Origin: Eubacterium sp.
GTDB lineage: Bacteria > Bacillota > Clostridia > Oscillospirales > Acutalibacteraceae
Assembly: GCA_029258375.1 (NCBI GenBank)
Contig: JARHZA010000002.1
Location: 315,001 to 379,000 of the forward strand
Reading direction: 5' to 3'
DNA: 64,000 nt
Under the pieces are notes generated by a model that saw only the letters and a program-made list of their open reading frames with translations, was not told the origin of the DNA and did not search any database. This document shows, piece after piece, positions 1 through 64,000 of the stretch. Every line of letters begins with the position of its first letter. Positions within the stretch are counted from its first letter, which is position 1. The position numbers and the translations under genes are program-made.

Positions 1-804
1 TTCTTTTTCCTTTTCGGGTATTATTATTTCTCCATTATCATTTAATAGGTTAGAATCTTCTTCTATATCTTCATTGTTTTCATCATAATCATTAGGGTTA
101 TAATTAAACTTATTAGATTTATTGTTTTGCTCGTTTTGTTGCACGTTTCCATTATTATAATTGTTGTTGTTTTCTGGGTTATAATGGAATTTTGTTGGCT
201 TTTCGATATTGTTGTTGTTAGAAGGTTTGTTTTGGTTATTTGGCTTTTGACTACTGCTTGTTGTTTTGTTTTCGGTTTCTTGTTCACTATTAAATTCTGC
301 TTTTATACCACTCGCAATTTTATAATTATCATTATTTATTCTCAGTGAAACGGATATGTTGTTTACCAATTTTTTGTCTTCTTTATTTAAAAAACTAATA
401 CCAAAATATATTTCTTGACCATTTCCAACTATCGGCGTGAATTTAGAAAGCATCTTAATTGATTTATTAGCATTTGCAGATGATGAAACAATGCCGTTTT
501 TGTTAATAGATATTTTATATGAATTTACACCATTGTTTAATGAAATTAAAACAGTAGAAACATCATTACTATTTAACTTTTCTAATGAATAACTAATGTG
601 AAAATAAAATGAGCTATCATCTTTTTCAGAAAAGTATTGATAATATCCATAAGGGTAGTTTAAAGATGAAGTTGTAATACTGTTGTTGTTCCATATAGAA
701 TTACTGCCTATGTAGTCATCATTAAATGCAAATGCAGTTATACAAATAGATATTGTTATAAATAATGATAAAATAAATGTAATTGTTCGTTTTATAATAA
801 TCAC
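1..804 (-). CDS. Secreted Asn-rich hypothetical protein (3' part beyond window)
   Basis: An uninterrupted minus-strand frame begins at a GTG (804) and runs off the left edge, giving at least 268 residues. The first ~25 residues form a signal peptide: Lys/Arg, then a hydrophobic run ending ITAFAF. About 150 residues of Ser/Asn-rich, probably beta-rich sequence follow, then a low-complexity linker very rich in Asn, Gln, Pro and Ser (including FHYNPENN and FNYNPND), then an acidic stretch. Such linkers usually separate a secreted domain from a C-terminal anchor, which would lie outside the window. I do not recognise a family. There is no strong Shine-Dalgarno site; TTG at 807 is an alternative start. 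Confidence 0.7.
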   Translation of the reverse strand, partial: MIIIKRTITFILSLFITISICITAFAFNDDYIGSNSIWNNNSITTSSLNYPYGYYQYFSEKDDSSFYFHISYSLEKLNSNDVSTVLISLNNGVNSYKISINKNGIVSSSANANKSIKMLSKFTPIVGNGQEIYFGISFLNKEDKKLVNNISVSLRINNDNYKIASGIKAEFNSEQETENKTTSSSQKPNNQNKPSNNNNIEKPTKFHYNPENNNNYNNGNVQQNEQNNKSNKFNYNPNDYDENNEDIEEDSNLLNDNGEIIIPEKEKE

Positions 805-931
805 CAAAAATCGATATAATAATACATTATTCTACAATATTCTTTTGCAAAAGTAAAGTTTACTGAATTTAAGAATGAATAGTTATAAAGTGTTTTTGTT
901 GTTGCTAAAACGTTACAGCTTTTTCAAATTA

Positions 932-960
932 TTGACAATGTTAATTTAGTTATGTAAAAT
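932..960 (+). promoter_or_regulatory. Sigma-A type promoter of the GtrA-like gene
   Basis: TTGACA at 932-937, a 17-bp spacer, then TAAAAT at 955-960, about 45 bp upstream of the GtrA-like start. Confidence 0.7.
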
Positions 961-1009
961 AAGGGTATATTTATGAAAGGAAAAGCGTTAAATAACGCAA
1001 AAGACGATT

Positions 1010-1573
1010 ATGGGACTTATTGATAAAGTAGATAAAATGGCAGCGTCTAAAGGTAAAACAGTTGAAACTGTTTGGCAATTCGTAAAGTTTATAGTTGTTA
1101 GTATGCTTGCAGCAATCGTTCAATTTACACTTTTAAATGTTATTCCTTTAATTCCACAGGTTAAGGAACTATATGCTACTCCAGTAGATTGGTTTGTTTT
1201 TAATTATCCAGTAAATCATGATTTAGCAGGTGCAGTAATTTCTGGTGGTCTTGGATATTGTATTGCATTTAATGTTTCAAATATTGCGGCACAAATTGTT
1301 GCATTCTTTGTAAATAAAGAAAAAACATTTAATTCAAGTGCAAATATCGCTGTAACATTGCCAATATACATTGTATTTACAATTGCTTTAATTTGTTTTA
1401 GTGCTTGGCTTTCTCCAACACTTAACACTCTATTTACAGAAAAATGGGGCTGGGGAGATGCTCTTGCAAGAAATGTTTCAACAATGGTTTGCTCTATGCT
1501 TCAGTTCTTCTTATATTTTCCTGTTGATAAATTGTTATTCCACAAGAAAAAAGAAGATAAAAAATCTGTTTAA
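1010..1573 (+). CDS. GtrA-like four-helix membrane protein
   Basis: This 187-residue protein looks like the GtrA/DPMS family, small membrane proteins linked to polyprenyl-phosphate sugar transfer or cell-wall glycosylation. It has about four hydrophobic segments (near residues 24-46, 75-100, 112-135 and 148-168). The stretch QFVKFIVVSMLAA near the N-terminus and FFVNKEKTF after helix 2 match the usual GtrA pattern (R/K-F, then F-x-N-K/R-x-x-T-F). The C-terminus is lysine-rich and cytosolic. The gene stands alone behind its own promoter. The best Shine-Dalgarno (AAAGGA, 974-979) lies about 30 bp upstream and instead precedes a 16-codon ORF (973-1023) overlapping the start, so translational coupling is possible. 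No partner glycosyltransferase is adjacent. Confidence 0.65.
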   Translation: MGLIDKVDKMAASKGKTVETVWQFVKFIVVSMLAAIVQFTLLNVIPLIPQVKELYATPVDWFVFNYPVNHDLAGAVISGGLGYCIAFNVSNIAAQIVAFFVNKEKTFNSSANIAVTLPIYIVFTIALICFSAWLSPTLNTLFTEKWGWGDALARNVSTMVCSMLQFFLYFPVDKLLFHKKKEDKKSV

Positions 1574-1602
1574 CACAAAAGTCTATAATTGAAAATAAAA
1601 GA

Positions 1603-1641
1603 AAACAGGGAATGATATGAAAAACATATCATTCCCTGTTT
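1603..1641. terminator. Long hairpin, probable terminator
   Basis: A perfect 17-bp inverted repeat (1603-1619 with 1625-1641, loop AAAAA) just downstream of the GtrA-like stop, followed by a short T-containing tail. Confidence 0.6.
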
Positions 1642-1645
1642 GTTT

Positions 1646-1673
1646 AAAAGCACTGCCGCTTATCAGTGCTTTT
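1646..1673. terminator. Bidirectional Rho-independent terminator
   Basis: AAAAGCACTG (1646-1655) pairs with CAGTGCTTTT (1664-1673). The A and T flanks let it serve both the GtrA-like gene and the convergent ABC operon. Confidence 0.75.
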
Positions 1674-1691
1674 TGAATAAAAGTATTATAA

Positions 1692-2438
1692 TTATAATAC
1701 TTTGGAAAGGAAATCTTTAAGTCTTGGATTTTGAGGGTTTGTAAAGAATTCTTGTGGTGAATTTTCTTCTTGAATAATACCGTCATCCACAAAAAGAACT
1801 TTAGATGCAACTTCACGAGCAAATCCCATTTCGTGTGTTACAACAACCATAGTCATTCCATTATCTGCAAGACCTTTCATAACTTGAAGAACTTCTCCAA
1901 CCATTTCTGGATCAAGTGCAGAGGTAGGTTCGTCAAATAACATAACTTTAGGGTTCATTGCAAGAGAACGAACAATTGCAACTCTCTGTTTTTGACCACC
2001 TGAAAGTTGACTTGGATATGCATCTGCCTTTGATTCAAGACCAACTAATTTTAATAAGTTAAGCGCATTCTCGTCTGCTTCTTCTTTGCTCATAAGTTTT
2101 AACTTAACTGGAGCAAGAGTAATATTTTTTTGAATTGTAAGATTATTAAATAAGTTAAAGTGCTGGAATACCATTCCCATATTTTGACGTACTTTATCAA
2201 TATTACATTTTTTATCTGTAATAAGTTGTCCGTCAAACCAAATTTCACCTTCTGTTGGTTCTTCAAGAAGGTTAAGGCAACGAAGAAAAGTAGATTTACC
2301 AGAGCCAGAAGGTCCAATTATAACAACTTTATCCCCTTGGTTGATTTGGTAGTCAATTCCTTTTAATACTTCGTGGTCGCCAAAGTGCTTTTTTAATCCT
2401 TTAACTTTAATAAGTTCGTTTCCATTATTAGTGGTCAC
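1692..2438 (-). CDS. Amino-acid ABC transporter ATP-binding protein
   Basis: Cytosolic ATPase of a polar amino-acid importer (GlnQ/ArtP/HisP type), about 248 residues. It has Walker [10 protein letters not shown], the signature LSGGQKQR, Walker [15 protein letters not shown] and the switch VVVTHEMGF, the standard set for this family. A longer open frame extends to 2552 but overlaps the permease out of frame and is not real. I choose GTG 2438 because GGAGG (2449-2453) is 10 bp upstream; GTG 2444 is the alternative. The start overlaps the permease stop (2428-2430), indicating coupling. It is last in the operon SBP-permease-ATPase under the ARG-box promoter, so the likely substrate is arginine, ornithine or a related amino acid (inference). 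Confidence 0.93.
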
Positions 2439-3153
2439 TTGCACGCAACCTCCTTTCAAGTAATGAAACAAGTTTTGTAAGAACAACAACAACGATAAGG
2501 TAAATAAGTGCAACGGCAATAAGTGGCATAAATGGGCTAAATGTAACACCACGAATCATATTACCGGCTCTTGTAAGGTCTGTAATGGCAATATAGCCTG
2601 CAACAGATGTTTCCTTGAAAAGAACAATAACTTCGTTTGCAAGTGCAGGAAGAACATTTTTAAAAGCTTGTGGAATGATTATGTTGATCATTGTTTGACC
2701 ATAGTTAAGTCCCATAGCTCTACCTGCTTCAAATTGACCTCCGTCAATAGACATAATACCTGAACGGAAGATTTCTGCAACATAAGCACCTGAGTTAATA
2801 CCAAATGCTAATATTGCAATTCCAATTTTATTATCAGATGTTGAGAAAATGATGTAATAAGTGATAAGAAGTTGAACAACAACTGGTGTACCACGTATAA
2901 TTGTAAGATAAATTTGCGCAAGAATATTAAAAAATTTAAGAATTGCCTTGCTGAAACCGTGTAATTTTGTTATATTTTTATCGTGTGAAGTACGAATAAC
3001 TGAAATAACAACACCAAGTGCAATACCAATAAGCACAGCAACAAGTGTTATTTTTGCAGTGTTTGCAAGACCGTCAACAAGAAGTTTCCATCGGTCGCCT
3101 TCAATAAAGTTAAGTACGAACTGTGATTTAAGTTCTGCAAACCATTCAGCCAA
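2428..3153 (-). CDS. Amino-acid ABC transporter permease
   Basis: 241-residue integral membrane permease of the HisM/GlnP class. It has about five hydrophobic helices and the cytosolic coupling (EAA) loop in the region [23 protein letters not shown], which contacts the ATPase. [10 protein letters not shown] is the family motif in the middle. The N-terminal ~25 residues are an amphipathic, soluble-looking segment before the first helix. It lies 78 bp downstream of the binding-protein gene, with a hairpin between, and overlaps the ATPase start. One permease per operon suggests a homodimeric channel. Confidence 0.92.
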
Positions 3154-3190
3154 CTTAATTCCTCCTTTAATTTATTTATTAACTAAAATT

Positions 3191-3217
3191 AAGGGAGCAA
3201 GATTAAGATGCTCCCTT
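3191..3217 (-). terminator. Intra-operon hairpin between SBP and permease
   Basis: AAGGGAGCA (3191-3199) pairs with TGCTCCCTT (3209-3217). On the minus strand the stem is followed by AATTTTAG, a weak tail suited to partial termination that makes more binding protein than membrane subunits. Confidence 0.6.
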
Positions 3218-3231
3218 GATTAAATTTGTTC

Positions 3232-4005
3232 TTATTTCGCAGAGATATATTTGTCTACAATCTTTTGAACTGTGCCGTCGCTGATGAGTTCATCAATAGC
3301 TTTTTTGATTTCTTCATTAAGTTCGCCATTCTTAGGAAGTGCAACTGCATAAGATTCGTTTGCGAATTGTGAATCAAGAATTGTAAGGCCATCGTTTGCT
3401 GCTACAAAGCTTTTAGCTGGTTCGTTATCAATGATAACTGCATCAATCTTGCCAGTTGAAAGTGATGAGATTGCTTCTGCACCTGTTGCATATTCTTCAA
3501 TTGTACAAGTTGTTTTGCCATCTTTAATATCTGCTGAGAAGTAGATGTCACCAGTTGTTGAAATCTGAGCACCAACTTTGTATGATGCGCCAGGAGCATA
3601 AAGGTCATCAACAGATTTAATTGGTGAGCCTTCTTTAACGATTACTGCTTGAATGCCGTTTGCGTATGCTGATGAGAAGTCAACATTTTGAAGACGTTCT
3701 TCAGTAATTGTTAAGCCAGCCATACCCATTTGTGATTTACCAGAAGCAACAGATGTTATAACTGAATCAAAGTCCATATTTTCAACTTTAAGTTCATAAC
3801 CAAGTTTGTCTGCGATTGCTTGAGCAAAGTCAATGTCGATACCAACATAATCGCCATTGTCGCCAATTGATTCATAAGGTGGGAAGTCAGCACTTGTTGC
3901 AAGTGTGATTGTTTTTTTGCTTTCTTTTGAAGAACAGCCTGCAAAGCAAGCTACTACGAACATAGCAGCAAGAACAACTGCTAATACTTTTGATAATTTT
4001 TTCAT
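3232..4005 (-). CDS. Amino-acid ABC transporter substrate-binding lipoprotein
   Basis: 257-residue extracytoplasmic binding protein (SBP_bac_3 family). The signal peptide ends in a lipobox, ACFAGC, with lipidated Cys at about residue 24. The mature part begins with the family pattern ATSADFPPYES and later has YVGIDIDFAQAIADKLG, DFDSVITSVASGKSQMGMAGLTIT and VGAQISTTGD. The last motif is close to the amino-group binding loop of type II binding proteins. It is the first gene of the importer operon, with the ARG box and a consensus promoter directly upstream. The start has a clear upstream AAGGAG. Confidence 0.93.
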   Translation of the reverse strand: MKKLSKVLAVVLAAMFVVACFAGCSSKESKKTITLATSADFPPYESIGDNGDYVGIDIDFAQAIADKLGYELKVENMDFDSVITSVASGKSQMGMAGLTITEERLQNVDFSSAYANGIQAVIVKEGSPIKSVDDLYAPGASYKVGAQISTTGDIYFSADIKDGKTTCTIEEYATGAEAISSLSTGKIDAVIIDNEPAKSFVAANDGLTILDSQFANESYAVALPKNGELNEEIKKAIDELISDGTVQKIVDKYISAK

Positions 4006-4071
4006 AATTGTTTCTCCTTAAAATTATTAAGATATTTTGTTTCGTTGTTAGGTTGTTACCTTATGTCTGTG

Positions 4072-4100
4072 ATTATAATACAAGTTTATTCAAATTGCAA
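4072..4100 (-). promoter_or_regulatory. Promoter of the first amino-acid ABC operon
   Basis: On the minus strand, TTGCAA (4100-4095), a 17-bp spacer and TATAAT (4077-4072). Confidence 0.75.
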
Positions 4101-4106
4101 CCCCTT

Positions 4107-4124
4107 TTTGAATAAATATTCAAA
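4107..4124. promoter_or_regulatory. ARG box (ArgR operator candidate)
   Basis: The 18-mer TTTGAATAAATATTCAAA fits the ARG-box pattern WNTGAATWWWWATTCANW at every position. It lies just upstream of the -35 of the ABC operon and within the intergenic region of the divergent GNAT gene, so a bound ArgR could influence both. No argR gene is in the window; binding is inferred from sequence alone. Confidence 0.6.
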
Positions 4125-4160
4125 TAATTTTAAAAATAATGTATAAAAGGAATGAATATT

Positions 4161-4580
4161 ATGTATAATTTTAAAATTTATGAATATTTGACTGAATATT
4201 CAAAAAATATTCGTGAAAAAGTATTTGTTGAGGAACAAAAATTTCAAAATGAATTTGATGATAAAGAAGATTCATCACTCCATTTTGTTTTATTTGATGA
4301 CGATAAGGCAGTTGGAACTGCAAGAATGTTTACTGAGGATAACGGCAAAACTTATCGAATTGGCAGAATTGCTGTGTTAAAAGAATATAGGGGAGAGCAC
4401 CTTGGCAGCAAGTTGGTAAATGCTGCTTGTGAAAAAGCAAAAGAATTTGGTGCTGAAAAATGTTTTATCTCTGCACAGTGCAGAGTTAAAGGTTTTTATA
4501 ATTCGCTTGGCTTTAAAGAATTTGGCGAAGAGTATTTGGATGAATATTGCCCACATATCTCAATGGAAAAAGAATTATGA
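4161..4580 (+). CDS. GNAT family N-acetyltransferase
   Basis: About 139 residues. Acetyl-CoA binding is indicated by motif A, RIGRIAVLKEYRGEHLGSKL, followed by helix ALAKEFG-like sequence and the GFYNSLGF-like motif B (VKGFYNSLGF) near residue 115. It is closest in style to the YjcF/ElaA-like acetyltransferases, whose substrate is unknown here. An ATG at 4152 touches the Shine-Dalgarno AAAAGG (4145-4150) and is unlikely; ATG 4161 is spaced 10 bp and is preferred. The stop overlaps the trmO start (ATGA), so the two are translationally coupled. Confidence 0.85.
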   Translation: MYNFKIYEYLTEYSKNIREKVFVEEQKFQNEFDDKEDSSLHFVLFDDDKAVGTARMFTEDNGKTYRIGRIAVLKEYRGEHLGSKLVNAACEKAKEFGAEKCFISAQCRVKGFYNSLGFKEFGEEYLDEYCPHISMEKEL

Positions 4581-5254
4581 ATATAGAACCTATTGCAAAA
4601 ATTTATACTGATTTTAAAACTAAGTTTGGAATACCACGTCAAAGCAGAAGAGTTAACGAACTTTATGGTAAAATAGTTTTTGAAAAAGAATTTAGAAACG
4701 ATGAGTGTATTAGAGGTATTGAACAGTTTTCTCATTTGTGGCTTATTTGGGAATTTTCAGAAAATACAGATAAAAAATGGAGTAATACTGTTCGCCCTCC
4801 ACGCCTTGGTGGAAATAAAAGGGTTGGTGTGTTTGCCACAAGGTCACCATTTCGCCCTAATTCACTTGGATTATCTTGTGTTGAACTAATTAGGGTAGAG
4901 AATATAGCAAACGAAGGAAAGGTGCTTATAGTAAGTGGTGCAGATATAATGAACGGCACTCCTATTTATGATATAAAACCTTATATTCCTTATTCAGATT
5001 GTATCGAAAACGCAAACGGTGGTTTTAGTTCAGATATGAAAGATTATAAACTTGACGTGATTATTCCAAGTGAACTTGAAAGTATTGTTGCTAAAGATAA
5101 AATAAATGCTCTTAAATCTGTTTTAAGTGATGATCCAAGACCTTCTTACCAAGATGATGAAGAACGTGTTTACGGCTTTTTCTTTGCGGATTATGAAATT
5201 AAGTTTAAAGTTAGTAAAAATACTTTAATGGTTATCGATATAATTACAATTTAA
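4577..5254 (+). CDS. trmO: tRNA t6A37 N6-methyltransferase TrmO
   Basis: 225 residues of the TrmO/YaeB/TsaA family, which uses SAM to methylate threonylcarbamoyl-adenosine at position 37 of tRNAs reading ACY codons. Diagnostic blocks are FGIPRQSR near residue 15, EQFSHLWLIWEF near 45, RPPRLGG, and the signature FATRSPFRPNSLGLS near 85. The C-terminal part carries DPRPSYQ and YGFFFADYEIKF, also typical. The start ATG 4577 overlaps the upstream GNAT stop. A longer frame from 4547 would overlap that gene by more than 30 bp and lacks a ribosome site. Confidence 0.92.
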   Translation: MNIEPIAKIYTDFKTKFGIPRQSRRVNELYGKIVFEKEFRNDECIRGIEQFSHLWLIWEFSENTDKKWSNTVRPPRLGGNKRVGVFATRSPFRPNSLGLSCVELIRVENIANEGKVLIVSGADIMNGTPIYDIKPYIPYSDCIENANGGFSSDMKDYKLDVIIPSELESIVAKDKINALKSVLSDDPRPSYQDDEERVYGFFFADYEIKFKVSKNTLMVIDIITI

Positions 5255-5298
5255 TTATATAGGAATAAATTATAATATTGTTATTCTTTACAAAATAA

Positions 5299-5327
5299 AA
5301 AAGGCAGTTCATATTGAACTGCCTTTT
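5299..5327. terminator. Bidirectional terminator between trmO and ferredoxin
   Basis: AAAAGGCAGTTC (5299-5310) pairs perfectly with GAACTGCCTTTT (5316-5327), with T-rich flanks usable by both convergent genes. Confidence 0.85.
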
Positions 5328-5349
5328 GAGTTATACACTAATTATTAAA

Positions 5350-5520
5350 TTAGTCTTGTGAAGGAGCACCTACTGGGCAAACACCTGCACATGCACCACA
5401 TTCAATGCAAGTATCAGCGTCGATTACATATTTGCCGTCTCCTTCAGAGATAGCTCCTACTGGACATTCGCCAGCGCAAGCACCGCAAGCGATACAATCA
5501 TCAGAAATTTTGAATGCCAT
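5350..5520 (-). CDS. 2[4Fe-4S] ferredoxin
   Basis: 56 residues beginning MAFKISDDC. It contains two classic CxxCxxCxxxCP clusters: [12 protein letters not shown] near residue 9 and [12 protein letters not shown] near residue 38. This is the clostridial bacterial-type ferredoxin, a small cytosolic electron carrier for pyruvate:ferredoxin oxidoreductase, hydrogenase and similar enzymes. AGGAGGTG lies at the right distance upstream of ATG 5520. It is monocistronic. The C-terminal GAPSQD differs from the more common VGAI ending but no ligand is affected. Confidence 0.95.
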
Positions 5521-5602
5521 TAAAATACACCTCCTAAAAGTTTCTAATATAAATATATCACATAATTTTTTAATTTCAAGTAAATTTTACGGTTAGTTAT
5601 AC

Positions 5603-6475
5603 CTAATTTTTTTCAAGGTGTTTTAAAGCCTCTGCTTCTTTTTTAGAAACGTTTTGATGTTTGCCGTCTTTTACAACAAAAACTTCTTCTCTGTTAACTA
5701 AAATAGGCGCACCGTCAGGCATATGGTCAAGTTTAACTTTTAACACACCAGTTAAAAGAGATACATCAACAACAACGCCTCTTCCTTCTCTGCAATCAAC
5801 TATTGCACCTTTGCGTGGAGTGATTTTTTGAAGGTAATCGTATGAGTTTTGCTCATATTTAAGGCAACACATAAGTCTTCCACAAGTACCGCTAATTTTG
5901 CTTGGAGAAAGGCTTAATCCTTGTTCTTTTGCCATTTTAATTGATACTGAATGAAAATCATTAAGAAATGTAGAACAACAAAAAGGTCTGCCACATATTC
6001 CAAGTCCACCAACCATTTTAGATTCATCTCTAACACCGATTTGGCGAAGTTCAATTCTTGAATGAAAAGTACCTGCTAAATCTTTTACAAGTTCACGGAA
6101 ATCAACTCGTCCATCTGCGGTAAAAAAGAAAATGATTTTAGAACCATCAAATGCATATTCAACATTAGTTAAGTTCATATCAAGATTGTGCTTTTTTATT
6201 TTCTTAACACAAACATCATATGCAGATGCCTCTTTAATTTTGTTGTTTTCAAGTGTTTTTAAGTCCTCTTTTGTTGCAAGTCTTAAAACAGGTTTTAAAG
6301 GTGAAACAACTTCATCGTCGTTAACCATTTTATTGCTTTCACAAGCAAGGCCACATTCAACACCACGAGATGTTTCAACAATAACATTGTCGCCTGCATT
6401 TATTTTAAATCCGTTAGGAGCAAAAAAGTAAATTTTGCCAGTATCTTTAAAACGGACACCAATAACCTCAGTCAT
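5603..6475 (-). CDS. ricT: PSP1-domain protein RicT (YaaT)
   Basis: 290 residues matching the PSP1 C-terminal domain family. In Bacillus subtilis RicT (YaaT) joins RicA and RicF in the iron-sulfur Y-complex, which influences RNase Y action and the sporulation phosphorelay. Two paired-cysteine motifs are visible: CGRPFCC at 161-167 and CGRLMCC at 198-204. These are probable cluster ligands. It follows holB by 13 bp, preserving the Firmicute order pstA/yaaQ-holB-yaaT. The last ~15 residues are Lys/Glu-rich. The role in this host is inferred from orthology and gene order. Confidence 0.92.
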   Translation of the reverse strand: MTEVIGVRFKDTGKIYFFAPNGFKINAGDNVIVETSRGVECGLACESNKMVNDDEVVSPLKPVLRLATKEDLKTLENNKIKEASAYDVCVKKIKKHNLDMNLTNVEYAFDGSKIIFFFTADGRVDFRELVKDLAGTFHSRIELRQIGVRDESKMVGGLGICGRPFCCSTFLNDFHSVSIKMAKEQGLSLSPSKISGTCGRLMCCLKYEQNSYDYLQKITPRKGAIVDCREGRGVVVDVSLLTGVLKVKLDHMPDGAPILVNREEVFVVKDGKHQNVSKKEAEALKHLEKN

Positions 6476-6488
6476 TATGTATATCCTC

Positions 6489-7478
6489 CTATCTGCCTGT
6501 TGCTCTTCTTAAAGTATAGCAGATTTTTGTTATTAAGAGTGCGTTGTTTGCATTCTTTCTTGTCATTTCAATAAGTTCATCTGCTGAATTAAATAGTGCT
6601 AACAGTTTTGCAGATGTATATTTTGAAGAAAGTTCCTGAACAATGTTAGTTTGCCCAGACAATATTTCATTAGTATCTTTGCTTACCAATGCATCACGAA
6701 AAATCATTTTAAGCATTGAAAGAGCAGTAGTAAGTTCTTTTCTATCTTTAGAAAAAGCACTTACACATTTTATTAGTTCATATTCACTGTCAGACATAAT
6801 TGCTTTGCAAATATTGGTTACAAGATCAATGGTTTCTTTCATTTTACCACCAATGATACTCTCTTGTGCTTTACCAATATTTCCTCTAAGTGCAGTAATA
6901 GCATTAAAGGCAGAATTGTAGTCAATTTCGTCATTATCATTTACAATGAATTCTGCACCAGTTTTTGTATCTACACCGTTTAAACTTAAAACAACTGAAC
7001 GTGAAAGAACAGTTTCAAGAAGCATACTTCTATTTTCAACTGTAAGAATAAAAACAGCATAAGACGGTGGTTCTTCTAAAACTTTTAAAATTGCATTTTG
7101 TGCATTTTCATTCATACAGTGAGCATTGCCTAAAATATAAATTTTAAACTCTGCCTCGTTAGGAGGCATACATATATCGCTAATTATATCTCGAACTGTT
7201 TCAATATGAAATGATTTTGCACCACCGGTTGCAGTATATTCATAAATATCTGGATGTATTCTTTTTTCAGCCTTGTGGCATTGTGAACATTGATAACAAG
7301 GCTTTGTTTCATTAGATCTGCAAACAAGAGCAGCTGCAATTTCTCTTGCAAATGTCTTTTTACCTATTCCTTCTTCGCCTTCAATAACAATGGCGTGAGG
7401 TAGTCTGTTTGATTCAATTAAAGTAGATATTTGTTCTTTAACATTTTCATTTCCAAGAAGATATTTGAAATTCATCAT
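6489..7478 (-). CDS. holB: DNA polymerase III subunit delta' (HolB)
   Basis: 329-residue AAA+ clamp-loader subunit. It has the P-loop EGEEGIGKKT (33-42), the zinc-module cysteines at about 53, 61, 64 and 67 (CYQCSQCHK), NAILKVLEEPP and the sensor-1 region ILTVENRSMLLETVLSRS. In the SRC-like motif the Cys is replaced by SRS. The ATG overlaps the upstream pstA stop (TAATG), giving tight coupling. The downstream partner is ricT, as in other Firmicutes. Confidence 0.93.
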   Translation of the reverse strand: MMNFKYLLGNENVKEQISTLIESNRLPHAIVIEGEEGIGKKTFAREIAAALVCRSNETKPCYQCSQCHKAEKRIHPDIYEYTATGGAKSFHIETVRDIISDICMPPNEAEFKIYILGNAHCMNENAQNAILKVLEEPPSYAVFILTVENRSMLLETVLSRSVVLSLNGVDTKTGAEFIVNDNDEIDYNSAFNAITALRGNIGKAQESIIGGKMKETIDLVTNICKAIMSDSEYELIKCVSAFSKDRKELTTALSMLKMIFRDALVSKDTNEILSGQTNIVQELSSKYTSAKLLALFNSADELIEMTRKNANNALLITKICYTLRRATGR

Positions 7479-7801
7479 TAAAACTTTCTAAATTCCTCAA
7501 CATCAATAACAAAAGCAATACCGCCGTATTCTTCAACATCAACAGGTTGTTTTAATAATGTTCCTGCAAGTGTGCTTTGAATACCGTGTTCACGAACGAT
7601 TCTTTTTGTAACATTTTTTTCTAAAAGAGAAAGAACTTCTTCTGTTTTTTCTTTCTTAATACCAATTAGTAGGCAAGAGTGACCGCCTTCAAGAAGTTGA
7701 CCTGTTGTTGAAATTTTTGTAGCAGGAAAACCAGCTTTACATAATTCACCAAGAACTTTTTCAGTATCTTTGTTAGATACAATTGAAATAATCAAATTCA
7801 T
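7478..7801 (-). CDS. Cyclic-di-AMP receptor PstA/DarA
   Basis: 107-residue PII-like protein of the DUF970/YaaQ family, which binds c-di-AMP as a trimer. The features seen are NKDTEKVLGEL, ATKISTTGQLLEGGHSCLLIG (the TGG-type loop before beta-2) and the C-terminal PVDVEEYGGIAFVIDVEEF. The start at 7801 has AAAGGAG (7811-7817) nine bases upstream; an upstream in-frame ATG (7837) lacks this. It heads the pstA-holB-ricT cluster. The tmk gene that often precedes it in Firmicutes is absent. Confidence 0.88.
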   Translation of the reverse strand: MNLIISIVSNKDTEKVLGELCKAGFPATKISTTGQLLEGGHSCLLIGIKKEKTEEVLSLLEKNVTKRIVREHGIQSTLAGTLLKQPVDVEEYGGIAFVIDVEEFRKF

Positions 7802-7926
7802 TTTATCTTGCTCCTTTATAATAATATTAAATAACAATGGGTTGTTTAATAGGTTGTTTTTAATTATATAATAAAAAACATTTATTTTACAATGAGTTTT
7901 AAATTAAATTAAAACAAAATTTACAC

Positions 7927-8859
7927 TTATATTACATATGCCAGTGCAACAATTACAGGCATTGTTACAATAGACAATATACTTGCCTGCGCAGCAATCT
8001 CAGATCCAAGTGCAGTATCGTTTTCATATTTTGCTGCATACATTGCTGTGTTTGTTGCTGTTGGTGCAGAACTGGAGATTGTTAAAGCAACAAGTAAATC
8101 GCCAGTAACACCACAAAGTCTGAATATTAACAACATACAAATAGGAATAAATATTAGTCTTAAAAAAGAAACAAAATATAATTCCTTCTTTATGAAAATA
8201 TGCTTGAAGTCTGCATTTGCAAGGAATGTACCAAAAACAATCATTGCAAGAGGTGAGTTCGTGTTACCAACAAGTTCCATTGGGTAACTAATAAAATATG
8301 GTATTTTTATTTGAAGTAAAAATAGTGGAATACCAATTAAAACAGAGATTGTACCAGGGTTAAAAATAATTTTCTTAAAATCTATTTTTGCCTTGTGACC
8401 ACTAATTTCATGAATTCCATATGTGAATGCAAAAATATTAAATACACCAACATAAACAGAACAGTAAAATACACCTTCTTCGCCAATAACACTTTTAGCA
8501 AGTGGCAGTGCAAGAAATGCTGCGTTTGATAAAACTATTGCATAGTGATAAATACCTTTTTCAAGAAGACTACTTCTTTTTCTAAAAGTTAGTGCAGAAA
8601 TCGCCATGCCAAACAAATGTGTTCCAACTGCACAAGCAAAAGCAATAAATAAGCCTTTTACTCTTTCTGGAGTGTACTCCATAGTTATAAAAGTGTGTAT
8701 TATAGCAATCGGTAAAATTATATTAAAAAGTAAGTCAATAACTTTTTTTGAACTTTTTTGGGGGAATATTCCAGTTTTATCAGCTACAAAACCAATTCCC
8801 GCAATTAAATACAACATCAAAACTTGTGTTGCGATTGTTTGTAGATTATTTAAAAACAA
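7927..8859 (-). CDS. AEC family (auxin efflux carrier-like) permease
   Basis: 310 residues with about ten hydrophobic helices, arranged in two five-helix halves typical of the AEC/MleP family, which export organic acids or amino acids such as malate. Visible blocks are GIGFVADKTGIFPQK near the N-terminus, a central GTISVLIGIPLFLL and the family-like SSAPTATNTAMYAAKY near 270. It lies 17 bp downstream of an unknown membrane protein, so the two are probably co-transcribed. The substrate cannot be deduced. Confidence 0.85.
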   Translation of the reverse strand: MFLNNLQTIATQVLMLYLIAGIGFVADKTGIFPQKSSKKVIDLLFNIILPIAIIHTFITMEYTPERVKGLFIAFACAVGTHLFGMAISALTFRKRSSLLEKGIYHYAIVLSNAAFLALPLAKSVIGEEGVFYCSVYVGVFNIFAFTYGIHEISGHKAKIDFKKIIFNPGTISVLIGIPLFLLQIKIPYFISYPMELVGNTNSPLAMIVFGTFLANADFKHIFIKKELYFVSFLRLIFIPICMLLIFRLCGVTGDLLVALTISSSAPTATNTAMYAAKYENDTALGSEIAAQASILSIVTMPVIVALAYVI

Positions 8860-8876
8860 TTTGTATTTTTCCTTTA

Positions 8877-9713
8877 TTATTTGTATTTTGATTCTAATGC
8901 ACTAAATGAAAAGATTAGTGCAAAGATTCCAGTTAGAAAATATGTTATGGAAGAAAATGAAACATTGTATGTTTCTATTTTTGCTAAAAATACTATAATT
9001 CGTGGAACAGAAATTATTAAAGCACAAATTCCATAAGATATTCCAGTAAAAATAACGTGCCTAAAACTTAATTTTTTATCATCAATACATCTCATAAGTA
9101 AAATGAAAAAAGATATTCCAAAAATTAAAACAGCATATTCAAAAAATGCTTCTTCTGCATACCTTTCATCAACATATGTAACTATGCATACTAAAAGTTT
9201 GAATAAAATCCATAGTGTAGGCATTAGATGTATATATTTTAATTGCCTAAAATCATATTTGTTTGAAATGAAATATAATGCTAATAGAAAAAAATAAAAT
9301 GATGAGGCAAGTGCCGATATGGCAACTAAAGCAAGTGGAATAATGTAATTAACTTGAAACTGCGATGAACTTGCTATGTATTCATATAAATTTAAAGTTT
9401 GATGAACAAAATCATAAAATAATGATAATCCAGCAAAAAAAGAAAAAATTGCTAATGGTTCGTTACTTTTATATTCAAAAGGATTTACACAATCTTTTAT
9501 GTTGTAAGATAGCATAGCAGTAAGAAGAATTATAACGGCGCAAATCAAGTAAAAATAAAGCATTGTACCTCTTGCAGAGTGGATAATATGACCTGTTGCC
9601 GGATCAGTACACTTTATTAACTGAATTATCCTTAAAATAATTGCAGCAATAGCAGTTAAAGAAAGGATACACGAAATAAAACTTGAAATAAAATTTTTTA
9701 ATACTTTAGGCAC
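8877..9713 (-). CDS. Multi-spanning membrane protein of unknown function
   Basis: 278 residues with about seven predicted transmembrane segments, including near 10-28, 52-67, 84-98, 125-148, 165-180, 192-206 and 245-268. No catalytic motif or recognised family is apparent. It sits 17 bp after citrate synthase and 17 bp before the AEC permease on the same strand, so all three may share a transcript. In layout (7 TM, few charged loops) it recalls the membrane protein at 23183-23863, but I cannot show homology by eye. Confidence 0.7.
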   Translation of the reverse strand: MPKVLKNFISSFISCILSLTAIAAIILRIIQLIKCTDPATGHIIHSARGTMLYFYLICAVIILLTAMLSYNIKDCVNPFEYKSNEPLAIFSFFAGLSLFYDFVHQTLNLYEYIASSSQFQVNYIIPLALVAISALASSFYFFLLALYFISNKYDFRQLKYIHLMPTLWILFKLLVCIVTYVDERYAEEAFFEYAVLIFGISFFILLMRCIDDKKLSFRHVIFTGISYGICALIISVPRIIVFLAKIETYNVSFSSITYFLTGIFALIFSFSALESKYK

Positions 9714-9730
9714 AATGTACCTCCAAAAAA

Positions 9731-11098
9731 TTATCTTTTTTCAATAGCAACGTATTTGCGTTTTTTAGAAACACTTTTGTAAGCAGGTCTAATGATTTTT
9801 TTGCTTGAAGTGAGTTCTTCAAGTCTGTGTGCACACCATCCAACGATTCTTGCACTTGCAAAAAGAGGTGTGTATAAATCTTCTGGAATACCAAGAATTT
9901 TGTAAACAAGACCAGAGTAAAGGTCAACGTTTGCACAAATGCCGTTGTCTTCGCCCTTCATTTCTGCAATAAGACCAGGGCTAACTTTTTCAATATTTTG
10001 AAGAGTTATAAATTCTTTTTCGTAACCAGCTTCAACTGCAAGTTTTTGAGCACTATTTTTAAGAATTATAGCACGTGGGTCAGAAACGGTGTAAACAGCG
10101 TGGCCCATACCATAAATAAGGCCAAGACCATCGCCAGCTTCTTTTCTAAGAATTTTTGCAAGATAGTCTTTAATTTGGTTTTCATCAGTTGGGTCTGGAA
10201 CATTTTCAATTATTTCATTCATCATGTGAGCTACACTAATGTTTGCACCACCGTGTCTTGGACCTTTAAGAGAACCAAAACCAGCAGCAATTGCTGAATA
10301 TGTATCTGTGCCACTTGATGTAAGAACACGTGTTGAGAAAGTTGAGTTGTTACCGCCGCCGTGGTCTGCGTGAAGCATAAGCATAATGTCAAGTAGTTTT
10401 GCTTCTTCATCTGTAAACTCTTTGTTAGGGCGAATTTGATTAAGAATGTATTCCGCAGTGGACTGATCTTTTCTGATTGGGTGAAGATACATTGTTTTTC
10501 CGTCAAATGCTCTTCTTTTAACTTGGTAAGCTGCACTCATAATGGTAGGAACTTGAGCAATAAGTTGAAGGCTTTGTCTAAGAACGTTTGCAACAGATAT
10601 GTCATCTGGGTTTTCATCATAAGAATAAAGACCTAAAATGCAACGTGCCATTTTATTCATAATATCTTTTGAAGCGTGTTTCATTACCATATCTTCAATA
10701 AAATCTTCTGGTAATTCTCTGCACTCAGCAAGAACTTCTTGAAGAGAAAAGAGTTGGTCTTGTGTTGGTAAATTACCAAAAAGAATTAACCAGGTAATTT
10801 CTTCAAAGCCAAATCTATTTTCTTTAACGCAATTATCAATAATTTGGTTTATGTCATAGCCTCTGTAAGACAATACACCTTCTTTTGCAACACGTTCACC
10901 GTCAAGAATATAGTAACCTTCAACAGAACATATTCTTGTAAGACCAGCCATAACGCCTGTTCCGTCTTCGTTTCTTAAACCTCTTTTAACGTGATAACGA
11001 GCAAAATCGTTAGGTTTAATAGAGTTATTTTTATTAAGTTCGCCGCATAAATTTGAAAGAGCGTCCATTGAAATAGGTGAAATGTAGTTTGTTGGCAT
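9731..11098 (-). CDS. gltA: Citrate synthase
   Basis: 455-residue citrate/2-methylcitrate synthase family enzyme that condenses acetyl-CoA and oxaloacetate. Catalytic His regions are seen in LMLHADHGGGNNSTFSTRV and YGMGHAVYTVSDPRA, and the active-site Asp region in NVDLYSGLVYKILGIP. The final block ASARIVGWCAHRLEE is standard. An ~80-residue N-terminal extension precedes the first core motif (GVLSYRGYDINQI), as in the longer clostridial form. AAAGGAGAG lies before the ATG. In fermentative clostridia it mostly feeds 2-oxoglutarate and glutamate synthesis (general knowledge). No aconitase or isocitrate dehydrogenase is adjacent. Confidence 0.95.
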   Translation of the reverse strand: MPTNYISPISMDALSNLCGELNKNNSIKPNDFARYHVKRGLRNEDGTGVMAGLTRICSVEGYYILDGERVAKEGVLSYRGYDINQIIDNCVKENRFGFEEITWLILFGNLPTQDQLFSLQEVLAECRELPEDFIEDMVMKHASKDIMNKMARCILGLYSYDENPDDISVANVLRQSLQLIAQVPTIMSAAYQVKRRAFDGKTMYLHPIRKDQSTAEYILNQIRPNKEFTDEEAKLLDIMLMLHADHGGGNNSTFSTRVLTSSGTDTYSAIAAGFGSLKGPRHGGANISVAHMMNEIIENVPDPTDENQIKDYLAKILRKEAGDGLGLIYGMGHAVYTVSDPRAIILKNSAQKLAVEAGYEKEFITLQNIEKVSPGLIAEMKGEDNGICANVDLYSGLVYKILGIPEDLYTPLFASARIVGWCAHRLEELTSSKKIIRPAYKSVSKKRKYVAIEKR

Positions 11099-11199
11099 TA
11101 AAATCTCTCCTTTTATTATATTTTTAATTGTTGTTTTTTATGAATAAATATTAAAAATCTTGTTAAAAAAACATGATTTAAGATACTAAATAATTTACA

Positions 11200-11229
11200 A
11201 TTATACAATAAAAATATATATAAAGTCAA
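11200..11229 (-). promoter_or_regulatory. Citrate synthase promoter
   Basis: On the minus strand, TTGACT (11229-11224), an 18-bp spacer and TATAAT (11205-11200), about 100 bp upstream of the start. The ~270 bp between gltA and the next small ORF is otherwise featureless AT-rich DNA. Confidence 0.65.
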
Positions 11230-11373
11230 TGTACATAAAGTTAACGAAATAATAAAAAATATTGATTTTTACTTTGTTGTTTTTTGTATATAAAGCAAAA
11301 TTTTTAATTTTTGCTAAGTTTTTGAACGAAAATAACTAATTTAATGTTTAATCATATTACTGGAGGTAATATT

Positions 11374-11538
11374 ATGAAAAAAGCACTAATAATTTTTGCT
11401 ATCCTTTTTGCAGTAACTCTTTTAATACCAGCACTTACATCATTTATAAATGTGCCAAATAGTAGTAGCACAAAAGAACTTGCAACAATCTTTAATAGTT
11501 GTATTAGTCCTTTTTTGAATGTTCATTTATTTTACTAA
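11374..11538 (+). CDS. Short 54-residue membrane peptide, possibly a truncated spoIID-like gene
   Basis: Starts MKKALIIFAILF with an excellent GGAGGTAA eight bases upstream. The first ~24 residues form one hydrophobic helix ending in SFINVP, then comes SSSTKELATIFNS and a stop. The arrangement of a single N-terminal anchor followed by a short polar strand resembles the beginning of SpoIID-type proteins, but the conserved catalytic part is absent. The 3' end overlaps the convergent gerKC gene by 35 bp. It may be a real small membrane peptide or a decayed sporulation gene; I cannot choose between them. Confidence 0.4.
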   Translation: MKKALIIFAILFAVTLLIPALTSFINVPNSSSTKELATIFNSCISPFLNVHLFY

Positions 11539-12625
11539 TACTGCAATCAACTTCAATTTTAATTTGTGCATCTTTTAAATGTTCGTTCCAGTTATCACTT
11601 AAAGCAGAATATGCTTTAGGATTTCTCATAGCAAGATTTTCGCCCAATCTAAGGCAATCACTCTTGTGTTTTACACATTCATTGAACGCAGATGTGCAAG
11701 ATTTTTCTATTTCTTTTTCAGTAAGTTCTTTTATTTCTTTTATGTCATTGTCAGTTATTGGCTCTACAATTCCTTTTTCTGCTTCATTAAGTGTAACATT
11801 TGCTTTTACTTTTTCATAAAGAGTTATTTTTCCATCTTCAAATTTTACTTTTGATTTAGAATATGATTTTGTTACTTCAACAGTTGTTTTTCCAAGGTTT
11901 GTTGTTTCAACTATTACAAGTCCGGATTTAATTTTATCCTTTAAAAAGAGTAATCCTTTCATATCATTATTTTCTAAAATCGAAACAAGTTTGTCATTGT
12001 CATAAATAGCTATGCCTAAAACCGCAATTTTGTCTTTTTCACATTTAACTACGGGCAAGTACATATCAGATGTTTTATCAGCATAAAGATTTAAAAGTTC
12101 ATTTGTTGTAACTCTGGCACTAAATCCTCTTTTTTCACCAGTAATTAAAAGTGATGCAATGCTTTCAGCAGGTACAAGAGCATCGTTTTCTTTACTTTCT
12201 ATTACACTTTTTGCTGTGTCATCTGCAACACACAAAAGAATGTCCGCTCTTGAATCACTACTTCTCAATAAATAATCAAGATTTTCATAAAGATGGTTTG
12301 TAGCAAATTCTTTTCCAAAAACAATAACTCTGTTTTGACCAAAAAATAACTTTTTAGAAATACCTTTTGAAATGTTAGTAAGTGCATCTGAAATATTATC
12401 TCCGCTGCCAAATGTATTTAGTGTAACATTTTGAGACAGTGCTTCGCTTCCAGATCCTTCTTTAACAAGATTTAATGTTTGAACTGTAACTTCTGTTTTT
12501 CCTTCTGTGTAATCTATTCCAATTCCTTCAACAATACTTAAATCTCTTAAATTGTTTTGAGAGTTACAACCCGTAAACATAAGGCAGACAAGCATTATAA
12601 CAACAACAGTTTTAAAAACTTTCAA
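11504..12625 (-). CDS. gerKC: Spore germination lipoprotein, Ger(x)C family
   Basis: 373 residues. The signal peptide ends with lipobox MFTGC (Cys about 20). The mature N-terminus LRDLSIVEGIGIDYTEGKTEVTVQTLN is the Ger(x)C hallmark. Later blocks are KLFFGQNRVIVFGKEFA, RADILLCVADD and a C-terminal helical region with KEIKELTEKEIEKS. GerC subunits sit on the outer face of the spore inner membrane, in complex with the A and B subunits. The start overlaps gerKB by 14 bp. The symbol is by family; the true germinant is unknown. Confidence 0.88.
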   Translation of the reverse strand: MKVFKTVVVIMLVCLMFTGCNSQNNLRDLSIVEGIGIDYTEGKTEVTVQTLNLVKEGSGSEALSQNVTLNTFGSGDNISDALTNISKGISKKLFFGQNRVIVFGKEFATNHLYENLDYLLRSSDSRADILLCVADDTAKSVIESKENDALVPAESIASLLITGEKRGFSARVTTNELLNLYADKTSDMYLPVVKCEKDKIAVLGIAIYDNDKLVSILENNDMKGLLFLKDKIKSGLVIVETTNLGKTTVEVTKSYSKSKVKFEDGKITLYEKVKANVTLNEAEKGIVEPITDNDIKEIKELTEKEIEKSCTSAFNECVKHKSDCLRLGENLAMRNPKAYSALSDNWNEHLKDAQIKIEVDCSISKINEHSKKD

Positions 12626-13664
12626 GTAGTTTTTCCCCTTTGCTTTTTTTATTAAAAATAATTTGTAGTAGTGGAATTATTAGAGCAAAAACAAAAAATG
12701 GAATAATTAGTGCTGCCTTTTGAATTTTTGCAAATAAATTGAAATTTATCATTATAAAAGAAAAAATAAACATTAAAATACCTGATATAAGGCACTTGTT
12801 TTTGTGTTTTCCTCTTTTTAATAGTGTTGCAGAAGAATATAAATAAACAGATGTTTTTAAAAAAGCGGCAAAAATCCAAAAAGCCATATAAACCGAATCG
12901 AGCCTTTCGAAAAATTCAAAAGTTGAAATTTGAGCCATAGCAAAAATTGGATAAGCAGAAAGTGTTGCAGCGTCACCTAAAGAAGCAATAGTAACTAAAA
13001 TCATAATAATAATCGATATTATAGATAACGTTATACCACAGTATAAAGGTTTTTTAGTTTTTCCGTTTACTTTTGGAGATAACGCCAAAAATAGAATTAT
13101 TTCGTTCGTATCAGCAGTAATTATTAAAGAGTTAATCAAAATTGTTTTGATTGGATTTTTAGTAAATGGAAATAGATTTAAAACAGAAAAAGAACTTGAA
13201 CTTAATAATCCAATTGAAACAGCACCTAATAAAACAATTATAAAAACAAAAGATGCAAAGCGAGAAATTGATTCTATTCCAAGTGTTGCGGTATATGTGC
13301 AGGCAATAATTATCATTGCCGAAAAAAATATAATTTTTGCATTTGGATCAAGTTCAGTTGATGCAAAATAAGAGAATTTACTAACACTTATTGAACCAAC
13401 ATAAATAAAATAAAAAGCATAAAGAGTTGAAATCCATTTGTTTTCAAACATATTTTTATTTTTTGCAACGTAAACACAAGGTATTGAAATTAAAAAAACT
13501 ATAACTAAACCAATAATTGCACTAATTACAATATCTGGGGTATATTCGCCAACAATAAATCCAGTAGATGCCGTAAATGCAACAAGTAACCGGCAAACAA
13601 AAATAATTGCAAAAAGATTAAACGAAGAAATCATATTACGTTTGTATTTAGTCAACATCTGCAC
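12612..13664 (-). CDS. gerKB: Spore germination permease-like protein, GerB family
   Basis: 350 residues with about ten transmembrane helices, matching the GerB subfamily of the APC amino-acid permease superfamily; this subunit carries the germinant-recognition role. Seen are FIVGEYTPDIVISAIIG, YFIYVGSISVSKFSYFASTELDP and a cationic C-terminus. It overlaps gerKA (stop near 13648) and gerKC on either side, so the three are one coupled operon. The start could be ATG 13664 or a slightly later ATG. Confidence 0.88.
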   Translation of the reverse strand: MQMLTKYKRNMISSFNLFAIIFVCRLLVAFTASTGFIVGEYTPDIVISAIIGLVIVFLISIPCVYVAKNKNMFENKWISTLYAFYFIYVGSISVSKFSYFASTELDPNAKIIFFSAMIIIACTYTATLGIESISRFASFVFIIVLLGAVSIGLLSSSSFSVLNLFPFTKNPIKTILINSLIITADTNEIILFLALSPKVNGKTKKPLYCGITLSIISIIIMILVTIASLGDAATLSAYPIFAMAQISTFEFFERLDSVYMAFWIFAAFLKTSVYLYSSATLLKRGKHKNKCLISGILMFIFSFIMINFNLFAKIQKAALIIPFFVFALIIPLLQIIFNKKSKGEKLLESF

Positions 13665-15099
13665 CTCTTAAATTTTGAATTTTAACTTTTCTTTTAGAAA
13701 GTTTTGTCCAACTTTCTCTGTAAAAAATATCGCCAATGCTATTTTTATTAAGTGGAGAAATTGGTGCAGAATAAGGAATACCGTAAGGATTTATAGCAGT
13801 TACATTAACGCATAAAACAGCAATACCAAGCACTATTCCGTATATTCCGGTAATTCGCCCAATAACAATAAATATTAGCCTTAAAGTTGATATGCTTTCG
13901 TAAAGCGGATAAATAACATAAGAAGAAATTGCAGTTACTGCAACAACAACAAGCATTGGTGCTCCAACAAGTCCAGCATTAACAACAGCATCACCTATAA
14001 CAAGTGCACCAATAATAGAAACGGCGTGGCCAATTGCTTTTGGAAGTCTTAATCCGGCCTCTCTCATAATTTCATAAAGGACAAGCACAAGTAATGCTTC
14101 TTCCATCAAAGAAAAAGGTGTTTTTGCTTCTGCCGAAGCAATTGTGTACATTAGTGATGTAGGAATTAGTTCTTGATGAAAAGTTCCTGTTGCAACATAA
14201 AAACCAGGTAGAATGATTGATATTATAAATGAAAAATATTTTAAAATTCTGTTTAAAGTTGCATAAAAAGGGCTGTTGTTATAATCATCAACAGTAGAAA
14301 AGGAATCTGAAAAAAGATAGGGCACATAAAGAGCAAAAGGCGAACCATCTACCAAAACACCAACTCTTCCTTCAAGTAGCTTTGAACATAACGTGTCTGG
14401 TCTTTCGGTGTTGCCAACTGCAGTAAAAACAGACTTTATGTTTGAATCAAGAAAAGGAACAAGTTCGCCATAATCTTGCAAATTTAAAATGGATGCATTT
14501 TTTATTCTTCTTTCAACATCATCAACAAGTTTTTTATCTGCTATATTATTCATATAAGCAATTACAACAGAACATTGAGTGTCTTTTCCTATTTTAATTT
14601 GCTTTAATTTTAAGTTTGTAGTTTTAAGTCTTCTTCTTAAAATCGCTTTATTGTCATTAAGTGTTTCTGTGAAGCATTCTTTAGAACCTTTAATATTTGC
14701 TTCGTTCGGTGGTTCGTCTGTTTTTCTTTTTTCAAAACCTTGAATACCAAGCACAAGGGCTTTTGAAACCCCATCTAAAAGTAGAATTGCAAATCCTGAT
14801 GAAAGATAAAAATATAGGTCATCAAAAGTATCTTTTTCACTCATTTCAAGTGAATTAACAACGTTTGTTTTAATTGTTTCAAAAAGTTCGTTTTCAGTTT
14901 TATATTCTCCTTTAAAATTTAAAATCGGACTCATTATCATTTGTGATAACATAAGCGAATTTATCATACCATCAAGAACACAAACAATGCATTTTGTTTT
15001 GTTTATATAACATTCACGAAGAAGAAAATCAGAACAGTCTTTAAAGTCTGTTTCCATTTTGTTTTTGTTATCTGTAATTGAAGAATAAATTTTTTCCAT
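13648..15099 (-). CDS. gerKA: Spore germination protein, GerA family
   Basis: 483 residues. The soluble N-terminal half contains the GerA N-terminal domains with DNKAILRRRLKTTNLKLKQ and DSNIKSVFTAVGNTERPD. A central block EGRVGVLVDGSPFALYVPYLF and a C-terminal half with about five membrane helices (from TSLMYTIASAEAKTPFSLMEEALLVL onward) complete the family pattern. ATG 15099 follows GGGTGA at the right spacing; the ATG at 15111 overlaps that site and is less likely. First gene of a germinant-receptor operon, expected to be forespore-expressed (known for the family; no sigma-G promoter was assigned). Confidence 0.9.
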   Translation of the reverse strand: MEKIYSSITDNKNKMETDFKDCSDFLLRECYINKTKCIVCVLDGMINSLMLSQMIMSPILNFKGEYKTENELFETIKTNVVNSLEMSEKDTFDDLYFYLSSGFAILLLDGVSKALVLGIQGFEKRKTDEPPNEANIKGSKECFTETLNDNKAILRRRLKTTNLKLKQIKIGKDTQCSVVIAYMNNIADKKLVDDVERRIKNASILNLQDYGELVPFLDSNIKSVFTAVGNTERPDTLCSKLLEGRVGVLVDGSPFALYVPYLFSDSFSTVDDYNNSPFYATLNRILKYFSFIISIILPGFYVATGTFHQELIPTSLMYTIASAEAKTPFSLMEEALLVLVLYEIMREAGLRLPKAIGHAVSIIGALVIGDAVVNAGLVGAPMLVVVAVTAISSYVIYPLYESISTLRLIFIVIGRITGIYGIVLGIAVLCVNVTAINPYGIPYSAPISPLNKNSIGDIFYRESWTKLSKRKVKIQNLRGADVD

Positions 15100-15167
15100 A
15101 ATTTCACCCATTTATATTTTTTTCAATATTTTTGAACATTATGCAAAGAATATTTTTGGTGATAAAA

Positions 15168-15848
15168 ATGAGCATAACAATAATAAGAGCAATAATTCTT
15201 TATTTAACAGTAATTATTGCCGTAAGAATTATGGGCAAAAGGCAAATTGGAGAGTTGAAACCTCACGAACTTGTTGTAACAATTTTTGTTTCTCAAGTTG
15301 CAAGTATTCCACTCCAAGATAATAATATTCCACTTCTTAGCACAATAGTGCCAATTATGGTTTTTGTTTCTTTTGAAATAATTGTTTCGGCGCTTTCAAT
15401 GAAAAGTATAAAATTTAGAAAATTGATGCAGGGAAAGCCAATTATAGTAATAAAAGATGGCAAACTTGATGAAAAACAAATGGCAAGACTTCGTTTGACG
15501 ATAGATGATTTAATTGACGCATTAAGGCAAAAAGATGTTTTTGATATTTCCACAGTTCAAACTGCAGTTGTGGAAACTAATGGCTCAGTATCAGTTCTTG
15601 AAAAAACTGAAGATTGCCCAGTTACACCAAAACAGTTAAGGCTTTCTGTTGATGAAAATTCTATGCCAATAGCAGTTGTTATGGATGGAAAACCGGTAAC
15701 GGAATATTTTGGTCAAGAAAAAATTAAAGAAAGCGGAATAGAACTATTGGTTACAGATTCAAGTTATGATATTTCACGAATTATGTTATTAACAATAGAT
15801 GGCAACGGAAATGTTTTTATTATTCCCAAAAAGGGGGATGTAAAATGA
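15168..15848 (+). CDS. DUF421 (YetF-type) membrane protein
   Basis: About 226 residues. Three N-terminal membrane helices carry the signature MGKRQIGELKPHELVVTIFVSQVASIPLQD, and a cytosolic domain has KGKPIIVIKDGK and the RLTIDDLIDALRQKDVFDISTVQTAVVETNG block typical of DUF421. ATG 15168, preceded by GGTGAT, matches the family start MSITIIRAIILY; the upstream TTG 15132 and ATG 15141 are less likely. It is divergent from the ger operon and overlaps the DUF4363 gene (ATGA), a pairing recurrent in spore-forming Clostridia. Function not established. Confidence 0.9.
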   Translation: MSITIIRAIILYLTVIIAVRIMGKRQIGELKPHELVVTIFVSQVASIPLQDNNIPLLSTIVPIMVFVSFEIIVSALSMKSIKFRKLMQGKPIIVIKDGKLDEKQMARLRLTIDDLIDALRQKDVFDISTVQTAVVETNGSVSVLEKTEDCPVTPKQLRLSVDENSMPIAVVMDGKPVTEYFGQEKIKESGIELLVTDSSYDISRIMLLTIDGNGNVFIIPKKGDVK

Positions 15849-16225
15849 AAAGAATTTGGATTGCCGTTTTATTTTTAGTTATAACAGTTTGTGCGTGTAG
15901 TTACGAACAAATGACTTTTAAAAACCGCTATGCAGAAATAATAAATATAATAGACGATGCAGTTGAGTGCGAAGATGTAACAGAAAAAAAGGATTATTGC
16001 TACGATATAATAGACTCTTGGGAAGGGTATTTAAAAAAAATTTCTGTTCTAATAGATGAATCCAATTTAAAAGCCGCAGATGTTTGTATTCGAAAAATTA
16101 GGCTTTGTGCTGATTTTGAAGAAGAATGTTTAAGTGATGATTTAAACGAAACACTAATAGAAACTAAAAGTGAACTTGAGCAAATTTATGATAGTTCAAA
16201 AATAAAGTTTTCAAATATTTTTTAA
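15845..16225 (+). CDS. DUF4363 family exported helical protein
   Basis: 126 residues. An N-terminal hydrophobic segment, IWIAVLFLVITVCACS, may be a signal anchor or a weak lipobox (VCAC). The rest is two long acidic helices (RYAEIINIIDDAVECED and DDLNETLIETKSELEQIYD). It matches the DUF4363 family, which commonly follows DUF421 in sporeformers. Coupled to DUF421 by a 4-bp overlap and 15 bp from the following MFS gene. Role unknown. Confidence 0.8.
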   Translation: MKRIWIAVLFLVITVCACSYEQMTFKNRYAEIINIIDDAVECEDVTEKKDYCYDIIDSWEGYLKKISVLIDESNLKAADVCIRKIRLCADFEEECLSDDLNETLIETKSELEQIYDSSKIKFSNIF

Positions 16226-16240
16226 TTTTGGAGTGAAAAA

Positions 16241-17578
16241 ATGAAAGAAAATAAACCTTTTGGATTTAAAGATAAATTTGGCTATGCACTTGGCGATTTT
16301 GGTTGCAATATGAGTTTTGCTTTTATCAATTCATATATGATGCTATATTTTGTTAGTTGCTTGGGAATTTTACCACAACACTATGCGATTATTATAGTTG
16401 TTGCAAAAATATGGGACGCAATAAATGACCCTATAATCGGTGGCGTTTGCGACGCTTCAAAACCTAAAGGCAACAGTAAATTTAAACCGTGGATAAGATA
16501 CGGTTCAATCCCGCTTCTTGCATCAAGTGTTTTAATGTTTATATATATTCCAAATGCCCCTTATGCAGCGAAAATTGCTCTTTGTCTTGGCACATATATA
16601 ATTTGGAGTGTTGCTTACACAAGCGTTAATGTTCCTTATGGTTCTATGCAGTCAGTAATTACTAAAGATAGTCTTGAAAGAGCAGAACTTTCAAAATCTC
16701 GCTCAATAGGAGCAATGTTTGCACAACTTCCTTCTATGGTCTTATTGCCTTTAATTATCTATGATAAAAATGATCAGCCAAGGGGAAGTATATTTATTTA
16801 TATAGTCGCCATAATGGGTGTTATTGGAGTTGTTGCATTTCAGTTAATGTGTAACTTGGTAACTGAAAGAGAAACGCCAACTGTAAACAAACATCAAAAA
16901 TTCAACTATTTTAAAACACTTTTAAGTTTCTTTAAAAACAGACCTATTATGGCACTTACACTTTCAACTGTTTCACATACTGCTCTTGTTGTTACAATAA
17001 TAAATTCAATGCAGTATATTTTTATGTATTATTTTAGTAATACAAAATTGATAGCAGTTGGCACTTTTATTGCAGGCTTTCCAATGCTTTTTGCAATTAT
17101 TCTTGTAAAACCACTTATAAAAAGATTTTCTAAAAAAGTTTTGTGCACTTATCCTTTTATAATATCTATAATTTCAACAGCGATTATAACTTTTGTTAAA
17201 ATTAAAAATCCTTTTGTGTGGTTAATTTTTGTAGCAATTGCTATGTTATCAGGTAGCTTTTATACAGTTCTAATTTGGGCAATGGTTGCAGATAGTATAG
17301 ATTATCAAGAAAAGAAAACTGGAAGGCGAGAAGAGAGTTCTATATATGCAACTTATAGTTTGTTTAGAAAACTTGCACAGGGAATAGGTAGTGCAATAAT
17401 ATCTCTTTCTTTAAGTTTAACTGGTTATAATGCAGCACTTGGTTCTAATCAAGCAGAAAACGTAGCAAATAATATTTATTTTATGACAGGATTTCTTCCT
17501 TTTATAGGTAGTATTCTTTGTTTTGTGGCTATGCTATTTTATAATATAGATGACAAAAAAATATCTAAAAAAATATAA
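16241..17578 (+). CDS. GPH family sugar:cation symporter (MFS)
   Basis: 445 residues with twelve hydrophobic segments. The glycoside-pentoside-hexuronide family motif DAINDPIIGGVCD lies near residue 65. Other family features are KDKFGYALGDFGCNMSF at the N-terminus and MVADSIDYQEKKTGRREESSIYATYSLFRKLAQ in the C-terminal half. It imports a sugar or glycoside with Na+ or H+. GGAG is well placed before the ATG. It follows DUF4363 by 15 bp, but a functional link to it is doubtful. No glycosidase is adjacent, so the substrate is open. Confidence 0.85.
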   Translation: MKENKPFGFKDKFGYALGDFGCNMSFAFINSYMMLYFVSCLGILPQHYAIIIVVAKIWDAINDPIIGGVCDASKPKGNSKFKPWIRYGSIPLLASSVLMFIYIPNAPYAAKIALCLGTYIIWSVAYTSVNVPYGSMQSVITKDSLERAELSKSRSIGAMFAQLPSMVLLPLIIYDKNDQPRGSIFIYIVAIMGVIGVVAFQLMCNLVTERETPTVNKHQKFNYFKTLLSFFKNRPIMALTLSTVSHTALVVTIINSMQYIFMYYFSNTKLIAVGTFIAGFPMLFAIILVKPLIKRFSKKVLCTYPFIISIISTAIITFVKIKNPFVWLIFVAIAMLSGSFYTVLIWAMVADSIDYQEKKTGRREESSIYATYSLFRKLAQGIGSAIISLSLSLTGYNAALGSNQAENVANNIYFMTGFLPFIGSILCFVAMLFYNIDDKKISKKI

Positions 17579-17585
17579 AAGAAAA

Positions 17586-17605
17586 GGAGTCATAATGATG
17601 ACTCC
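17586..17605. terminator. Hairpin after the MFS gene
   Basis: GGAGTCAT (17586-17593) pairs with ATGACTCC (17598-17605); the tail is only moderately T-rich. Confidence 0.5.
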
Positions 17606-17658
17606 CTTATAATATAAGTATATTATAAAAATAAAAACACTTATTGTATGATAAATAA

Positions 17659-17685
17659 AACGGCACTGTATAACACAGTGCCGTT
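17659..17685 (-). terminator. Terminator of the second amino-acid ABC operon
   Basis: AACGGCACTGT (17659-17669) pairs with ACAGTGCCGTT (17675-17685); on the minus strand the stem is followed by TTATTTAT. Confidence 0.7.
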
Positions 17686-17689
17686 AATT

Positions 17690-18424
17690 TTATTTAAGTA
17701 CTTGGCTTAAAAATAGTTTTGTTCTGTCGTTTTGAGGGTTCTCAAAAACTTCTTCTGGTGTGCCGTCTTCAATTATGTAACCACCGTCCATAAATAAAAC
17801 ACGGTCACTAACTTCTTTTGCAAATCCCATTTCATGAGTAACAATAATCATTGTCATTCCTTGCTCAGCAAGTTCTTTCATTACATTAAGAACTTCGCCT
17901 ACCATTTCAGGGTCAAGTGCAGAGGTAGGTTCGTCAAAAAGCATAATGTCTGGGTTCATAGCAAGTGCTCTTGCAATAGCTACACGTTGTTGCTGACCAC
18001 CAGAAAGTTGAATTGGGTAAGCATCTGCTTTGTCTTCAAGACCAACACGCTTTAAAAGTTCCATTGCTTTAACTTCAGCATCTTGCTTGTTCATTTTTTT
18101 ACATTCAATAGGAGCAAGCATAATGTTCTTTTTAACACTCATATTTTGGAAGAGGTTAAACTGTTGGAATACCATTCCAATATTTTCACGAACTTTGTTA
18201 ATGTCTGTTTTTTTATCTGTAATATCGAATCCGTCAATAATAACAGTGCCGTTTGTTGGATCTTCAAGTTTATTTAAACAACGAAGAAATGTTGATTTAC
18301 CAGAACCAGATGGTCCAATAACACAAACTACTTCGCCTTCTTTAATCTCAACATCTATTCCTTTAAGAACTTCAAGTTGGTTAAATGATTTTTGTAAATT
18401 TGTAACTTTAACTTTGTTTGTCAT
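17690..18424 (-). CDS. Amino-acid ABC transporter ATP-binding protein (second system)
   Basis: 244 residues. Walker [10 protein letters not shown], signature LSGGQQQR, Walker [15 protein letters not shown] and the [11 protein letters not shown] switch region identify it as a GlnQ-type ATPase. It is very similar to the ATPase at 1692-2438 (for example shared [18 protein letters not shown]), consistent with duplication. I choose ATG 18424 ([14 protein letters not shown]). The in-frame ATG at 18445 adds seven atypical residues and has no ribosome site. It overlaps the permease stop. Confidence 0.92.
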
Positions 18425-19085
18425 AACTGAATTTTTTCTCCACATATTTCGAAATTATCATCAGTATAGAAATTACTACAAGGTAATATACTGCAACAAG
18501 AATGTATGTTGCAAAGAACTGATAAGTTGTACCAACGTATGTTTTTGCCTTGTTAACTACTTCTGCAAGACCAATTACTGAAAGAATAGAAGAGTCTTTA
18601 ACAGTAATGATAAATTGGTTTACAAGTGCTGGAATTGAAAATTTAAAAGCTTGTGGTAAAACTACTTTTATAAGAGTTTTGCCCTGTGTCATTCCAAGAC
18701 TTCTTGCAGCTTCTGATTGTCCTTTTGGAACAGCTTGAATACCGCCTCTAAAGATTTCTGATAAATAAGCGCCAGCATTTAATGAAAGTGTAATTAAACC
18801 AGCTTGAAAGGCGTTTATTCTAAAACTTGGGTCGGCAAGTTGAATAACTTGTGGCATAGCAAAGAAAACAAGAAAAGCCTGAACGATCATAGGAGTACCA
18901 CGAATAATCCAAACATAAACTGCCGCAATGCCTTTTAAAATCTTTGATTTAGACATTCCCATAAGACAGGTTAAAAGACCTATTAGCATACCTATTAAAA
19001 TAGCAGAAACAGAAATAACAATAGTAACTTTTAAACCATCAAGAAGTAGGGGAGTTGCCTGTTGTATTACTTTACTAAAATCCAT
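18408..19085 (-). CDS. Amino-acid ABC transporter permease (second system)
   Basis: 225 residues with about five helices. It has the family blocks [18 protein letters not shown] and [20 protein letters not shown], and the coupling loop [23 protein letters not shown]. HisM/GlnP type. It overlaps the ATPase start and lies 86 bp downstream of its binding protein, with a hairpin between. Confidence 0.92.
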
Positions 19086-19117
19086 TATAAATTCCTTTTT
19101 ATTATTAGACTAAAATT

Positions 19118-19141
19118 ATACCAGAGCAAAAGCTCTGGTAT
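19118..19141 (-). terminator. Intra-operon hairpin after the second binding protein
   Basis: ATACCAGAGC (19118-19127) pairs with GCTCTGGTAT (19132-19141). On the minus strand it is followed by AATTTTAG, the same weak-tail design seen at 3191-3217. Confidence 0.6.
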
Positions 19142-19171
19142 TTAATAGAATATGTTTAAATTTCTTTATAT

Positions 19172-19957
19172 TTATGCCTGATAACCATATTTTGCAAGAA
19201 TTTTTTCATATTCACCGTTTGCTTTGATGTTTGCAAGACCTTTGTTGAACATTTCAATAAGTTCAGGGTTTGTTCCTTTTTTTACAGCAAAACCGTAGTA
19301 AGCTGGGTTAACGCCTTCGCCAACAGTTTTAAGGTTAACATTACCAGTATTAATTGCATAAGTAATTACTGCATAGTCTTCAAAGCAAGCAACATTTGAG
19401 CCTGAAGTAACTGACTGATACATTTGGTCAGAACCTTCATAAGTGTTAATTGAAAATCCGTATTGATCTTTGATGCTTTGTGCATAGTCAGCACCCATAG
19501 TAGCTGCTTTAACAGCAACTGATTTGCCTTTAAGGTCTTCTAAGCTTTCAATTCCTGTATTAACGCCAACTGTTAAAACTTGACCGTTTTCGAAATATCC
19601 GTCTGAAAAATCAAATATTTCTTTTCTTTCATCAGTTATTGTCATACCAGCGATCATACCGTCTGCTTGACCAGATTGAACAGCACCTAATGATGGGTCA
19701 AAGCCTTCGTTATGAACTTCGTATTTGAAACCTTGGTCTTTAGCAATTGCAGCTAAAAGTTCCATATCAACACCAACATATTCGTTTGTTGCTTCATCAA
19801 GGTATTCAAATGGAGCAAATGCGTTATCAGAATAAATTATGTAGGTTTTATCTTTTGGATCTTCTTTTTCAGCTTTGTTTGAACAACCAGCAAAAATAAC
19901 ACCAACTACTGCCATAATCACTGCAAGTGTTAATGCAATTATCTTTTTAGATTTCAT
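19172..19957 (-). CDS. Amino-acid ABC transporter substrate-binding lipoprotein (second system)
   Basis: 261 residues. The signal peptide ends in IFAGC (lipidated Cys about 25). The mature domain has YSDNAFAPFEYLDEATNEYVGVDMELLAAIAK, the GAVQSGQADGMIAGMTITDERKEIFDFSDGYFE block and LKGKSVAVKAATMGADYAQS, all standard for the SBP_bac_3 family. It heads a three-gene importer operon with its own promoter. No ARG box is visible here, so specificity probably differs from the first system. Confidence 0.93.
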   Translation of the reverse strand: MKSKKIIALTLAVIMAVVGVIFAGCSNKAEKEDPKDKTYIIYSDNAFAPFEYLDEATNEYVGVDMELLAAIAKDQGFKYEVHNEGFDPSLGAVQSGQADGMIAGMTITDERKEIFDFSDGYFENGQVLTVGVNTGIESLEDLKGKSVAVKAATMGADYAQSIKDQYGFSINTYEGSDQMYQSVTSGSNVACFEDYAVITYAINTGNVNLKTVGEGVNPAYYGFAVKKGTNPELIEMFNKGLANIKANGEYEKILAKYGYQA

Positions 19958-19993
19958 GACATTACCTCTTTCTCTTTTATTTTAGACTTATAT

Positions 19994-20022
19994 ATTATTA
20001 CATAATCAAATCAATTTGTCAA
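19994..20022 (-). promoter_or_regulatory. Promoter of the second ABC operon
   Basis: On the minus strand, TTGACA (20022-20017), a 17-bp spacer and AATAAT (19999-19994). Confidence 0.65.
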
Positions 20023-20256
20023 TATTTACACAAAGATAAAACATTACACCAAAAAAGTAATTTTTTCTAATTTTATTAAGTTTAACTGTCTTTTCTTTTT
20101 GTAGCGAAGCACTCGCAAAATTGAAATCATAACAAAAAATTTAATGTATCATAAAGATTTGTTATGATTTATATTGCTTTTTACACTTTAATGTGTTAAA
20201 ATGTACAACGTCTAATTTAAAAGATGTGTTGCTATAACATTTCTTTTAAAACACTT

Positions 20257-20275
20257 TGGCAATTAAAATTTGCCA
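20257..20275. promoter_or_regulatory. Inverted repeat upstream of a GPH symporter, possible operator
   Basis: TGGCAA (20257-20262) and TTGCCA (20270-20275) are separated by 7 bp, about 40 bp before the symporter start. The 355-bp gap 19958-20312 otherwise holds only the divergent ABC promoter and AT-rich DNA. Confidence 0.3.
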
Positions 20276-20312
20276 TACCATAGATAAATATACTAAAGAA
20301 AAAGGGGTAATT

Positions 20313-21695
20313 ATGAAGAAACAAATTACAACAAAAACAATAATTGCTTATTGCCTTCCACAATTTGCAGTTGGACTTTTCACAACAATGATAAACAACT
20401 ACTTGTTGTATTTTTATCAGCCATCTAAAGAATCTGGTATTCCAACTCTTATTACTCAGGGTATTGTATTCCTTGGTATTTTTACAGTAATTGGCTTAAT
20501 TAAAGCTGTTGGTCATCTTCTTGATGCTATTACAGACCCAATTGTAGCTGGAATTTCAGACAAGAGCAAAAATAAAAATGGTCGCCGTATTCCATTTATG
20601 AAACGCTATGCAGTTCCTTTTGGTCTCACAGCACTTTTAATTTTCTGTGCGCCACAAAGTCAACCTGGCATTGTTAACAATATTTGGATTGCGATTTTCA
20701 TTTGGGCATATTATGTATTCTATACACTTTATATGATTCCACACAATGCACTTCTTCCTGAAATGATTACAGATCAAGGTAAACTTGTAAATGCTTACAC
20801 ATTTAACTCATTATTCTTTGTAACAGGTAGTGCGCTTGGTTATGTAACACCTGCATTTGTAGGTATGATCAAAAATGCAGGTCAAACTCCTTTAATGGCA
20901 TGGAGAATAGTTTTTGCCGCATTTACAGTTGTTGGTATAATTCTTCTTCTTGTTCCAACATTTACTATTAAAGAAACAGATTATGTATCTTCAGTTAGAC
21001 CGACTGTTTCTCTTTTAGAATCACTAAAGCACGCATTTAGTAACAAACATTTTGTTATTGTTACAATTGGTCAACTTCTTGAAGGAACAGCAATGGCATT
21101 CTTCCAGTCATGTATTATGTACTATGTTACAACTCTTTTAGGACTTGAAGAAACAAAATCAGTTTTAATTCTTGCAACTTCAATTGTTGGCTCACTTATT
21201 CTTTATGTTCCAGTAAACAAGCTTGCAAAGAAACAAGGTAAAAAGCCACTAATGGTTTCAGCTTGTATCGTATTTACACTTGCAGAATTTGTAATTTGCT
21301 TTGGTGCAGATTGGGCATTCCCACCAATGGCAAAAGCACTTGGTCTTGCAATTTTCGTATCATATCCATTCGCAGTTCTTAACATTCTTCCTGGTTCAAT
21401 GATGGCAGATGTTATCCAATATGATACAATTAAGCACGGCGTAAACCGTGAGGGTGTATTTGGTGCAGCAAGAAGTTTTGTAACAAAAATTGGTACTTCA
21501 CTTGCAATTATGATTGTTCCATCACTTACTGTTATCGGCGCATCAGCAGGCGAAAATATCGGCAGATTAGGACTTAAAATCACCGGTCTTGTTGGTGGTG
21601 CAATTTGTCTTGTTGCAGTAATAGTATTTGCTGTATATAAGGAAAAAGAAGTTCTTGGTGTAATTAAAGAAGAAAGAGAAAAGGAAAGCGAATAA
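20313..21695 (+). CDS. GPH family symporter (MFS)
   Basis: 460 residues with twelve helices. The GPH motif DAITDPIVAGISD lies near residue 65 and the C-terminal half carries MMADVIQYDTIKHGVNREGVFGAARSFVTKIG, as in glycoside/pentoside symporters. ATG 20313 follows AAAGGGG; an upstream in-frame ATG at 20256 has no such site. The stop TAA shares its A with the ATG of the M20 peptidase, so the two are coupled. That suggests the substrate may be a peptide-like or conjugated compound rather than a free sugar (inference). Confidence 0.85.
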   Translation: MKKQITTKTIIAYCLPQFAVGLFTTMINNYLLYFYQPSKESGIPTLITQGIVFLGIFTVIGLIKAVGHLLDAITDPIVAGISDKSKNKNGRRIPFMKRYAVPFGLTALLIFCAPQSQPGIVNNIWIAIFIWAYYVFYTLYMIPHNALLPEMITDQGKLVNAYTFNSLFFVTGSALGYVTPAFVGMIKNAGQTPLMAWRIVFAAFTVVGIILLLVPTFTIKETDYVSSVRPTVSLLESLKHAFSNKHFVIVTIGQLLEGTAMAFFQSCIMYYVTTLLGLEETKSVLILATSIVGSLILYVPVNKLAKKQGKKPLMVSACIVFTLAEFVICFGADWAFPPMAKALGLAIFVSYPFAVLNILPGSMMADVIQYDTIKHGVNREGVFGAARSFVTKIGTSLAIMIVPSLTVIGASAGENIGRLGLKITGLVGGAICLVAVIVFAVYKEKEVLGVIKEEREKESE

Positions 21696-23143
21696 TGATA
21701 TTTTTATACATAATTCTTGCCGTTCTTGTTTTATTCATTCTTGTATTACTTTTTAATACAATTCGTGTTGACAAGAATTCACGCAAGCTTGAAGAATCTG
21801 TTTGTTGGAAGTCTAAAGAAGATCAAATTTATTATGCTAATAGACTTGCAAAAATGATTCGTTGCAAAACAATTTCAGTAAATAATAGTTATGATGATAC
21901 AGAATTTGCGAAACTTCGTGAAACTGTAAAAGAGTTATTCCCACTTGTTCACGAAAAAGCAGAAATTAAAATTTTTAGTGATGACTGCTGGATTTATAAA
22001 ATAGAGGGTAAAGATAAGTCAAGAAATGTAATGGTAATGTCTCACCACGATGTTGTTAAGGCAGATGGCGAGTGGGAACAACCTCCTTTTGACGGTAAAA
22101 TTGTAGATGGAAAATTATGGGGCAGAGGAACCGTTGATACAAAAACACCTTTATTTGCAGAATTTTCTGCAATTGAAGAATTATTGGCAGATGGTTTTGT
22201 TCCAGAAACAAACCTTTACATTGGTTCTTCTCATAACGAAGAATTAGGTGGAGATGGCATTCCACTTGCTATTGAATACTTCAAAAAAGAAGGTATTACA
22301 TTTGAACTTGTTCTTGATGAAGGTGGCGCAGTAATTTCTCCACCACTTGCAGGAATGAAATGTCGTTGTGCAATGCTTGCAGTTCACGAAAAGGGCAGAC
22401 ACACACTTGTTTGCCGTGCAGAACAGGGCAATACACATACTGGCCTTAACCAACAAACAGAAACACCTGTTGTTAGAATGTCAAAATTTATTAGCGAAGT
22501 TCAGTCAACTAAAAATCTTTATATTCGCCGTATGTATCCAGAAGTTAAGGCAATGTTTACTTCACTTTGTCCTTATATGCCATTCCCACTTAAACTTGTT
22601 TTTGCAAATCTTTGGTGCTTTGAATCACTTCTTGTTAAACTTATTCCTTCAATCAATGATCAAGCAGCATCAATGCTTGGAACTACTTGTGCATTTAATG
22701 GCATTAAAGGCGGTAAGTACGACGGTAATCAAACTAACTTCTGCGAATCAACAGCGTTTTTACGTTGTGTAAATGATGAAGACCAGAAAAAAGATATTGA
22801 AAAAATTAAAAATATCGCTGAAAAATATGGTATTGAAATCAAAGATGCTGAAAGTGGAAACGAATATTATCCACCTGCAGATATGTCAAAACCTCAATTC
22901 ACTTATGTTAAGGAAGTTGCAGGTAAAGTATTCCCAGCAGTTGCAGTTGCACCATTTATTCTTCCAGCTGGAACAGATGCACGTCATATGACAGATATTT
23001 GTAACTGTGTAGTTCGTTTTGCTCCTATTGATATTGATGATCAGCAGTTTGCATCAGTACATAGCGAAAACGAAAACATCTCACTTCCTGCAATCGGAAA
23101 TGCAGTTGAATTTTATACACAATTTGTGAAAAACTATAAATAA
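21695..23143 (+). CDS. Membrane-anchored M20 family metallopeptidase
   Basis: 482 residues. An N-terminal transmembrane segment (about 2-22) is followed by an M20 domain like that of PM20D1/carboxypeptidase S. Zinc-site motifs are visible: MSHHDVVKADGEWEQPPF near 115, GRGTVDTK near 145, the catalytic Glu pair in SSHNEELGGDGIP near 185, and a final His in GTDARHMTD near 430. The family hydrolyses peptide or N-acyl amino-acid bonds. The gene is translationally coupled to the upstream GPH symporter, suggesting transport followed by hydrolysis of one substrate. Topology (catalytic domain inside or outside) is not certain. Confidence 0.85.
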   Translation: MIFLYIILAVLVLFILVLLFNTIRVDKNSRKLEESVCWKSKEDQIYYANRLAKMIRCKTISVNNSYDDTEFAKLRETVKELFPLVHEKAEIKIFSDDCWIYKIEGKDKSRNVMVMSHHDVVKADGEWEQPPFDGKIVDGKLWGRGTVDTKTPLFAEFSAIEELLADGFVPETNLYIGSSHNEELGGDGIPLAIEYFKKEGITFELVLDEGGAVISPPLAGMKCRCAMLAVHEKGRHTLVCRAEQGNTHTGLNQQTETPVVRMSKFISEVQSTKNLYIRRMYPEVKAMFTSLCPYMPFPLKLVFANLWCFESLLVKLIPSINDQAASMLGTTCAFNGIKGGKYDGNQTNFCESTAFLRCVNDEDQKKDIEKIKNIAEKYGIEIKDAESGNEYYPPADMSKPQFTYVKEVAGKVFPAVAVAPFILPAGTDARHMTDICNCVVRFAPIDIDDQQFASVHSENENISLPAIGNAVEFYTQFVKNYK

Positions 23144-23182
23144 ATTCTATATTATTGTGTTATTAAATTTGGAGATGTTATT

Positions 23183-23863
23183 GTGCCAGCAGTTGAGGTT
23201 ATTGAAATTTTATTCGATTTTTTATATTTATTGACTGTAAATTTAATTGGCTTGATAATGGTTTTTAAAAATGATAATCAAGATCAATTTCAATTGTTCG
23301 GCATAATGACAATAATTCTTGGTGTTGGTGATACATTTCATATTTTACCAAGAATATATGGTTTAATAACAAATACTTTTGAATCGCACGCAATGCTTAT
23401 TGGTTTGGGAAAACTAATAACTTCAGTAACAATGACTGCTTTTTATATATTGTTATATCGTGTTTGGCAAATTCGCTATAATAAAAATAACGAATTACTA
23501 AATGTGTTAGTATATTTTGTTGCAATAGTTCGTGTGCTTATTTGTATTTTTCCACAAAATGATTGGTTCGGTAATAACCCTCCTGTAAGTTGGGGAATTT
23601 ATAGAAACATTCCTTTTGTAGTTCTTGGTGTTATAACGTTTATATCGTTTTATAAAACAACTTCCAAAGGAAAAGATAAAGAATATCGTTTTATGCCACT
23701 GGCAATTATTTTATCATTTGTGTTTTATATTCCGGTTGTACTTTTTTCAAATGTATTTCCAACTATAACAATGCTTATGATACCTAAAACAGTTTCTTAT
23801 CTTGCTATTGTTTTTATGGGTTATATTTCTATGAACAATAATATTAAAAATAGTGCTAAATGA
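23183..23863 (+). CDS. Seven-helix membrane protein of unknown function
   Basis: 226 residues starting at GTG, with GGAG nine bases upstream. About seven hydrophobic segments are predicted. Polar features within the membrane region include MTIILGVGDTFHILPR near residue 45 and YRNIPFVVLG near 145. The conserved look of GDxxHxxPR suggests a functional site, but I do not recognise the family. It is 40 bp after the M20 gene and precedes a strong terminator, so it is the third gene of that operon. Confidence 0.7.
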   Translation: MPAVEVIEILFDFLYLLTVNLIGLIMVFKNDNQDQFQLFGIMTIILGVGDTFHILPRIYGLITNTFESHAMLIGLGKLITSVTMTAFYILLYRVWQIRYNKNNELLNVLVYFVAIVRVLICIFPQNDWFGNNPPVSWGIYRNIPFVVLGVITFISFYKTTSKGKDKEYRFMPLAIILSFVFYIPVVLFSNVFPTITMLMIPKTVSYLAIVFMGYISMNNNIKNSAK

Positions 23864-23895
23864 TTAGTTTACCGTTTTTATAAAAACAAATATAT

Positions 23896-23925
23896 AAAAA
23901 AGAGGGGCATTTGCCTCTCTTTTTT
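23896..23925. terminator. Strong Rho-independent terminator
   Basis: A 14-bp stem (23896-23909 with 23912-23925, one wobble) with a minimal loop and T-run, after the M20 operon. Confidence 0.85.
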
Positions 23926-23993
23926 ATTTTGCTTTAAATTAAAAATTTAAAATTACACAAAAATATAAAGAAAAATCTATATAAAATACACAT

Positions 23994-24021
23994 TTGAAAT
24001 GTAGATTAGTAGTGTTAAAAT
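23994..24021 (+). promoter_or_regulatory. Promoter of the nucleoside-salvage operon
   Basis: TTGAAA (23994-23999), a 16-bp spacer and TAAAAT (24016-24021), about 45 bp before deoC. Confidence 0.55.
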
Positions 24022-24067
24022 ATACTTGTGATAATAAAAATATTTTTAGTGAAATGATGGTGGTTAT

Positions 24068-24718
24068 ATGAATAAAACAGAAATATTAAGTAAAGTTGAT
24101 CATACACTTTTATCACAAACAGCAACAGAAAAAGAAATAAAAGCAATTTGTGATGACGCTTTATTTTATAAAACAGCAAGTGTTTGTATTCCACCAAGTT
24201 ATGTAAATTTTGCAAGCAAATATGTGAATGGCAAAATTAAAGTTTGTACTGTTATAGGATTTCCTAATGGATATAACACTACTGCTTCAAAATGTTTTGA
24301 AGCTAAAGATGCGGTTGAAAATGGTGCAGATGAAATTGATATGGTAATAAATATAGGTTATATAAAAGATAAAAAATATGATTTAGTTTTAGATGAAATT
24401 AAAAAAGTTCGTTCTTGTTGTGAAGGAAAAGTTTTAAAAGTAATTATTGAAACTTGCCTTTTAACTGATGAAGAAAAAATAAAATTGTGTGAAATTGTTT
24501 CAAATTCTGGTGCAGATTATATAAAAACTTCAACAGGTTTTTCAACTAATGGTGCTACTAAAGAAGATGTTAAATTATTTGCAGATAATATTAGCGGTAA
24601 CCTAAAAATTAAAGCAGCAGGTGGTATAAAATCTTTTGAAGATGCAGACTGTTTCATAAAACTTGGTGCAGATAGATTGGGAACAAGTAAGCTTGTTAAA
24701 ATAATGAAAGAAGAATGA
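24068..24718 (+). CDS. deoC: Deoxyribose-phosphate aldolase
   Basis: 216-residue class I aldolase that cleaves 2-deoxyribose-5-phosphate to acetaldehyde and glyceraldehyde-3-phosphate. DHTLL at the N-terminus, CTVIGFPNGYNTTASK, the Asp in DEIDMVINIG, LKVIIETCLL, the Schiff-base Lys in DYIKTSTGFSTNGAT and KAAGGIKSFEDA are all family signatures. It is first in the operon deoC-deoB-pdp, the standard pathway for using deoxyribonucleosides as carbon. GGTGGTTAT precedes the ATG. Confidence 0.96.
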   Translation: MNKTEILSKVDHTLLSQTATEKEIKAICDDALFYKTASVCIPPSYVNFASKYVNGKIKVCTVIGFPNGYNTTASKCFEAKDAVENGADEIDMVINIGYIKDKKYDLVLDEIKKVRSCCEGKVLKVIIETCLLTDEEKIKLCEIVSNSGADYIKTSTGFSTNGATKEDVKLFADNISGNLKIKAAGGIKSFEDADCFIKLGADRLGTSKLVKIMKEE

Positions 24719-24721
24719 TTT

Positions 24722-25885
24722 ATGAGGGGATTTATTGTTGTAATTGATAGTTTTGGAATAGGCTATGCACCAGATGCCCAAAAGTTTGGTGATGTTGGTG
24801 CAAACACACTTGCATCTGTTTCAAAATCAAAATATATAAATATACCAAATATGACAAAAATGGGATTATATAACATAGATGGTGTATCAAATAATTCCAA
24901 TGAAAAAAATACTGCAAGCATAGCAAGGCTTAAAGAAATTTCAATGGGTAAAGATTCTACAATAGGTCATTGGGAAATGGCTGGCGTTATTTCTAATAGC
25001 CCGCTTCCAACTTTTCCAAACGGTTTTCCAAAAGAAGTAATAAAAGAATTTGAAAACGAAATTGGCAGGGGCACTATTGTAAATCAGGTTTATTCCGGCA
25101 CAAAAGTTTTGGAAGACTATGGAGAGGAACATTTAAAAACAGGCAAACTTATTGTTTATACTTCTGCTGATAGTGTTTTTCAAATTGCAGCACACGAAGA
25201 TATTGTTAGCCCAGAAAAACTTTATGAATATTGCCGTGTTGCAAGAAAAATTTTAAAAGGTAAATACGGCGTTGGCAGAGTAATAGCTCGACCATTTATT
25301 GGTGAAGTGGGTAGTTTTGAAAGAACACCAAATCGTCACGATTTTTCAATCGAACCACCAAAAGAAACTATGCTTGATGTTCTTCAAAAATCAGGTAAAA
25401 AAACAATATCCGTTGGAAAAATATATGACCTTTTTGCTCACAGAGGAATTGATGAGTATTATCTAACAAAGTCTAATAAAGACGGTATTTTAAAAACAAT
25501 AAGCATTGCTAAAAATTGTGATTTTGATGGTTTATGTTATACAAATCTCGTTGATTTTGATACTAAATATGGTCATCGCAGAGATTTAGATGGCTATGCA
25601 AAAGCTCTTAACGAATTTGATTATTATTTGCCAGAACTATGTAATAGTTTAAATGACGATGATTTCTTAATGATAACTGCAGATCACGGTTGTGATCCTC
25701 TGTTTAAAGGAACAGATCATACAAGAGAATATGTTCCGCTAATAATTTATGGTAAAGAAATAAAACCATTAAATTTAGGTACAATAGAAGGATTTAGCGT
25801 TGTTGCAAAAACTGTTTGTTCTTTGTTAGGTGTAAAATCAAACTTTATTGCAACAGATGTATCAAATTTAATAAAAAATAAATAA
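24722..25885 (+). CDS. deoB: Phosphopentomutase
   Basis: 387-residue alkaline-phosphatase superfamily enzyme converting (deoxy)ribose-1-phosphate to the 5-phosphate, the step between pdp and deoC. Motifs: VIDSFGIGYAPDA (metal Asp), MGKDSTIGHWEMAG (phosphorylated Thr), NRHDFSIEPP and TADHGCDPLFKGTDHTREYVP (metal His/Asp cluster). Length is typical. It begins 3 bp after deoC. Confidence 0.96.
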   Translation: MRGFIVVIDSFGIGYAPDAQKFGDVGANTLASVSKSKYINIPNMTKMGLYNIDGVSNNSNEKNTASIARLKEISMGKDSTIGHWEMAGVISNSPLPTFPNGFPKEVIKEFENEIGRGTIVNQVYSGTKVLEDYGEEHLKTGKLIVYTSADSVFQIAAHEDIVSPEKLYEYCRVARKILKGKYGVGRVIARPFIGEVGSFERTPNRHDFSIEPPKETMLDVLQKSGKKTISVGKIYDLFAHRGIDEYYLTKSNKDGILKTISIAKNCDFDGLCYTNLVDFDTKYGHRRDLDGYAKALNEFDYYLPELCNSLNDDDFLMITADHGCDPLFKGTDHTREYVPLIIYGKEIKPLNLGTIEGFSVVAKTVCSLLGVKSNFIATDVSNLIKNK

Positions 25886-25918
25886 CAGTTAACATATAAA
25901 GATGTGTGGTGAATAGTT

Positions 25919-27220
25919 ATGAGAATGAACGATATTATAGAAAAGAAAAAAGAGGGTAAACCTCTTACTCGTTCAGAAATTCATTATTTTGTTAAAGGTT
26001 ATACAAACAATGTTATTCCTGATTATCAAGTATCAGCACTTGCTATGGCAGTATGGTTTAATAAAATGACTAAAGAAGAAACTGCTATTTTAACAGATGA
26101 AATGGCAAAAAGTGGAGATATGCTTGATTTATCTTCATTGGGGGATAAAACTGTTGATAAACATTCTTCTGGCGGAATAGGTGATAAAACAACTTTAATA
26201 GTAGCACCAATAGTCGCAGCAGCAGGCTGTATAGTTGCAAAAATGAGTGGTAAAGGGCTTGGATTTACTGGTGGAACTATTGATAAGTTAGAATCAATTC
26301 CAAATTTTAATACTTCTGTTAGTCCAAATGATTTTATTAAGCAGGCAAAAAACATAGGCATTGTTTTAGCAGGGCAAACTGGTAATATGGCACCGTGTGA
26401 TAAAAAACTTTATGCACTTCGTGATGTTACCGCAACAGTAGATTGTATGCCACTTATTGCATCTTCAATTATGAGCAAAAAACTTGCAGCAGGCTCAAAA
26501 AATATTGTTCTTGATGTTAAATGTGGCAGTGGTGCTTTTATGAAAACAAAAGAAGATGCAACAGAACTTGCAAAAGAAATGGTTCAAATTGGAAGATCTT
26601 GCAATAGGAATGTTTCTGCTTTTATAACAGATATGAGCACGCCTCTTGGCTTTGCCATTGGAAATAGTTTGGAGGTTAAAGAAGCAGTAGATGTTTTAAA
26701 AGGTAAAAATGTAAAAGATTTAAAAGAAATATCAATTGAATTGTCAGCAGAAATGATTTCTTTAAGTCTTAAAAAAAGTAAAGACGACTCAATTAGAATT
26801 GCAAACGAAATGATAGATTCAGGAAAAGCATATCAAAAATTTTTAGAAATGGTTATGGCTCAGGGCGGAGATATTTCTTATATAGAAGATACATCACTAT
26901 TTTTAAAAGATGTTTGTAGTTATGAAGTTAAAGCAAACAGAGAGGGCTTTATTTATAAACTTGATGCTTTAACACTTGGCAAAATATCTGTTGTTCTTGG
27001 AGCAGGCAGAAATGTAAAAACAGATAAAATAGACTACAACGCAGGAATTTTACTCTTAAAAAAAAGAGGAGATAGGGTGCATAAAAATGAAACTGTAATG
27101 GTGCTCTATTCATCTAATAAAGATAAATTGAATGACGTAAAAGAAATGGTTGTTTCTTCTTTTGAAATTAGAGATATAGAACCTGTAAATAAACCACTGA
27201 TTTTAAATTATATTAACTGA
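25919..27220 (+). CDS. pdp: Pyrimidine-nucleoside (thymidine) phosphorylase
   Basis: 433-residue phosphorylase releasing pyrimidine base and (deoxy)ribose-1-phosphate. The glycosyltransferase family III signature is clear: KHSSGGIGDKTTLIVAPIVAA near residue 80, MSGKGLGFTGGTIDKLESIP near 108, and DVKCGSGAFMK near 195. The C-terminal domain carries LGAGRNVKTDKIDYNAGI. It is third in the deo operon. Known enzymes of this subgroup accept both uridine and thymidine. Confidence 0.95.
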   Translation: MRMNDIIEKKKEGKPLTRSEIHYFVKGYTNNVIPDYQVSALAMAVWFNKMTKEETAILTDEMAKSGDMLDLSSLGDKTVDKHSSGGIGDKTTLIVAPIVAAAGCIVAKMSGKGLGFTGGTIDKLESIPNFNTSVSPNDFIKQAKNIGIVLAGQTGNMAPCDKKLYALRDVTATVDCMPLIASSIMSKKLAAGSKNIVLDVKCGSGAFMKTKEDATELAKEMVQIGRSCNRNVSAFITDMSTPLGFAIGNSLEVKEAVDVLKGKNVKDLKEISIELSAEMISLSLKKSKDDSIRIANEMIDSGKAYQKFLEMVMAQGGDISYIEDTSLFLKDVCSYEVKANREGFIYKLDALTLGKISVVLGAGRNVKTDKIDYNAGILLLKKRGDRVHKNETVMVLYSSNKDKLNDVKEMVVSSFEIRDIEPVNKPLILNYIN

Positions 27221-27287
27221 TAAAAACCGAATAAATAGTTGTTAAGTAAAATTAAACTTAAATAAGTAAATGAAAAGAGGCATAATT

Positions 27288-28898
27288 ATGAAATTGTATT
27301 TTGTTGGTGCTGCTCACGAAGTAACTGGTTCTTGTACTCTTCTTGAAGCTTGTGGTCATAATATTCTTATTGATTGTGGTCTTGAGCAGGGAGAAAATGT
27401 CTATGAAAACGTTGGCATTCCAGTTGCATTAAATCAAATTGATGCTTTGCTTTTAACTCATTCACATATAGACCATTCAGGGCGTATTCCTTATATCGTT
27501 GCTAATGGCTTCAGTTCACCTGTATATGCTACAAAGGCAACTACTGAACTTTGTAGTATTATGCTTCTTGATTCAGCTCACATTCAAGAATTTGAGGCAC
27601 AGTGGAAAAATAGAAAAAATAAGCGTTCAGCAAAAGAGCCTATTGAACCTCTTTACACAACTGATGATGCAAGAAAAGCAATGAAATATTTTAATCCTTG
27701 CCAGTATAATGAATATTATAAAATTTTTGACGGCATAGAGATTAGATTTATTGATGCTGGTCATCTTCTTGGTAGTTCAAATATCGAAATAAAAGTAACT
27801 GAAGACGGAATTACAAGAACAATTCTTTTCTCTGGTGACTTGGGTAATATTGATAGACCTCTAATAAGAGATCCACAAATGCCACCAAATGCAGATTATG
27901 TTGTAATTGAGTCAACTTATGGCAATAGGCTTCACGGTGATAGACCAGACTATATTACTCAGTTAACAGAAATAGTGCAATCAACTTTTGATAAGGGTGG
28001 TAATGTAGTTATACCGTCTTTTGCAGTTGGCAGAACACAAGAATTGCTTTATCTGTTTAGAATAATTAAAGAACGTAACTTAATTAAAAATCATAGTAAT
28101 TTTGCTGTTTGGGTAGATAGCCCGTTGGCAGTAGAGGCAACTGCTATTTATACAAACAAAGAACTTATGGATTATTATGACGAAGAAACTCTTGATTTGA
28201 TTGATAAAGGAATAAATCCAATTGATTTTCCTGGTTTAAAACTTGCAATTACAAGTGACGAATCTGTTGCAATAAATCAAGATAGTAGCCCTAAAGTAAT
28301 TTTGTCGGCAAGTGGTATGTGTGAAGCTGGTCGTATTCGTCACCACTTAAAACACAACTTGTGGCGACCAGAGTGTACTATTCTTTTTGTAGGTTATCAA
28401 GCATATGGAACACTTGGTAGAAAAATTGTTGAGGGAGCAACAGACGTAAAACTGTTTGGCGAAGATATTCACGTTAGTGCAAAAATAGCACAGCTTGAGG
28501 GTGTAAGTGGTCATGCAGATAAAAATATGTTGCTTGGTTGGCTTGGCTCAATGAAAAAGAAACCAACAGTAGTTTTTGTTAATCACGGTCACGATACAGT
28601 ATGTGATGAATTTGCAAAAACAATTGAAGATGAATTAAATATAACAGCACTTGCACCTTATTCTGGCGACGGTTTTGAGCTTAAAGAATATGCAACACAA
28701 ACAGACGTTGGTTCAAGGGTTCTTTATGATAAAAAAGCACACAAAACAGAAAAAGCAAATTCTGTTTATGATAGACTTTGTAATGCAGGTCAAAATTTGT
28801 TGTCTATTATAGAGCAAAATCGTGGTGGAACTAATAAAGATTTAGCCCGCTTTGCAGACCAAATAAACGCACTTTGCGAAAAATATAAAATGAATTGA
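27288..28898 (+). CDS. MBL-fold beta-CASP ribonuclease-like protein
   Basis: 536 residues. A metallo-beta-lactamase core with THSHIDHSGRIP (zinc motif 2), DAGHLLGSS and FSGDLGNIDRP is followed by a beta-CASP insertion (SFAVGRTQELLYLF; SASGMCEAGRIRHHLKHNL; GYQAYGTLGRKI) and a C-terminal VSGHADKNMLLGWL. This is the YSH1/CPSF-73-like RNA-processing group, distinct from RNase J by order and length. ATG 27288 has AAGAGG upstream; 27270 is weaker. It sits in the deo cluster, perhaps for RNA turnover feeding nucleosides (inference). Confidence 0.88.
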   Translation: MKLYFVGAAHEVTGSCTLLEACGHNILIDCGLEQGENVYENVGIPVALNQIDALLLTHSHIDHSGRIPYIVANGFSSPVYATKATTELCSIMLLDSAHIQEFEAQWKNRKNKRSAKEPIEPLYTTDDARKAMKYFNPCQYNEYYKIFDGIEIRFIDAGHLLGSSNIEIKVTEDGITRTILFSGDLGNIDRPLIRDPQMPPNADYVVIESTYGNRLHGDRPDYITQLTEIVQSTFDKGGNVVIPSFAVGRTQELLYLFRIIKERNLIKNHSNFAVWVDSPLAVEATAIYTNKELMDYYDEETLDLIDKGINPIDFPGLKLAITSDESVAINQDSSPKVILSASGMCEAGRIRHHLKHNLWRPECTILFVGYQAYGTLGRKIVEGATDVKLFGEDIHVSAKIAQLEGVSGHADKNMLLGWLGSMKKKPTVVFVNHGHDTVCDEFAKTIEDELNITALAPYSGDGFELKEYATQTDVGSRVLYDKKAHKTEKANSVYDRLCNAGQNLLSIIEQNRGGTNKDLARFADQINALCEKYKMN

Positions 28899-28908
28899 TG
28901 ATGATATT

Positions 28909-29835
28909 ATGTTAATTACAACAGTAGAAATAAATAAACAAATAGAACAAAATGCAAAAGAATATGCAATTAGTTGTGAAAATAGTTATAACCAAAAGAT
29001 TAAAGATTTAGCAAAAACTATTGCATCAAACGATAGTGATAAAAAACCTTTAATTCTTATTTCAGGTCCTTCCGGAAGTGGTAAAACTACAACTGCCATA
29101 AAACTTTCTAAAGAAATAAAAAATCTTGGCAAAAATGTTTGCTATATTTCAATGGATAAGTACTTCAAAAATTTTACAGATGAAGAACGTGCATTAAAAC
29201 GTCAAAATAAAATAGATTTAGAATCTCCTGACAGACTTGATTCTGATGTGTTAAATAAGGACTTAAAAGTTCTTATAAACGGTGGCAAGATTGATATACC
29301 AAGTTATGATTTTGCAACGAATATAAGAACAAGATCAGGTAAAACAATTTCACGAAATAATGGTTTTGTTATTGTGGAGGGTATACATGCACTAAATCCA
29401 GATGTAATAGCAGAAATGGATGATTATTCAGAAAAGATTTATGTTAGTGTAAGAACAAGAGTTCTTGATACAGACGGCGATAAACTTCATCCATGTAAAA
29501 TTCGCTTGCTGCGTAGGGTAATGCGTGATAAACTTTATAGAAAAAGAAGTGCAGAAGAAACTGTAAAAATGTTTCCACACGTTCAGCGTGGCGAAAATCA
29601 ATATATATTGCCTTATAAGGCACGAGCAGATCACAATTTTGATACTTTTGTGCCTTATGAAGTAGGGCTTTATAAAAATTATATTTATGAAGAATTAATC
29701 GACTTGTCGCAACAATATTCAGATGTTCGTGATGTTGTAAATGCTATGGATAGGCTTTCAAGTTTAAATGAAGATATTGTGCCTAAAGATGCGCTTGTTC
29801 GTGAATTTATAGGTGGCAGTAGTTTGTCATATTAG
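28909..29835 (+). CDS. Uridine kinase-like P-loop nucleoside kinase
   Basis: 308 residues. An N-terminal helical region (1-45) leads to P-loop SGPSGSGKTTTAIKL near 55, then YISMDKYFKNF (the Asp/Tyr of the uridine-kinase substrate loop), DSPDRLD-like sequence ESPDRLDSDVLNKDL, IPSYDFATNIRTRSGK and FVIVEGIHALNP (Walker B). These match the Udk/PRK family but with N- and C-terminal extensions; standard Udk is near 210 residues. It follows the beta-CASP gene by 10 bp. In this context it would rephosphorylate salvaged nucleosides. Confidence 0.82.
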   Translation: MLITTVEINKQIEQNAKEYAISCENSYNQKIKDLAKTIASNDSDKKPLILISGPSGSGKTTTAIKLSKEIKNLGKNVCYISMDKYFKNFTDEERALKRQNKIDLESPDRLDSDVLNKDLKVLINGGKIDIPSYDFATNIRTRSGKTISRNNGFVIVEGIHALNPDVIAEMDDYSEKIYVSVRTRVLDTDGDKLHPCKIRLLRRVMRDKLYRKRSAEETVKMFPHVQRGENQYILPYKARADHNFDTFVPYEVGLYKNYIYEELIDLSQQYSDVRDVVNAMDRLSSLNEDIVPKDALVREFIGGSSLSY

Positions 29836-29871
29836 AAAAACTATTTCTGTGTTTTGGAGGAAAATTAAAGT

Positions 29872-30690
29872 ATGAAAATCATAAATTTAATAGAGGATAC
29901 ACAAGGGGAAAATTCTTGTCTTTTTGAGCATGGACTTAGTTTTTATATAGAAACAGCAAATCATAAACTCTTAGTTGATACAGGGGCAACAAATAATTTT
30001 TTAGAAAATGCAAAAACACTTGGAATAGATTTAAAATCTGTTGATACTGTAATAATTAGTCATGGTCATTATGACCACGCTGGTGGAGTTTTAGGCTTTT
30101 CTGAAATAAACCAAAATGCAACTATCTATATTCAAGAAAAAGCAACAAAAGGTTATTATAGACTGTTAACTAACGGGCAAAAATATATTGGTATTGACGA
30201 AAAAATAAAAAATCTTAAAAATATAAAACTTATAAATGGTAATTTGAAAATTGATGATGAACTTTTTCTTTTTACCAATATAACAAAAAGGGAATTGTGG
30301 CCAAAAGGTAATTTACAATTGAAACGTAAGGATAATAATAATTTTGTTCAAGACGAATTTGACCACGAACAATATCTTGTTATAACTCAAAATAATAAAA
30401 ATTATCTTCTTTCAGGTTGTGCACATAATGGTATTACAAATATTATTGATAAATATATTGAAATTTATGGTAAAGAACCTGATGTTGTTATAAGTGGTTT
30501 TCATATGATTCAAAAAGATGAATATAGTAGTAACGATATTGAAGTAATAAAACAAATTGCAAATAAACTTTGCACATTAAATACAAAGTTCTATACCGGT
30601 CACTGTACTGGCGAAGAGGCATTTGAAATAATGAAACCAATATTAAAAGATAAACTTGTAAAATTACATAGCGGTCAAATAGTTGAATAA
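29872..30690 (+). CDS. MBL-fold hydrolase (COG1237-like)
   Basis: 272 residues. Motifs are SHGHYDHAGGV near residue 62, LSGCAHNGITNII near 180, SGFHM near 205, and a final TGHCTGEEAFEIMKP near 240. These match the family annotated as dihydropterin-6-yl-methyl-ribofuranosyl-aminobenzene 5'-phosphate synthase-like, whose usual function in bacteria is unclear. GGAGG is well placed. Last gene before a strong terminator, 36 bp after the kinase. Confidence 0.82.
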   Translation: MKIINLIEDTQGENSCLFEHGLSFYIETANHKLLVDTGATNNFLENAKTLGIDLKSVDTVIISHGHYDHAGGVLGFSEINQNATIYIQEKATKGYYRLLTNGQKYIGIDEKIKNLKNIKLINGNLKIDDELFLFTNITKRELWPKGNLQLKRKDNNNFVQDEFDHEQYLVITQNNKNYLLSGCAHNGITNIIDKYIEIYGKEPDVVISGFHMIQKDEYSSNDIEVIKQIANKLCTLNTKFYTGHCTGEEAFEIMKPILKDKLVKLHSGQIVE

Positions 30691-30721
30691 AAAAAGCACC
30701 AAGATTTCTTGGTGCTTTTTT
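30690..30721. terminator. Bidirectional terminator
   Basis: A 15-bp perfect stem (30690-30704 with 30707-30721) with A- and T-runs on the two sides, between convergent MBL and Gfo/Idh genes. Confidence 0.9.
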
Positions 30722-30722
30722 G

Positions 30723-31985
30723 TTAGTCTAAATATTTCTTTTTTATATCTTCAATAATAACTGGCATACCGTTGTTAAGTCTTGATTCTTCAGCTGCAAA
30801 GCCTATTATATGGCCTTCAACAGATTGTGAAATATCTGTTTTTAACTGATCTTTTGCTAATGATTCCATAAGCAACTTATCTCCGCCGCCGTGTGCGTCA
30901 AGTTTTGTGTTTAACATTATATATTTTTTTCTTTTACCAAAAGGATATAAAACAATTTTGTTTTCTCCCATATTGCAAACAAGTTCTCCTAAAGTTCCTC
31001 TAACTCTTGTTTCTCTGTAACATGGTCCAGAAAAAGCAGTCATTGTAAGAGTTGAATAAATTCCATTTTCAAAAACTATGTTTGTAACTTGGTGGTCAAC
31101 AACATCATTGTCCATCATAAATACACATCTGCCAAAGTTTGTTGTTTTTAACGCATCATAAAGTTTTGGAATAGTTACTACTCCATCTTTCATAAGCCTT
31201 GTTTGAGGCCACATATTTCTAATAGTGGATTTAGGTAAATACTTAATAGGGTCAATATATATTTTTTCTGCATCATATGGACATTCGTCTTTAGCTTTAC
31301 ATCCATCAAGGCAGTATTCTGTTGCACCTTGTGGAGCATTTTCAAACTTAAAATAATTAAGCTTACCTTGGCTTGATACTTGCTTACACTTGCTATTTGC
31401 AAGATAAACAGCAATATCTAAATCGTGACAACATTTTGCAATAATTAGAGGAGTTCCGCCTTCAAGTTTTCTATTATCGCCCCTGACAAAAGAATGTGCT
31501 TGATGCCAAAACGCAATATTTTCTACTTGGTCAATAGAGATTATTTTACCAAGCACACCGCTATCAATAGTTTCTTTAATTTTGTCGTAATATGGTGAAT
31601 AACGTAAAACGTGGCACACTGCTACTTCTAAGTTTGTTTCTTTTGCCACTTTTTCAATTTCTAAGCAGTCTTTAATACTACAAGCAACAGGTTTTTCAAG
31701 TAAAATGTTATAGCCATTTCTAAGTGCTTTTATAGAATGTTCTTTGTGATCTTTTTCTCTTGTGCAAATAAAAATCCAATCTGCGTTTTTTTGCTTTTCT
31801 AATAAATCATCTAAAGATAAAAATAGTTGATTATCTTGTAAATTAAGATCTTTTTTTGCACTCCTTAATTTTTCTTTTGAATTGTCTATAACAGCAACAA
31901 CTTCAAAATCCTTTTTCATATTTTTGCAAATTTTACCGTATAGGGCGCCACGTCCGCCATATCCTAAAATTACAATTCTCTTCAT
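30723..31985 (-). CDS. Gfo/Idh/MocA family oxidoreductase
   Basis: 420-residue NAD(P)-dependent oxidoreductase. The Rossmann motif GYGGRGALYG lies at the N-terminus, LLEKPVACS (catalytic Lys) near 95, and GTPLIIAKCCHDLDIAVYL near 180. A cysteine-rich insertion, YCLDGCKAKDECPYDAEKIY (~225), is seen in a subgroup of these proteins in gut Firmicutes. 23 bp downstream of the GH29 fucosidase, so it likely acts on a sugar released by it or related to it (inference). Confidence 0.85.
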   Translation of the reverse strand: MKRIVILGYGGRGALYGKICKNMKKDFEVVAVIDNSKEKLRSAKKDLNLQDNQLFLSLDDLLEKQKNADWIFICTREKDHKEHSIKALRNGYNILLEKPVACSIKDCLEIEKVAKETNLEVAVCHVLRYSPYYDKIKETIDSGVLGKIISIDQVENIAFWHQAHSFVRGDNRKLEGGTPLIIAKCCHDLDIAVYLANSKCKQVSSQGKLNYFKFENAPQGATEYCLDGCKAKDECPYDAEKIYIDPIKYLPKSTIRNMWPQTRLMKDGVVTIPKLYDALKTTNFGRCVFMMDNDVVDHQVTNIVFENGIYSTLTMTAFSGPCYRETRVRGTLGELVCNMGENKIVLYPFGKRKKYIMLNTKLDAHGGGDKLLMESLAKDQLKTDISQSVEGHIIGFAAEESRLNNGMPVIIEDIKKKYLD

Positions 31986-32008
31986 TTTATTCTCCCGAAT
32001 ATTGTATT

Positions 32009-33349
32009 TTATTTGTATAAATCAAATGTTTTAATGTGAGGTTCATTTCTACATTCTGTGATTATCAATTCTATTTTTTTGCAATTTACAGAACTAAATC
32101 TACAAAACTTTTTAAATCCAATTGTTTTACCACGATAAATAAGTTTATCATCAGCATATATTTCAAAACTTTCAACTCGTTGGCTGTAATCAACATTTTC
32201 TGCAATAATTGCTTTGCTTACAGTGGTTTCATTTTCAAACTTATACGTATAAACACTTTTATTTGCAACAAAATCTTGTTGAATTTTTTCTTTAAACTCG
32301 TTTTCAATTTCATTTTTTGCTTTTATAATTTGGTTAATAAATCTTTTTGGCATTTTACCATTTTTATTAGGTGGAACATTAAGAAGTAAAATAGCATTAT
32401 TGCCAACAGAATCGTAAAAGCACTGCTTTAAGTTTTTAACACTTCTTAAATATAAAAGTTCATAACTTTTGTGATGAAACCAGCCTTTTGTTGTGATTGA
32501 AACATCCATTTCAGCAGGATACCAGCAAAGGTTTTTGCCATATATTTTTTCTCTGCTGCCAAGGTCATCAACAGTTTTATCAATTGCTTTAAGCATTACG
32601 GTGGCACCAGCTTGTTGTTGTGAATTCGCAGCAATAACTTCGTGGTCCATAACTTCAACTGGAAGAACGCTAAATTCACTTTCTCTGCATTTGCCACATT
32701 CGTTACCAATCCAGCGAACATCAGGACCGCAGTTTGAAATAGCAGCATTTGGTTGTAATTTGCGTATTAGTTTGTAGTATCTTTGCCAGTCATATCTTTG
32801 CTTTTTTCCGTTTGGCCCTTCACCGCAGGCACCATCAAACCAAAAACAAAAAATATCGCCATAATTTGTGCAAAGTTCAGTTAATTGGTTACAAAAGTAA
32901 TCGTTGTATGCTTCTGTTCCGTATGTACTTTCGTGCCTGTCCCAAGGGGAAAGATAGATACCAAGTTTAAAATCATATTTTTTACATGATTCGGCCATTT
33001 GCTTGATTAAGTCGCCATTGCCGTTTTGGTAAATTGTGTTTTTTATTGAATATTCTGTGTATTTACTTGCAAAAAGGCAAAAACCATCGTGGTGTTTTGC
33101 TGTTATAATTACACCTTTACTACCAGTTGATTTTAAATCTTTAACCCATTCATCTGTGTCAATATCTTTAAGCTTAAACTTGCTCAATTTAACTTTGCCA
33201 GAACCCCATTCTTGACCTGTAAATGTATTTAGTCCAAAATGAATAAAGTTATAATATCCCATTCCTTGTATGTTCTTTTGAATTTTAGTTGGAACAACAG
33301 ATGTGATATTATCAATAAATGAAGTTTCGTTTAGTTTTTCGTTCAACAT
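32009..33349 (-). CDS. Alpha-L-fucosidase, GH29
   Basis: 446 residues, no signal peptide, so intracellular. Family features: FIHFGLNTFTGQEWG near 35, AKHHDGFCLFASKYTEYS near 85, GIYLSPWDRHESTYG near 130, the nucleophile region CFWFDGACGEG near 170 and SNCGPDVRW near 210. A beta-sandwich C-terminal part follows. It removes terminal L-fucose from host or dietary glycans. ATG 33349 has AAAGGA upstream; ATG 33364 overlaps that site and is rejected. Co-transcribed with the Gfo/Idh gene. No transporter for the substrate is adjacent. Confidence 0.9.
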   Translation of the reverse strand: MLNEKLNETSFIDNITSVVPTKIQKNIQGMGYYNFIHFGLNTFTGQEWGSGKVKLSKFKLKDIDTDEWVKDLKSTGSKGVIITAKHHDGFCLFASKYTEYSIKNTIYQNGNGDLIKQMAESCKKYDFKLGIYLSPWDRHESTYGTEAYNDYFCNQLTELCTNYGDIFCFWFDGACGEGPNGKKQRYDWQRYYKLIRKLQPNAAISNCGPDVRWIGNECGKCRESEFSVLPVEVMDHEVIAANSQQQAGATVMLKAIDKTVDDLGSREKIYGKNLCWYPAEMDVSITTKGWFHHKSYELLYLRSVKNLKQCFYDSVGNNAILLLNVPPNKNGKMPKRFINQIIKAKNEIENEFKEKIQQDFVANKSVYTYKFENETTVSKAIIAENVDYSQRVESFEIYADDKLIYRGKTIGFKKFCRFSSVNCKKIELIITECRNEPHIKTFDLYK

Positions 33350-33521
33350 AATGTGTCCTTTCAAAATAAAGATTATTTATGCATATATTTTAAAATTTTT
33401 TCATTAGATTTAATTATATCAAATTATTATTTTACAATCAATTATATTTGTTTATAATTTTTAATAATAGGAATTTAGTGTAATACAGTAATTTTATGTA
33501 AATAAAACAGTAATTGTTCTA

Positions 33522-33550
33522 TTGAAATAAAAGTTTAATATCTTTATAAT
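33522..33550 (+). promoter_or_regulatory. Promoter of the dGTPase gene
   Basis: TTGAAA (33522-33527), a 17-bp spacer and TATAAT (33545-33550), 22 bp before the ATG. Confidence 0.75.
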
Positions 33551-33571
33551 TAAAAAAAGGAGTTGTGATTT

Positions 33572-34816
33572 ATGTCAAACGAAAATAGATTATCTTATGA
33601 TAAATTAAGCTCTGAATTACAAGAACAAATTATAGAAGATAGAAAAAAAGGCCTTGTAAATCCATATCGTTTTAATGATGATTCTGCCATTAGGAGAGAT
33701 AATGAACACGATAAGGCTAATTTGTGGCGACCAACTTTTGTGCGTGATATTGAAAAAATACTTCATCTTCCATATTACAATAGGTATGCAGATAAAACGC
33801 AGGTTTTTTCATTCTATAATAACGATGATATTACAAGAAGATCACTTCACGTTCAGTTAGTTTCAAGAATTGCAAGAAATATCGGTTCTGTTTTAGGATT
33901 AAATCTTGATTTAATAGAGGCGATTTCGCTTGGTCACGATATAGGTCATACTCCATTTGGTCATGCAGGTGAAAGGTTTTTAAGTGATCTTTTGTACGAA
34001 AATACAGGCAGGTATTTTAATCATAATGTGCATAGTGCAAGAGTTCTTGATAAACTTTTTTCAAGAAATGTTACACTTCAAACGCTTGACGGTGTGCTTT
34101 GCCATAATGGTGAATTTGAATGTCAAGAATATAGACCACGTTGGGGCAAAGATTTTGAAACTTTTGATAAGGAAGTAGAAGATTGCTATTTGTATGGTGG
34201 AACTGCAATAAAAAAACTTGTTCCTTCAACACTCGAAGCGTGCGTTGTTAGAATTTGTGATATGATTGCATATCTTGGTAAAGATAGGCAGGATGCACGT
34301 ATAGCACGAATAATAGACAAAGATTATAAATTTCAAACAGAAAAAATAGGCACAGAAAATGCTGCTATTATAAATAATTTAACTGTTGATATTTTAGAGC
34401 ATAGTTATGGAAAAGACTATATACTTTTAAGTGACTCTGCATACAGAGATTTAAAAAATGCAAAAAGAGAAAATTCAGAAGTTATTTATAAAAACGATGC
34501 TGTTAATAAGCAATATGATGAAATAATAAGACCAATGTTTGCAGAACTTTATAAAAAACTTCTTGATGACGTTATCGAAAAAAACGAAAAATCAATAATT
34601 TATAGACATCATATTGATTTTATTTCAAGTAATGCAAAATATTATAAAGGAGCAGATTATTTTTCAGAAGAACCAAATCAAATAGTTGTTGACTTCATTG
34701 CAAGTATGACAGACGATTATTTTATTGCACTTCACGAACTCCTGTTTCCAAAAAGTGATTATAGAATAGAATATAAGTCATATTTTGAAAGTTATATAAA
34801 CGATAATAACAATTGA
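33572..34816 (+). CDS. dgt: Deoxyguanosinetriphosphate triphosphohydrolase-like HD protein
   Basis: 414 residues with the HD domain. RRSLHVQLVSRIARNIG near 90, AISLGHDIGHTPFGHAGE (metal His/Asp) near 125 and the later Asp in RICDMIAYLGKDRQDA near 225 fit the dNTP triphosphohydrolase family. The reaction is dNTP to nucleoside plus tripolyphosphate. Monocistronic, with promoter and AAAGGAG. It may balance the nearby deoxynucleoside salvage pathway (inference). Confidence 0.9.
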   Translation: MSNENRLSYDKLSSELQEQIIEDRKKGLVNPYRFNDDSAIRRDNEHDKANLWRPTFVRDIEKILHLPYYNRYADKTQVFSFYNNDDITRRSLHVQLVSRIARNIGSVLGLNLDLIEAISLGHDIGHTPFGHAGERFLSDLLYENTGRYFNHNVHSARVLDKLFSRNVTLQTLDGVLCHNGEFECQEYRPRWGKDFETFDKEVEDCYLYGGTAIKKLVPSTLEACVVRICDMIAYLGKDRQDARIARIIDKDYKFQTEKIGTENAAIINNLTVDILEHSYGKDYILLSDSAYRDLKNAKRENSEVIYKNDAVNKQYDEIIRPMFAELYKKLLDDVIEKNEKSIIYRHHIDFISSNAKYYKGADYFSEEPNQIVVDFIASMTDDYFIALHELLFPKSDYRIEYKSYFESYINDNNN

Positions 34817-34875
34817 TTATTGTTTTATTACTCAAAATTGAAGTATTATAATGAATAAATTTAAAGCAAATAAAA

Positions 34876-34904
34876 AAGATCAATGAGTAAAACTCAATGA
34901 TCTT
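34876..34904. terminator. Terminator hairpin between dgt and the XRE gene
   Basis: AAGATCA (34876-34882) pairs with TGATCTT (34898-34904), with an inner TGAGT/ACTCA stem and one mismatch. Confidence 0.6.
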
Positions 34905-34932
34905 CCAAAATTTAATTTATACTAAAATATTT

Positions 34933-35289
34933 TTATAGTTGAGAGTTGTCCTCAATCTCCTTTAACAGTTCTTCAACTGTTATTCCAAACAACTTTGCAA
35001 GGGCAATAAGGTTTGAGTTACTTGGGTATAGCTTTCCGTTTTCCCATTTCGAAACAACATTTGAACTGACACCCAAATGTTTAGCCACATATTCTATAGT
35101 CATTTTACAATCATTACGATGCTTACTAATAATTTCACCAAAAGATTGTTTTTCAATTTCTTTTTTCTTTATGCTTTCTGAGTATTTCAAATTATTGTAT
35201 AGTGTCTTTGCTAATATTGCTACAAGAAATATCAAAAAGCATAATAGCAAAATCATTAAGAATTGCCATGTTATTTGTAATGCAGGCAT
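34933..35289 (-). CDS. Membrane-anchored XRE-type regulator
   Basis: 118 residues. One hydrophobic helix (about 8-30, WQFLMILLLCFLIFLVAILA) comes first, then a charged linker, then a complete HTH_3 domain (about 50-112) with MTIEYVAKHLGVSSNVVSKWENGKLYPSNSNLIALAKLFGITVEELL. Having the membrane helix N-terminal to the HTH is unusual for XRE proteins, which normally start with the HTH. It may be a signal-responsive membrane-tethered regulator. Alone on its strand. Confidence 0.8.
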   Translation of the reverse strand: MPALQITWQFLMILLLCFLIFLVAILAKTLYNNLKYSESIKKKEIEKQSFGEIISKHRNDCKMTIEYVAKHLGVSSNVVSKWENGKLYPSNSNLIALAKLFGITVEELLKEIEDNSQL

Positions 35290-35720
35290 ATAGGGTCCTC
35301 CTTTTACTTAAATTCACATTATAAACAACTGCTTTGTCTAAAGCTTCATAATCAAAATAAATTTATAAAAATGACAGGTTAATTGTGGTAAATGTTTTGA
35401 AATTTAAGATTCATTAGAAATTAAATTTTTATAATACATTGGAAACACGCCTAATATGTGTTTATGATTTTATTATATCATTTAATATCATTTAATGATT
35501 ATTTTTTATATAACAATATTAAATAAATTTTGTAAAATTATTTGGTAAAAATAACAATTAGTTAAAGATTTTAATATTTTTACATAGAATTGTTGTTTAT
35601 AAAAATATATAAATATTTGTCTGTTTTTTATAGACATAAAAATAAATTTCTATAAATATTGCAACTGTAAAAAAATTTGCTATAATTATAGAAGTTATGT
35701 TTAAGAGAGGTTATGTGAAT
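35290..35720. other. Non-coding interval upstream of galT
   Basis: About 430 bp of very AT-rich DNA. Beyond the XRE ribosome site and the galT promoter, I see only a short tandem repeat near 35475-35500 (ATATCATTTA twice). No RNA gene or ORF of note is visible. Confidence 0.4.
35659..35686 (+). promoter_or_regulatory. Promoter of galT
   Basis: TTGCAA (35659-35664), a 16-bp spacer and TATAAT (35681-35686). Transcription would begin near 35693, which places ATG 35697 at the 5' end of the RNA and favours the ATG at 35721. Confidence 0.65.
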
Positions 35721-37211
35721 ATGAATATTTATGAGGCAATAAAGGCATTAGCTCAATATGCTTTGAAAGAAAATCTTATTGAAAAAGAGGATTATACCTA
35801 TTCAATAAACCGTTTAATAGAAGCATTATCATTGGATAGTTTTGAAGATGTAGAAGTGACAAAAGATTACTCTTTAGAGGAAATTCTTGGTGCAATTCTT
35901 GATTATGCTTGTTCAAACGGACTTTGTGAAGATTCAGTTGTTTATCGTGATTTATTCGATACAAAACTTATGGGTTTGTTAACACCAAGACCTTCAGAAG
36001 TTATTAAAAAGTTTAATGCAAAGTACGAAAAAAGCCCAAAAGATGCAACAGAATTTTATTATAATTTAAGTCGCAAAAGCGATTACATAAGAGAATATAG
36101 AGTTAAAAACGATATGAAATGGGTTACACCAACAGAGTATGGTGATATTGATATTACTATCAATCTTTCTAAGCCAGAAAAAGACCCTAAGGCAATTGCT
36201 GCAGCACTTAGTATGAAAAACAGTGCATATCCAAAATGTCAACTTTGCAGAGAAAACGAAGGTTATGCTGGCAGAGTTAACCACCCTGCAAGACAAAATC
36301 ATCGTATTATTCCAATCACAATCAATAATTCAGATTGGTTTATGCAGTATTCTCCTTATGTTTATTATAATGAACATTGTATCGTATTTAACGGTCAGCA
36401 TACACCAATGAAAATAGATAAGAGCGTTTTTGGAAAATTATTTGATTTCGTAAAATTATTCCCACATTACTTTATTGGTTCAAATGCAGATTTACCAATC
36501 GTTGGTGGTTCAATTTTAACACATGAACATTTCCAAGGCGGTAACTATACTTTTGCTATGGCAAAAGCAACTGTTGAAACAGAATATAGTTTTGATGGAT
36601 TTGAAGACGTTAAAGCAGGCATTGTTAAATGGCCAATGTCAGTAGTTCGTTTAAGTGGTAAAGATACTAACCGTATAAGCGAGTTAGCAGATAAGATTTT
36701 AACTTCTTGGCGTGCATATACAGATGAAGATGCTTTCATTTATGCAGAAACAGATGGTACACCTCATAACACAATTACACCAATTGCTCGTTTTAGAGAT
36801 GGTCAGTATGAACTTGATTTAGTTCTTCGTAATAACATTACAACAGAAGAATATCCTGATGGATATTATCACCCACACCCAGAATATCACCATATCAAAA
36901 AAGAAAATATTGGTCTTATTGAAGTTATGGGACTTGCAGTATTACCATCAAGACTTAAAAATGAAATGGAAGTATTAAAAGATGCAATGGTAAATGGTTC
37001 AGATATTTTAGCAGATGAACGCATTGCAAAACATAAAGAGTGGGCAGATATGATAATGTCAAAATATGAAATTACAGCAGATAACTGTATGGATATTTTG
37101 AAAAAAGAAATTGGTATTGTTTTTGCTGCAATCTTAGAACAAAGTGGTGTGTTTGAAAGAACAGAAAATGGTAAAACACAATTCTTAAGATTCTTAGATA
37201 GTGTTAAATAA
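35721..37211 (+). CDS. galT: UDP-glucose-hexose-1-phosphate uridylyltransferase, class II
   Basis: 496 residues of the long Firmicute GalT2 type that exchanges galactose-1-phosphate and UDP-glucose in the Leloir pathway. Recognised blocks: TPRPSEVIKKF near 90, PKCQLCRENEGYAGRVNHPARQNHR near 170, EHCIVFNGQHTPM near 215, GGSILTHEHFQGG (catalytic HxH region) near 260, and YHPHPEYHHIKKENIGLIEVMGLAVLP near 380. AGAGAGG (35704-35710) fits ATG 35721. Monocistronic; no galK or galE nearby. Confidence 0.93.
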   Translation: MNIYEAIKALAQYALKENLIEKEDYTYSINRLIEALSLDSFEDVEVTKDYSLEEILGAILDYACSNGLCEDSVVYRDLFDTKLMGLLTPRPSEVIKKFNAKYEKSPKDATEFYYNLSRKSDYIREYRVKNDMKWVTPTEYGDIDITINLSKPEKDPKAIAAALSMKNSAYPKCQLCRENEGYAGRVNHPARQNHRIIPITINNSDWFMQYSPYVYYNEHCIVFNGQHTPMKIDKSVFGKLFDFVKLFPHYFIGSNADLPIVGGSILTHEHFQGGNYTFAMAKATVETEYSFDGFEDVKAGIVKWPMSVVRLSGKDTNRISELADKILTSWRAYTDEDAFIYAETDGTPHNTITPIARFRDGQYELDLVLRNNITTEEYPDGYYHPHPEYHHIKKENIGLIEVMGLAVLPSRLKNEMEVLKDAMVNGSDILADERIAKHKEWADMIMSKYEITADNCMDILKKEIGIVFAAILEQSGVFERTENGKTQFLRFLDSVK

Positions 37212-37228
37212 TTTAATTTTTAAAAATT

Positions 37229-37252
37229 AAAGGGAGGCTTTAGCCTCCCTTT
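37229..37252. terminator. Terminator after galT
   Basis: AAAGGGAGGCT (37229-37239) pairs with AGCCTCCCTTT (37242-37252), followed by TTG-T; serves both convergent genes. Confidence 0.85.
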
Positions 37253-37273
37253 TTGTTTATGTAGTTTTATTTT

Positions 37274-38113
37274 TTAGTAACCCATTGTGTTACTATCAGT
37301 TGCTGCTGCTTTTGCTGCAACTGAATTTGTTGAAGCATAAAGTGAATATGTTGGAGCAACAGGGCACATTAAAACTTTACCTGTTCCTCTAAATACATTC
37401 ACTAATCCTTCGCCACTTACTGCTGAACCAGTTAAAGATTTTGTTGTTCTTTCAACTGTGAAGTTTAATGATGAACTCCAGCAAACTGCTAAATTTCCAT
37501 CAATTTTAAGAGTGTCATTATCAAGCTCAACCTCAATAAGCTCGTCAAATGGAACATTGCTTTCGAGTGCAACAATACCATTTCCCTGAAGACTAAGGTT
37601 AAATAAACCCTCTCCGCCCATAAGTGCAGATGATACGTTTGTTCTTGCAACAACTTTGTGATTAACGGTGCTGTCACAAGCAAGGAATAAACCATCTTCA
37701 ATAGTCATACCAGCACCCCATGAAGCAACGTCTTGTAATATAATATACTTGTATGTAGGTTCTAAAACAACAAGACCGTTACCTTTATATTCAGGTTTGA
37801 TTGCGGATTCTTTTGTTACAGTGCTTTTTACAAGTTTTCCTAAGAAATCGCCAACACCTTTAACTCCTGTTGTTGCAACAACATCGCCAGCCATCCATTG
37901 CATAGCACCTGATTGTAATAAAACCGAGTTGTTTCCGTTAAGTTGAACCATAACTTGGCGTCTTCTAACATTCATTTTGCTCATGAAATATTCTGCTTGA
38001 GCACTTTGAATAGATACACTTGAGTCCTTTTCATATTCAATAACACTAAAGTTGCCAAGTTTATCAACAACCTTTCTTGTATCGTTGTTGAAATTATTTA
38101 ATTTAATAGACAT
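37274..38113 (-). CDS. AIM24/TIGR00266 family protein
   Basis: 279 residues of repeated beta-strands rich in Gly and Val. It has the AIM24-like blocks LLQSGAMQWMAGDV, GNGLVVLEPTYKYIIL, GEGLFNLSLQGNGIVALES and GEGLVNVFRGTGKVLM, typical of double beta-roll proteins. No signal peptide. Family function in bacteria is unknown. Monocistronic. Confidence 0.82.
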   Translation of the reverse strand: MSIKLNNFNNDTRKVVDKLGNFSVIEYEKDSSVSIQSAQAEYFMSKMNVRRRQVMVQLNGNNSVLLQSGAMQWMAGDVVATTGVKGVGDFLGKLVKSTVTKESAIKPEYKGNGLVVLEPTYKYIILQDVASWGAGMTIEDGLFLACDSTVNHKVVARTNVSSALMGGEGLFNLSLQGNGIVALESNVPFDELIEVELDNDTLKIDGNLAVCWSSSLNFTVERTTKSLTGSAVSGEGLVNVFRGTGKVLMCPVAPTYSLYASTNSVAAKAAATDSNTMGY

Positions 38114-38297
38114 AAAAAATCCCCTCTCATTTATTTTTATGCTTTACTTTTACCCTTAAAATACCATATTGAAATATGATTGTAAATAAAAATTTATCTA
38201 ATAATAATATTCTCATAATATCGTATATATTTTTGTACTATCGTTTGATTGGCAATAATATTTATGTTAGTATCAATCATAAATTGGAGGTGCTTTT

Positions 38298-38765
38298 ATG
38301 TTTGATGATGAATTTGAAGATACATTTGGATTTTCTGGCAAAGATGCTGATTTTTTAGAAGACGAAATGGACGATATGCTTTGGGAAGATGAACGCAGAA
38401 GAGACGAAAAATTAGATAGGGAGCAAAGGTTTAAAAATCAGCAAAACGTAAATAAAAGTAGTTTTAATAATAAAAATGCAAATCCACCACAAAAAGAGGG
38501 TTGCTATGTAGCAACTTGTGTTTATGGTTCTTATGATTGTGAAGAGGTTTGGACTTTAAGAAGATTTAGAGATTTTTATTTGCGTAATAGTGTTTTGGGA
38601 CGAATGTTTATAAAAATATATTATTCAGTTAGTCCTAAAATTGTAAAAATATTTGGTAATACCAAATGGTTTAAAAACATTTTTAAATCAATTATTGATA
38701 AAATTGTTGTTAATTTGCAAAATAGGGGATACGAAAAAACCCAATATACTGATAAAAATTATTAA
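38298..38765 (+). CDS. CFI-box-CTERM domain protein
   Basis: 155 residues. The first 60 are highly acidic then Arg/Asn-rich and probably disordered. From about 70 comes the CFI-box pattern GCYVATCVYGSYDCEEVWTL followed by RRFRDFYLRNSVLGRMFIKIYYSVSPKIVK, which matches the CFI-box C-terminal module of unknown role; a hydrophobic patch near 95-115 may contact membrane. GGAGGTG precedes the ATG. Monocistronic, unknown function. Confidence 0.7.
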   Translation: MFDDEFEDTFGFSGKDADFLEDEMDDMLWEDERRRDEKLDREQRFKNQQNVNKSSFNNKNANPPQKEGCYVATCVYGSYDCEEVWTLRRFRDFYLRNSVLGRMFIKIYYSVSPKIVKIFGNTKWFKNIFKSIIDKIVVNLQNRGYEKTQYTDKNY

Positions 38766-38825
38766 AATTTATATGTTATTTTTAGATTCATTATGTTAAA
38801 ATAAAATAAAAAACGAGGTGTTTTT

Positions 38826-39176
38826 ATGTTATTTATAGAATATCCAAAATGCACAACTTGTAAAAAAGCTAAAAAGTGGCTTGATGACAATGGCATTGAA
38901 TATACAGACCGTCATATAAAAGACGAAAATCCAACTTATGAAGAGTTGAAACAATGGTATAAAGAAAGTGGCCTTCCACTTAAAAGATTTTTTAACACAA
39001 GTGGTATGCTTTATAAATCAATGGCTCTTAAAGATAAACTTCCTGAGATGAGTGAAGAAGAGCAACTTAAGTTGCTTGCAACAGATGGTATGCTTGTAAA
39101 AAGACCACTTATAATTGCTGATAATGCAATTCTTACAGGTTTTAAAGAAAAAGAGTGGGAAGAAAAATTAAAATAA
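38826..39176 (+). CDS. ArsC/Spx family thioredoxin-fold protein
   Basis: 116 residues starting LFIEYPKCTTCKKAKKWLDDNGIEY. The CxxC at positions 9 and 12 and the later LVKRPLII (Arg that binds oxyanion in ArsC) fit the ArsC/YffB/Spx family. No ars operon is nearby, so a role as arsenate reductase is not implied. GAGGTG is well placed. Confidence 0.85.
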   Translation: MLFIEYPKCTTCKKAKKWLDDNGIEYTDRHIKDENPTYEELKQWYKESGLPLKRFFNTSGMLYKSMALKDKLPEMSEEEQLKLLATDGMLVKRPLIIADNAILTGFKEKEWEEKLK

Positions 39177-39194
39177 TTTAATATGCGAAATTTT

Positions 39195-39231
39195 AGAACG
39201 TGGTTTTATGTTTAGTCATAAACTGCGTTCT
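39195..39231 (+). terminator. Terminator after the ArsC-like gene
   Basis: AGAACG (39195-39200) pairs with CGTTCT (39226-39231), with an inner GTTTATG/CATAAAC-like stem and a T6 tail. The remaining 250 bp to fruR is AT-rich with only the fru promoter recognised. Confidence 0.75.
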
Positions 39232-39424
39232 TTTTTGTTTTTTATTTGGTAAAATTTAAAGGCGATATTTGTTTTAATGCTTGAAAATGATGATTGTATA
39301 TGAATTATTTTGAACGAAAATTACAAAACAGTCATAAGCAGTCAATAATATTATTATAGATTGTGTAATAATGACAAATAAATGATTCTAAATAATGCTA
39401 ATTAACGAATTTTATTGAATGATA

Positions 39425-39453
39425 TTGACGGAATGTAACCACTTCTGTATAAT
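39425..39453 (+). promoter_or_regulatory. Promoter of fruR-fruK
   Basis: TTGACG (39425-39430), a 17-bp spacer and TATAAT (39448-39453). Confidence 0.75.
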
Positions 39454-39498
39454 TATATACTTATAATAGGTTAACTTTTTATATAGGAGATTTCAAAT

Positions 39499-40245
39499 AT
39501 GTTAACTCATGATAGGCAAAACCAAATTCTTTCAATATTAAAGAGTCAAGGCTCAATAACTGTTGCAAGATTAACAGCTTTGCTTAATACAAGTGAATCT
39601 ACAATAAGAAGAGATCTTAATGCGCTTGCCAGTGAAGGCAAACTCAATAAAGTTCACGGTGGTGCAACTGCTGTAAATCAAAATTTTGTAAAGTTTGAAG
39701 GCAGTTTAGAAGAAAAGTTAGCTAAAAACACTACTGCAAAGTCAAAAATAGCAAAATATGCTGCAAGTCAAATACAAGATAACGATTTTGTGTTTATTGA
39801 CGCAGGAACAACAACACTTTTAATGACCACATTTTTAAAAGGTTCAAAAGCAACATTTGTAACAAATGGTATTAACCATGCTAAAGAACTTTTAAAAAAT
39901 GATTGCAACACAATTTTAATTGGTGGTCAGTTAAAGCAGTCAACAGAAGCAGTTATTGGCCTTGTTGCTGCAAAAAGTTTGCAAAAGTATTCTTTTACAA
40001 AAGCATTTTTGGGTGTTAATGGGGTAAGTGAAAAGCAAGGTTATACAACACCAGATACAGAAGAGGCAATGTTAAAAGCAGTTACAATTGAACGAAGTTT
40101 TGTAACCTATGTGCTTGCCGATTCTTCAAAGTTTGATAAAGTATCTGCTGTTAGTTTTGGCACAGTTGATGATGCGTGCATTATAACTGATAAATGTGCA
40201 AACAGTAACATAAAAAAACTTACCGTTGTTAAAGAGGTTTTATAA
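39499..40245 (+). CDS. fruR: DeoR-family repressor (FruR-like)
   Basis: 248 residues. The N-terminal DeoR HTH is RQNQILSILKSQGSITVARLTALLNTSESTIRRDLNALASEGKLNKVHGGA. The sensor domain has FVFIDAGTTTLLMT and AFLGVNGVSEKQGYTTPDTEEAMLK, standard for sugar-phosphate-binding DeoR proteins. The ATG of fruK overlaps its stop, so it is probably the fructose-1-phosphate-responsive repressor of its own operon. Confidence 0.88.
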   Translation: MLTHDRQNQILSILKSQGSITVARLTALLNTSESTIRRDLNALASEGKLNKVHGGATAVNQNFVKFEGSLEEKLAKNTTAKSKIAKYAASQIQDNDFVFIDAGTTTLLMTTFLKGSKATFVTNGINHAKELLKNDCNTILIGGQLKQSTEAVIGLVAAKSLQKYSFTKAFLGVNGVSEKQGYTTPDTEEAMLKAVTIERSFVTYVLADSSKFDKVSAVSFGTVDDACIITDKCANSNIKKLTVVKEVL

Positions 40246-41165
40246 TGATTTACACTGTCACATTTAATCCAGCACTTGATTATGTTGTAAAATTAGATGA
40301 ACTTCAGTCAAATGATATAAATAGAACTGAAAGTGAGCAAATTTTTTACGGTGGCAAAGGCGTAAATGTTTCTGTAATTCTTTCAAGGCTTGGTGTTGAA
40401 AATACAGCGCTTGGTTTTCTTGCAGGTTTTTCAGGAAAACAAATTGAGCTAATGCTTAATGAAGATGGCGTAAAAAGTGATTTCTTGTATCTGAAAAATG
40501 GATATTCAAGAATAAACGTTAAAATCAAAGCTCAAAAAGAATATGACATAAATGCTCAAGGTCCAGTAATTGAACAGAGCGATGTAGACTTGCTTTTACA
40601 GAAACTTTATAAATTAAAGAACGGCGACGGTGTTGTTCTTGCTGGGTCAATACCAAAATCACTTCCTGATGATATTTATGAAAGAGTATTAAAACAGTTA
40701 AGTGATAAAAATGTTATTAGTGTAGTTGATGCTACTGGAGATTTGCTATTAAACGTGCTTAAATTTAAGCCGTTTATGATAAAACCTAATCACCACGAGT
40801 TGGGCGAGATTTTTGGGGTTAAAATAAAAAATCTTGATGAAGTTGAATTTTATAGCAAAGAACTTCAAAAAATGGGTGCAAGAAATGTTCTTGTTTCTAT
40901 GGCTGAAGATGGTGCTGTGTTAGTTGATGAAAATAAAAAATTACACAAAATTCAATCTGTTTCAGGTAAACTCGTAAATTCCGTAGGTTGTGGCGATTCT
41001 ATGGTGGCAGGATTTATTGCAGGTTATTTAAAAAGTAATGACTATGATTATGCTTTAAAACTTGGCACAGTATGTGGCAGTGCAACAGCTTTTTCAAATT
41101 CTCTTGCAACTAAAGAAGAAATTGAAAAATTACTGAAATTTAGTGGCTATGGTATTAATTATTGA
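40245..41165 (+). CDS. fruK: 1-Phosphofructokinase
   Basis: 306-residue PfkB-family kinase that phosphorylates fructose-1-phosphate. Seen: VTFNPALDYVV at the N-terminus, FYGGKGVNVSVILSRLG near 35, VVLAGSIPKSLPDD near 130, KPNHHELGEIFG near 185 and the catalytic VNSVGCGDSMVAGF near 245. Length is typical. Overlaps fruR. The usual next gene, a fructose PTS EII, is absent here. Confidence 0.92.
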   Translation: MIYTVTFNPALDYVVKLDELQSNDINRTESEQIFYGGKGVNVSVILSRLGVENTALGFLAGFSGKQIELMLNEDGVKSDFLYLKNGYSRINVKIKAQKEYDINAQGPVIEQSDVDLLLQKLYKLKNGDGVVLAGSIPKSLPDDIYERVLKQLSDKNVISVVDATGDLLLNVLKFKPFMIKPNHHELGEIFGVKIKNLDEVEFYSKELQKMGARNVLVSMAEDGAVLVDENKKLHKIQSVSGKLVNSVGCGDSMVAGFIAGYLKSNDYDYALKLGTVCGSATAFSNSLATKEEIEKLLKFSGYGINY

Positions 41166-41316
41166 TTTGCAATTTAAAATATTTTTATGTAAAGCATTGT
41201 GCAAATTGTATTTAATTTAGTTACTAAAGTTTTTATAAGCAAATTTGATTATGTTGCTTATTTTCAAGTCTATGGCAAAATTTAATAAAACAAATACATA
41301 ATAGGGGTTGTACAAA

Positions 41317-41580
41317 ATGGTATCACAAAAAGCAGTTATCTTAAACGAAAATGGCCTTCATATGAAGCCGGCACACGCATTCGTATCAACAATGTCAAAA
41401 TACAAGGCAAATGTAGACCTTGTTGTTGGTGATAAGAGAATAAATGGTAAAAGTATAATGAATGTACTTGGTGCTTGCCTTGAATGTGGAACAGAAGTTC
41501 TTTTAGAATGTAACGGCGAAGACGAAGTAGAAATGCTTGAAACAGCATCAAATCTTCTTGCAACACAGTATACTGAATAA
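41317..41580 (+). CDS. ptsH: HPr family phosphocarrier protein
   Basis: 87 residues. The phosphorylatable His lies in NENGLHMKPAHAFV and the regulatory Ser in NGKSIMNVLG, both in the right places. The HPr active-site Arg (GLHARPA in most) is Lys here, and Ala is Met. A short GGGG site lies before ATG 41317; in-frame 41308 is less likely. 150 bp after fruK and followed by its own terminator. Whether it serves PTS or mainly regulatory (HPr kinase) signalling is open. Confidence 0.85.
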   Translation: MVSQKAVILNENGLHMKPAHAFVSTMSKYKANVDLVVGDKRINGKSIMNVLGACLECGTEVLLECNGEDEVEMLETASNLLATQYTE

Positions 41581-41585
41581 TAAAT

Positions 41586-41619
41586 AAAAGGTGTAATGCA
41601 AAAATGCGTTACACCTTTT
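41586..41619 (+). terminator. Terminator after HPr
   Basis: A 15-bp stem (41586-41600 with 41605-41619, one wobble), loop AAAA, T-run following. Confidence 0.85.
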
Positions 41620-41852
41620 TTCTGTTTTAAATTGTTACTCATTATAGTTTTTATTAAACTAAGAATCTTATTATAAACTATATTTAAAAGTAATAAGTAG
41701 TTAAGTTGACTAAAAATTGTATTGCTGTTTTAAATAAACAGCAATACAACAAGTATAATTATTGACATTGAATATTTTATACTATATAATTGTTTTTACA
41801 GTTAGTAACAAATGTAAAATAAATTATATGCGTATTATTGTATTGTCTTTTA

Positions 41853-41948
41853 GTGAAAATTTATAAAAAGAAATTTTTAGTTCTCGGAATGGTTGTTCTA
41901 ACATTAGCAGTTTTAATATCAACTGTGGTTTTGTATGTAGAAAAATAA
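41853..41948 (+). CDS. Possible 31-residue single-helix peptide
   Basis: GTG-initiated frame with a lysine-rich start and a hydrophobic helix (FLVLGMVVLTLAVLISTVVLYV). No Shine-Dalgarno is visible, so it is doubtful. It lies in the otherwise empty 470-bp interval 41581-42052. Confidence 0.2.
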   Translation: MKIYKKKFLVLGMVVLTLAVLISTVVLYVEK

Positions 41949-42052
41949 TATAGTTAGAAAAATGAATATTTTTAACAATATATTTAATATGATAGCAAAT
42001 TTATAGATACTTTTGATTTGAAATAAAACTAAATATAATGAAGGTGTATTGA

Positions 42053-42982
42053 ATGGCAAGTTTTAAAAAATTTATGGTTATTTTAATTTGTTTTATATTG
42101 CTTATTCTTGTTGTTTTTATAATTGTATTTCTTGTTAGAGGAAATATTAAAAATGAAAAATTACCAGAAGGATTTGACGAAAAAATAACCAAGTCTGCGT
42201 TTGAAAAAACAGGTGATGTACGAATAATGTCTTCAAATCTGTTGGTACATTATGAAAGTTGGGGCGGAAAACCAGCAAAATCAAGATCAAAGATGTATAT
42301 AGCTCTCCTTGAAAAATATAAGCCTGATGTTGTAGGATTGCAAGAAATGTCTGACAGTTGGTTTTGCTGCATTATGAATAATCTTCCAAAAGGATACAAA
42401 ATGATAAATCCTCTCACAACGGGTGCACTTGTAAGAATGACCTCAATGATTTATAATTCAGATACATTAGAGTTACTTAAAAGCGGTGAATTTACATATT
42501 CAAAATGTGAAAATAAAAGACTTCGCAGAGTGGTGTGGGCGCAATTTAAAGAAAAAGAAAGTGGTAAAACATTCATAGTTACGAATACTCATTTTAGTTT
42601 GCTGTTTGATGGAAAAGAAGAAGAATTTGCTGAAATTATGAGAACGCAGGCAAACGAACTTTCAAATTTAATTTATAAACTAAATAATGAATATAGTTGT
42701 CCAGTATTTTCTGTTGGTGATTATAACACTATGGAAGATAAACCCGAAACTCAAGAAATTGATATTCCTGAAATATATAATTTTTTAGAATCAAAATTTG
42801 TTGATACCAAATATGAAGCAGAAACAAAACTGTGTGGTTCGGAAGTTAGTTATGATTATCCAGCATGGGATCATATATTCCGTTATGGAAATGCTAAAAC
42901 TAAAACATTCTGTTTGTTGTCTGATAGTTATTTTTCTGATATGTCAGATCATTATTCAATATTTGCAGATGTAGAAATATAA
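42053..42982 (+). CDS. Membrane-anchored endonuclease/exonuclease/phosphatase (EEP) family protein
   Basis: 309 residues. A transmembrane helix (about 8-30) anchors an EEP domain. The catalytic Asn (IMSSNLL) is near 60, Glu in DVVGLQEM near 98, NTHFS near 180, GDYNT near 225, and the final Asp-His in MSDHYSIFADVEI at the C-terminus. The family covers nucleases, sphingomyelinases and inositol phosphatases; this substrate is unknown. GAAGGTG precedes the ATG. Monocistronic. Confidence 0.83.
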   Translation: MASFKKFMVILICFILLILVVFIIVFLVRGNIKNEKLPEGFDEKITKSAFEKTGDVRIMSSNLLVHYESWGGKPAKSRSKMYIALLEKYKPDVVGLQEMSDSWFCCIMNNLPKGYKMINPLTTGALVRMTSMIYNSDTLELLKSGEFTYSKCENKRLRRVVWAQFKEKESGKTFIVTNTHFSLLFDGKEEEFAEIMRTQANELSNLIYKLNNEYSCPVFSVGDYNTMEDKPETQEIDIPEIYNFLESKFVDTKYEAETKLCGSEVSYDYPAWDHIFRYGNAKTKTFCLLSDSYFSDMSDHYSIFADVEI

Positions 42983-42992
42983 AAGTAATAAT

Positions 42993-43027
42993 AAAAGAGG
43001 ATATAGAACTATTCTATATCCTCTTTT
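42993..43027. terminator. Bidirectional terminator
   Basis: A 16-bp perfect stem (42993-43008 with 43012-43027) between convergent EEP and phosphatase genes. Confidence 0.88.
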
Positions 43028-43492
43028 CTATTTTGTTAGTTTTTCAAATAAACCTTTGCACCCTTCATAAATATCACGATACGCAATGTCAAATCGTCTT
43101 GAATACCATGGGTCTGCAACATCTCCGCCACGCTCGGTAAAGCTCATTAACTTTTGCACTTTTTTCTGTGAATCTTGTGGAAAAATGTGTTTTATATTTC
43201 TAATATTGTTACTATCCATACATATAAAATAATCGTATTTGTCATAATCAGATTCTTTTAACTGTACTGCTCGTTTTCCACTGCAAGATATACCGTGCTT
43301 TTCAAGTTCATCTTTTGCAGGAGGATAAACAGGGTTTCCTACACCATTCCAAATCTCCTCGGTGCTTGTAGCAGAAGATGCAATAAAGAATTTATCCTCA
43401 AAACCATTTCTTTTAATCATATCTTTAAAAATAAATTCTGCCATAGGTGAACGGCAAATGTTGCCGTGGCAAACAAACATAATTTTTATCAT
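43028..43492 (-). CDS. Low-molecular-weight protein tyrosine phosphatase
   Basis: 154 residues. The P-loop VCHGNICRS with catalytic Cys8 and Arg14 is at the N-terminus; the general acid Asp lies in VADPWYSRRFD near 125. Cytosolic. Targets unknown; in Firmicutes such enzymes often act on BY-kinases or arginine phosphorylation. Confidence 0.92.
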   Translation of the reverse strand: MIKIMFVCHGNICRSPMAEFIFKDMIKRNGFEDKFFIASSATSTEEIWNGVGNPVYPPAKDELEKHGISCSGKRAVQLKESDYDKYDYFICMDSNNIRNIKHIFPQDSQKKVQKLMSFTERGGDVADPWYSRRFDIAYRDIYEGCKGLFEKLTK

Positions 43493-43581
43493 TTTAACTC
43501 GTCCTTAATATTTTTATTGATTAAAGATTATAATTCATAATACAAACAACGTCAACTAATTGATAATATATATTAAAAAAA

Positions 43582-43603
43582 GCTACTGCCTATTTGCAGT
43601 AGC
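43582..43603 (-). terminator. Terminator of the cotJC locus
   Basis: GCTACTGC (43582-43589) pairs with GCAGTAGC (43596-43603); on the minus strand it is followed by a run of Ts (from 43581 down). Confidence 0.8.
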
Positions 43604-43610
43604 CTATTGC

Positions 43611-44144
43611 TTAATCTTTTTCAAATCGTTGAGTATCAAAACCAGGGTTGAAAGCATAGTAGTTTTTACTGTTTAGTTTATCGGTAAGAAGTCTTAAACC
43701 TTCGCCAAACCTTTGGTAATGTACTATTTCTCGTTCACGTAAAAATTTAATAGGTTCAATAACATCTGGGTCATCAACTAAACGTAAAATGTTGTCATAG
43801 GTTATTCTTGCTTTTTGTTCAGCAGCAAGGTTTTCGTTTAAGTCTGCAATGGGGTCTCCTGTAGACTGAATGCCAGCAGCACTCCAAGGTGCACCACTTG
43901 CAGCCGTTGGATAAACACCTGTTGTGTGGTCAACAAAATAAGGTGCAAATCCACTCTCCTCAATCTGCTTTTCAGTAAGGTTCCTTGTAAGTTGGTGAAC
44001 AATTGTTCCGATCATTTCAAGGTGACCAAGTTCTTCTGTACCTATATCTGTTAAAAGACCTTTTAATTCAGGTGTGGGCATAGAATAACGTTGTGAAAGA
44101 TAACGCAAAGATGCACCTAATTCGCCATTTGGACCTCCATATTG
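43611..44144 (-). pseudogene. cotJC: cotJC 3' part: spore-coat manganese catalase interrupted by a prophage
   Basis: The frame reads QYGGPNGELGASLRYLSQRY at 44144-44085 and continues as typical CotJC to FNPGFDTQRFEKD. The dinuclear-Mn ligands Glu (NGELGA), Glu/His (EELGHLEM) and the second pair (LAAEQKAR; EIVHYQRF) are all kept. What is missing is the start codon and about 28 N-terminal residues. In-frame stop TAA (44147-44145) lies directly before Gln, where prophage sequence begins. The gene has no other damage, so excision of the element should restore a full reading frame. The 5' part and probably cotJA-cotJB are expected beyond the right end of the prophage. Confidence 0.85.
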
Positions 44145-44150
44145 TTAAAA
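44130..44150. other. Host-prophage junction (att site, left end)
   Basis: CotJC coding sequence (…TATGGAGGTCC on the minus strand) meets phage DNA in the few bases around 44144. The exact core cannot be fixed without the other junction. The recombinase stop codon is only 17 bp away. Confidence 0.7.
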
Positions 44151-44163
44151 GATATAATACGAT

Positions 44164-45600
44164 TTACAAATGAAAAATAATGTGTAGTTGTTGGTTTCCT
44201 TTTTCATAAATTATTTTGCTTATAATTGTTCGTAGTACTTCATTTTTGGCTTGTTCACTGTTGTTATCATCTTTAATAAATTCAACAACGTTTACTATTT
44301 TTTTTGAAAAAGACTTCTTATCAACTTCGTTGTTGTCGGTTGTTTTTAACTTTTCTTTTTTGAGTTGTTCAATAGTGCTTTGTATATCATACTTATTTTG
44401 CTGATATTCTTCCAACGTGTCAACACCGTTTATATATGCTTCTTTGATTTTTTTTAGTTTCATTTCTTCTGATTTGATTATTTTATCAAAATCGACTGTA
44501 ATTTCTTTGCTTTCAGTAGTAGCAGGCATAATTTCAAAATCAAGAGTTTTTACTGCGTTTTCAAGAGCATCAATAACGGCTTTGTTTGCTTTTCTAATTG
44601 ATAAGCTATGCGATATACCACAAGAACCTCTTGCGTAGTTGTGGCACTGCATAGACGGACATTTGGTTGATTGCATAACGAGTGTAGCACCACAATTTGA
44701 GCAACGCACCAAACCTTTTAGCATAAATTGGACTGGTTGGCATTTACGTTGATAGGGAACTCGATTGCTTTTATTCTCAACAAGAAGTTCTTGCACCTTG
44801 TTCCAAGTATCTAAATCAATAATTGGTTCGTGCTGTCCGTCTGATATCATAATGTTTTCATTGTCATAGTCTCTTTTTGACGCAGCCTTTCCATCTGTTG
44901 ACCACCTAATCTTTCCAATATATACAGGGTTATGAAGAATATAATCAATAAGTCGATTATCGGGAGGATTTCCTCGGTGGGTTCGAACACCTTGAAGAGC
45001 CAGCGATCGAGCAATTTCTCTTTCGCCTTTACCGTTTAAATAATCTTCAAAAATCTGCACCACATACGGTGCTTCGCTATTTGGGTAATATTTTTTATCT
45101 CTTAAATCGTAGCCGAAAGCAGGGTGGCACATAGGTTCGCCACGAGTTGCTTTTTCAGTCATCCCACGTTTAACTTCTCCACTTAATCTAATTAGGTAAT
45201 ATTCATCCATCCATTCGATTATTCTTTCAATTAGAGAACCGAACACATCATCAATTATTGGTTCTGATACAGAGAGAACATTAACTCCCTTTTTCTTTAA
45301 AAGAGATTTGTAAACGATGCTTTCTTCTTGATTTCTTGCAAAACGGCTAAATTTCCAAACAAATATAGTTTCAAAAGGTCTTTCGTCTGATTTAGCCATT
45401 GCTATCATTCTATTAAATTCTTTGCGCTTTTTAGTGCTTTTAGCACTAATGCCGTCATCATAGAATACATAATCTTGAGGAACTATATATCCATTGTTTT
45501 TTGCATATTTTTGAATTAGACTTAATTGGCTATCAGGAGAGTATTCATCCTGACGTTCGTCTGATACACGAATATACGCAGCGCCAATTTTTAAACTCAT
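44164..45600 (-). CDS. Large serine recombinase (integrase/excisionase)
   Basis: 478 residues. The N-terminal resolvase domain has AYIRVSDERQDEYSPDSQ with catalytic Ser13 and Arg11, then WKFSRFARN. The recombinase domain follows (EDYLNGKGEREIARSLALQGVRT), then a zinc ribbon (RCSNCGATLVMQS with CHNYARGSCG) and a coiled-coil C-terminus rich in Lys/Glu (about 385-450). Such enzymes act at short att sites without host factors, with excision needing a directionality factor. Its 3' end abuts the cotJC junction. It is preceded by an unusual structured leader (45630-45760). Confidence 0.95.
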   Translation of the reverse strand: MSLKIGAAYIRVSDERQDEYSPDSQLSLIQKYAKNNGYIVPQDYVFYDDGISAKSTKKRKEFNRMIAMAKSDERPFETIFVWKFSRFARNQEESIVYKSLLKKKGVNVLSVSEPIIDDVFGSLIERIIEWMDEYYLIRLSGEVKRGMTEKATRGEPMCHPAFGYDLRDKKYYPNSEAPYVVQIFEDYLNGKGEREIARSLALQGVRTHRGNPPDNRLIDYILHNPVYIGKIRWSTDGKAASKRDYDNENIMISDGQHEPIIDLDTWNKVQELLVENKSNRVPYQRKCQPVQFMLKGLVRCSNCGATLVMQSTKCPSMQCHNYARGSCGISHSLSIRKANKAVIDALENAVKTLDFEIMPATTESKEITVDFDKIIKSEEMKLKKIKEAYINGVDTLEEYQQNKYDIQSTIEQLKKEKLKTTDNNEVDKKSFSKKIVNVVEFIKDDNNSEQAKNEVLRTIISKIIYEKGNQQLHIIFHL

Positions 45601-45632
45601 TGCACCACATCCCTTTATATTTTATTAAAAAA

Positions 45633-45648
45633 GGGCATAAAAATGCCC
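45633..45648 (-). terminator. Terminator-like hairpin in the recombinase leader
   Basis: GGGCA (45633-45637) pairs with TGCCC (45644-45648). On the minus strand the stem is followed by TTTTTT, only about 26 bp before the recombinase start, so it could limit read-through into the recombinase. It overlaps an AGCAGG element able to form an alternative pairing. Confidence 0.5.
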
Positions 45649-45651
45649 TGC

Positions 45652-45680
45652 TTGATTTTGCAGCAGGACTGTGTTACAAT
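45652..45680 (+). promoter_or_regulatory. Candidate plus-strand promoter for a small RNA
   Basis: TTGATT (45652-45657), a 17-bp spacer and TACAAT (45675-45680). It overlaps the left arm of a long inverted repeat. Confidence 0.4.
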
Positions 45681-45686
45681 AATTTT

Positions 45687-45759
45687 GCTTTGTGGGATTG
45701 TAATTCAGTCCTGCTATATATCGTCTTACTCTGCGCCAACAGGGTAGGGCGATTTTTTT
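45687..45759 (+). ncRNA. Candidate ~70-nt prophage small RNA with strong terminator
   Basis: The segment ends in a 14-bp stem (45720-45733 with 45740-45753), loop CGCCAA, followed by seven Ts. Three of its pairs are G-U wobbles only if the plus strand is transcribed; on the minus strand they would be A-C mismatches. There is no plus-strand protein gene upstream for the terminator to serve. Start site estimated from the promoter candidate. No known RNA family recognised. Confidence 0.4.
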
Positions 45760-45767
45760 ATTTTATA

Positions 45768-46739
45768 TTATTCTGCCATTTTATCAATTTGAATATATTC
45801 AGCAGAAACTTTTGGAACAGTGACGGTAGCACCTATCGCACTTTGGTATGTGTACATTCCGTCAAAGTAACCATAAAAAGTAACTATATCATCTTCAAGT
45901 ATTTTCTTGTCATCGTCTTTTGGAAAATAGGTAACATATATTGTGTCGGTGTAATTACCGTATTCAGACTTTGTTACATTAATTCTATATTGACACATAA
46001 AGTCAGAATCTATTGCTTGAATTACTTCTCCAGTGAATTTAACGTGTTCTTCTTTGTATTTGTCAGGTTCTCGTTCTAATGTTTTGTAAGAATAAGTTTT
46101 ACAAGATTGCTTAAATTCTTTTTCTTGCTTTTTTAAATATTCAGTGTCAACAGTAGTTGGCTCTGTTGTAGTTTCTGTAATTAGTTCGGTAGTTGTTTCG
46201 TCTTGTTGAATGATAGAAGTTTGATTTTTTAAATCTTGGTTTTGTAATTTAGAATAGACAACTTCTGATATAGGATATAAAATCAACGAAATTAAAAATA
46301 AGCATATTGTTGTTTTTAAATATTTCTTATCATATTTTAAACAGGTTATAATTCCAAAAATAGAACCAACCATTATGACAGCAAAATCAATAAGAGGGAG
46401 AACAGAACCAGAAGGATGTAATTCTTCGTCAAGAGTAAGAATAAATCCTAAAAAAATAAACGCAAAAAACAAAAAGCATATAGCGAAAAGTATAATTCCA
46501 ATAATTTGAATTGGTTTTTTATATTTATATAAAAAGCTAATCAATTTTTCTTTGAATGTAAGTTCAGCCTTTTTCTGTTGCTCGTCTTCAAAAGTTTCTT
46601 TTCTATCAGTAGCAGGCATTGTAGTTTCTTGTTTTTTAGTATCTATATTTGATTTTTCTTCTATTGATATTTTACTTCCACAGTTTTCACAAAACTTTGC
46701 ATTGTCGTTACATTCGTTACCACAATTTGAACATTTCAT
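45768..46739 (-). CDS. Zinc-ribbon membrane protein of the lysogeny region
   Basis: 323 residues. N-terminal zinc ribbon CSNCGNECNDNAKFCENCG (residues 3-21), a charged linker, then about four membrane helices (near 75-98, 110-135 and 145-165), a Thr-rich linker (TTTELITETTTEPTTVDTE) and a C-terminal soluble domain (about 205-318) with KFTGEVIQAIDSDFMCQYRINV that looks OB-like. The extracytoplasmic side is likely the Thr linker and C-terminal domain. It lies between recombinase and repressor on the lysogenic strand, the place where superinfection-exclusion or host-modifying genes often sit. Function unknown. Confidence 0.75.
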   Translation of the reverse strand: MKCSNCGNECNDNAKFCENCGSKISIEEKSNIDTKKQETTMPATDRKETFEDEQQKKAELTFKEKLISFLYKYKKPIQIIGIILFAICFLFFAFIFLGFILTLDEELHPSGSVLPLIDFAVIMVGSIFGIITCLKYDKKYLKTTICLFLISLILYPISEVVYSKLQNQDLKNQTSIIQQDETTTELITETTTEPTTVDTEYLKKQEKEFKQSCKTYSYKTLEREPDKYKEEHVKFTGEVIQAIDSDFMCQYRINVTKSEYGNYTDTIYVTYFPKDDDKKILEDDIVTFYGYFDGMYTYQSAIGATVTVPKVSAEYIQIDKMAE

Positions 46740-46754
46740 TATACAAGCCTCCTT

Positions 46755-47378
46755 TTATAACTTGCTTGTAAACCCAGTTGCTTTTCCAAGAATACGAATT
46801 CTGTTCATTTCTTCTTTAATGAAAACAAATGGTTGATATTTAGGGTTCTCTGGTTGCAAGATAATTTTATCATCATAAATATAAACACGTTTTAATGTTG
46901 CTTCGTTATCGATCATAACAGCTGCGATTTGACCACTGTCAACAACAGATTGTTGCTTTATATATACAACGTCACCGTCATTTATACGAGCGTTTATCAT
47001 AGAGTCTCCCTTGCATCTTAATGTAAAGTCACATTCGATATTGTTCGGAACTTCATCGTAACCTTCCAAGTTTTCTTCAGCGAGGATAGGTTCACCACAT
47101 GTTATTACACCGAGACGAGGCTTCTTTACTGTGTTTGGTAATGGCATTACACCAGAAATGGAGAACACGTCAAAAGTTTTATCTATATCAATAAAATTAG
47201 CAGGATTTACTTCAAAAAAATCTGCTAATTTTTTTATTGTATCACGTTTTAAGTTTTGAGTTTTTCCAGCTTCCCACTTTTGAACAGCTGCTCTTTGAAC
47301 ACCTACTATTTTTCCAAGATCTTCTTGTGAAAGACCTTTAGATGTTCTTAACATTTTTATATATTCACCTATATCCAT
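46755..47378 (-). CDS. CI-like phage repressor with S24 peptidase domain
   Basis: 207 residues. The N-terminal XRE domain is YIKMLRTSKGLSQEDLGKIVGVQRAAVQKWEAGKTQN. The C-terminal S24 domain has CKGDSMINARINDGD (catalytic Ser in GDSM) and MIDNEATLKRVYI (catalytic Lys), so autocleavage on SOS induction is expected. The in-frame upstream ATG at 47414 has no ribosome site; ATG 47378 follows GAGGTGC. Divergent from the Cro-like gene. Confidence 0.9.
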   Translation of the reverse strand: MDIGEYIKMLRTSKGLSQEDLGKIVGVQRAAVQKWEAGKTQNLKRDTIKKLADFFEVNPANFIDIDKTFDVFSISGVMPLPNTVKKPRLGVITCGEPILAEENLEGYDEVPNNIECDFTLRCKGDSMINARINDGDVVYIKQQSVVDSGQIAAVMIDNEATLKRVYIYDDKIILQPENPKYQPFVFIKEEMNRIRILGKATGFTSKL

Positions 47379-47404
47379 TATATTAAGCACCTCAATTCGT
47401 TTAC

Positions 47405-47433
47405 AATGTATCATATTTTTAACATTTAGTCAA
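47405..47433 (-). promoter_or_regulatory. Repressor promoter
   Basis: On the minus strand, TTGACT (47433-47428), a 17-bp spacer and TACATT (47410-47405). A GTATC half-site (47408-47412) overlaps the -10. Confidence 0.6.
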
Positions 47434-47473
47434 GAATAAACAACAAAAAGCGAAAAAAAAGATACAAAAACTG

Positions 47474-47502
47474 TTGACAAAACAAAAGGCTCAATCTATA
47501 AT
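47474..47502 (+). promoter_or_regulatory. Early (PR-type) promoter of the prophage
   Basis: TTGACA (47474-47479), a 17-bp spacer and TATAAT (47497-47502): fully consensus. Confidence 0.9.
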
Positions 47503-47505
47503 GAA

Positions 47506-47524
47506 TGTATCGAAAAAAGATACA
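47506..47524. promoter_or_regulatory. Repressor operator, site 1
   Basis: TGTATC-7bp-GATACA, just downstream of the early -10. A half-site GATAC (47461-47465) lies upstream of its -35. Confidence 0.75.
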
Positions 47525-47541
47525 AGAAAGGAGAGAGAGTA

Positions 47542-47748
47542 ATGAATACTTCAAAATTACTTGGTATTATAAAAGAAAATAATGATACTCAAGAGAAATT
47601 GGCTGACGCAATCGGGCTTTCAAGAACGAGACTTTCTGCTAAAATTCACGAACGTAACGGTGCTTCGTTTAATCAACCTGAAATTCTTGCAATTAAAAAA
47701 AGATATCATCTTGATGAAATTACGCTTAATGCTGTTTTTTTTAATTGA
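47542..47748 (+). CDS. Cro-like regulator
   Basis: 68 residues with a HTH (TQEKLADAIGLSRTRLSAKIHERNG). Similar in form to the small DUF739-type phage regulators. First gene of the early operon with GAAAGGAGAG before the ATG. Flanked on both sides by the 19-bp operators. Confidence 0.82.
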   Translation: MNTSKLLGIIKENNDTQEKLADAIGLSRTRLSAKIHERNGASFNQPEILAIKKRYHLDEITLNAVFFN

Positions 47749-47750
47749 AA

Positions 47751-47769
47751 TGTATCTCAAAAAGATACA
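47751..47769. promoter_or_regulatory. Repressor operator, site 2
   Basis: TGTATC-7bp-GATACA again, immediately after the Cro-like stop codon. Arms identical to site 1. Confidence 0.7.
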
Positions 47770-47820
47770 TAGTTATTAAATCCATTTAATTCTCATACAT
47801 ACTAACGAGGTGATGAATAG

Positions 47821-47973
47821 ATGGCTGATTTAACAGTCAAAATGTCGATAGACCGAAATGGTGTAATCGAACCATTTAACAGTTTTTCAAAAAAAGATTT
47901 GTTAAAGATGAAAAATGAACTTTCTAAAACAATGAGCCGTTATTACACCAATCATTTAGAAGAAATTCATTAA
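47821..47973 (+). CDS. Small prophage early protein (50 aa)
   Basis: Begins MADLTVKMSIDRNG with GAGGTGATG upstream. Charged, soluble, no known motif. Typical of tiny early genes between the switch and replication functions. Confidence 0.6.
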   Translation: MADLTVKMSIDRNGVIEPFNSFSKKDLLKMKNELSKTMSRYYTNHLEEIH

Positions 47974-47995
47974 ACAAAGTAAAGGAAGTGAAAAT

Positions 47996-48190
47996 ATGGC
48001 AGGACAAGCAACTATGAAAAAGGATTGTTTTGCATTTGATGTTACCAGTAATGGGAAAAACAGATGTACAGCACTTGATGATAAGAGTTTCTTGTGTTCA
48101 CAAGGCAAAGAATGTCCATTTTATAAACCAATTAAAAAATATCTTGAAGATATTGAGACACTCACGAAAGGAGTGGAGCAAAATGTATAG
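47996..48190 (+). CDS. Small Cys-containing prophage protein
   Basis: 64 residues with four cysteines (near 11, 24, 34 and 40; SQGKECPFYKP), which could bind zinc. AAAGGAAGTG precedes ATG 47996. Overlaps the next gene by 8 bp. Confidence 0.7.
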   Translation: MAGQATMKKDCFAFDVTSNGKNRCTALDDKSFLCSQGKECPFYKPIKKYLEDIETLTKGVEQNV

Positions 48191-48410
48191 TGCTACTGTA
48201 TTTTTAATCTATGTATCAATTATTGCATTCGCATTTGTTTTTGCTGAAATTGTTTTTTATGTAATGCGCAAGCATTATTTAAAGAAAGAACGTGTTCGAA
48301 TAAGAGAAATACATTATGCGCAAGCAGAAAATGATACGCAAGAAATAAATGATACATATCAAAATTTAATTTTAAAGCAAATAATGGAGGGAAGTGTAGA
48401 TGAATACTGA
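48183..48410 (+). CDS. Small prophage membrane protein
   Basis: 75 residues: one hydrophobic helix (about 4-27), a basic patch (MRKHYLKKERVRIR) and a Glu/Gln-rich tail. AAAGGAG fits ATG 48183. Overlaps neighbours on both ends; function unknown. Confidence 0.65.
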   Translation: MYSATVFLIYVSIIAFAFVFAEIVFYVMRKHYLKKERVRIREIHYAQAENDTQEINDTYQNLILKQIMEGSVDEY

Positions 48411-48732
48411 TTCTGTTTATGTTGATTTGGCATTTTGGTTAATGTTCGTATTTTTTATTGCTGGTGCAATTTATTTGGTTGCGTACATAAATAATAAAAA
48501 AGCACATAAGCAACTAAATCGCAGAAATAAAAAAAGACCTGCCGAAAGACAAGCCTTTGATGATTGTTCTATTAGTTGTGAAAAAATTAAGTATTATCAA
48601 AATTCGATAGAAGACTTAAAAGACGAAATTGAATATTGGAAAACCGCATATCAATCAGCAGAAATAAGATGTGCTTTGATGCAAGACACCATTACAAAGT
48701 TAAGGACTGTGCAAAATGAAAAAAGAAAATAA
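48400..48732 (+). CDS. Prophage membrane protein with coiled coil
   Basis: 110 residues. One N-terminal helix (10-30), a strongly basic stretch (KKAHKQLNRRNKKRPAER) and then a coiled coil (about 60-108). Coupled to the previous gene. Pairing of two single-helix proteins suggests they act together; function unknown. Confidence 0.65.
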   Translation: MNTDSVYVDLAFWLMFVFFIAGAIYLVAYINNKKAHKQLNRRNKKRPAERQAFDDCSISCEKIKYYQNSIEDLKDEIEYWKTAYQSAEIRCALMQDTITKLRTVQNEKRK

Positions 48733-48791
48733 AAAAAGCCACAGTCCAGGAAACTGTGGCCAGGCTATACATTACTGTGATAACCGATCGC
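48731..48791 (-). ncRNA. Candidate ~60-nt antisense-strand small RNA
   Basis: On the minus strand, a perfect terminator (stem 48753-48760 with 48738-48745, loop of 7) is followed by seven Ts, yet no minus-strand protein gene lies nearby. The promoter candidate just upstream would give a transcript of about 60 nt. It lies in the gap between two plus-strand early genes. Confidence 0.4.
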
Positions 48792-48819
48792 AAGATTATG
48801 TTATCACAAAATATAGCCT
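48762..48819. repeat. Nested inverted repeats in the early operon
   Basis: Outer arms AGGCTATA (48762-48769) and TATAGCCT (48812-48819) enclose inner arms GTGATAAC (48777-48784) and GTTATCAC (48800-48807). They could fold in the plus-strand mRNA just before AAGGAGG, or act as an operator over the minus-strand promoter. Confidence 0.7.
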
Positions 48820-48826
48820 GTGTCAA
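48798..48826 (-). promoter_or_regulatory. Candidate minus-strand promoter
   Basis: TTGACA (48826-48821), a 17-bp spacer and TAACAT (48803-48798), overlapping the inner inverted repeat. Confidence 0.45.
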
Positions 48827-48839
48827 GGAGGTTATATTT

Positions 48840-49187
48840 ATGACTAAAAAGAAAGTTCAAAAAAATCAATATGGAGAATTTGGTAACGTGCTTCTCTCAA
48901 ATGAAGAGTTGGAGAAGTTAAAGCAACGTTTGCCAAGTTCTTATAATTCATACATAGAAAAAGTTGACGGATATATTGAATCAAAGGGCAAGAACCCTTA
49001 TGCAAGTCACTATGCAACAATTTTGAATTGGGCAAGACGTGACGGCGAAACAATGTCTCAAAAACAACAGTTGCAAGATAGGGCGCTGAATAAAAAGCAA
49101 GAACAAGGGCGCATTTCACGAAAACCGTCTTATGATCTTGAGCAAATCAAACGTGATGCAATGATGAATACTACAATTAAGTTTTAA
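48840..49187 (+). CDS. Phage replication-organizer C-terminal-like protein
   Basis: 115 residues. The block YIESKGKNPYASHYATILNWARRDGE resembles the C-terminal segment of many phage replication-initiation proteins (…YKNHYATILNWxRRD), but here it stands alone without a DNA-binding half. Basic C-terminus. ATG 48840 has AAGGAGG at 8 bp; an in-frame ATG at 48756 lies inside the structured region and is rejected. Confidence 0.65.
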   Translation: MTKKKVQKNQYGEFGNVLLSNEELEKLKQRLPSSYNSYIEKVDGYIESKGKNPYASHYATILNWARRDGETMSQKQQLQDRALNKKQEQGRISRKPSYDLEQIKRDAMMNTTIKF

Positions 49188-49197
49188 GGGGGATAAA

Positions 49198-49584
49198 ATG
49201 CAAAGAAAAACAGAACTCGGAGAACAGCAAGCCCTTTTCGATTGGGCAAAGTATGCAGCAGGCAAATATCCAGAACTTAAATTACTTTTCCATATCCCTA
49301 ACGAGGGTAAACGTAGCCAAATTGGCGGAGCAAATTTAAAAGCAGCAGGCCTTTCTCCTGGTGTGCCAGATATATGTTTGCCAGTAGCGAAAGGAAAATA
49401 TAATGCTTGTTATATAGAACTCAAAAAGGACAAGTCTTGCAAAACTTCCAAAGAGCAAAATAAATGGATAGAACTTTTACAAAATGCTGGTAATTTTGCA
49501 ACCGTCTGTCATTCTGCAGATGAGGCAATTCAAACCCTTACGGCTTATTTAAGTTTAAAACGAGGTGCAAATAATGACGATTGA
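49198..49584 (+). CDS. VRR-NUC domain nuclease
   Basis: 128 residues with the PD-(D/E)xK pattern: LLFHIPNEGKRS, GLSPGVPDICLPVAKGKYNACYIELKK. These are the VRR-NUC catalytic residues (Asp in GVPD, ExK in IELKK). Phage versions act in replication or recombination. Overlaps the next gene by 11 bp. Confidence 0.88.
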   Translation: MQRKTELGEQQALFDWAKYAAGKYPELKLLFHIPNEGKRSQIGGANLKAAGLSPGVPDICLPVAKGKYNACYIELKKDKSCKTSKEQNKWIELLQNAGNFATVCHSADEAIQTLTAYLSLKRGANNDD

Positions 49585-49957
49585 TGAGGCATTAGTGTGC
49601 CAAAAGCACCGATATCCAGTTAAAGTGAGAAAATCATATTCAACCGAGCATCTTGTTGACAAAGATTATAAGATTTGTGAGTTGCACAAATGTATGAACG
49701 TATATACCAAATCATACATACAATCCGTAACTTTGCAAGACAAAGGCCGTTCAGTTCGTCAGATTGATATTGATGATGTTTACGTTCCACAGCCTTTTGA
49801 AAAGATTGTGGAAAATCAAGTAAAACAACTTCAAAAGCAAAGGTTCAAAAAATGCCTTGAAAATCTTTTGACAGAGGGCAAAAACAAAACAGAAATAAAC
49901 AAGATTGTGAAAAGTCTTGTAGATGAAATTAAGGAGAGTAAAAATGAACAAAGATAA
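49574..49957 (+). CDS. Prophage early protein of unknown function
   Basis: 127 residues; ATG 49574 with GAGGTG upstream. Charged, with a C-terminal Lys-rich helix. Two cysteines in ICELHKCMNVY. No family recognised. Coupled to both neighbours. Confidence 0.6.
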   Translation: MTIDEALVCQKHRYPVKVRKSYSTEHLVDKDYKICELHKCMNVYTKSYIQSVTLQDKGRSVRQIDIDDVYVPQPFEKIVENQVKQLQKQRFKKCLENLLTEGKNKTEINKIVKSLVDEIKESKNEQR

Positions 49958-50330
49958 TGAAACAGTAATTCCAATCATAGAGGTTCTTCTTGTAGAACCA
50001 GGGAAAAGTCCTCAAATAAAAATAATTGAAGATACTCTTCGCTCAATGCGGAGAGTAGTTGGCGGAAATATTCAAACTTATCCACTTGAAGACGGAGCAG
50101 TATTGGTTTGTGACGAAGAAGGAAAAATTAAAAATAAACCTATAAACCGAGCAATCAGAATATATGATTCTGAGACTGGCGAATTTAAAACAACGGATGT
50201 TATTGTTGGCACATTTTTTGTTTGTTATGCTCCAGAAGGAAGCGAAGAATTTTGGAGTTTGCCAGAACGACTTCAAGAAAAATATTTAAAACTCTTTTCA
50301 GAGAATTTAAGAATTGATTTAAAGATTTAA
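49944..50330 (+). CDS. DUF3846 family protein
   Basis: 128 residues. Motifs MRRVVGGNIQTYPL, LVCDEEGKIKNKPINRAIR and VGTFFVCYAPEG match DUF3846, common in mobile elements of Firmicutes. Function unknown. AAGGAGAG is well placed before ATG 49944. Confidence 0.75.
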   Translation: MNKDNETVIPIIEVLLVEPGKSPQIKIIEDTLRSMRRVVGGNIQTYPLEDGAVLVCDEEGKIKNKPINRAIRIYDSETGEFKTTDVIVGTFFVCYAPEGSEEFWSLPERLQEKYLKLFSENLRIDLKI

Positions 50331-50346
50331 GGGAGGAAGTTATGAA

Positions 50347-50781
50347 GTGATTAACAATGTGGTTTTAATGGGTAGATTAACCTTTGAGCCAGAATTAAAA
50401 AGTACACCAAGTGGTGTTTCAATATTAAATTTTCAAATTGCTTGCGAAAGAAATTATCAAAAAGCAAATGAAGAAAAGAAAACAGATTTTATTGACTGTA
50501 TCGCCTGGAGACAGACTGCTGAATTTATTTCAAGATATTTTAGCAAAGGCTCAATGATTGCAGTTGAAGGTTCTATTCAGACCAACAGTTTCACAGACCA
50601 AAACGGAAATAAAAGAAAAAGTGTTCAAGTTGTTGCAAACAACGTTTCTTTTTGTGGCTCAAAAGCAGAGAGTGGCACAAACACAAACCCTGCTTACAGT
50701 CAGCCAACACCAAGTTACGCAACATCAGACAACAGTGACTTTGAAGAAATCGTTGATGATGAAGACGACTTACCATTTTGA
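50347..50781 (+). CDS. ssb: Single-stranded DNA-binding protein
   Basis: 144 residues starting at GTG (INNVVLMGRLTFEPELK). OB-fold region with FIDCIAWRQTAEFISRYFSKGSMIAVEGSIQT, then a Ser/Thr-rich linker and the acidic tip DDEDDLPF that binds partner proteins. GGAGGAAG lies upstream. Preceding the Rep-like gene, it fits a replication module. Confidence 0.95.
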   Translation: MINNVVLMGRLTFEPELKSTPSGVSILNFQIACERNYQKANEEKKTDFIDCIAWRQTAEFISRYFSKGSMIAVEGSIQTNSFTDQNGNKRKSVQVVANNVSFCGSKAESGTNTNPAYSQPTPSYATSDNSDFEEIVDDEDDLPF

Positions 50782-50798
50782 TGTTAAGGAGTACAAAA

Positions 50799-50990
50799 AT
50801 GAAAGTTTATGAACTTATGAAAATGCTATCAAAAGAACCTGCAGGCAATGAAGTTGTAGTTGGTGGGTTTTTAACAATGGAAGAAATAAAAAAATCAGAA
50901 AAAACTAATCAAAATGAATATTTAAGTAATGGCATTGCTGAATATGTTGATGATGACAATACGACTACATATATTCATTTTCTAAGATGA
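50799..50990 (+). CDS. Small prophage protein
   Basis: 63 residues (MKVYELMKMLSKEPAG…). AAGGAG before ATG 50799. Short acidic protein of the kind often found next to ssb in phages; unknown role. Confidence 0.6.
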   Translation: MKVYELMKMLSKEPAGNEVVVGGFLTMEEIKKSEKTNQNEYLSNGIAEYVDDDNTTTYIHFLR

Positions 50991-51172
50991 TGAACTACTT
51001 TGAACTTTTAAAAATACACAAACAATTTACAGCAGAAGAATTATTAAAAATGCTGAATGAAGAAGAAAAGTCAGGCTTAATTAACGTTGTCGAAATTAAG
51101 TTTGACTTTTTCGAGCAAATACCCAAAACGATATACGAACTATACCAGCTTATAATTAAAGAACGTTATTAA
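50987..51172 (+). CDS. Small prophage protein (61 aa)
   Basis: ATGA overlap with the preceding gene, but no clear ribosome site. Acidic helical peptide. Plausible by coupling only. Confidence 0.45.
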   Translation: MMNYFELLKIHKQFTAEELLKMLNEEEKSGLINVVEIKFDFFEQIPKTIYELYQLIIKERY

Positions 51173-51207
51173 CATTATTTATTACATTATATATAAGCAA
51201 AAATTTC

Positions 51208-51269
51208 TCGGAGCGACTGCTCCGATTAGAACTTGATTAAAGCATTAAATTAACGACCAAGTTAATTTA
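51208..51269. repeat. Two inverted repeats upstream of the Rep-like gene (origin candidate)
   Basis: TCGGAGC/GCTCCGA (51208-51214 and 51219-51225, loop GACT), and TAAATTAAC/GTTAATTTA (51246-51254 and 51261-51269, loop GACCAA). No T-run follows either, so they are not terminators. Position next to an HUH Rep suits a nick site. Confidence 0.45.
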
Positions 51270-51284
51270 TTAGAAAGAGGAAAA

Positions 51285-52055
51285 ATGGCTTACATAAAAA
51301 AGAAAACGGTCGCAGGAAATTCTATAAGAATTGAAAAATACTATTCATCAAGATATGGGAGCAAGGGAAAATGCACACGTTCTCAAAATTTTGAAAAGAC
51401 ACCTGAAAAAATGGCAATTAGAAACGCACGTTATGCGTGCATTAAAGCAGACGACGTTTTTAATGCGAATTTTAAAGAGGGCGATCTTATGCTTACATTC
51501 ACATTTTCACCAAATAAAAGACCTTCTAATCCAAATGAAGTTTTGAAAATTTGGAACAATTATATTCGCCGTGTTAGATATGCTTACAAAAAAGCAGGTG
51601 TTGTGTTCAAATGGCAAAAGGGCATAGAAACACCTGAGAAGAACCCACATATACACGCTGCGTTTACATACATAGATATTGCTTTTCTTCCTAAGTGGGA
51701 ATACGGCAGTGTGAAAATAGAACGTTTTGACGATAGAGACCATCACACTTATGGTGGATATATGCGAGAGCAAACTCATATTAAAGCAGGAAACGCAGGT
51801 AAATATAATCAAGCGAAATCTACACAGTTTTATAGCCATAGCAGAAATTGCGTTATTCCTCAGCCGGAAGTAACAGTTATTACATCAGACCATTGGGCTG
51901 ACGAACCAAAAGCACCAAAGGGCTATTATGTTGTAAAAGAAAGTGTGCAAAATTGGGAAGACGAAGTCAACGGTTACAAACATCAGAGTTATGTTCTGTG
52001 CAAAATCCCAGATAAAAACAAAAAGCCTTGTAGCAGGCATAGGAGAAAGGAGTAA
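51285..52055 (+). CDS. HUH-type replication initiator-like protein
   Basis: 256 residues. Motif 1 GDLMLTFTFSP is near residue 67, the metal-binding HUH motif in NPHIHAAFTY is near 122, and candidate nucleophile tyrosines follow (GGYMREQ and GKYNQAK, ~158-177). This pattern fits rolling-circle Rep proteins. C-terminal region is Lys/Arg-rich. GAAAGAGG lies before the ATG. It probably nicks the nearby inverted repeats. Found inside a dsDNA tailed-phage genome. Confidence 0.65.
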   Translation: MAYIKKKTVAGNSIRIEKYYSSRYGSKGKCTRSQNFEKTPEKMAIRNARYACIKADDVFNANFKEGDLMLTFTFSPNKRPSNPNEVLKIWNNYIRRVRYAYKKAGVVFKWQKGIETPEKNPHIHAAFTYIDIAFLPKWEYGSVKIERFDDRDHHTYGGYMREQTHIKAGNAGKYNQAKSTQFYSHSRNCVIPQPEVTVITSDHWADEPKAPKGYYVVKESVQNWEDEVNGYKHQSYVLCKIPDKNKKPCSRHRRKE

Positions 52056-52057
52056 AA

Positions 52058-52159
52058 ATGGTTGAAAGTGGTATGACATATAAAGAAATGCTAATTGCTG
52101 TTGAAAAATTTGCAAAAGCAGTCACAGAGTTTTGCCAAAAAAAGGCAATATGTGAATAA
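52058..52159 (+). CDS. 33-residue prophage peptide
   Basis: AAAGGAG precedes ATG 52058, 2 bp after the Rep-like stop. Amphipathic helix (MLIAVEKFAKAVTEF); unknown. Confidence 0.5.
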   Translation: MVESGMTYKEMLIAVEKFAKAVTEFCQKKAICE

Positions 52160-52194
52160 TATTCACAAGAACTATAAAAGAAAGGTTAAATGAT

Positions 52195-52560
52195 ATGAAA
52201 GAATGTATATGTAATAAGTGTGAAAAATCTTTTATTCCAGAATTTAAACATGAAGTTATTGCAGAAGATGAACAAGGTGGAGAAGTGGTACAAACATTCT
52301 TCACATGTCCGCATTGTGAGACACGATACAATAGCTTGATTACAGATTCTAAATACCGCCAACTATTAGACGAGTATAGGAGAAGAAGTAAAAAAATCTA
52401 TAAAGAAGTACAAAAAAATCAGAATCAAGCAAAGATACAAGCTATGTTAAAAAAGTTAGAAACTTTTGAAACGCAAGAATTAAAACCATATTACCAGAAA
52501 ATGAAAGAAAAATATCGAGGAGATATGTTCGATGAACAATTCACAGAAACTTCCAAATGA
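52195..52560 (+). CDS. Zinc-finger prophage protein
   Basis: 121 residues with CICNKCEKSF near the N-terminus and CPHCETRYNS near 38, a CxxC…CxxC zinc site, then a long Lys-rich coiled coil. Of the type found ahead of late regulators in phages; unknown role. Overlaps the ArpU-like gene by 29 bp. Confidence 0.7.
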   Translation: MKECICNKCEKSFIPEFKHEVIAEDEQGGEVVQTFFTCPHCETRYNSLITDSKYRQLLDEYRRRSKKIYKEVQKNQNQAKIQAMLKKLETFETQELKPYYQKMKEKYRGDMFDEQFTETSK

Positions 52561-53008
52561 TGTTAAATTTACAATTCTTGCTCTAATAAGAGGACAAAAG
52601 AGAAGAAGAATTAAATATCTTCAAGATTGTGACAACATTTTAAATAGTGGTGGTGCTCATTGCGTTACATATAAAACCCAAAGTGGAGCATCGGCACTTG
52701 CTTATCTGCCTTCTTCTATGTCAAAAAGCATTAGTGATACAGAACGTAAAGCTTTAGCTTTGAAGGCTCTTAATGAGAGCATGGATGTTAAAGTTTTAAA
52801 AACCATTGATGAAGCATTTGAAACTATCGGTTCAGATATTCCTTCAAAAGAAGTAAGAAATAAACTTCAAAATGGAATTTACTTAAATTGTACAAGTAGA
52901 GAATATCCCTATGAGAAGTTAGAACTTCCAGGGATTTCGAGAAAAAGTTTTTATAAAGCAAAATATAAATTGCTTTATAAAATAGCAAAAGAATTAGAAT
53001 TATTTTAA
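52532..53008 (+). CDS. ArpU/RinA-like late transcription regulator
   Basis: 158 residues. The C-terminal segment LPGISRKSFYKAKYKLLYKIAKELELF is the sigma-like helix-turn-helix seen in ArpU-family regulators of late genes. Location, last before the packaging genes, agrees. GGAGATATG precedes ATG 52532. Confidence 0.65.
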   Translation: MNNSQKLPNDVKFTILALIRGQKRRRIKYLQDCDNILNSGGAHCVTYKTQSGASALAYLPSSMSKSISDTERKALALKALNESMDVKVLKTIDEAFETIGSDIPSKEVRNKLQNGIYLNCTSREYPYEKLELPGISRKSFYKAKYKLLYKIAKELELF

Positions 53009-53096
53009 AATAGGTCACGGAACACTGAAAGCAACCGCTATAATGAGTATAGTGGAAGTTGAAACATATTGGTGGCTCCACAAAATCTCCTTAATT

Positions 53097-53120
53097 GCTG
53101 CAACATTAAGTTGTTGCAGC
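53097..53120. repeat. Inverted repeat upstream of the HNH gene
   Basis: GCTGCAAC (53097-53104) pairs with GTTGCAGC (53113-53120); no T-run. Within the 129-bp gap between the late regulator and the HNH gene, it could be a late-promoter or packaging element. Confidence 0.5.
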
Positions 53121-53136
53121 AGAAAAGAAGGAAAAG

Positions 53137-53493
53137 ATGAGAAAGAATGAAAACTTAACTGTTTGGATTAAACGATTGATAGCAGAAGATAAGCTTGATG
53201 AGTTCTACACGAGTAGACCATGGCGTAAAGTTCGAGCGGAAAGTTTTAAAAGATTCAACTATGAATGCCAAGAATGTAAGAGAAACGGAAGACTAACTCT
53301 TCTTGCTAAGCCGAACCAAAGAGTTAAGCCAGGCGAAGTAATTGGTATTGGACATCACATTAAGCCATTAAGAGTTTATCCTGAACTTGCGTTAACAGTT
53401 GAAAACATTGAACCTGTTTGTTGGTCATGTCATAATGAAATCGAAAAGAAAAAAGAAAACAAAGAAACAGAATTGACCGAGGAGGTGTGGTAA
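53137..53493 (+). CDS. HNH endonuclease
   Basis: 118 residues. CQECKRNGR and CWSCHNEIEKKK form the zinc pair around the catalytic HHIKPL (residue ~76). In HK97-type phages an HNH protein next to terminase is needed for cos cleavage. Its stop lies in the left arm of the following palindrome. Confidence 0.9.
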   Translation: MRKNENLTVWIKRLIAEDKLDEFYTSRPWRKVRAESFKRFNYECQECKRNGRLTLLAKPNQRVKPGEVIGIGHHIKPLRVYPELALTVENIEPVCWSCHNEIEKKKENKETELTEEVW

Positions 53494-53611
53494 TACCCCC
53501 CCCGGTCAAATTTTTTAATATTTTTTGCAAACCTGTCAACCGAGCACCCCCCTGACAAATTGGGTGTCTCGCGCGTGTGAGGGGAAATTTGGTAAGGAGA
53601 GAAGTGAGAAT
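53473..53611. other. Candidate cos (packaging) region with inverted repeats
   Basis: TTGACCG (53473-53479) and CGGTCAA (53503-53509) flank a G/C-rich core with eight Cs, followed by T-runs. A second imperfect pair, GAGCACCC (53542-53549) and GGGTGTCTC (53562-53570), is next to CGCGCGTGTGAGGGG. This G/C-rich stretch in AT-rich DNA, between HNH and small terminase genes, is where cos lies in HNH-type phages. The first palindrome may also terminate early transcription. Confidence 0.5.
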
Positions 53612-53944
53612 TTGGCGAGCAACAAAAAAATTACTATTTTAGATATTAAAAATAGTCTATTAGAGCAACTTGAAAAAAATGGCTCAAAAACACCTTTTTT
53701 TGAAGCATTAGTTGATGATTATATGTTCTATGAAAGAGAAGAACGTAAGATGAAAAAAGATGTTAAAAAGAGGGGAGTTACATTTGAAGCAGTTTCGGCA
53801 CAAGGGAAAACTTATGACAAGGAAAATCCAAGTGTAAAAGGCGCAATAATGTACAACAAACAAAAATTAGCAATTTTGAAGCAGCTGAATCTTACAGTCG
53901 ATTCTGTAGTTTTAGAGGATGACGATGAAGACTCTGAACTCTAA
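53612..53944 (+). CDS. Terminase small subunit
   Basis: 110 residues from TTG 53612 (ASNKKITILDIK), with AAGGAG upstream; the longer frame from 53525 runs through the cos-like region. Fits the P27 small-terminase type (ALVDDYMFYE; NPSVKGAIMYNKQKLAILKQLNL), with an acidic end. Recognises DNA for packaging. Overlaps the large subunit. Confidence 0.8.
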   Translation: MASNKKITILDIKNSLLEQLEKNGSKTPFFEALVDDYMFYEREERKMKKDVKKRGVTFEAVSAQGKTYDKENPSVKGAIMYNKQKLAILKQLNLTVDSVVLEDDDEDSEL

Positions 53945-55577
53945 TTTACAAGAATATATAGACCTCGTTGAATATGGTGAAATACTGGTTTGCAAAGAAC
54001 AGATAAAAGGCATTGAACTTGTCAAGAATGTATTTGATAACGAAGATGTTTATGTCGACGATGAATTGATGAAACGCTATTTGTCTTTGCAAAAATATTT
54101 TCCGTTCGATTTATTTCCTTGGCAAAAATATTGCTTTGCTCTTCATAATTGCACTTTTAGACGAGACGGCTTTTTAAGATTTAGTCGTCTTGATATGTTC
54201 GTTGGTCGAGGAAGCGGTAAAAACGGTTACGCAGGTTTTGAGGCTTTTGCAAATACGACACCAGTTAATGCTGTGGAAAACTACCATATTCAAGTAGTAG
54301 CTACTGTTGAACGTCAAGCAAAGACCTCATTTGAAGATGTTTATAATGTTCTTGAAAAAAATGAAAGAAGAATGAGTTCAAAGTTCGATTGGAACAAAGA
54401 AGAAATTATGAATAAAGCAACACGTTCCAGGTTTTTCTATGGAACAGGTTCAGCAAATTCAAAAGATGGTGGACGTGAAGGTGAAATTATCATTGATGAA
54501 GAACACGCTTATGAAAATGCTGACATCATAGATGTACTTGAGGGTGGTCTTGGTAAAACTGAAAAGCCTCGAATTTTAAGAATATCTTCATTCGGTGATG
54601 TTCGTGATGGAGTAATGGATGATGACATAGAAACAGGCCTTGAAATATTGAATGGAATAGTTCCAGATGGTGGTCGTTATCCGTTTATTGCAAGACTTGA
54701 TAGTCCAGAAGAGGTTCACGATGAAAGAAACTGGGTTAAAGCTTGTCCATCGCTTCCATATCTTCCAAATCTTATGGAAACATACCGTAATCAATATGAA
54801 GAATATAAAAGGAATCCTACTCAACATTTGGCATTTATGACTAAAAGAATGGGTATTCCACAAGGAACAAGCAATAAGCCGGTTACATCTCTTGAAAATA
54901 TGAATGCGGCAGTTGATAAAGTATTACCTGACCTTAACGGTCTTAGCTGTATAGTTGGAATTGACTATGCACGATTAAATGACTTTGCATCAGCTGGATT
55001 TTTGTTCAAGGTTGGTGAAGAGGTGGTTTGGAAGCAACATACATGGGTATGTCAACAGTCAAGGAACTTAACAAGGGTAAAAGCTCCTCTTAAAAAGTGG
55101 GAGGCAGAAGGAAGACTTACTTTTGTTAACAAAGTAGAAATTCCACCTGAAAATATAACCGAATGGGTTGCGAATGAAATTGACAGATATAAATATAACG
55201 TTGAAAAAATCGCACTTGATTCATTTAGATACACATTGATGAAAAAAGCGCTTGTTGAAATTGGTTTCGATTCTGATAAAAAAGGCAGAAATAACATAAA
55301 ACTTGTTAGACCAAGTGACATTATTAAAACTGTACCAGTTATTGATAGTTATTTTAATAACAAGAAAATTAACTGGGGGGGAGAAGTAATGATGCGTTGG
55401 TATTGCAACAACGCTATGTTGAGAAAAGAACGTAGTGGGGAGTTTAGCTATGGCAAACAGGAAGCAAAGTCAAGAAAAACGGACGGCTTTATGGCATTTG
55501 CCGCAGCAATGACCGAACTTGATTTACTGAATATACAAGAATTCGATTTTACAAACATTGTTTGCCACGAATATTAA
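53925..55577 (+). CDS. Terminase large subunit
   Basis: 550 residues. ATPase Walker A-like FVGRGSGKN near 92, Walker B EIIIDEEHAY near 188, and C-terminal nuclease region with CIVGIDYARLNDFASAGFLF near 345 and AMTELDLL near 535. Phage Terminase_1 family, cuts and pumps DNA into the prohead. ATG 53925 is 6 bp after GAGG; ATG 53919 touches it. Confidence 0.93.
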   Translation: MKTLNSNLQEYIDLVEYGEILVCKEQIKGIELVKNVFDNEDVYVDDELMKRYLSLQKYFPFDLFPWQKYCFALHNCTFRRDGFLRFSRLDMFVGRGSGKNGYAGFEAFANTTPVNAVENYHIQVVATVERQAKTSFEDVYNVLEKNERRMSSKFDWNKEEIMNKATRSRFFYGTGSANSKDGGREGEIIIDEEHAYENADIIDVLEGGLGKTEKPRILRISSFGDVRDGVMDDDIETGLEILNGIVPDGGRYPFIARLDSPEEVHDERNWVKACPSLPYLPNLMETYRNQYEEYKRNPTQHLAFMTKRMGIPQGTSNKPVTSLENMNAAVDKVLPDLNGLSCIVGIDYARLNDFASAGFLFKVGEEVVWKQHTWVCQQSRNLTRVKAPLKKWEAEGRLTFVNKVEIPPENITEWVANEIDRYKYNVEKIALDSFRYTLMKKALVEIGFDSDKKGRNNIKLVRPSDIIKTVPVIDSYFNNKKINWGGEVMMRWYCNNAMLRKERSGEFSYGKQEAKSRKTDGFMAFAAAMTELDLLNIQEFDFTNIVCHEY

Positions 55578-55597
55578 GATTTTAAGGAGGTGAAAGA

Positions 55598-56782
55598 ATG
55601 AATATTTTTAGATGGTTCAGTAGAAAAGAAAAAACTGCTGATTTGAATTTTCGGCAATTACAGGAACAGGTGGAAGTGATTCAAAATCGAATAGATGCAG
55701 AATTGTACGCAGAATTTGTTGTAGTTGAATTTATAGCCAAAGCATTCTCAAAAATGGAAATCAAATTTTTTAAAAATAACAAACCTTTTTACGGCGAGGA
55801 ATATTACCGTTGGAATATTAAGCCGAATGATTTCCAAAGCGGAACGGAGTTCAAAAAAGAAATTGCAGCAAGAGCATTGATAGACGGTGAGTTGCTTATT
55901 TTTGAAACACCAAAACATGGTGTTGCTGTTGCTGATAGTTTTGAAATAAAAGAAAACGGTACCTCAGGATATCTTTTTACAAATATTACAAAAAATGGTC
56001 AAAAGTATTTGGATGTTAAAAGTTCTTCAGATGTAATTTATTTCAATTATGAATCAAGTGAAATCAAAGGAAGACTTAGGTATTTACTCGGAGGACTACA
56101 AGAACTTATCACGAATGCTGCAGAACTGTATGAGAAAAATTCTAAAAGTAAAGTAATTCTTGATATTGATACTTTAAAAACTGGTAGCAAAAATTTTCAA
56201 GAAAATGTTGATAAACTTTTGAATGAACAATTTTCAAAATTTTTCAATTCAAAGAATAATGCCGTAATTCCAATATATGACGGAATGAAATATCACGACA
56301 TAAATTCCAATAATTCAAATAAAAAAAGCGAAGTTGACGATATAACTAAAGTTATCAATGAAATGATTTCAAAATCAGCAATTTCGCACGGAGTCCATCC
56401 TGCTATGGTAATCGGTGATAAAGAAAATACCGCTGATGCCGAAAAAGTAACAGTAAGCAATGCAATTAAGCCTATTGCTTTAAACCTTGTAACTGCTATA
56501 AATGCAAATCTTTTTGATAAAAATGACTTTGCAGCAGGCACATACGCTAAAGAAAACTTGTCGCCGATTGTTTATTCAACTATTTTCGACCACGCAGATG
56601 CTACTGATAAGTCATTAGCGAGCGGAATGTTTAGTATAGACGAATTACGAGAAGCAAAAGGCGAAAGAGCTTTAAACACTCCATGGAGTAAGGCACATTG
56701 GATGACTAAGAACTATCAAGAAATCACTAAGATTGATTCTGATGAACCGAAAGGGGGTGAAAAGGAGTGGCAGAAAATGTGA
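55598..56782 (+). CDS. Portal protein (HK97 type)
   Basis: 394 residues. Blocks FVVVEFIAKAFSKMEIKFF, GELLIFETPKHG and GVHPAMVIGDKENTADAEKVTVSNAIKP match the phage portal family. It forms the dodecameric vertex ring. AAGGAGGTG precedes the ATG. Overlaps the protease gene. Confidence 0.9.
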   Translation: MNIFRWFSRKEKTADLNFRQLQEQVEVIQNRIDAELYAEFVVVEFIAKAFSKMEIKFFKNNKPFYGEEYYRWNIKPNDFQSGTEFKKEIAARALIDGELLIFETPKHGVAVADSFEIKENGTSGYLFTNITKNGQKYLDVKSSSDVIYFNYESSEIKGRLRYLLGGLQELITNAAELYEKNSKSKVILDIDTLKTGSKNFQENVDKLLNEQFSKFFNSKNNAVIPIYDGMKYHDINSNNSNKKSEVDDITKVINEMISKSAISHGVHPAMVIGDKENTADAEKVTVSNAIKPIALNLVTAINANLFDKNDFAAGTYAKENLSPIVYSTIFDHADATDKSLASGMFSIDELREAKGERALNTPWSKAHWMTKNYQEITKIDSDEPKGGEKEWQKM

Positions 56783-57483
56783 AAAAGACAGGTAAGATTA
56801 AAGCTACTTCAGTTGATGAAAATGACTTGGAAGTTATCAGACAATTTTCTCTTTTAGATGAAATAAACAAAGATAAGATTTTCTGTTTCAAGGTGTCACT
56901 TTGCAACAACGAAATAGATAGAGACACAGAGGTGTTCTCAACGGAATGCTTAAAAGGTCTTGCTGAACTGTTTGTTGGAAAAACTGGTGTTAAAGATCAC
57001 AACTGGAAAAGTGAAAACCAAATTGCAAGAATTTTTAAAACTGAAGTGGTTATATCAGAAACAGAAAAAACATCTTATGGTGAGCCGTTTTCTGAAATAA
57101 TTGCACACGCATATATGGTGAGAAATGCAAGCAATGAAGACTTGATTGCTGATATTGAAATGGGAATCAAGAAAGAAGTAAGTATTGCTTGTTCAGTTTC
57201 AAAAGCAACTTGTAGTATCTGCGGTAAAGATTTTAGAACAGAACGATGTGAACATACTCTTGGCGAAAGTTATGGAGAAAAAAAGTGTTTTGCAATTTTG
57301 AGTGACCCAATAGATGCTTATGAGTGGAGTTTTGTAGCTGTTCCTGCTCAAAAGGATGCAGGTATAACAAAATCAAAAGAAGCAGGCGAAAGAGAACCTT
57401 ATCCAGAGCCTGTTGTTAAAAATAAAAAAGAAAAATCTAAAAAAACAATAAAAAGCACTTTGATTAGTGCTTTTTCTATTTAA
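56767..57483 (+). CDS. Prohead maturation protease
   Basis: 238 residues from GTG 56767. The catalytic His is probably in VKDHNWKSENQIARI and Ser in KKEVSIACSVSKA, in the order of HK97-type proteases. It also has a zinc-knuckle-like insert CSICGKDFRTERCEHTLGE. Lys-rich end overlaps a terminator hairpin. Position between portal and capsid is canonical. Confidence 0.85.
   Translation: MAENVKKTGKIKATSVDENDLEVIRQFSLLDEINKDKIFCFKVSLCNNEIDRDTEVFSTECLKGLAELFVGKTGVKDHNWKSENQIARIFKTEVVISETEKTSYGEPFSEIIAHAYMVRNASNEDLIADIEMGIKKEVSIACSVSKATCSICGKDFRTERCEHTLGESYGEKKCFAILSDPIDAYEWSFVAVPAQKDAGITKSKEAGEREPYPEPVVKNKKEKSKKTIKSTLISAFSI
57451..57474 (+). terminator. Terminator-like hairpin inside the 3' end of the protease gene
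   Basis: AAAAGCACT (57451-57459) pairs with AGTGCTTTT (57466-57474), with T-run. It encodes the last residues of the protease and lies before the capsid gene. Confidence 0.6.
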
Positions 57484-57496
57484 TGGAGGTATTTAA

Positions 57497-58732
57497 ATGA
57501 CAAATATGGACAAATACAACGAGAAAAAACTCGATCTTAAAACTAAATTTTGTGAAGCTCTTAAAAATGATGATGCCGAAGGCGTTGCAAAGGCTTTTGA
57601 TGAGCTTAGTGGAATCATCAAAGAAGAAGTATCTTCTGAGTTCAAAGAATATCAAAGAAATCAAGATGCAATTATTCTTGAAAAAGCGGGAATTAAGCAA
57701 TACACATCTGTTGAAATTAAAGCTTTTCAGAATGTAATTAACTGTGCAAAAGAGGCTTCAGGAATTTCTGTTCCTGCAAATGCTTTTCCACCAACATTCA
57801 TTGACAGAATTTTAAACGATGTCGTAAAAGAGAGTCCACTTCTTCAGGCGGTTAACATTACTAACGTTGGATTCTTAACAACAATGATTCTTGATGACAG
57901 CACTGACGAAGCTGCTACATGGACAGGAATGGGTGAAGCAATTCAGACAGGGAATGTTAAACTCGATACCCTTTCTTTGCAATCTTTTAAACTTGGAAAG
58001 ATTATTTATGTTCCTAATGAAATGCTTGATATGGGTCCTGAATGGATCGGTAATTATGTTGAAAGAAAGTTGAAACTTTGCATTAAATTAGGACTCGAAG
58101 CAGGAATTGTAAGCGGGGACGGTTCAAAAGGTCCTATCGGAATGACAAGAACAAGGACACAAGGAACAGAAGAAGGCGGTAAATATAAAGAGAAAACTCC
58201 TGTTCAATGTAAAAGTTTTGAGCCTGTTGAATATGGAAAGCTTGTTTCAAAATTTGTTCTTAGTTCAAAGAACAATCAAAGAGCTTTTGATAAGGCTATA
58301 CTTGTTGCACATCCAACCACTATTTTAACTAAAATTCTACCAGCAACTGCTGTAAGAAAAACTGACGGAACTTATAGCGAAATGCAATTTCCATTTCCAA
58401 CAATCGTTATTCCGTCTGTTGCAGTTCCAGTTGATAAAGCAGTTTTAGGAATTCACAAGAAATATGAAATGTTCATTGGGACAGGAACTTCAAAAGAAGG
58501 TAAGATTGTTGAAGATACAAGCATTAGATTTATCGAAAACATGACAGCAATTAGAGTTCTTCTTTATGGCAACGGTTCTTTCGTTGACGAAAACGATAAC
58601 ATTTACCTTGACCTTACAGGACTCGAACCACACAATCAAAAAGTGGTAGTTGTTAATGACGGAAGTTTTCCTGCACCAGCGGCAGCAGCTGCAGAAAAAG
58701 CATCAAGCGAAGAAACATCTAAAAAGAAATAA
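57497..58732 (+). CDS. Major capsid protein (HK97 fold)
   Basis: 411 residues. N-terminal ~70 residues are a charged coiled coil, probably the scaffold-like delta domain removed by the protease. The core has SGISVPANAFPPTFIDRILNDVVKESPLLQAVN, TDEAATWTGMGEAI, YVPNEMLDMGPEWIGNYVERKL and AGIVSGDGSKGPIGM. GGAGGT is well placed. Confidence 0.93.
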   Translation: MTNMDKYNEKKLDLKTKFCEALKNDDAEGVAKAFDELSGIIKEEVSSEFKEYQRNQDAIILEKAGIKQYTSVEIKAFQNVINCAKEASGISVPANAFPPTFIDRILNDVVKESPLLQAVNITNVGFLTTMILDDSTDEAATWTGMGEAIQTGNVKLDTLSLQSFKLGKIIYVPNEMLDMGPEWIGNYVERKLKLCIKLGLEAGIVSGDGSKGPIGMTRTRTQGTEEGGKYKEKTPVQCKSFEPVEYGKLVSKFVLSSKNNQRAFDKAILVAHPTTILTKILPATAVRKTDGTYSEMQFPFPTIVIPSVAVPVDKAVLGIHKKYEMFIGTGTSKEGKIVEDTSIRFIENMTAIRVLLYGNGSFVDENDNIYLDLTGLEPHNQKVVVVNDGSFPAPAAAAAEKASSEETSKKK

Positions 58733-58743
58733 TGGTGATTTAG

Positions 58744-59046
58744 ATGGAGCAGGACTTGATTAGAGAAGTAGACCTTGATACTGCAAAAAACGAACTCGAT
58801 ATCAGTTGGCAGAACGACGATACAGATTCGAAAATTAAAAGATATTTAGATGAAGGTCGTGTGCTTCTTAAAGATTATGCTGGTACAGATTTAAAGTTTA
58901 TTGAGGGTAGTTTTGAAGGTAGACTTCTTTTGAATTATGTTTATTATGCCAATAACAAATTAACGGAGTTTTTTGAAGAAAACTATAAAAGAGATTTAAT
59001 AAAACTTCGTTTGAAACATCAAGGAAGTGAGATAACTGATGTTTAA
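58744..59046 (+). CDS. Head-tail connector (gp6-like)
   Basis: 100 residues, alpha-helical (DSKIKRYLDEGRVLLKDYAG), in the position and size of gp6/YqbG-type connectors. Overlaps the next gene by 8 bp. Confidence 0.75.
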   Translation: MEQDLIREVDLDTAKNELDISWQNDDTDSKIKRYLDEGRVLLKDYAGTDLKFIEGSFEGRLLLNYVYYANNKLTEFFEENYKRDLIKLRLKHQGSEITDV

Positions 59047-59347
59047 AATTAAAAAAGTAACATTCAATGACGGTTTCTTGTCTGCAACCTATATCGAACA
59101 AGGAACAAAGAAAGTGTTTATGGAAAATGTTCCGTTTGGATATGAAACAGTAACAGAAAACCGTTTTAATGCTGCACTGTTTACCAACACGAGAATAGAA
59201 CGTGTTATTCATGTTCCGTTTTATAAATCATTTCCTAACAATTCAACTATTTCTATCGAAAACGAAAAATATTCAATTTGGAAACAGCAAATCATTAAAA
59301 CTACAAATCCGCCTATTATTGTTTTGCAATTAAAGGAATTTGAGTAA
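59039..59347 (+). CDS. Probable head-closure protein
   Basis: 102 residues, beta-rich, located between the connector and gp10-like protein where the head stopper is encoded. No clear motif. Stop and next start overlap. Confidence 0.6.
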   Translation: MFKIKKVTFNDGFLSATYIEQGTKKVFMENVPFGYETVTENRFNAALFTNTRIERVIHVPFYKSFPNNSTISIENEKYSIWKQQIIKTTNPPIIVLQLKEFE

Positions 59348-59817
59348 TGGCACGAATTAAATTTGAAAATGAAGGTCTTGTTTCAATGTTTGACGAGCTT
59401 TCAAAAAAAGTACCAGCTAAAATTCCAAAAGCACTGGAAGAAATGGCGGATTATTTAACTCCGAAATTAAGAGCCGTTGCTCCGTACGACGGCTCAAAAC
59501 GTCATAAAGATGAGCATTTACGAGACATTATAAAACGTACCAATGTGCGTCAGTCGTCAAAGAGTGGTCAAACAAGTAAACATGTTACCATCTTTGTTTC
59601 GCCAAGAGGGATTAAAGGTGCAAAAAAAGGAAAACATGCAGCAAAAAATTGGGATGCAGACAAGCATATCTTTAAGTTAGTAGTTTCAGAATTCGGAAGC
59701 AGTAAACAGCCTGCTAAACCATTCTGGAAACCAACTGTTTCTAAAGAAGAAACTAACGTTATTAACAAAGGTATAGAAGTTCTTTTAAGTGAGGTTGATG
59801 AAATTGTCAATAAATAA
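59347..59817 (+). CDS. HK97 gp10-like tail-completion protein
   Basis: 156 residues. KIPKALEEMADYLTPKLRAVAPYDGSKRHKDEHLRDII and the closing SSKQPAKPFWKPTVSKEE match HK97-gp10 family proteins. Joins head and tail. Confidence 0.82.
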   Translation: MARIKFENEGLVSMFDELSKKVPAKIPKALEEMADYLTPKLRAVAPYDGSKRHKDEHLRDIIKRTNVRQSSKSGQTSKHVTIFVSPRGIKGAKKGKHAAKNWDADKHIFKLVVSEFGSSKQPAKPFWKPTVSKEETNVINKGIEVLLSEVDEIVNK

Positions 59818-60175
59818 AGAAGAAATTGAAAAATTTCCTTATCTAAAGAAAATATCTGAAATATTTAAAAAACTTAACATTGAAACGGTTGAGTTATTCT
59901 GGGATGAGACTGTTTGCGGTAAAAAGCCAACGCTCTTTTCAACATACAAAATAAGCGATGAGAGTGAAGAACTTTCTTCCTGCGACGAAACTGAAACAGA
60001 AGAAATTGAAATTGAAATCAGTGTTTTTGCGAAAGATAATTTCAGAACAATTAAAAGCACTTTAATTAAAGAACTTCAAGAAGCAGGCTTTTTTGTAGAA
60101 GTTGGATTTGAAACCTACGAAAAAGATACTAAATATAAGCGTTTTGATTTAGAACTAAAATACATAAATGAATGA
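59798..60175 (+). CDS. Tail terminator-like protein
   Basis: About 125 residues, in the slot of the tail terminator. Acidic centre (ESEELSSCDETETEEIEIEI). Start uncertain: ATG 59798, or TTG 59804, which has better spacing to GAGG. Stop overlaps the next ribosome site. Confidence 0.6.
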   Translation: MKLSINKEEIEKFPYLKKISEIFKKLNIETVELFWDETVCGKKPTLFSTYKISDESEELSSCDETETEEIEIEISVFAKDNFRTIKSTLIKELQEAGFFVEVGFETYEKDTKYKRFDLELKYINE

Positions 60176-60186
60176 GAGGTAATAAA

Positions 60187-60801
60187 ATGACACAAGATTT
60201 TAATAAAATTGTACCAAAAGTAGTTGGTGTTAAACGAGCAGGCTATGCTTTGATTAAAACAAACACAACAGAAAAACTTGAACATAACGAGGTTAAATTC
60301 CTAAGTAGAATAAGAAAGGTAAGCATTGCTCCAATTGTTGGAGAAAATGAACTTGATTCAAACGATGCTGTTGAAGAACATGGTAATGGAACTATTGGAT
60401 ATACTGTATCTTTCGATGCTTCTGGAATTGAACCCGAAACAGAAGCAGAAATTTACGGCCACAAGATCGACAGCAATGGCGCGATCATTGAGCAAGATGG
60501 CGATCAGCCACCTGAACTTGCACTTGTTCTTGAACTTACAATGAGTGAAAAGCATTCAAAATATACCGTTCTTTATTGTGGCAGCGCTAAGCAACCAACA
60601 GAAGATGCGGAAACAAAAACCAAAAAAGGCTTTGTTTATGCAAACCCAACTATCGAATTTACATTTGGTAAAGCATTAAACGGAATGCTTAAATACACTT
60701 TGAGAACAGATTCTAAAACTTACAAGAAAGAAACAGGCGAAGCATGGTTTAACGCAGTTCAATATCCAGTCTTTTCACCGGCAGCCGCTGCAAAAAAATA
60801 A
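60187..60801 (+). CDS. Major tail (tube) protein, phi13 type
   Basis: 204 residues with DFNKIVPKVVGVKRAGYALI at the start, TIGYTVSFDASGIEPETEAEIYG and EFTFGKALNGMLKYTLRT, as in the phi13 family. GAGAGGTAA precedes ATG 60187. A terminator follows. Confidence 0.85.
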   Translation: MTQDFNKIVPKVVGVKRAGYALIKTNTTEKLEHNEVKFLSRIRKVSIAPIVGENELDSNDAVEEHGNGTIGYTVSFDASGIEPETEAEIYGHKIDSNGAIIEQDGDQPPELALVLELTMSEKHSKYTVLYCGSAKQPTEDAETKTKKGFVYANPTIEFTFGKALNGMLKYTLRTDSKTYKKETGEAWFNAVQYPVFSPAAAAKK

Positions 60802-60810
60802 TATGAAAGG

Positions 60811-60836
60811 AAAAGGTGCGATAATTCGCACCTTTT
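60811..60836 (+). terminator. Terminator after the tail-tube gene
   Basis: AAAAGGTGCGA (60811-60821) pairs with TCGCACCTTTT (60826-60836), T-run follows, inside the late operon. Confidence 0.85.
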
Positions 60837-60845
60837 TTTGTGATT

Positions 60846-61418
60846 ATGAAGAAAACAAGATTAAGTGAACTGTTTCCTTACGAAAACATCATAAATAATA
60901 AATCCATGGAAGCAAAGGTGTGTGTTTGGAACAACAGAACAATGCTTTATGCTGAAGAAAACAGTGAAATATTTTATGGTGTTTTAAAAACGTTTGAAGA
61001 GATTTTATCTGATGTGATGGAAGGAAACGAAGCAGCCGTTCAAACCATGTTATTTGCTGGCTTAACTAACACGAAAGAACATTTATCAATTGAAGAGTTT
61101 TTTAATTATTATGAGGCAAACAATTTTCAAAATTATTACCAAATTGTTTTGGATGGCCTGCTTCATTATTTGCCAGATGAAGAACTCAACATCGAAATAA
61201 GTGAAATAGAAGATATGTTACAAACACAACAAGAGGAAGGCGATTCGGATAGATGGGCCTTTCTTTTTTATTTTTGCAAAAAACATTTTGGAATGAGCAA
61301 TGAAGAGTTTTTAGATTCAACATGGCGAACAATTTCAATTCTTCAAAAAGAAATGTTAAAAGAAACACCAAATTATCAAAGTCAAAAAGTGGTAAGTGCA
61401 GAAAATGTTGACATTTAG
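60846..61418 (+). CDS. Tail assembly chaperone
   Basis: 190 residues between tail tube and tape measure. N-terminal helical part and a C-terminal part with WAFLFYFCKKHFGMSNEEFLDSTWRTISIL resembling the T segment of G/GT proteins. Here both appear fused in one frame; no frameshift seems needed. ATG 60846 or GTG 60840. Confidence 0.65.
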   Translation: MKKTRLSELFPYENIINNKSMEAKVCVWNNRTMLYAEENSEIFYGVLKTFEEILSDVMEGNEAAVQTMLFAGLTNTKEHLSIEEFFNYYEANNFQNYYQIVLDGLLHYLPDEELNIEISEIEDMLQTQQEEGDSDRWAFLFYFCKKHFGMSNEEFLDSTWRTISILQKEMLKETPNYQSQKVVSAENVDI

Positions 61419-61430
61419 AGAGGTGATTAA

Positions 61431-64000
61431 ATGGGAGTAGCAAGAGGAAACATCAAAACGACTCTTGTTGTAGACGGAGAACAGGCTTATTTTCAAACAA
61501 TGCAAAAACTGAAATCTCAACAAAAGGCCATAAATGCTGAAATGCGAGCATTAACTTCAACCTATCAAGATAACACTTCGGCACAAACGAAGTTAAGAGA
61601 TAAAGCAGCTATTCTCGAAAAACAAATTGCAACTCAAAAACAAATTGTTGAGCAGTTAAACGATGCATACAAGAAAGAAGTTGAAAGTAGCGGTGAATCA
61701 TCTTTAGCGACAGAAAAGTTAGCATCTCAGTACAACAATGCTTCTGCTAAATTGAATAATTTAGAGAAAGAGTTAAAAGAAGTTAATTCAGAAATAAAAA
61801 GTCATGGCGAATCGTGGAAAAAAGTAGGCACGTTTGTTTCGGACTATGGCAATCAAATTGAAAACACAGGAAAAAAGATTGAAAGTGCCGGAAAGAAAAT
61901 GTCTGTTCTAACAGGTGGAATTTTAGCCGGAGCATATACGGCTGCAAATGCTGCTATTGATTATGAATCGGCATTCACAGGCGTGACAAAAACAGTTGAT
62001 GCAACTGAGGAAGAGTTTGATGAACTTTATAAAGCAATTTTGCAATTATCAGATGAAATTCCAGTAACTGCATCTGAAATTGCAGGCGTTGCTGAAGTAG
62101 CTGGTCAGCTTGGCATTAAAACTAAAGATCTTATGGATTTCACTAATGTCATGATCGGTTTAGGAAAATCGACCAACCTCTCAGCAGAAGAAGCAGCATC
62201 ATCACTTGCAAAATTTGCAAACGTTACAAACATGGCGTCAAAAGACTATCAAAGACTCGGTTCTACCATTGTCGATTTAGGAAACAACTTTGCAACAACA
62301 GAAGCAGACATTGTCGAAATGGCAACAAGACTTGCTTCGAGCGGAACGATCACCGGCCTTACACAAAGTCAAATTCTTGCAATTGCTACTGCTTTAAATT
62401 CACTTGGAATTGAAGCAGAAGCTGGTGGTTCTGCATTTAGTAAATTGCTTAAAAAAATTCAAATAGAAGTTGAAACTAATGGAAAATCATTAAAAACGTA
62501 TGCTGATGTTTCTAACATGACTGTTAGCGAATTTAAAAGGCTATGGGGACAAGATGCGGTCGCTGCAATTGGAGCGTTTACAAATGGTCTCCAAGACACT
62601 GAACGTAATGGTAAATCAGCAATTCAAATTCTTGATGACTTAAAGTTAAAAGAAGTTAGATTATCAAACACAATTTTAGCACTATCAACATCAAAAGGCA
62701 TTTTAACCAATGCTGTAGAAACGGCGAATAATGCGTGGCGTGAAAACACAGCACTACAGGCAGAAACAGAAAAAAGATATGCGACATTAGAATCAAAAAT
62801 TCAAATTGTTAAAAACAAATTACATGAAATCGGAATAACATTTGGAGAAGAGTTAATGCCTTATGTAGAAAATGCGTGTGATTGGCTCGGAGAACTTTCT
62901 GAAAACTTCTCTGATTTAACTTCGGAACAAAAAGAATCAATAATTAAGACTGCTGCAGTTGTGGCAGCTATGGGTCCTCTTGTTTTTATCTTTGGAAAAG
63001 TAACCAGTGCAACAGGCAAGTTAATAACAACAGGGGGAAAACTTATCCACACAATAGGAAGATTGAAAACTGGAGAAACCGTTTTTCAGTTTCAAAAATT
63101 CAAAGATGTTTTAACAGCAACTAAAGGTGCACAAGAAGGTGTTGCAGCAGGCTCTGCTGTTTTATCGACCTCATTTGCATCGGGTGGGGCTTTGTGTTTA
63201 GGTCTTGTTGCAGTAACAGGTCTTGTAATTGGACTTGCCGCTGCTCATAAGTCACTTACTTATGGTTCAAAAGAAACACGGGAAACAATGAATAGCATGA
63301 GTGACTCTATCGACACATTTAAAAGTAAAATGGGGGAGGCTCAATCTTATGTTGACACGATTAAAGAAACACTTAAATTTAATGAAAAAGACGTTGATTT
63401 GGAACAAGAATATGAAAAAACACAAGCGAAAATCACCGCAATAGCGAATTTAGCAGCAGCCCAACGCAGAGAGTACACAGAAGAAGAAATAAAACGTTTG
63501 GAAGAGCTTTTTGATAAGTTAGATGAAATCAATGAGAAGCAGGTTGAAAAGTTGTTAGCAAATCAAAAAGGTGTTATCACGATGATTGAAAACAACAATA
63601 ACATGAGCGCTGAACAAATGGCTGACTATATCAAAACCGCTGAAGAAACTGCTGAAGAGGCTAAAAACTCAATTTTAAAACTATTCAACGAAGAATCTTT
63701 AAAACTTGACCAACTCCAAGGCGAAGAAAGAGAAAAAAGAAAGCAACAAATAAATCAGGAGAAAGATGAAAGGTTAGCAATGGTTCAGCAAATTCAAGAA
63801 GAAACTTACAATGCTGTGTTGATGAACTATGGAAAACAAAGTGAACTGAGAGAAACGATGAAGACTGCCTTCACAGAATACTCTGAAGAGATGCTTTCTA
63901 TAAACAGCCAATATATGGACATGGAGATGCAAAACACAGAAAACAACACTGGTGCATCACTTGGCAACTATATGAACTTTCTTCTAAAGAAAAAACAATT
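61431..64000 (+). CDS. Tail tape measure protein (3' end beyond window)
   Basis: Open from ATG 61431 (AGAGGTG upstream) to the window end, at least 856 residues. N-terminal coiled coil, a TP901-type core (AAIDYESAFTGVTKTVDATEEEFDEL; ITASEIAGVAEVAGQLG-like; GGSAFSKLLKKI), two hydrophobic segments near 505-520 and 580-605, then more coiled coil. Sets tail length and enters the cell with DNA. Confidence 0.93.
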   Translation, partial: MGVARGNIKTTLVVDGEQAYFQTMQKLKSQQKAINAEMRALTSTYQDNTSAQTKLRDKAAILEKQIATQKQIVEQLNDAYKKEVESSGESSLATEKLASQYNNASAKLNNLEKELKEVNSEIKSHGESWKKVGTFVSDYGNQIENTGKKIESAGKKMSVLTGGILAGAYTAANAAIDYESAFTGVTKTVDATEEEFDELYKAILQLSDEIPVTASEIAGVAEVAGQLGIKTKDLMDFTNVMIGLGKSTNLSAEEAASSLAKFANVTNMASKDYQRLGSTIVDLGNNFATTEADIVEMATRLASSGTITGLTQSQILAIATALNSLGIEAEAGGSAFSKLLKKIQIEVETNGKSLKTYADVSNMTVSEFKRLWGQDAVAAIGAFTNGLQDTERNGKSAIQILDDLKLKEVRLSNTILALSTSKGILTNAVETANNAWRENTALQAETEKRYATLESKIQIVKNKLHEIGITFGEELMPYVENACDWLGELSENFSDLTSEQKESIIKTAAVVAAMGPLVFIFGKVTSATGKLITTGGKLIHTIGRLKTGETVFQFQKFKDVLTATKGAQEGVAAGSAVLSTSFASGGALCLGLVAVTGLVIGLAAAHKSLTYGSKETRETMNSMSDSIDTFKSKMGEAQSYVDTIKETLKFNEKDVDLEQEYEKTQAKITAIANLAAAQRREYTEEEIKRLEELFDKLDEINEKQVEKLLANQKGVITMIENNNNMSAEQMADYIKTAEETAEEAKNSILKLFNEESLKLDQLQGEEREKRKQQINQEKDERLAMVQQIQEETYNAVLMNYGKQSELRETMKTAFTEYSEEMLSINSQYMDMEMQNTENNTGASLGNYMNFLLKKKQ

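Follow-up and report, generated by a model that had tools for sequence, protein, structure and literature searches.

The sporulation gene cotJC is interrupted by a prophage in the genome analysed here and is broken by various recombinase-bearing elements in many other gut bacteria, which makes it a strong candidate for a gene spliced at the DNA level as spores form. The prophage is quite probably a sporulation-gene intervening element of the skin and SP-beta type, which the mother cell would excise. Elements of this kind are already known, whereas no report of a split cotJC was found in the literature searched (preprints and most subscription papers lay outside the search).

A prophage within cotJC

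The window, i.e., the whole stretch of 64,000 nucleotides that was analysed, is G000:C3:315001-379000 of the source genome G000, which comprises 1.72 Mb in three contigs (Table 1). The initial annotation, made from the window, had placed the C-terminal part of CotJC, beginning at QYGGP, on the edge of the prophage and had predicted the missing first codons at its far end. The 3' frame opens immediately past a TAA, which stands before CAATATGG in the window sequence. The 5' piece was found at the far end, beyond the window, and its strand, core, frame and protein sequence all fit the prediction. Among the 80 kb examined, CAATATGGAGG occurs twice, with a spacing of 30,609 bp, and excision at this core is predicted to yield a single CotJC frame of 204 aa, without a frameshift. 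The joined protein closely resembles unsplit copies of the same genus (e.g., L012 and L014), matches PF05067 and contains all four ligand-motif patterns, the assignment of manganese ligands to CotJC motifs being our assumption. A second intact cotJC, the possible objection named in that annotation, is absent: a profile search of the whole source genome gave two Mn_catalase matches, namely, the window piece and a 34-residue piece on the same strand (C3:389733-389834), which are the two parts of the gene. The serine recombinase noticed beside the junction is present, at a distance of 19 bp from the 11-bp core and not 17 bp as first given.

Table 1. Features of the split cotJC gene and its prophage (window positions, unless a contig is named)
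Feature	Position	Strand	Remarks
cotJC 3' part	43611..44144	-	QYGGP codons to stop; Pfam Mn_catalase, 149 bits; partner piece and in-frame join
Shared core CAATATGGAGG, 11 bp, attL side	44134..44144	-	exact match; second copy at C3:389743-389753
Prophage, left 19.9 kb of 30.6 kb	44145..64000	.	continues past the window to C3:389742
Large serine recombinase (integrase)	44164..45600	-	PF00239, PF07508, PF13408; PHROG integrase; site-A clade; 3' end towards junction
CI-like phage repressor	46755..47414	-	PHROG 4, E 1e-41
Candidate recombination directionality factor, 50 aa	47821..47973	+	small-protein family beside site-A-type recombinases; weak match to function-unknown PHROG
Phage replication initiation protein	51285..52055	+	PHROG 3584, E 2e-41
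Terminase large subunit	53919..55577	+	PHROG 9, E 4e-102
Portal protein	55598..56782	+	PHROG 12, E 6e-31
Major head protein	57497..58732	+	PHROG 10, E 1e-32
cotJC 5' part	G000:C3:389743-389834	-	beyond the window; 27 codons and QYGG, then LGG and stop

The prophage is of the siphovirus type, and the large serine recombinase next to the junction carries Resolvase, Recombinase and zinc-ribbon domains (Pfam). Searches with ten of the prophage proteins hit families named integrase, repressor, replication protein, terminase, portal, major head, minor tail, holin and endolysin. An Abi_2 abortive-infection-like gene is also carried by the prophage (L003:7959-8873). At its right flank, on the host side of the cotJC 5' piece, a segment of 223 nt is repeated at 96% (L002:884-1106 and 1828-2050), and the end of azlD is present twice at 80-84% (L002:1690-1768 and 2513-2591); these repeats suggest an older insertion or a tandem event there. 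Comparison of ten proteins flanking the window locus with six 13-kb stretches around unsplit same-genus copies gave no match for any of the ten and no uninterrupted cotJC in a matching neighbourhood.

As for the sporulation regulators of the source genome, a profile search gave a Spo0A_C match above its cut-off. The best match to the sigma-K model reached 288.2 bits, below the curated 298.65, the same model matching 11 of 14 controls, and this best sigma-K-like match is one unbroken piece. A sigK-like gene lies in two pieces in G015, of the same genus (C65:1870-2208 and C11:26195-26545, covering profile positions 2-114 and 108-224), and is likely a skin-like split; it is the sole such case among the matches listed for 36 genomes.

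Four break sites and their frequency across the order

Relatives show cotJC broken at four sites, which are A (QYGG|P), B (DIG|TEE), C (LAA|E) and D (at QRFG(E/D)). All four fall at what we take to be the metal-ligand motifs of manganese catalase. A first survey of 60 genomes (the source genome, 36 of the same genus and 23 of the order) gave many PF05067 matches that were fragments with fixed ends or starts. The order was sampled evenly, with 394 genomes of at least 80% completeness; PF05067 matched in 333 of these and had no match in 61. Genomes with a best E-value weaker than about 1e-45, together with some others, were searched again and the matched intervals were classified for 135, of which 122 were split without a full-length copy, six had split and full-length copies and seven neither. 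One of the 122, G154, looks frameshifted, so that cotJC exists only in pieces in about 121 of the 394 genomes. Split genomes numbered 37 for site A, 66 for B and 49 for C, with two or three sites in 23; these counts include doubtful cases, cover sites A, B and C, draw a few site-A calls from pieces near contig ends (G246, G344) and leave genomes with full-length matches mostly outside the screen for extra pieces.

Site D was discovered because several joined products ended early. A 39-aa query in 20 genomes found a separate last cotJC piece in 16 (G004, G008, G015, G021, G024, G025, G028, G048, G069, G202, G212, G250, G301, G331, G346 and G389); by the same query, the source genome and G336 are unsplit at this site, G139 gave the first half only and G013 gave no match.

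Both pieces lie inside contigs in the one- or two-contig genomes G192, G222, G258 and G336 and on the complete chromosome of Ruminococcus sp. FMBCY1, where they join in frame, and the breaks, which have a recombinase alongside, are concentrated at four sites. It is hence extremely improbable that assembly artefacts or truncation at contig ends produced the apparent fragments, even though most relatives have draft assemblies, some of the pieces are situated at contig ends and 24 of the genomes classed as split yielded a single piece.

Split genes joining in frame were also found in Anaeromassilibacillus senegalensis An867, Blautia sp. MSJ-19, Roseburia sp. 1XD42-69, Hominisplanchenecus murintestinalis NM72 and Faecalimonas umbilicata DSM 103426, and, together with a full-length copy, in Mobilitalea sibirica DSM 26468. 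The middle and last pieces of Lachnotalea glycerini DSM 28816 joined in frame, its first piece being undetected, and Blautia parvula has a full-length cotJC and additional pieces. These nine strains were chosen as named isolates among the loci found with the window recombinase and do not constitute a sample.

A few arrangements differ. The pieces are non-collinear in G139 (C1), G405 (C1) and G346 (C50) and lie on opposite strands in G211 (C3); simple excision cannot join pieces in such an order or orientation, and rearrangement or second copies may account for them. A stray CotJC-like fragment of 24 residues in G033 (L330:4439-4510), at a distance of 1.8 kb from where an unsplit cotJC ends, is perhaps the scar of a past insertion.

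In-frame joins and shared cores

Joining was attempted for 37 genomes, of which G009, G011 and G023 yielded one piece only. All 41 neighbouring piece pairs tried gave stop-free in-frame joins, 40 of them at sites A, B and C (the 41st, from G032, was excluded from the site counts because its middle piece was not found), as did all 13 pairs tried at site D, from the 16 genomes. The in-frame count alone proves little, since the procedure admitted only in-frame stop-free joins and required, for two D pairs, the QRFG motif as well. The cores are short: at the 40 A-C junctions at least five bases were shared in 27, three or four in seven and two in six, and at 11 D joins the corresponding numbers were seven, three and one. 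In a frame-blind control, the longest shared string was in frame at 41 of 52 junctions and in the same register at 31 of 52, a control not fully independent because the junctions already chosen formed the centres of its windows. The longest shared string averaged 7.3 bases, against 5.3 in mismatched controls, and reached at least seven bases at 25 junctions, against three mismatched controls.

The joined products also bear on whether the split cotJC is a pseudogene being lost. All four ligand-motif patterns were matched in 25 of 34 products, and same-genus dN was similar for split (0.06-0.13) and unsplit copies (0.04-0.13), with dS mostly saturated and part of the divergence predating insertion; this similarity speaks against long decay and not against recent insertion. 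The remaining nine products miss at least one pattern, two of them (G008 and G032) because pieces are missing, and CotJC is absent from many genomes and looks frameshifted in G154, as decay would predict. On balance, we judge such decay very unlikely.

Genes in several pieces and small elements

The most fragmented gene was found in G250, in which five collinear cotJC pieces separated by four elements lie on one contig over 83 kb and join into a CotJC of 228 aa. The junctions are at 205601-212910 (A), 213009-262172 (B), 262385-274768 (C) and 274896-288916 (D), and the core at site B is two bases long. The site-B element (L115, L114) contains two different serine recombinases, one per end, at 24 and 12 bp from the junctions, the second being B-like. 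Four pieces, separated at sites B, C and D, were found in G069.

Several elements are small, i.e., 2.3 kb in G410, 2.85 kb in G202 (site D), 3.1 kb in G258, 3.7 kb in G328, 4.0 kb in G222, 5.1 kb in G336 (site B) and 5.6 kb in G069 (site C). The recombinase frame in G202 is just 201 aa; the family search covered open frames besides the recombinase in the other six elements. Their cargo consists of Amidase_6 (G410), a GH25 protein with LysM and a cupin (G222), pyrimidine nucleoside phosphorylase (G258), an ABC transporter (G328), iron hydrogenase and alcohol dehydrogenase (G336), and a histidine kinase, a response regulator and PepSY (G069). Terminase, portal and major head families were absent from the matches listed for the searched frames of these six elements; the GH25 protein of G222 also matches phage endolysin families and, via its LysM repeats, three tail families.

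Recombinases and their sites

Of the 51 junctions, 50 have a recombinase no more than 3.5 kb away and 46 have one no more than 250 bp away, none being found at the G405 junction. Its 3' end mostly points towards the junction, with exceptions at site B of G258 and site D of G069. In a tree of 46 rows and 400 aa, the recombinases of sites A (13 rows), C (seven) and D (nine) are each set apart by a branch with a support of 100, and 16 of the 17 site-B rows are also grouped, the exception being G250_B, a long branch. The site changes three times on this tree, against 24.2 times in shuffles. As judged from the aligned proteins, each break site is served by its own recombinase clade, with the deep joins between clades unsure. 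The rows of G022 and G122, which belong to different genera, are identical; such closely related recombinases across genera indicate that the elements move. A CotJC piece accompanies 55 of 80 named loci matched by the window recombinase, and none was found in the stretch taken for the other 25, some of which was cut short; more distant relatives of this recombinase may have other targets.

Candidate directionality factors and promoter motifs

Clustering revealed a small gene on the opposite strand within 4 kb of site-A-type recombinases in 36 of 81 loci, among them that of the window; it was not found in the 4 kb searched in the other 45. This A-family gene is preceded by CATANNNT in 21 of the 36 loci, against 7.2 in shuffles. 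The pattern ACAR-N6-16-CATA was noticed post hoc and afterwards tested on a separate viral set (IMG/VR), in which the small gene occurred in 41 of 75 loci, always on the opposite strand. Among 29 IMG/VR copies kept, CATANNNT preceded 23 (shuffles, 6.0) and ACAR-N6-16-CATA preceded 24 (4.0); the sigma-K-type pattern was present in 14 (0.5 on average and 3 at most) and TATAAT in none (2.8). Training copies had been excluded from this set by exact protein only, and the result held when three near-copies (L232, L236, L291) were later removed. By comparison, 951 upstream regions of other genes in the same loci contained the sigma-K pattern eight times and CATANNNT 175 times. The sigma-E and sigma-K consensus patterns used throughout are those that we assume for these factors.

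Other small genes lie directly before the recombinase in B and C elements. They are preceded by CATANNNT in 12 of 14 (B) and 11 of 11 (C) cases, against 2.7 each when shuffled, and the sigma-E-type pattern stands before 7 of 14 (0.3 when shuffled) and 8 of 11 (0.4), with no excess of the sigma-K type (0 of 14 and 1 of 11). These tests covered two of eight clusters, chosen by eye, with patterns fixed beforehand and no separate set; a B-side cluster of 13 loci and the D genes lay outside them. The A-family model found nothing better than E 0.07 among the small frames of B, C and D elements, and small-protein seeds from G410 and G222 had almost no relatives. The small genes are candidate directionality factors by virtue of size, place and promoter, and the sigma-E/K-type motifs before them support mother-cell excision as in skin and SP-beta.

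For the window small gene itself, a -10-like CATACATAC lies upstream without a convincing -35. Recombinase upstream regions showed modest excesses only, with the sigma-K type in 3 of 35 (0.45 shuffled) and CATANNNT in 18 of 35 (8.7). Sigma motifs were also sought before the cotJC 5' piece and set aside: the sigma-K and sigma-E types each occurred in 2 of 34 upstream regions (shuffles, 0.1 and 0.9), which is little excess and gives little support to a candidate promoter seen there in the source genome. In most genera outside the source genus, the 5' piece follows a frame ending in PWPWE, presumably CotJB.

Proposed regulated excision versus ordinary lysogeny

Serine integrases insert without loss of sequence, by mechanism. 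The initial annotation had argued that a lossless split is hard to explain as random insertion; that argument is weak, and a lossless split alone is no argument against ordinary lysogeny. Lossless insertion suits equally an account in which cotJC is a harmless attachment site, favoured because it offers conserved DNA in a gene dispensable for growth, with excision in phage induction only and cotJC off in lysogens. The terminase, portal, head, tail, holin and endolysin genes of the window prophage and the lack of cotJC in 61 of 394 genomes agree with this account, which we nevertheless consider unlikely in view of the sigma-E/K-type motifs before small genes in three element families, of joins that are stop-free even with two to four elements (detection relied on open frames and may have passed over decayed pieces), and of six elements of 2.3 to 5.6 kb that retain recombinase and frame without recognised phage structural genes. 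Recurrence, stop-free joins and mother-cell-type promoter motifs together argue for regulated excision. The skin-like arrangement first proposed for the window is borne out in sequence and is strengthened by relatives, through the four fixed sites, the recombinase clades and the promoter motifs.

From the pieces, cores, in-frame joins, recombinases, their match of site and clade and the promoter motifs in relatives, we infer that the element is excised, when this happens, what the small protein does and that the product acts as a catalase, as follows. In growing cells, the prophage would be integrated by its own serine recombinase at the CotJC codons QYGG, which immediately precede the first Mn-ligand region. 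During sporulation, a small directionality factor encoded by the element, under a sigma-E/sigma-K-type promoter, would switch the recombinase to excision in the mother cell; recombination between attL and attR would then remove 30.6 kb and restore cotJC for production of a spore-coat manganese catalase, and the forespore would keep the prophage. Across the order and beyond, cotJC would have been colonised at four sites by four recombinase clades, sometimes several together. We lean towards a wider reading as well, less firmly than towards that of the window prophage, in which cotJC is as a rule kept in fragments. Each of its four active-site motifs would belong to a separate, independent recombinase lineage, with as many as four elements present together; as many as five DNA pieces would be spliced in mother cells through excisions that are encoded separately and timed in common, and the small non-phage elements would have become resident cassettes. 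CotJC itself seems dispensable, with no match in the 61 genomes above; in C. difficile, mutants of two CotJC paralogues are reported to have had less catalase and no marked coat defect (PMC11222575).

Relation to known elements and significance

In Bacillus subtilis, the functional prophage SP-beta splits the spore-envelope gene spsM and has the serine recombinase SprA; its SprB (58 aa) is induced in the mother cell, with a -10 that matches sigma-E/K and an imperfect -35 (PMC4191935). The window element likewise combines a prophage in a spore gene with a serine recombinase, but the gene differs, SP-beta uses one site, and excision and factor are predictions here. The skin element in Clostridioides difficile sigK has a serine recombinase and the 72-aa directionality factor CD1234, under sigma-E and SpoIIID (PMC5025042); it splits a regulator, whereas cotJC encodes a structural coat enzyme. 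The gin element in gerE of B. cereus ATCC10987 is a non-phage element of 28.6 kb with three serine recombinases at one site (PMC5595907), and the small cotJC elements are, similarly, non-phage intervening elements with a serine recombinase. The yin element is, like the window element, a prophage; it lies inside the coat-related yabG of C. botulinum with a putative sigma-K promoter before a candidate factor; joined yabG increases on sporulation, and its authors call yin unique (PMC10747680). The phi027 prophage of C. difficile is attached beside the CotJC-like gene cotG/CDR20291_1465 (PMC11222575, PMC12122855), whereas cotJC is itself split here.

Only a few cases are known in which a sporulation gene undergoes programmed excision. 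Within one order, some three-tenths of the genomes sampled appear to hold cotJC in pieces, with different recombinase clades converging on the metal-binding motifs of this gene. The question of why mobile elements target mother-cell genes thereby becomes directly testable by comparison, and the named cultured strains with a split cotJC are open to experiment. These data also suggest that searches of gut genomes can easily overlook cotJC or misinterpret it.
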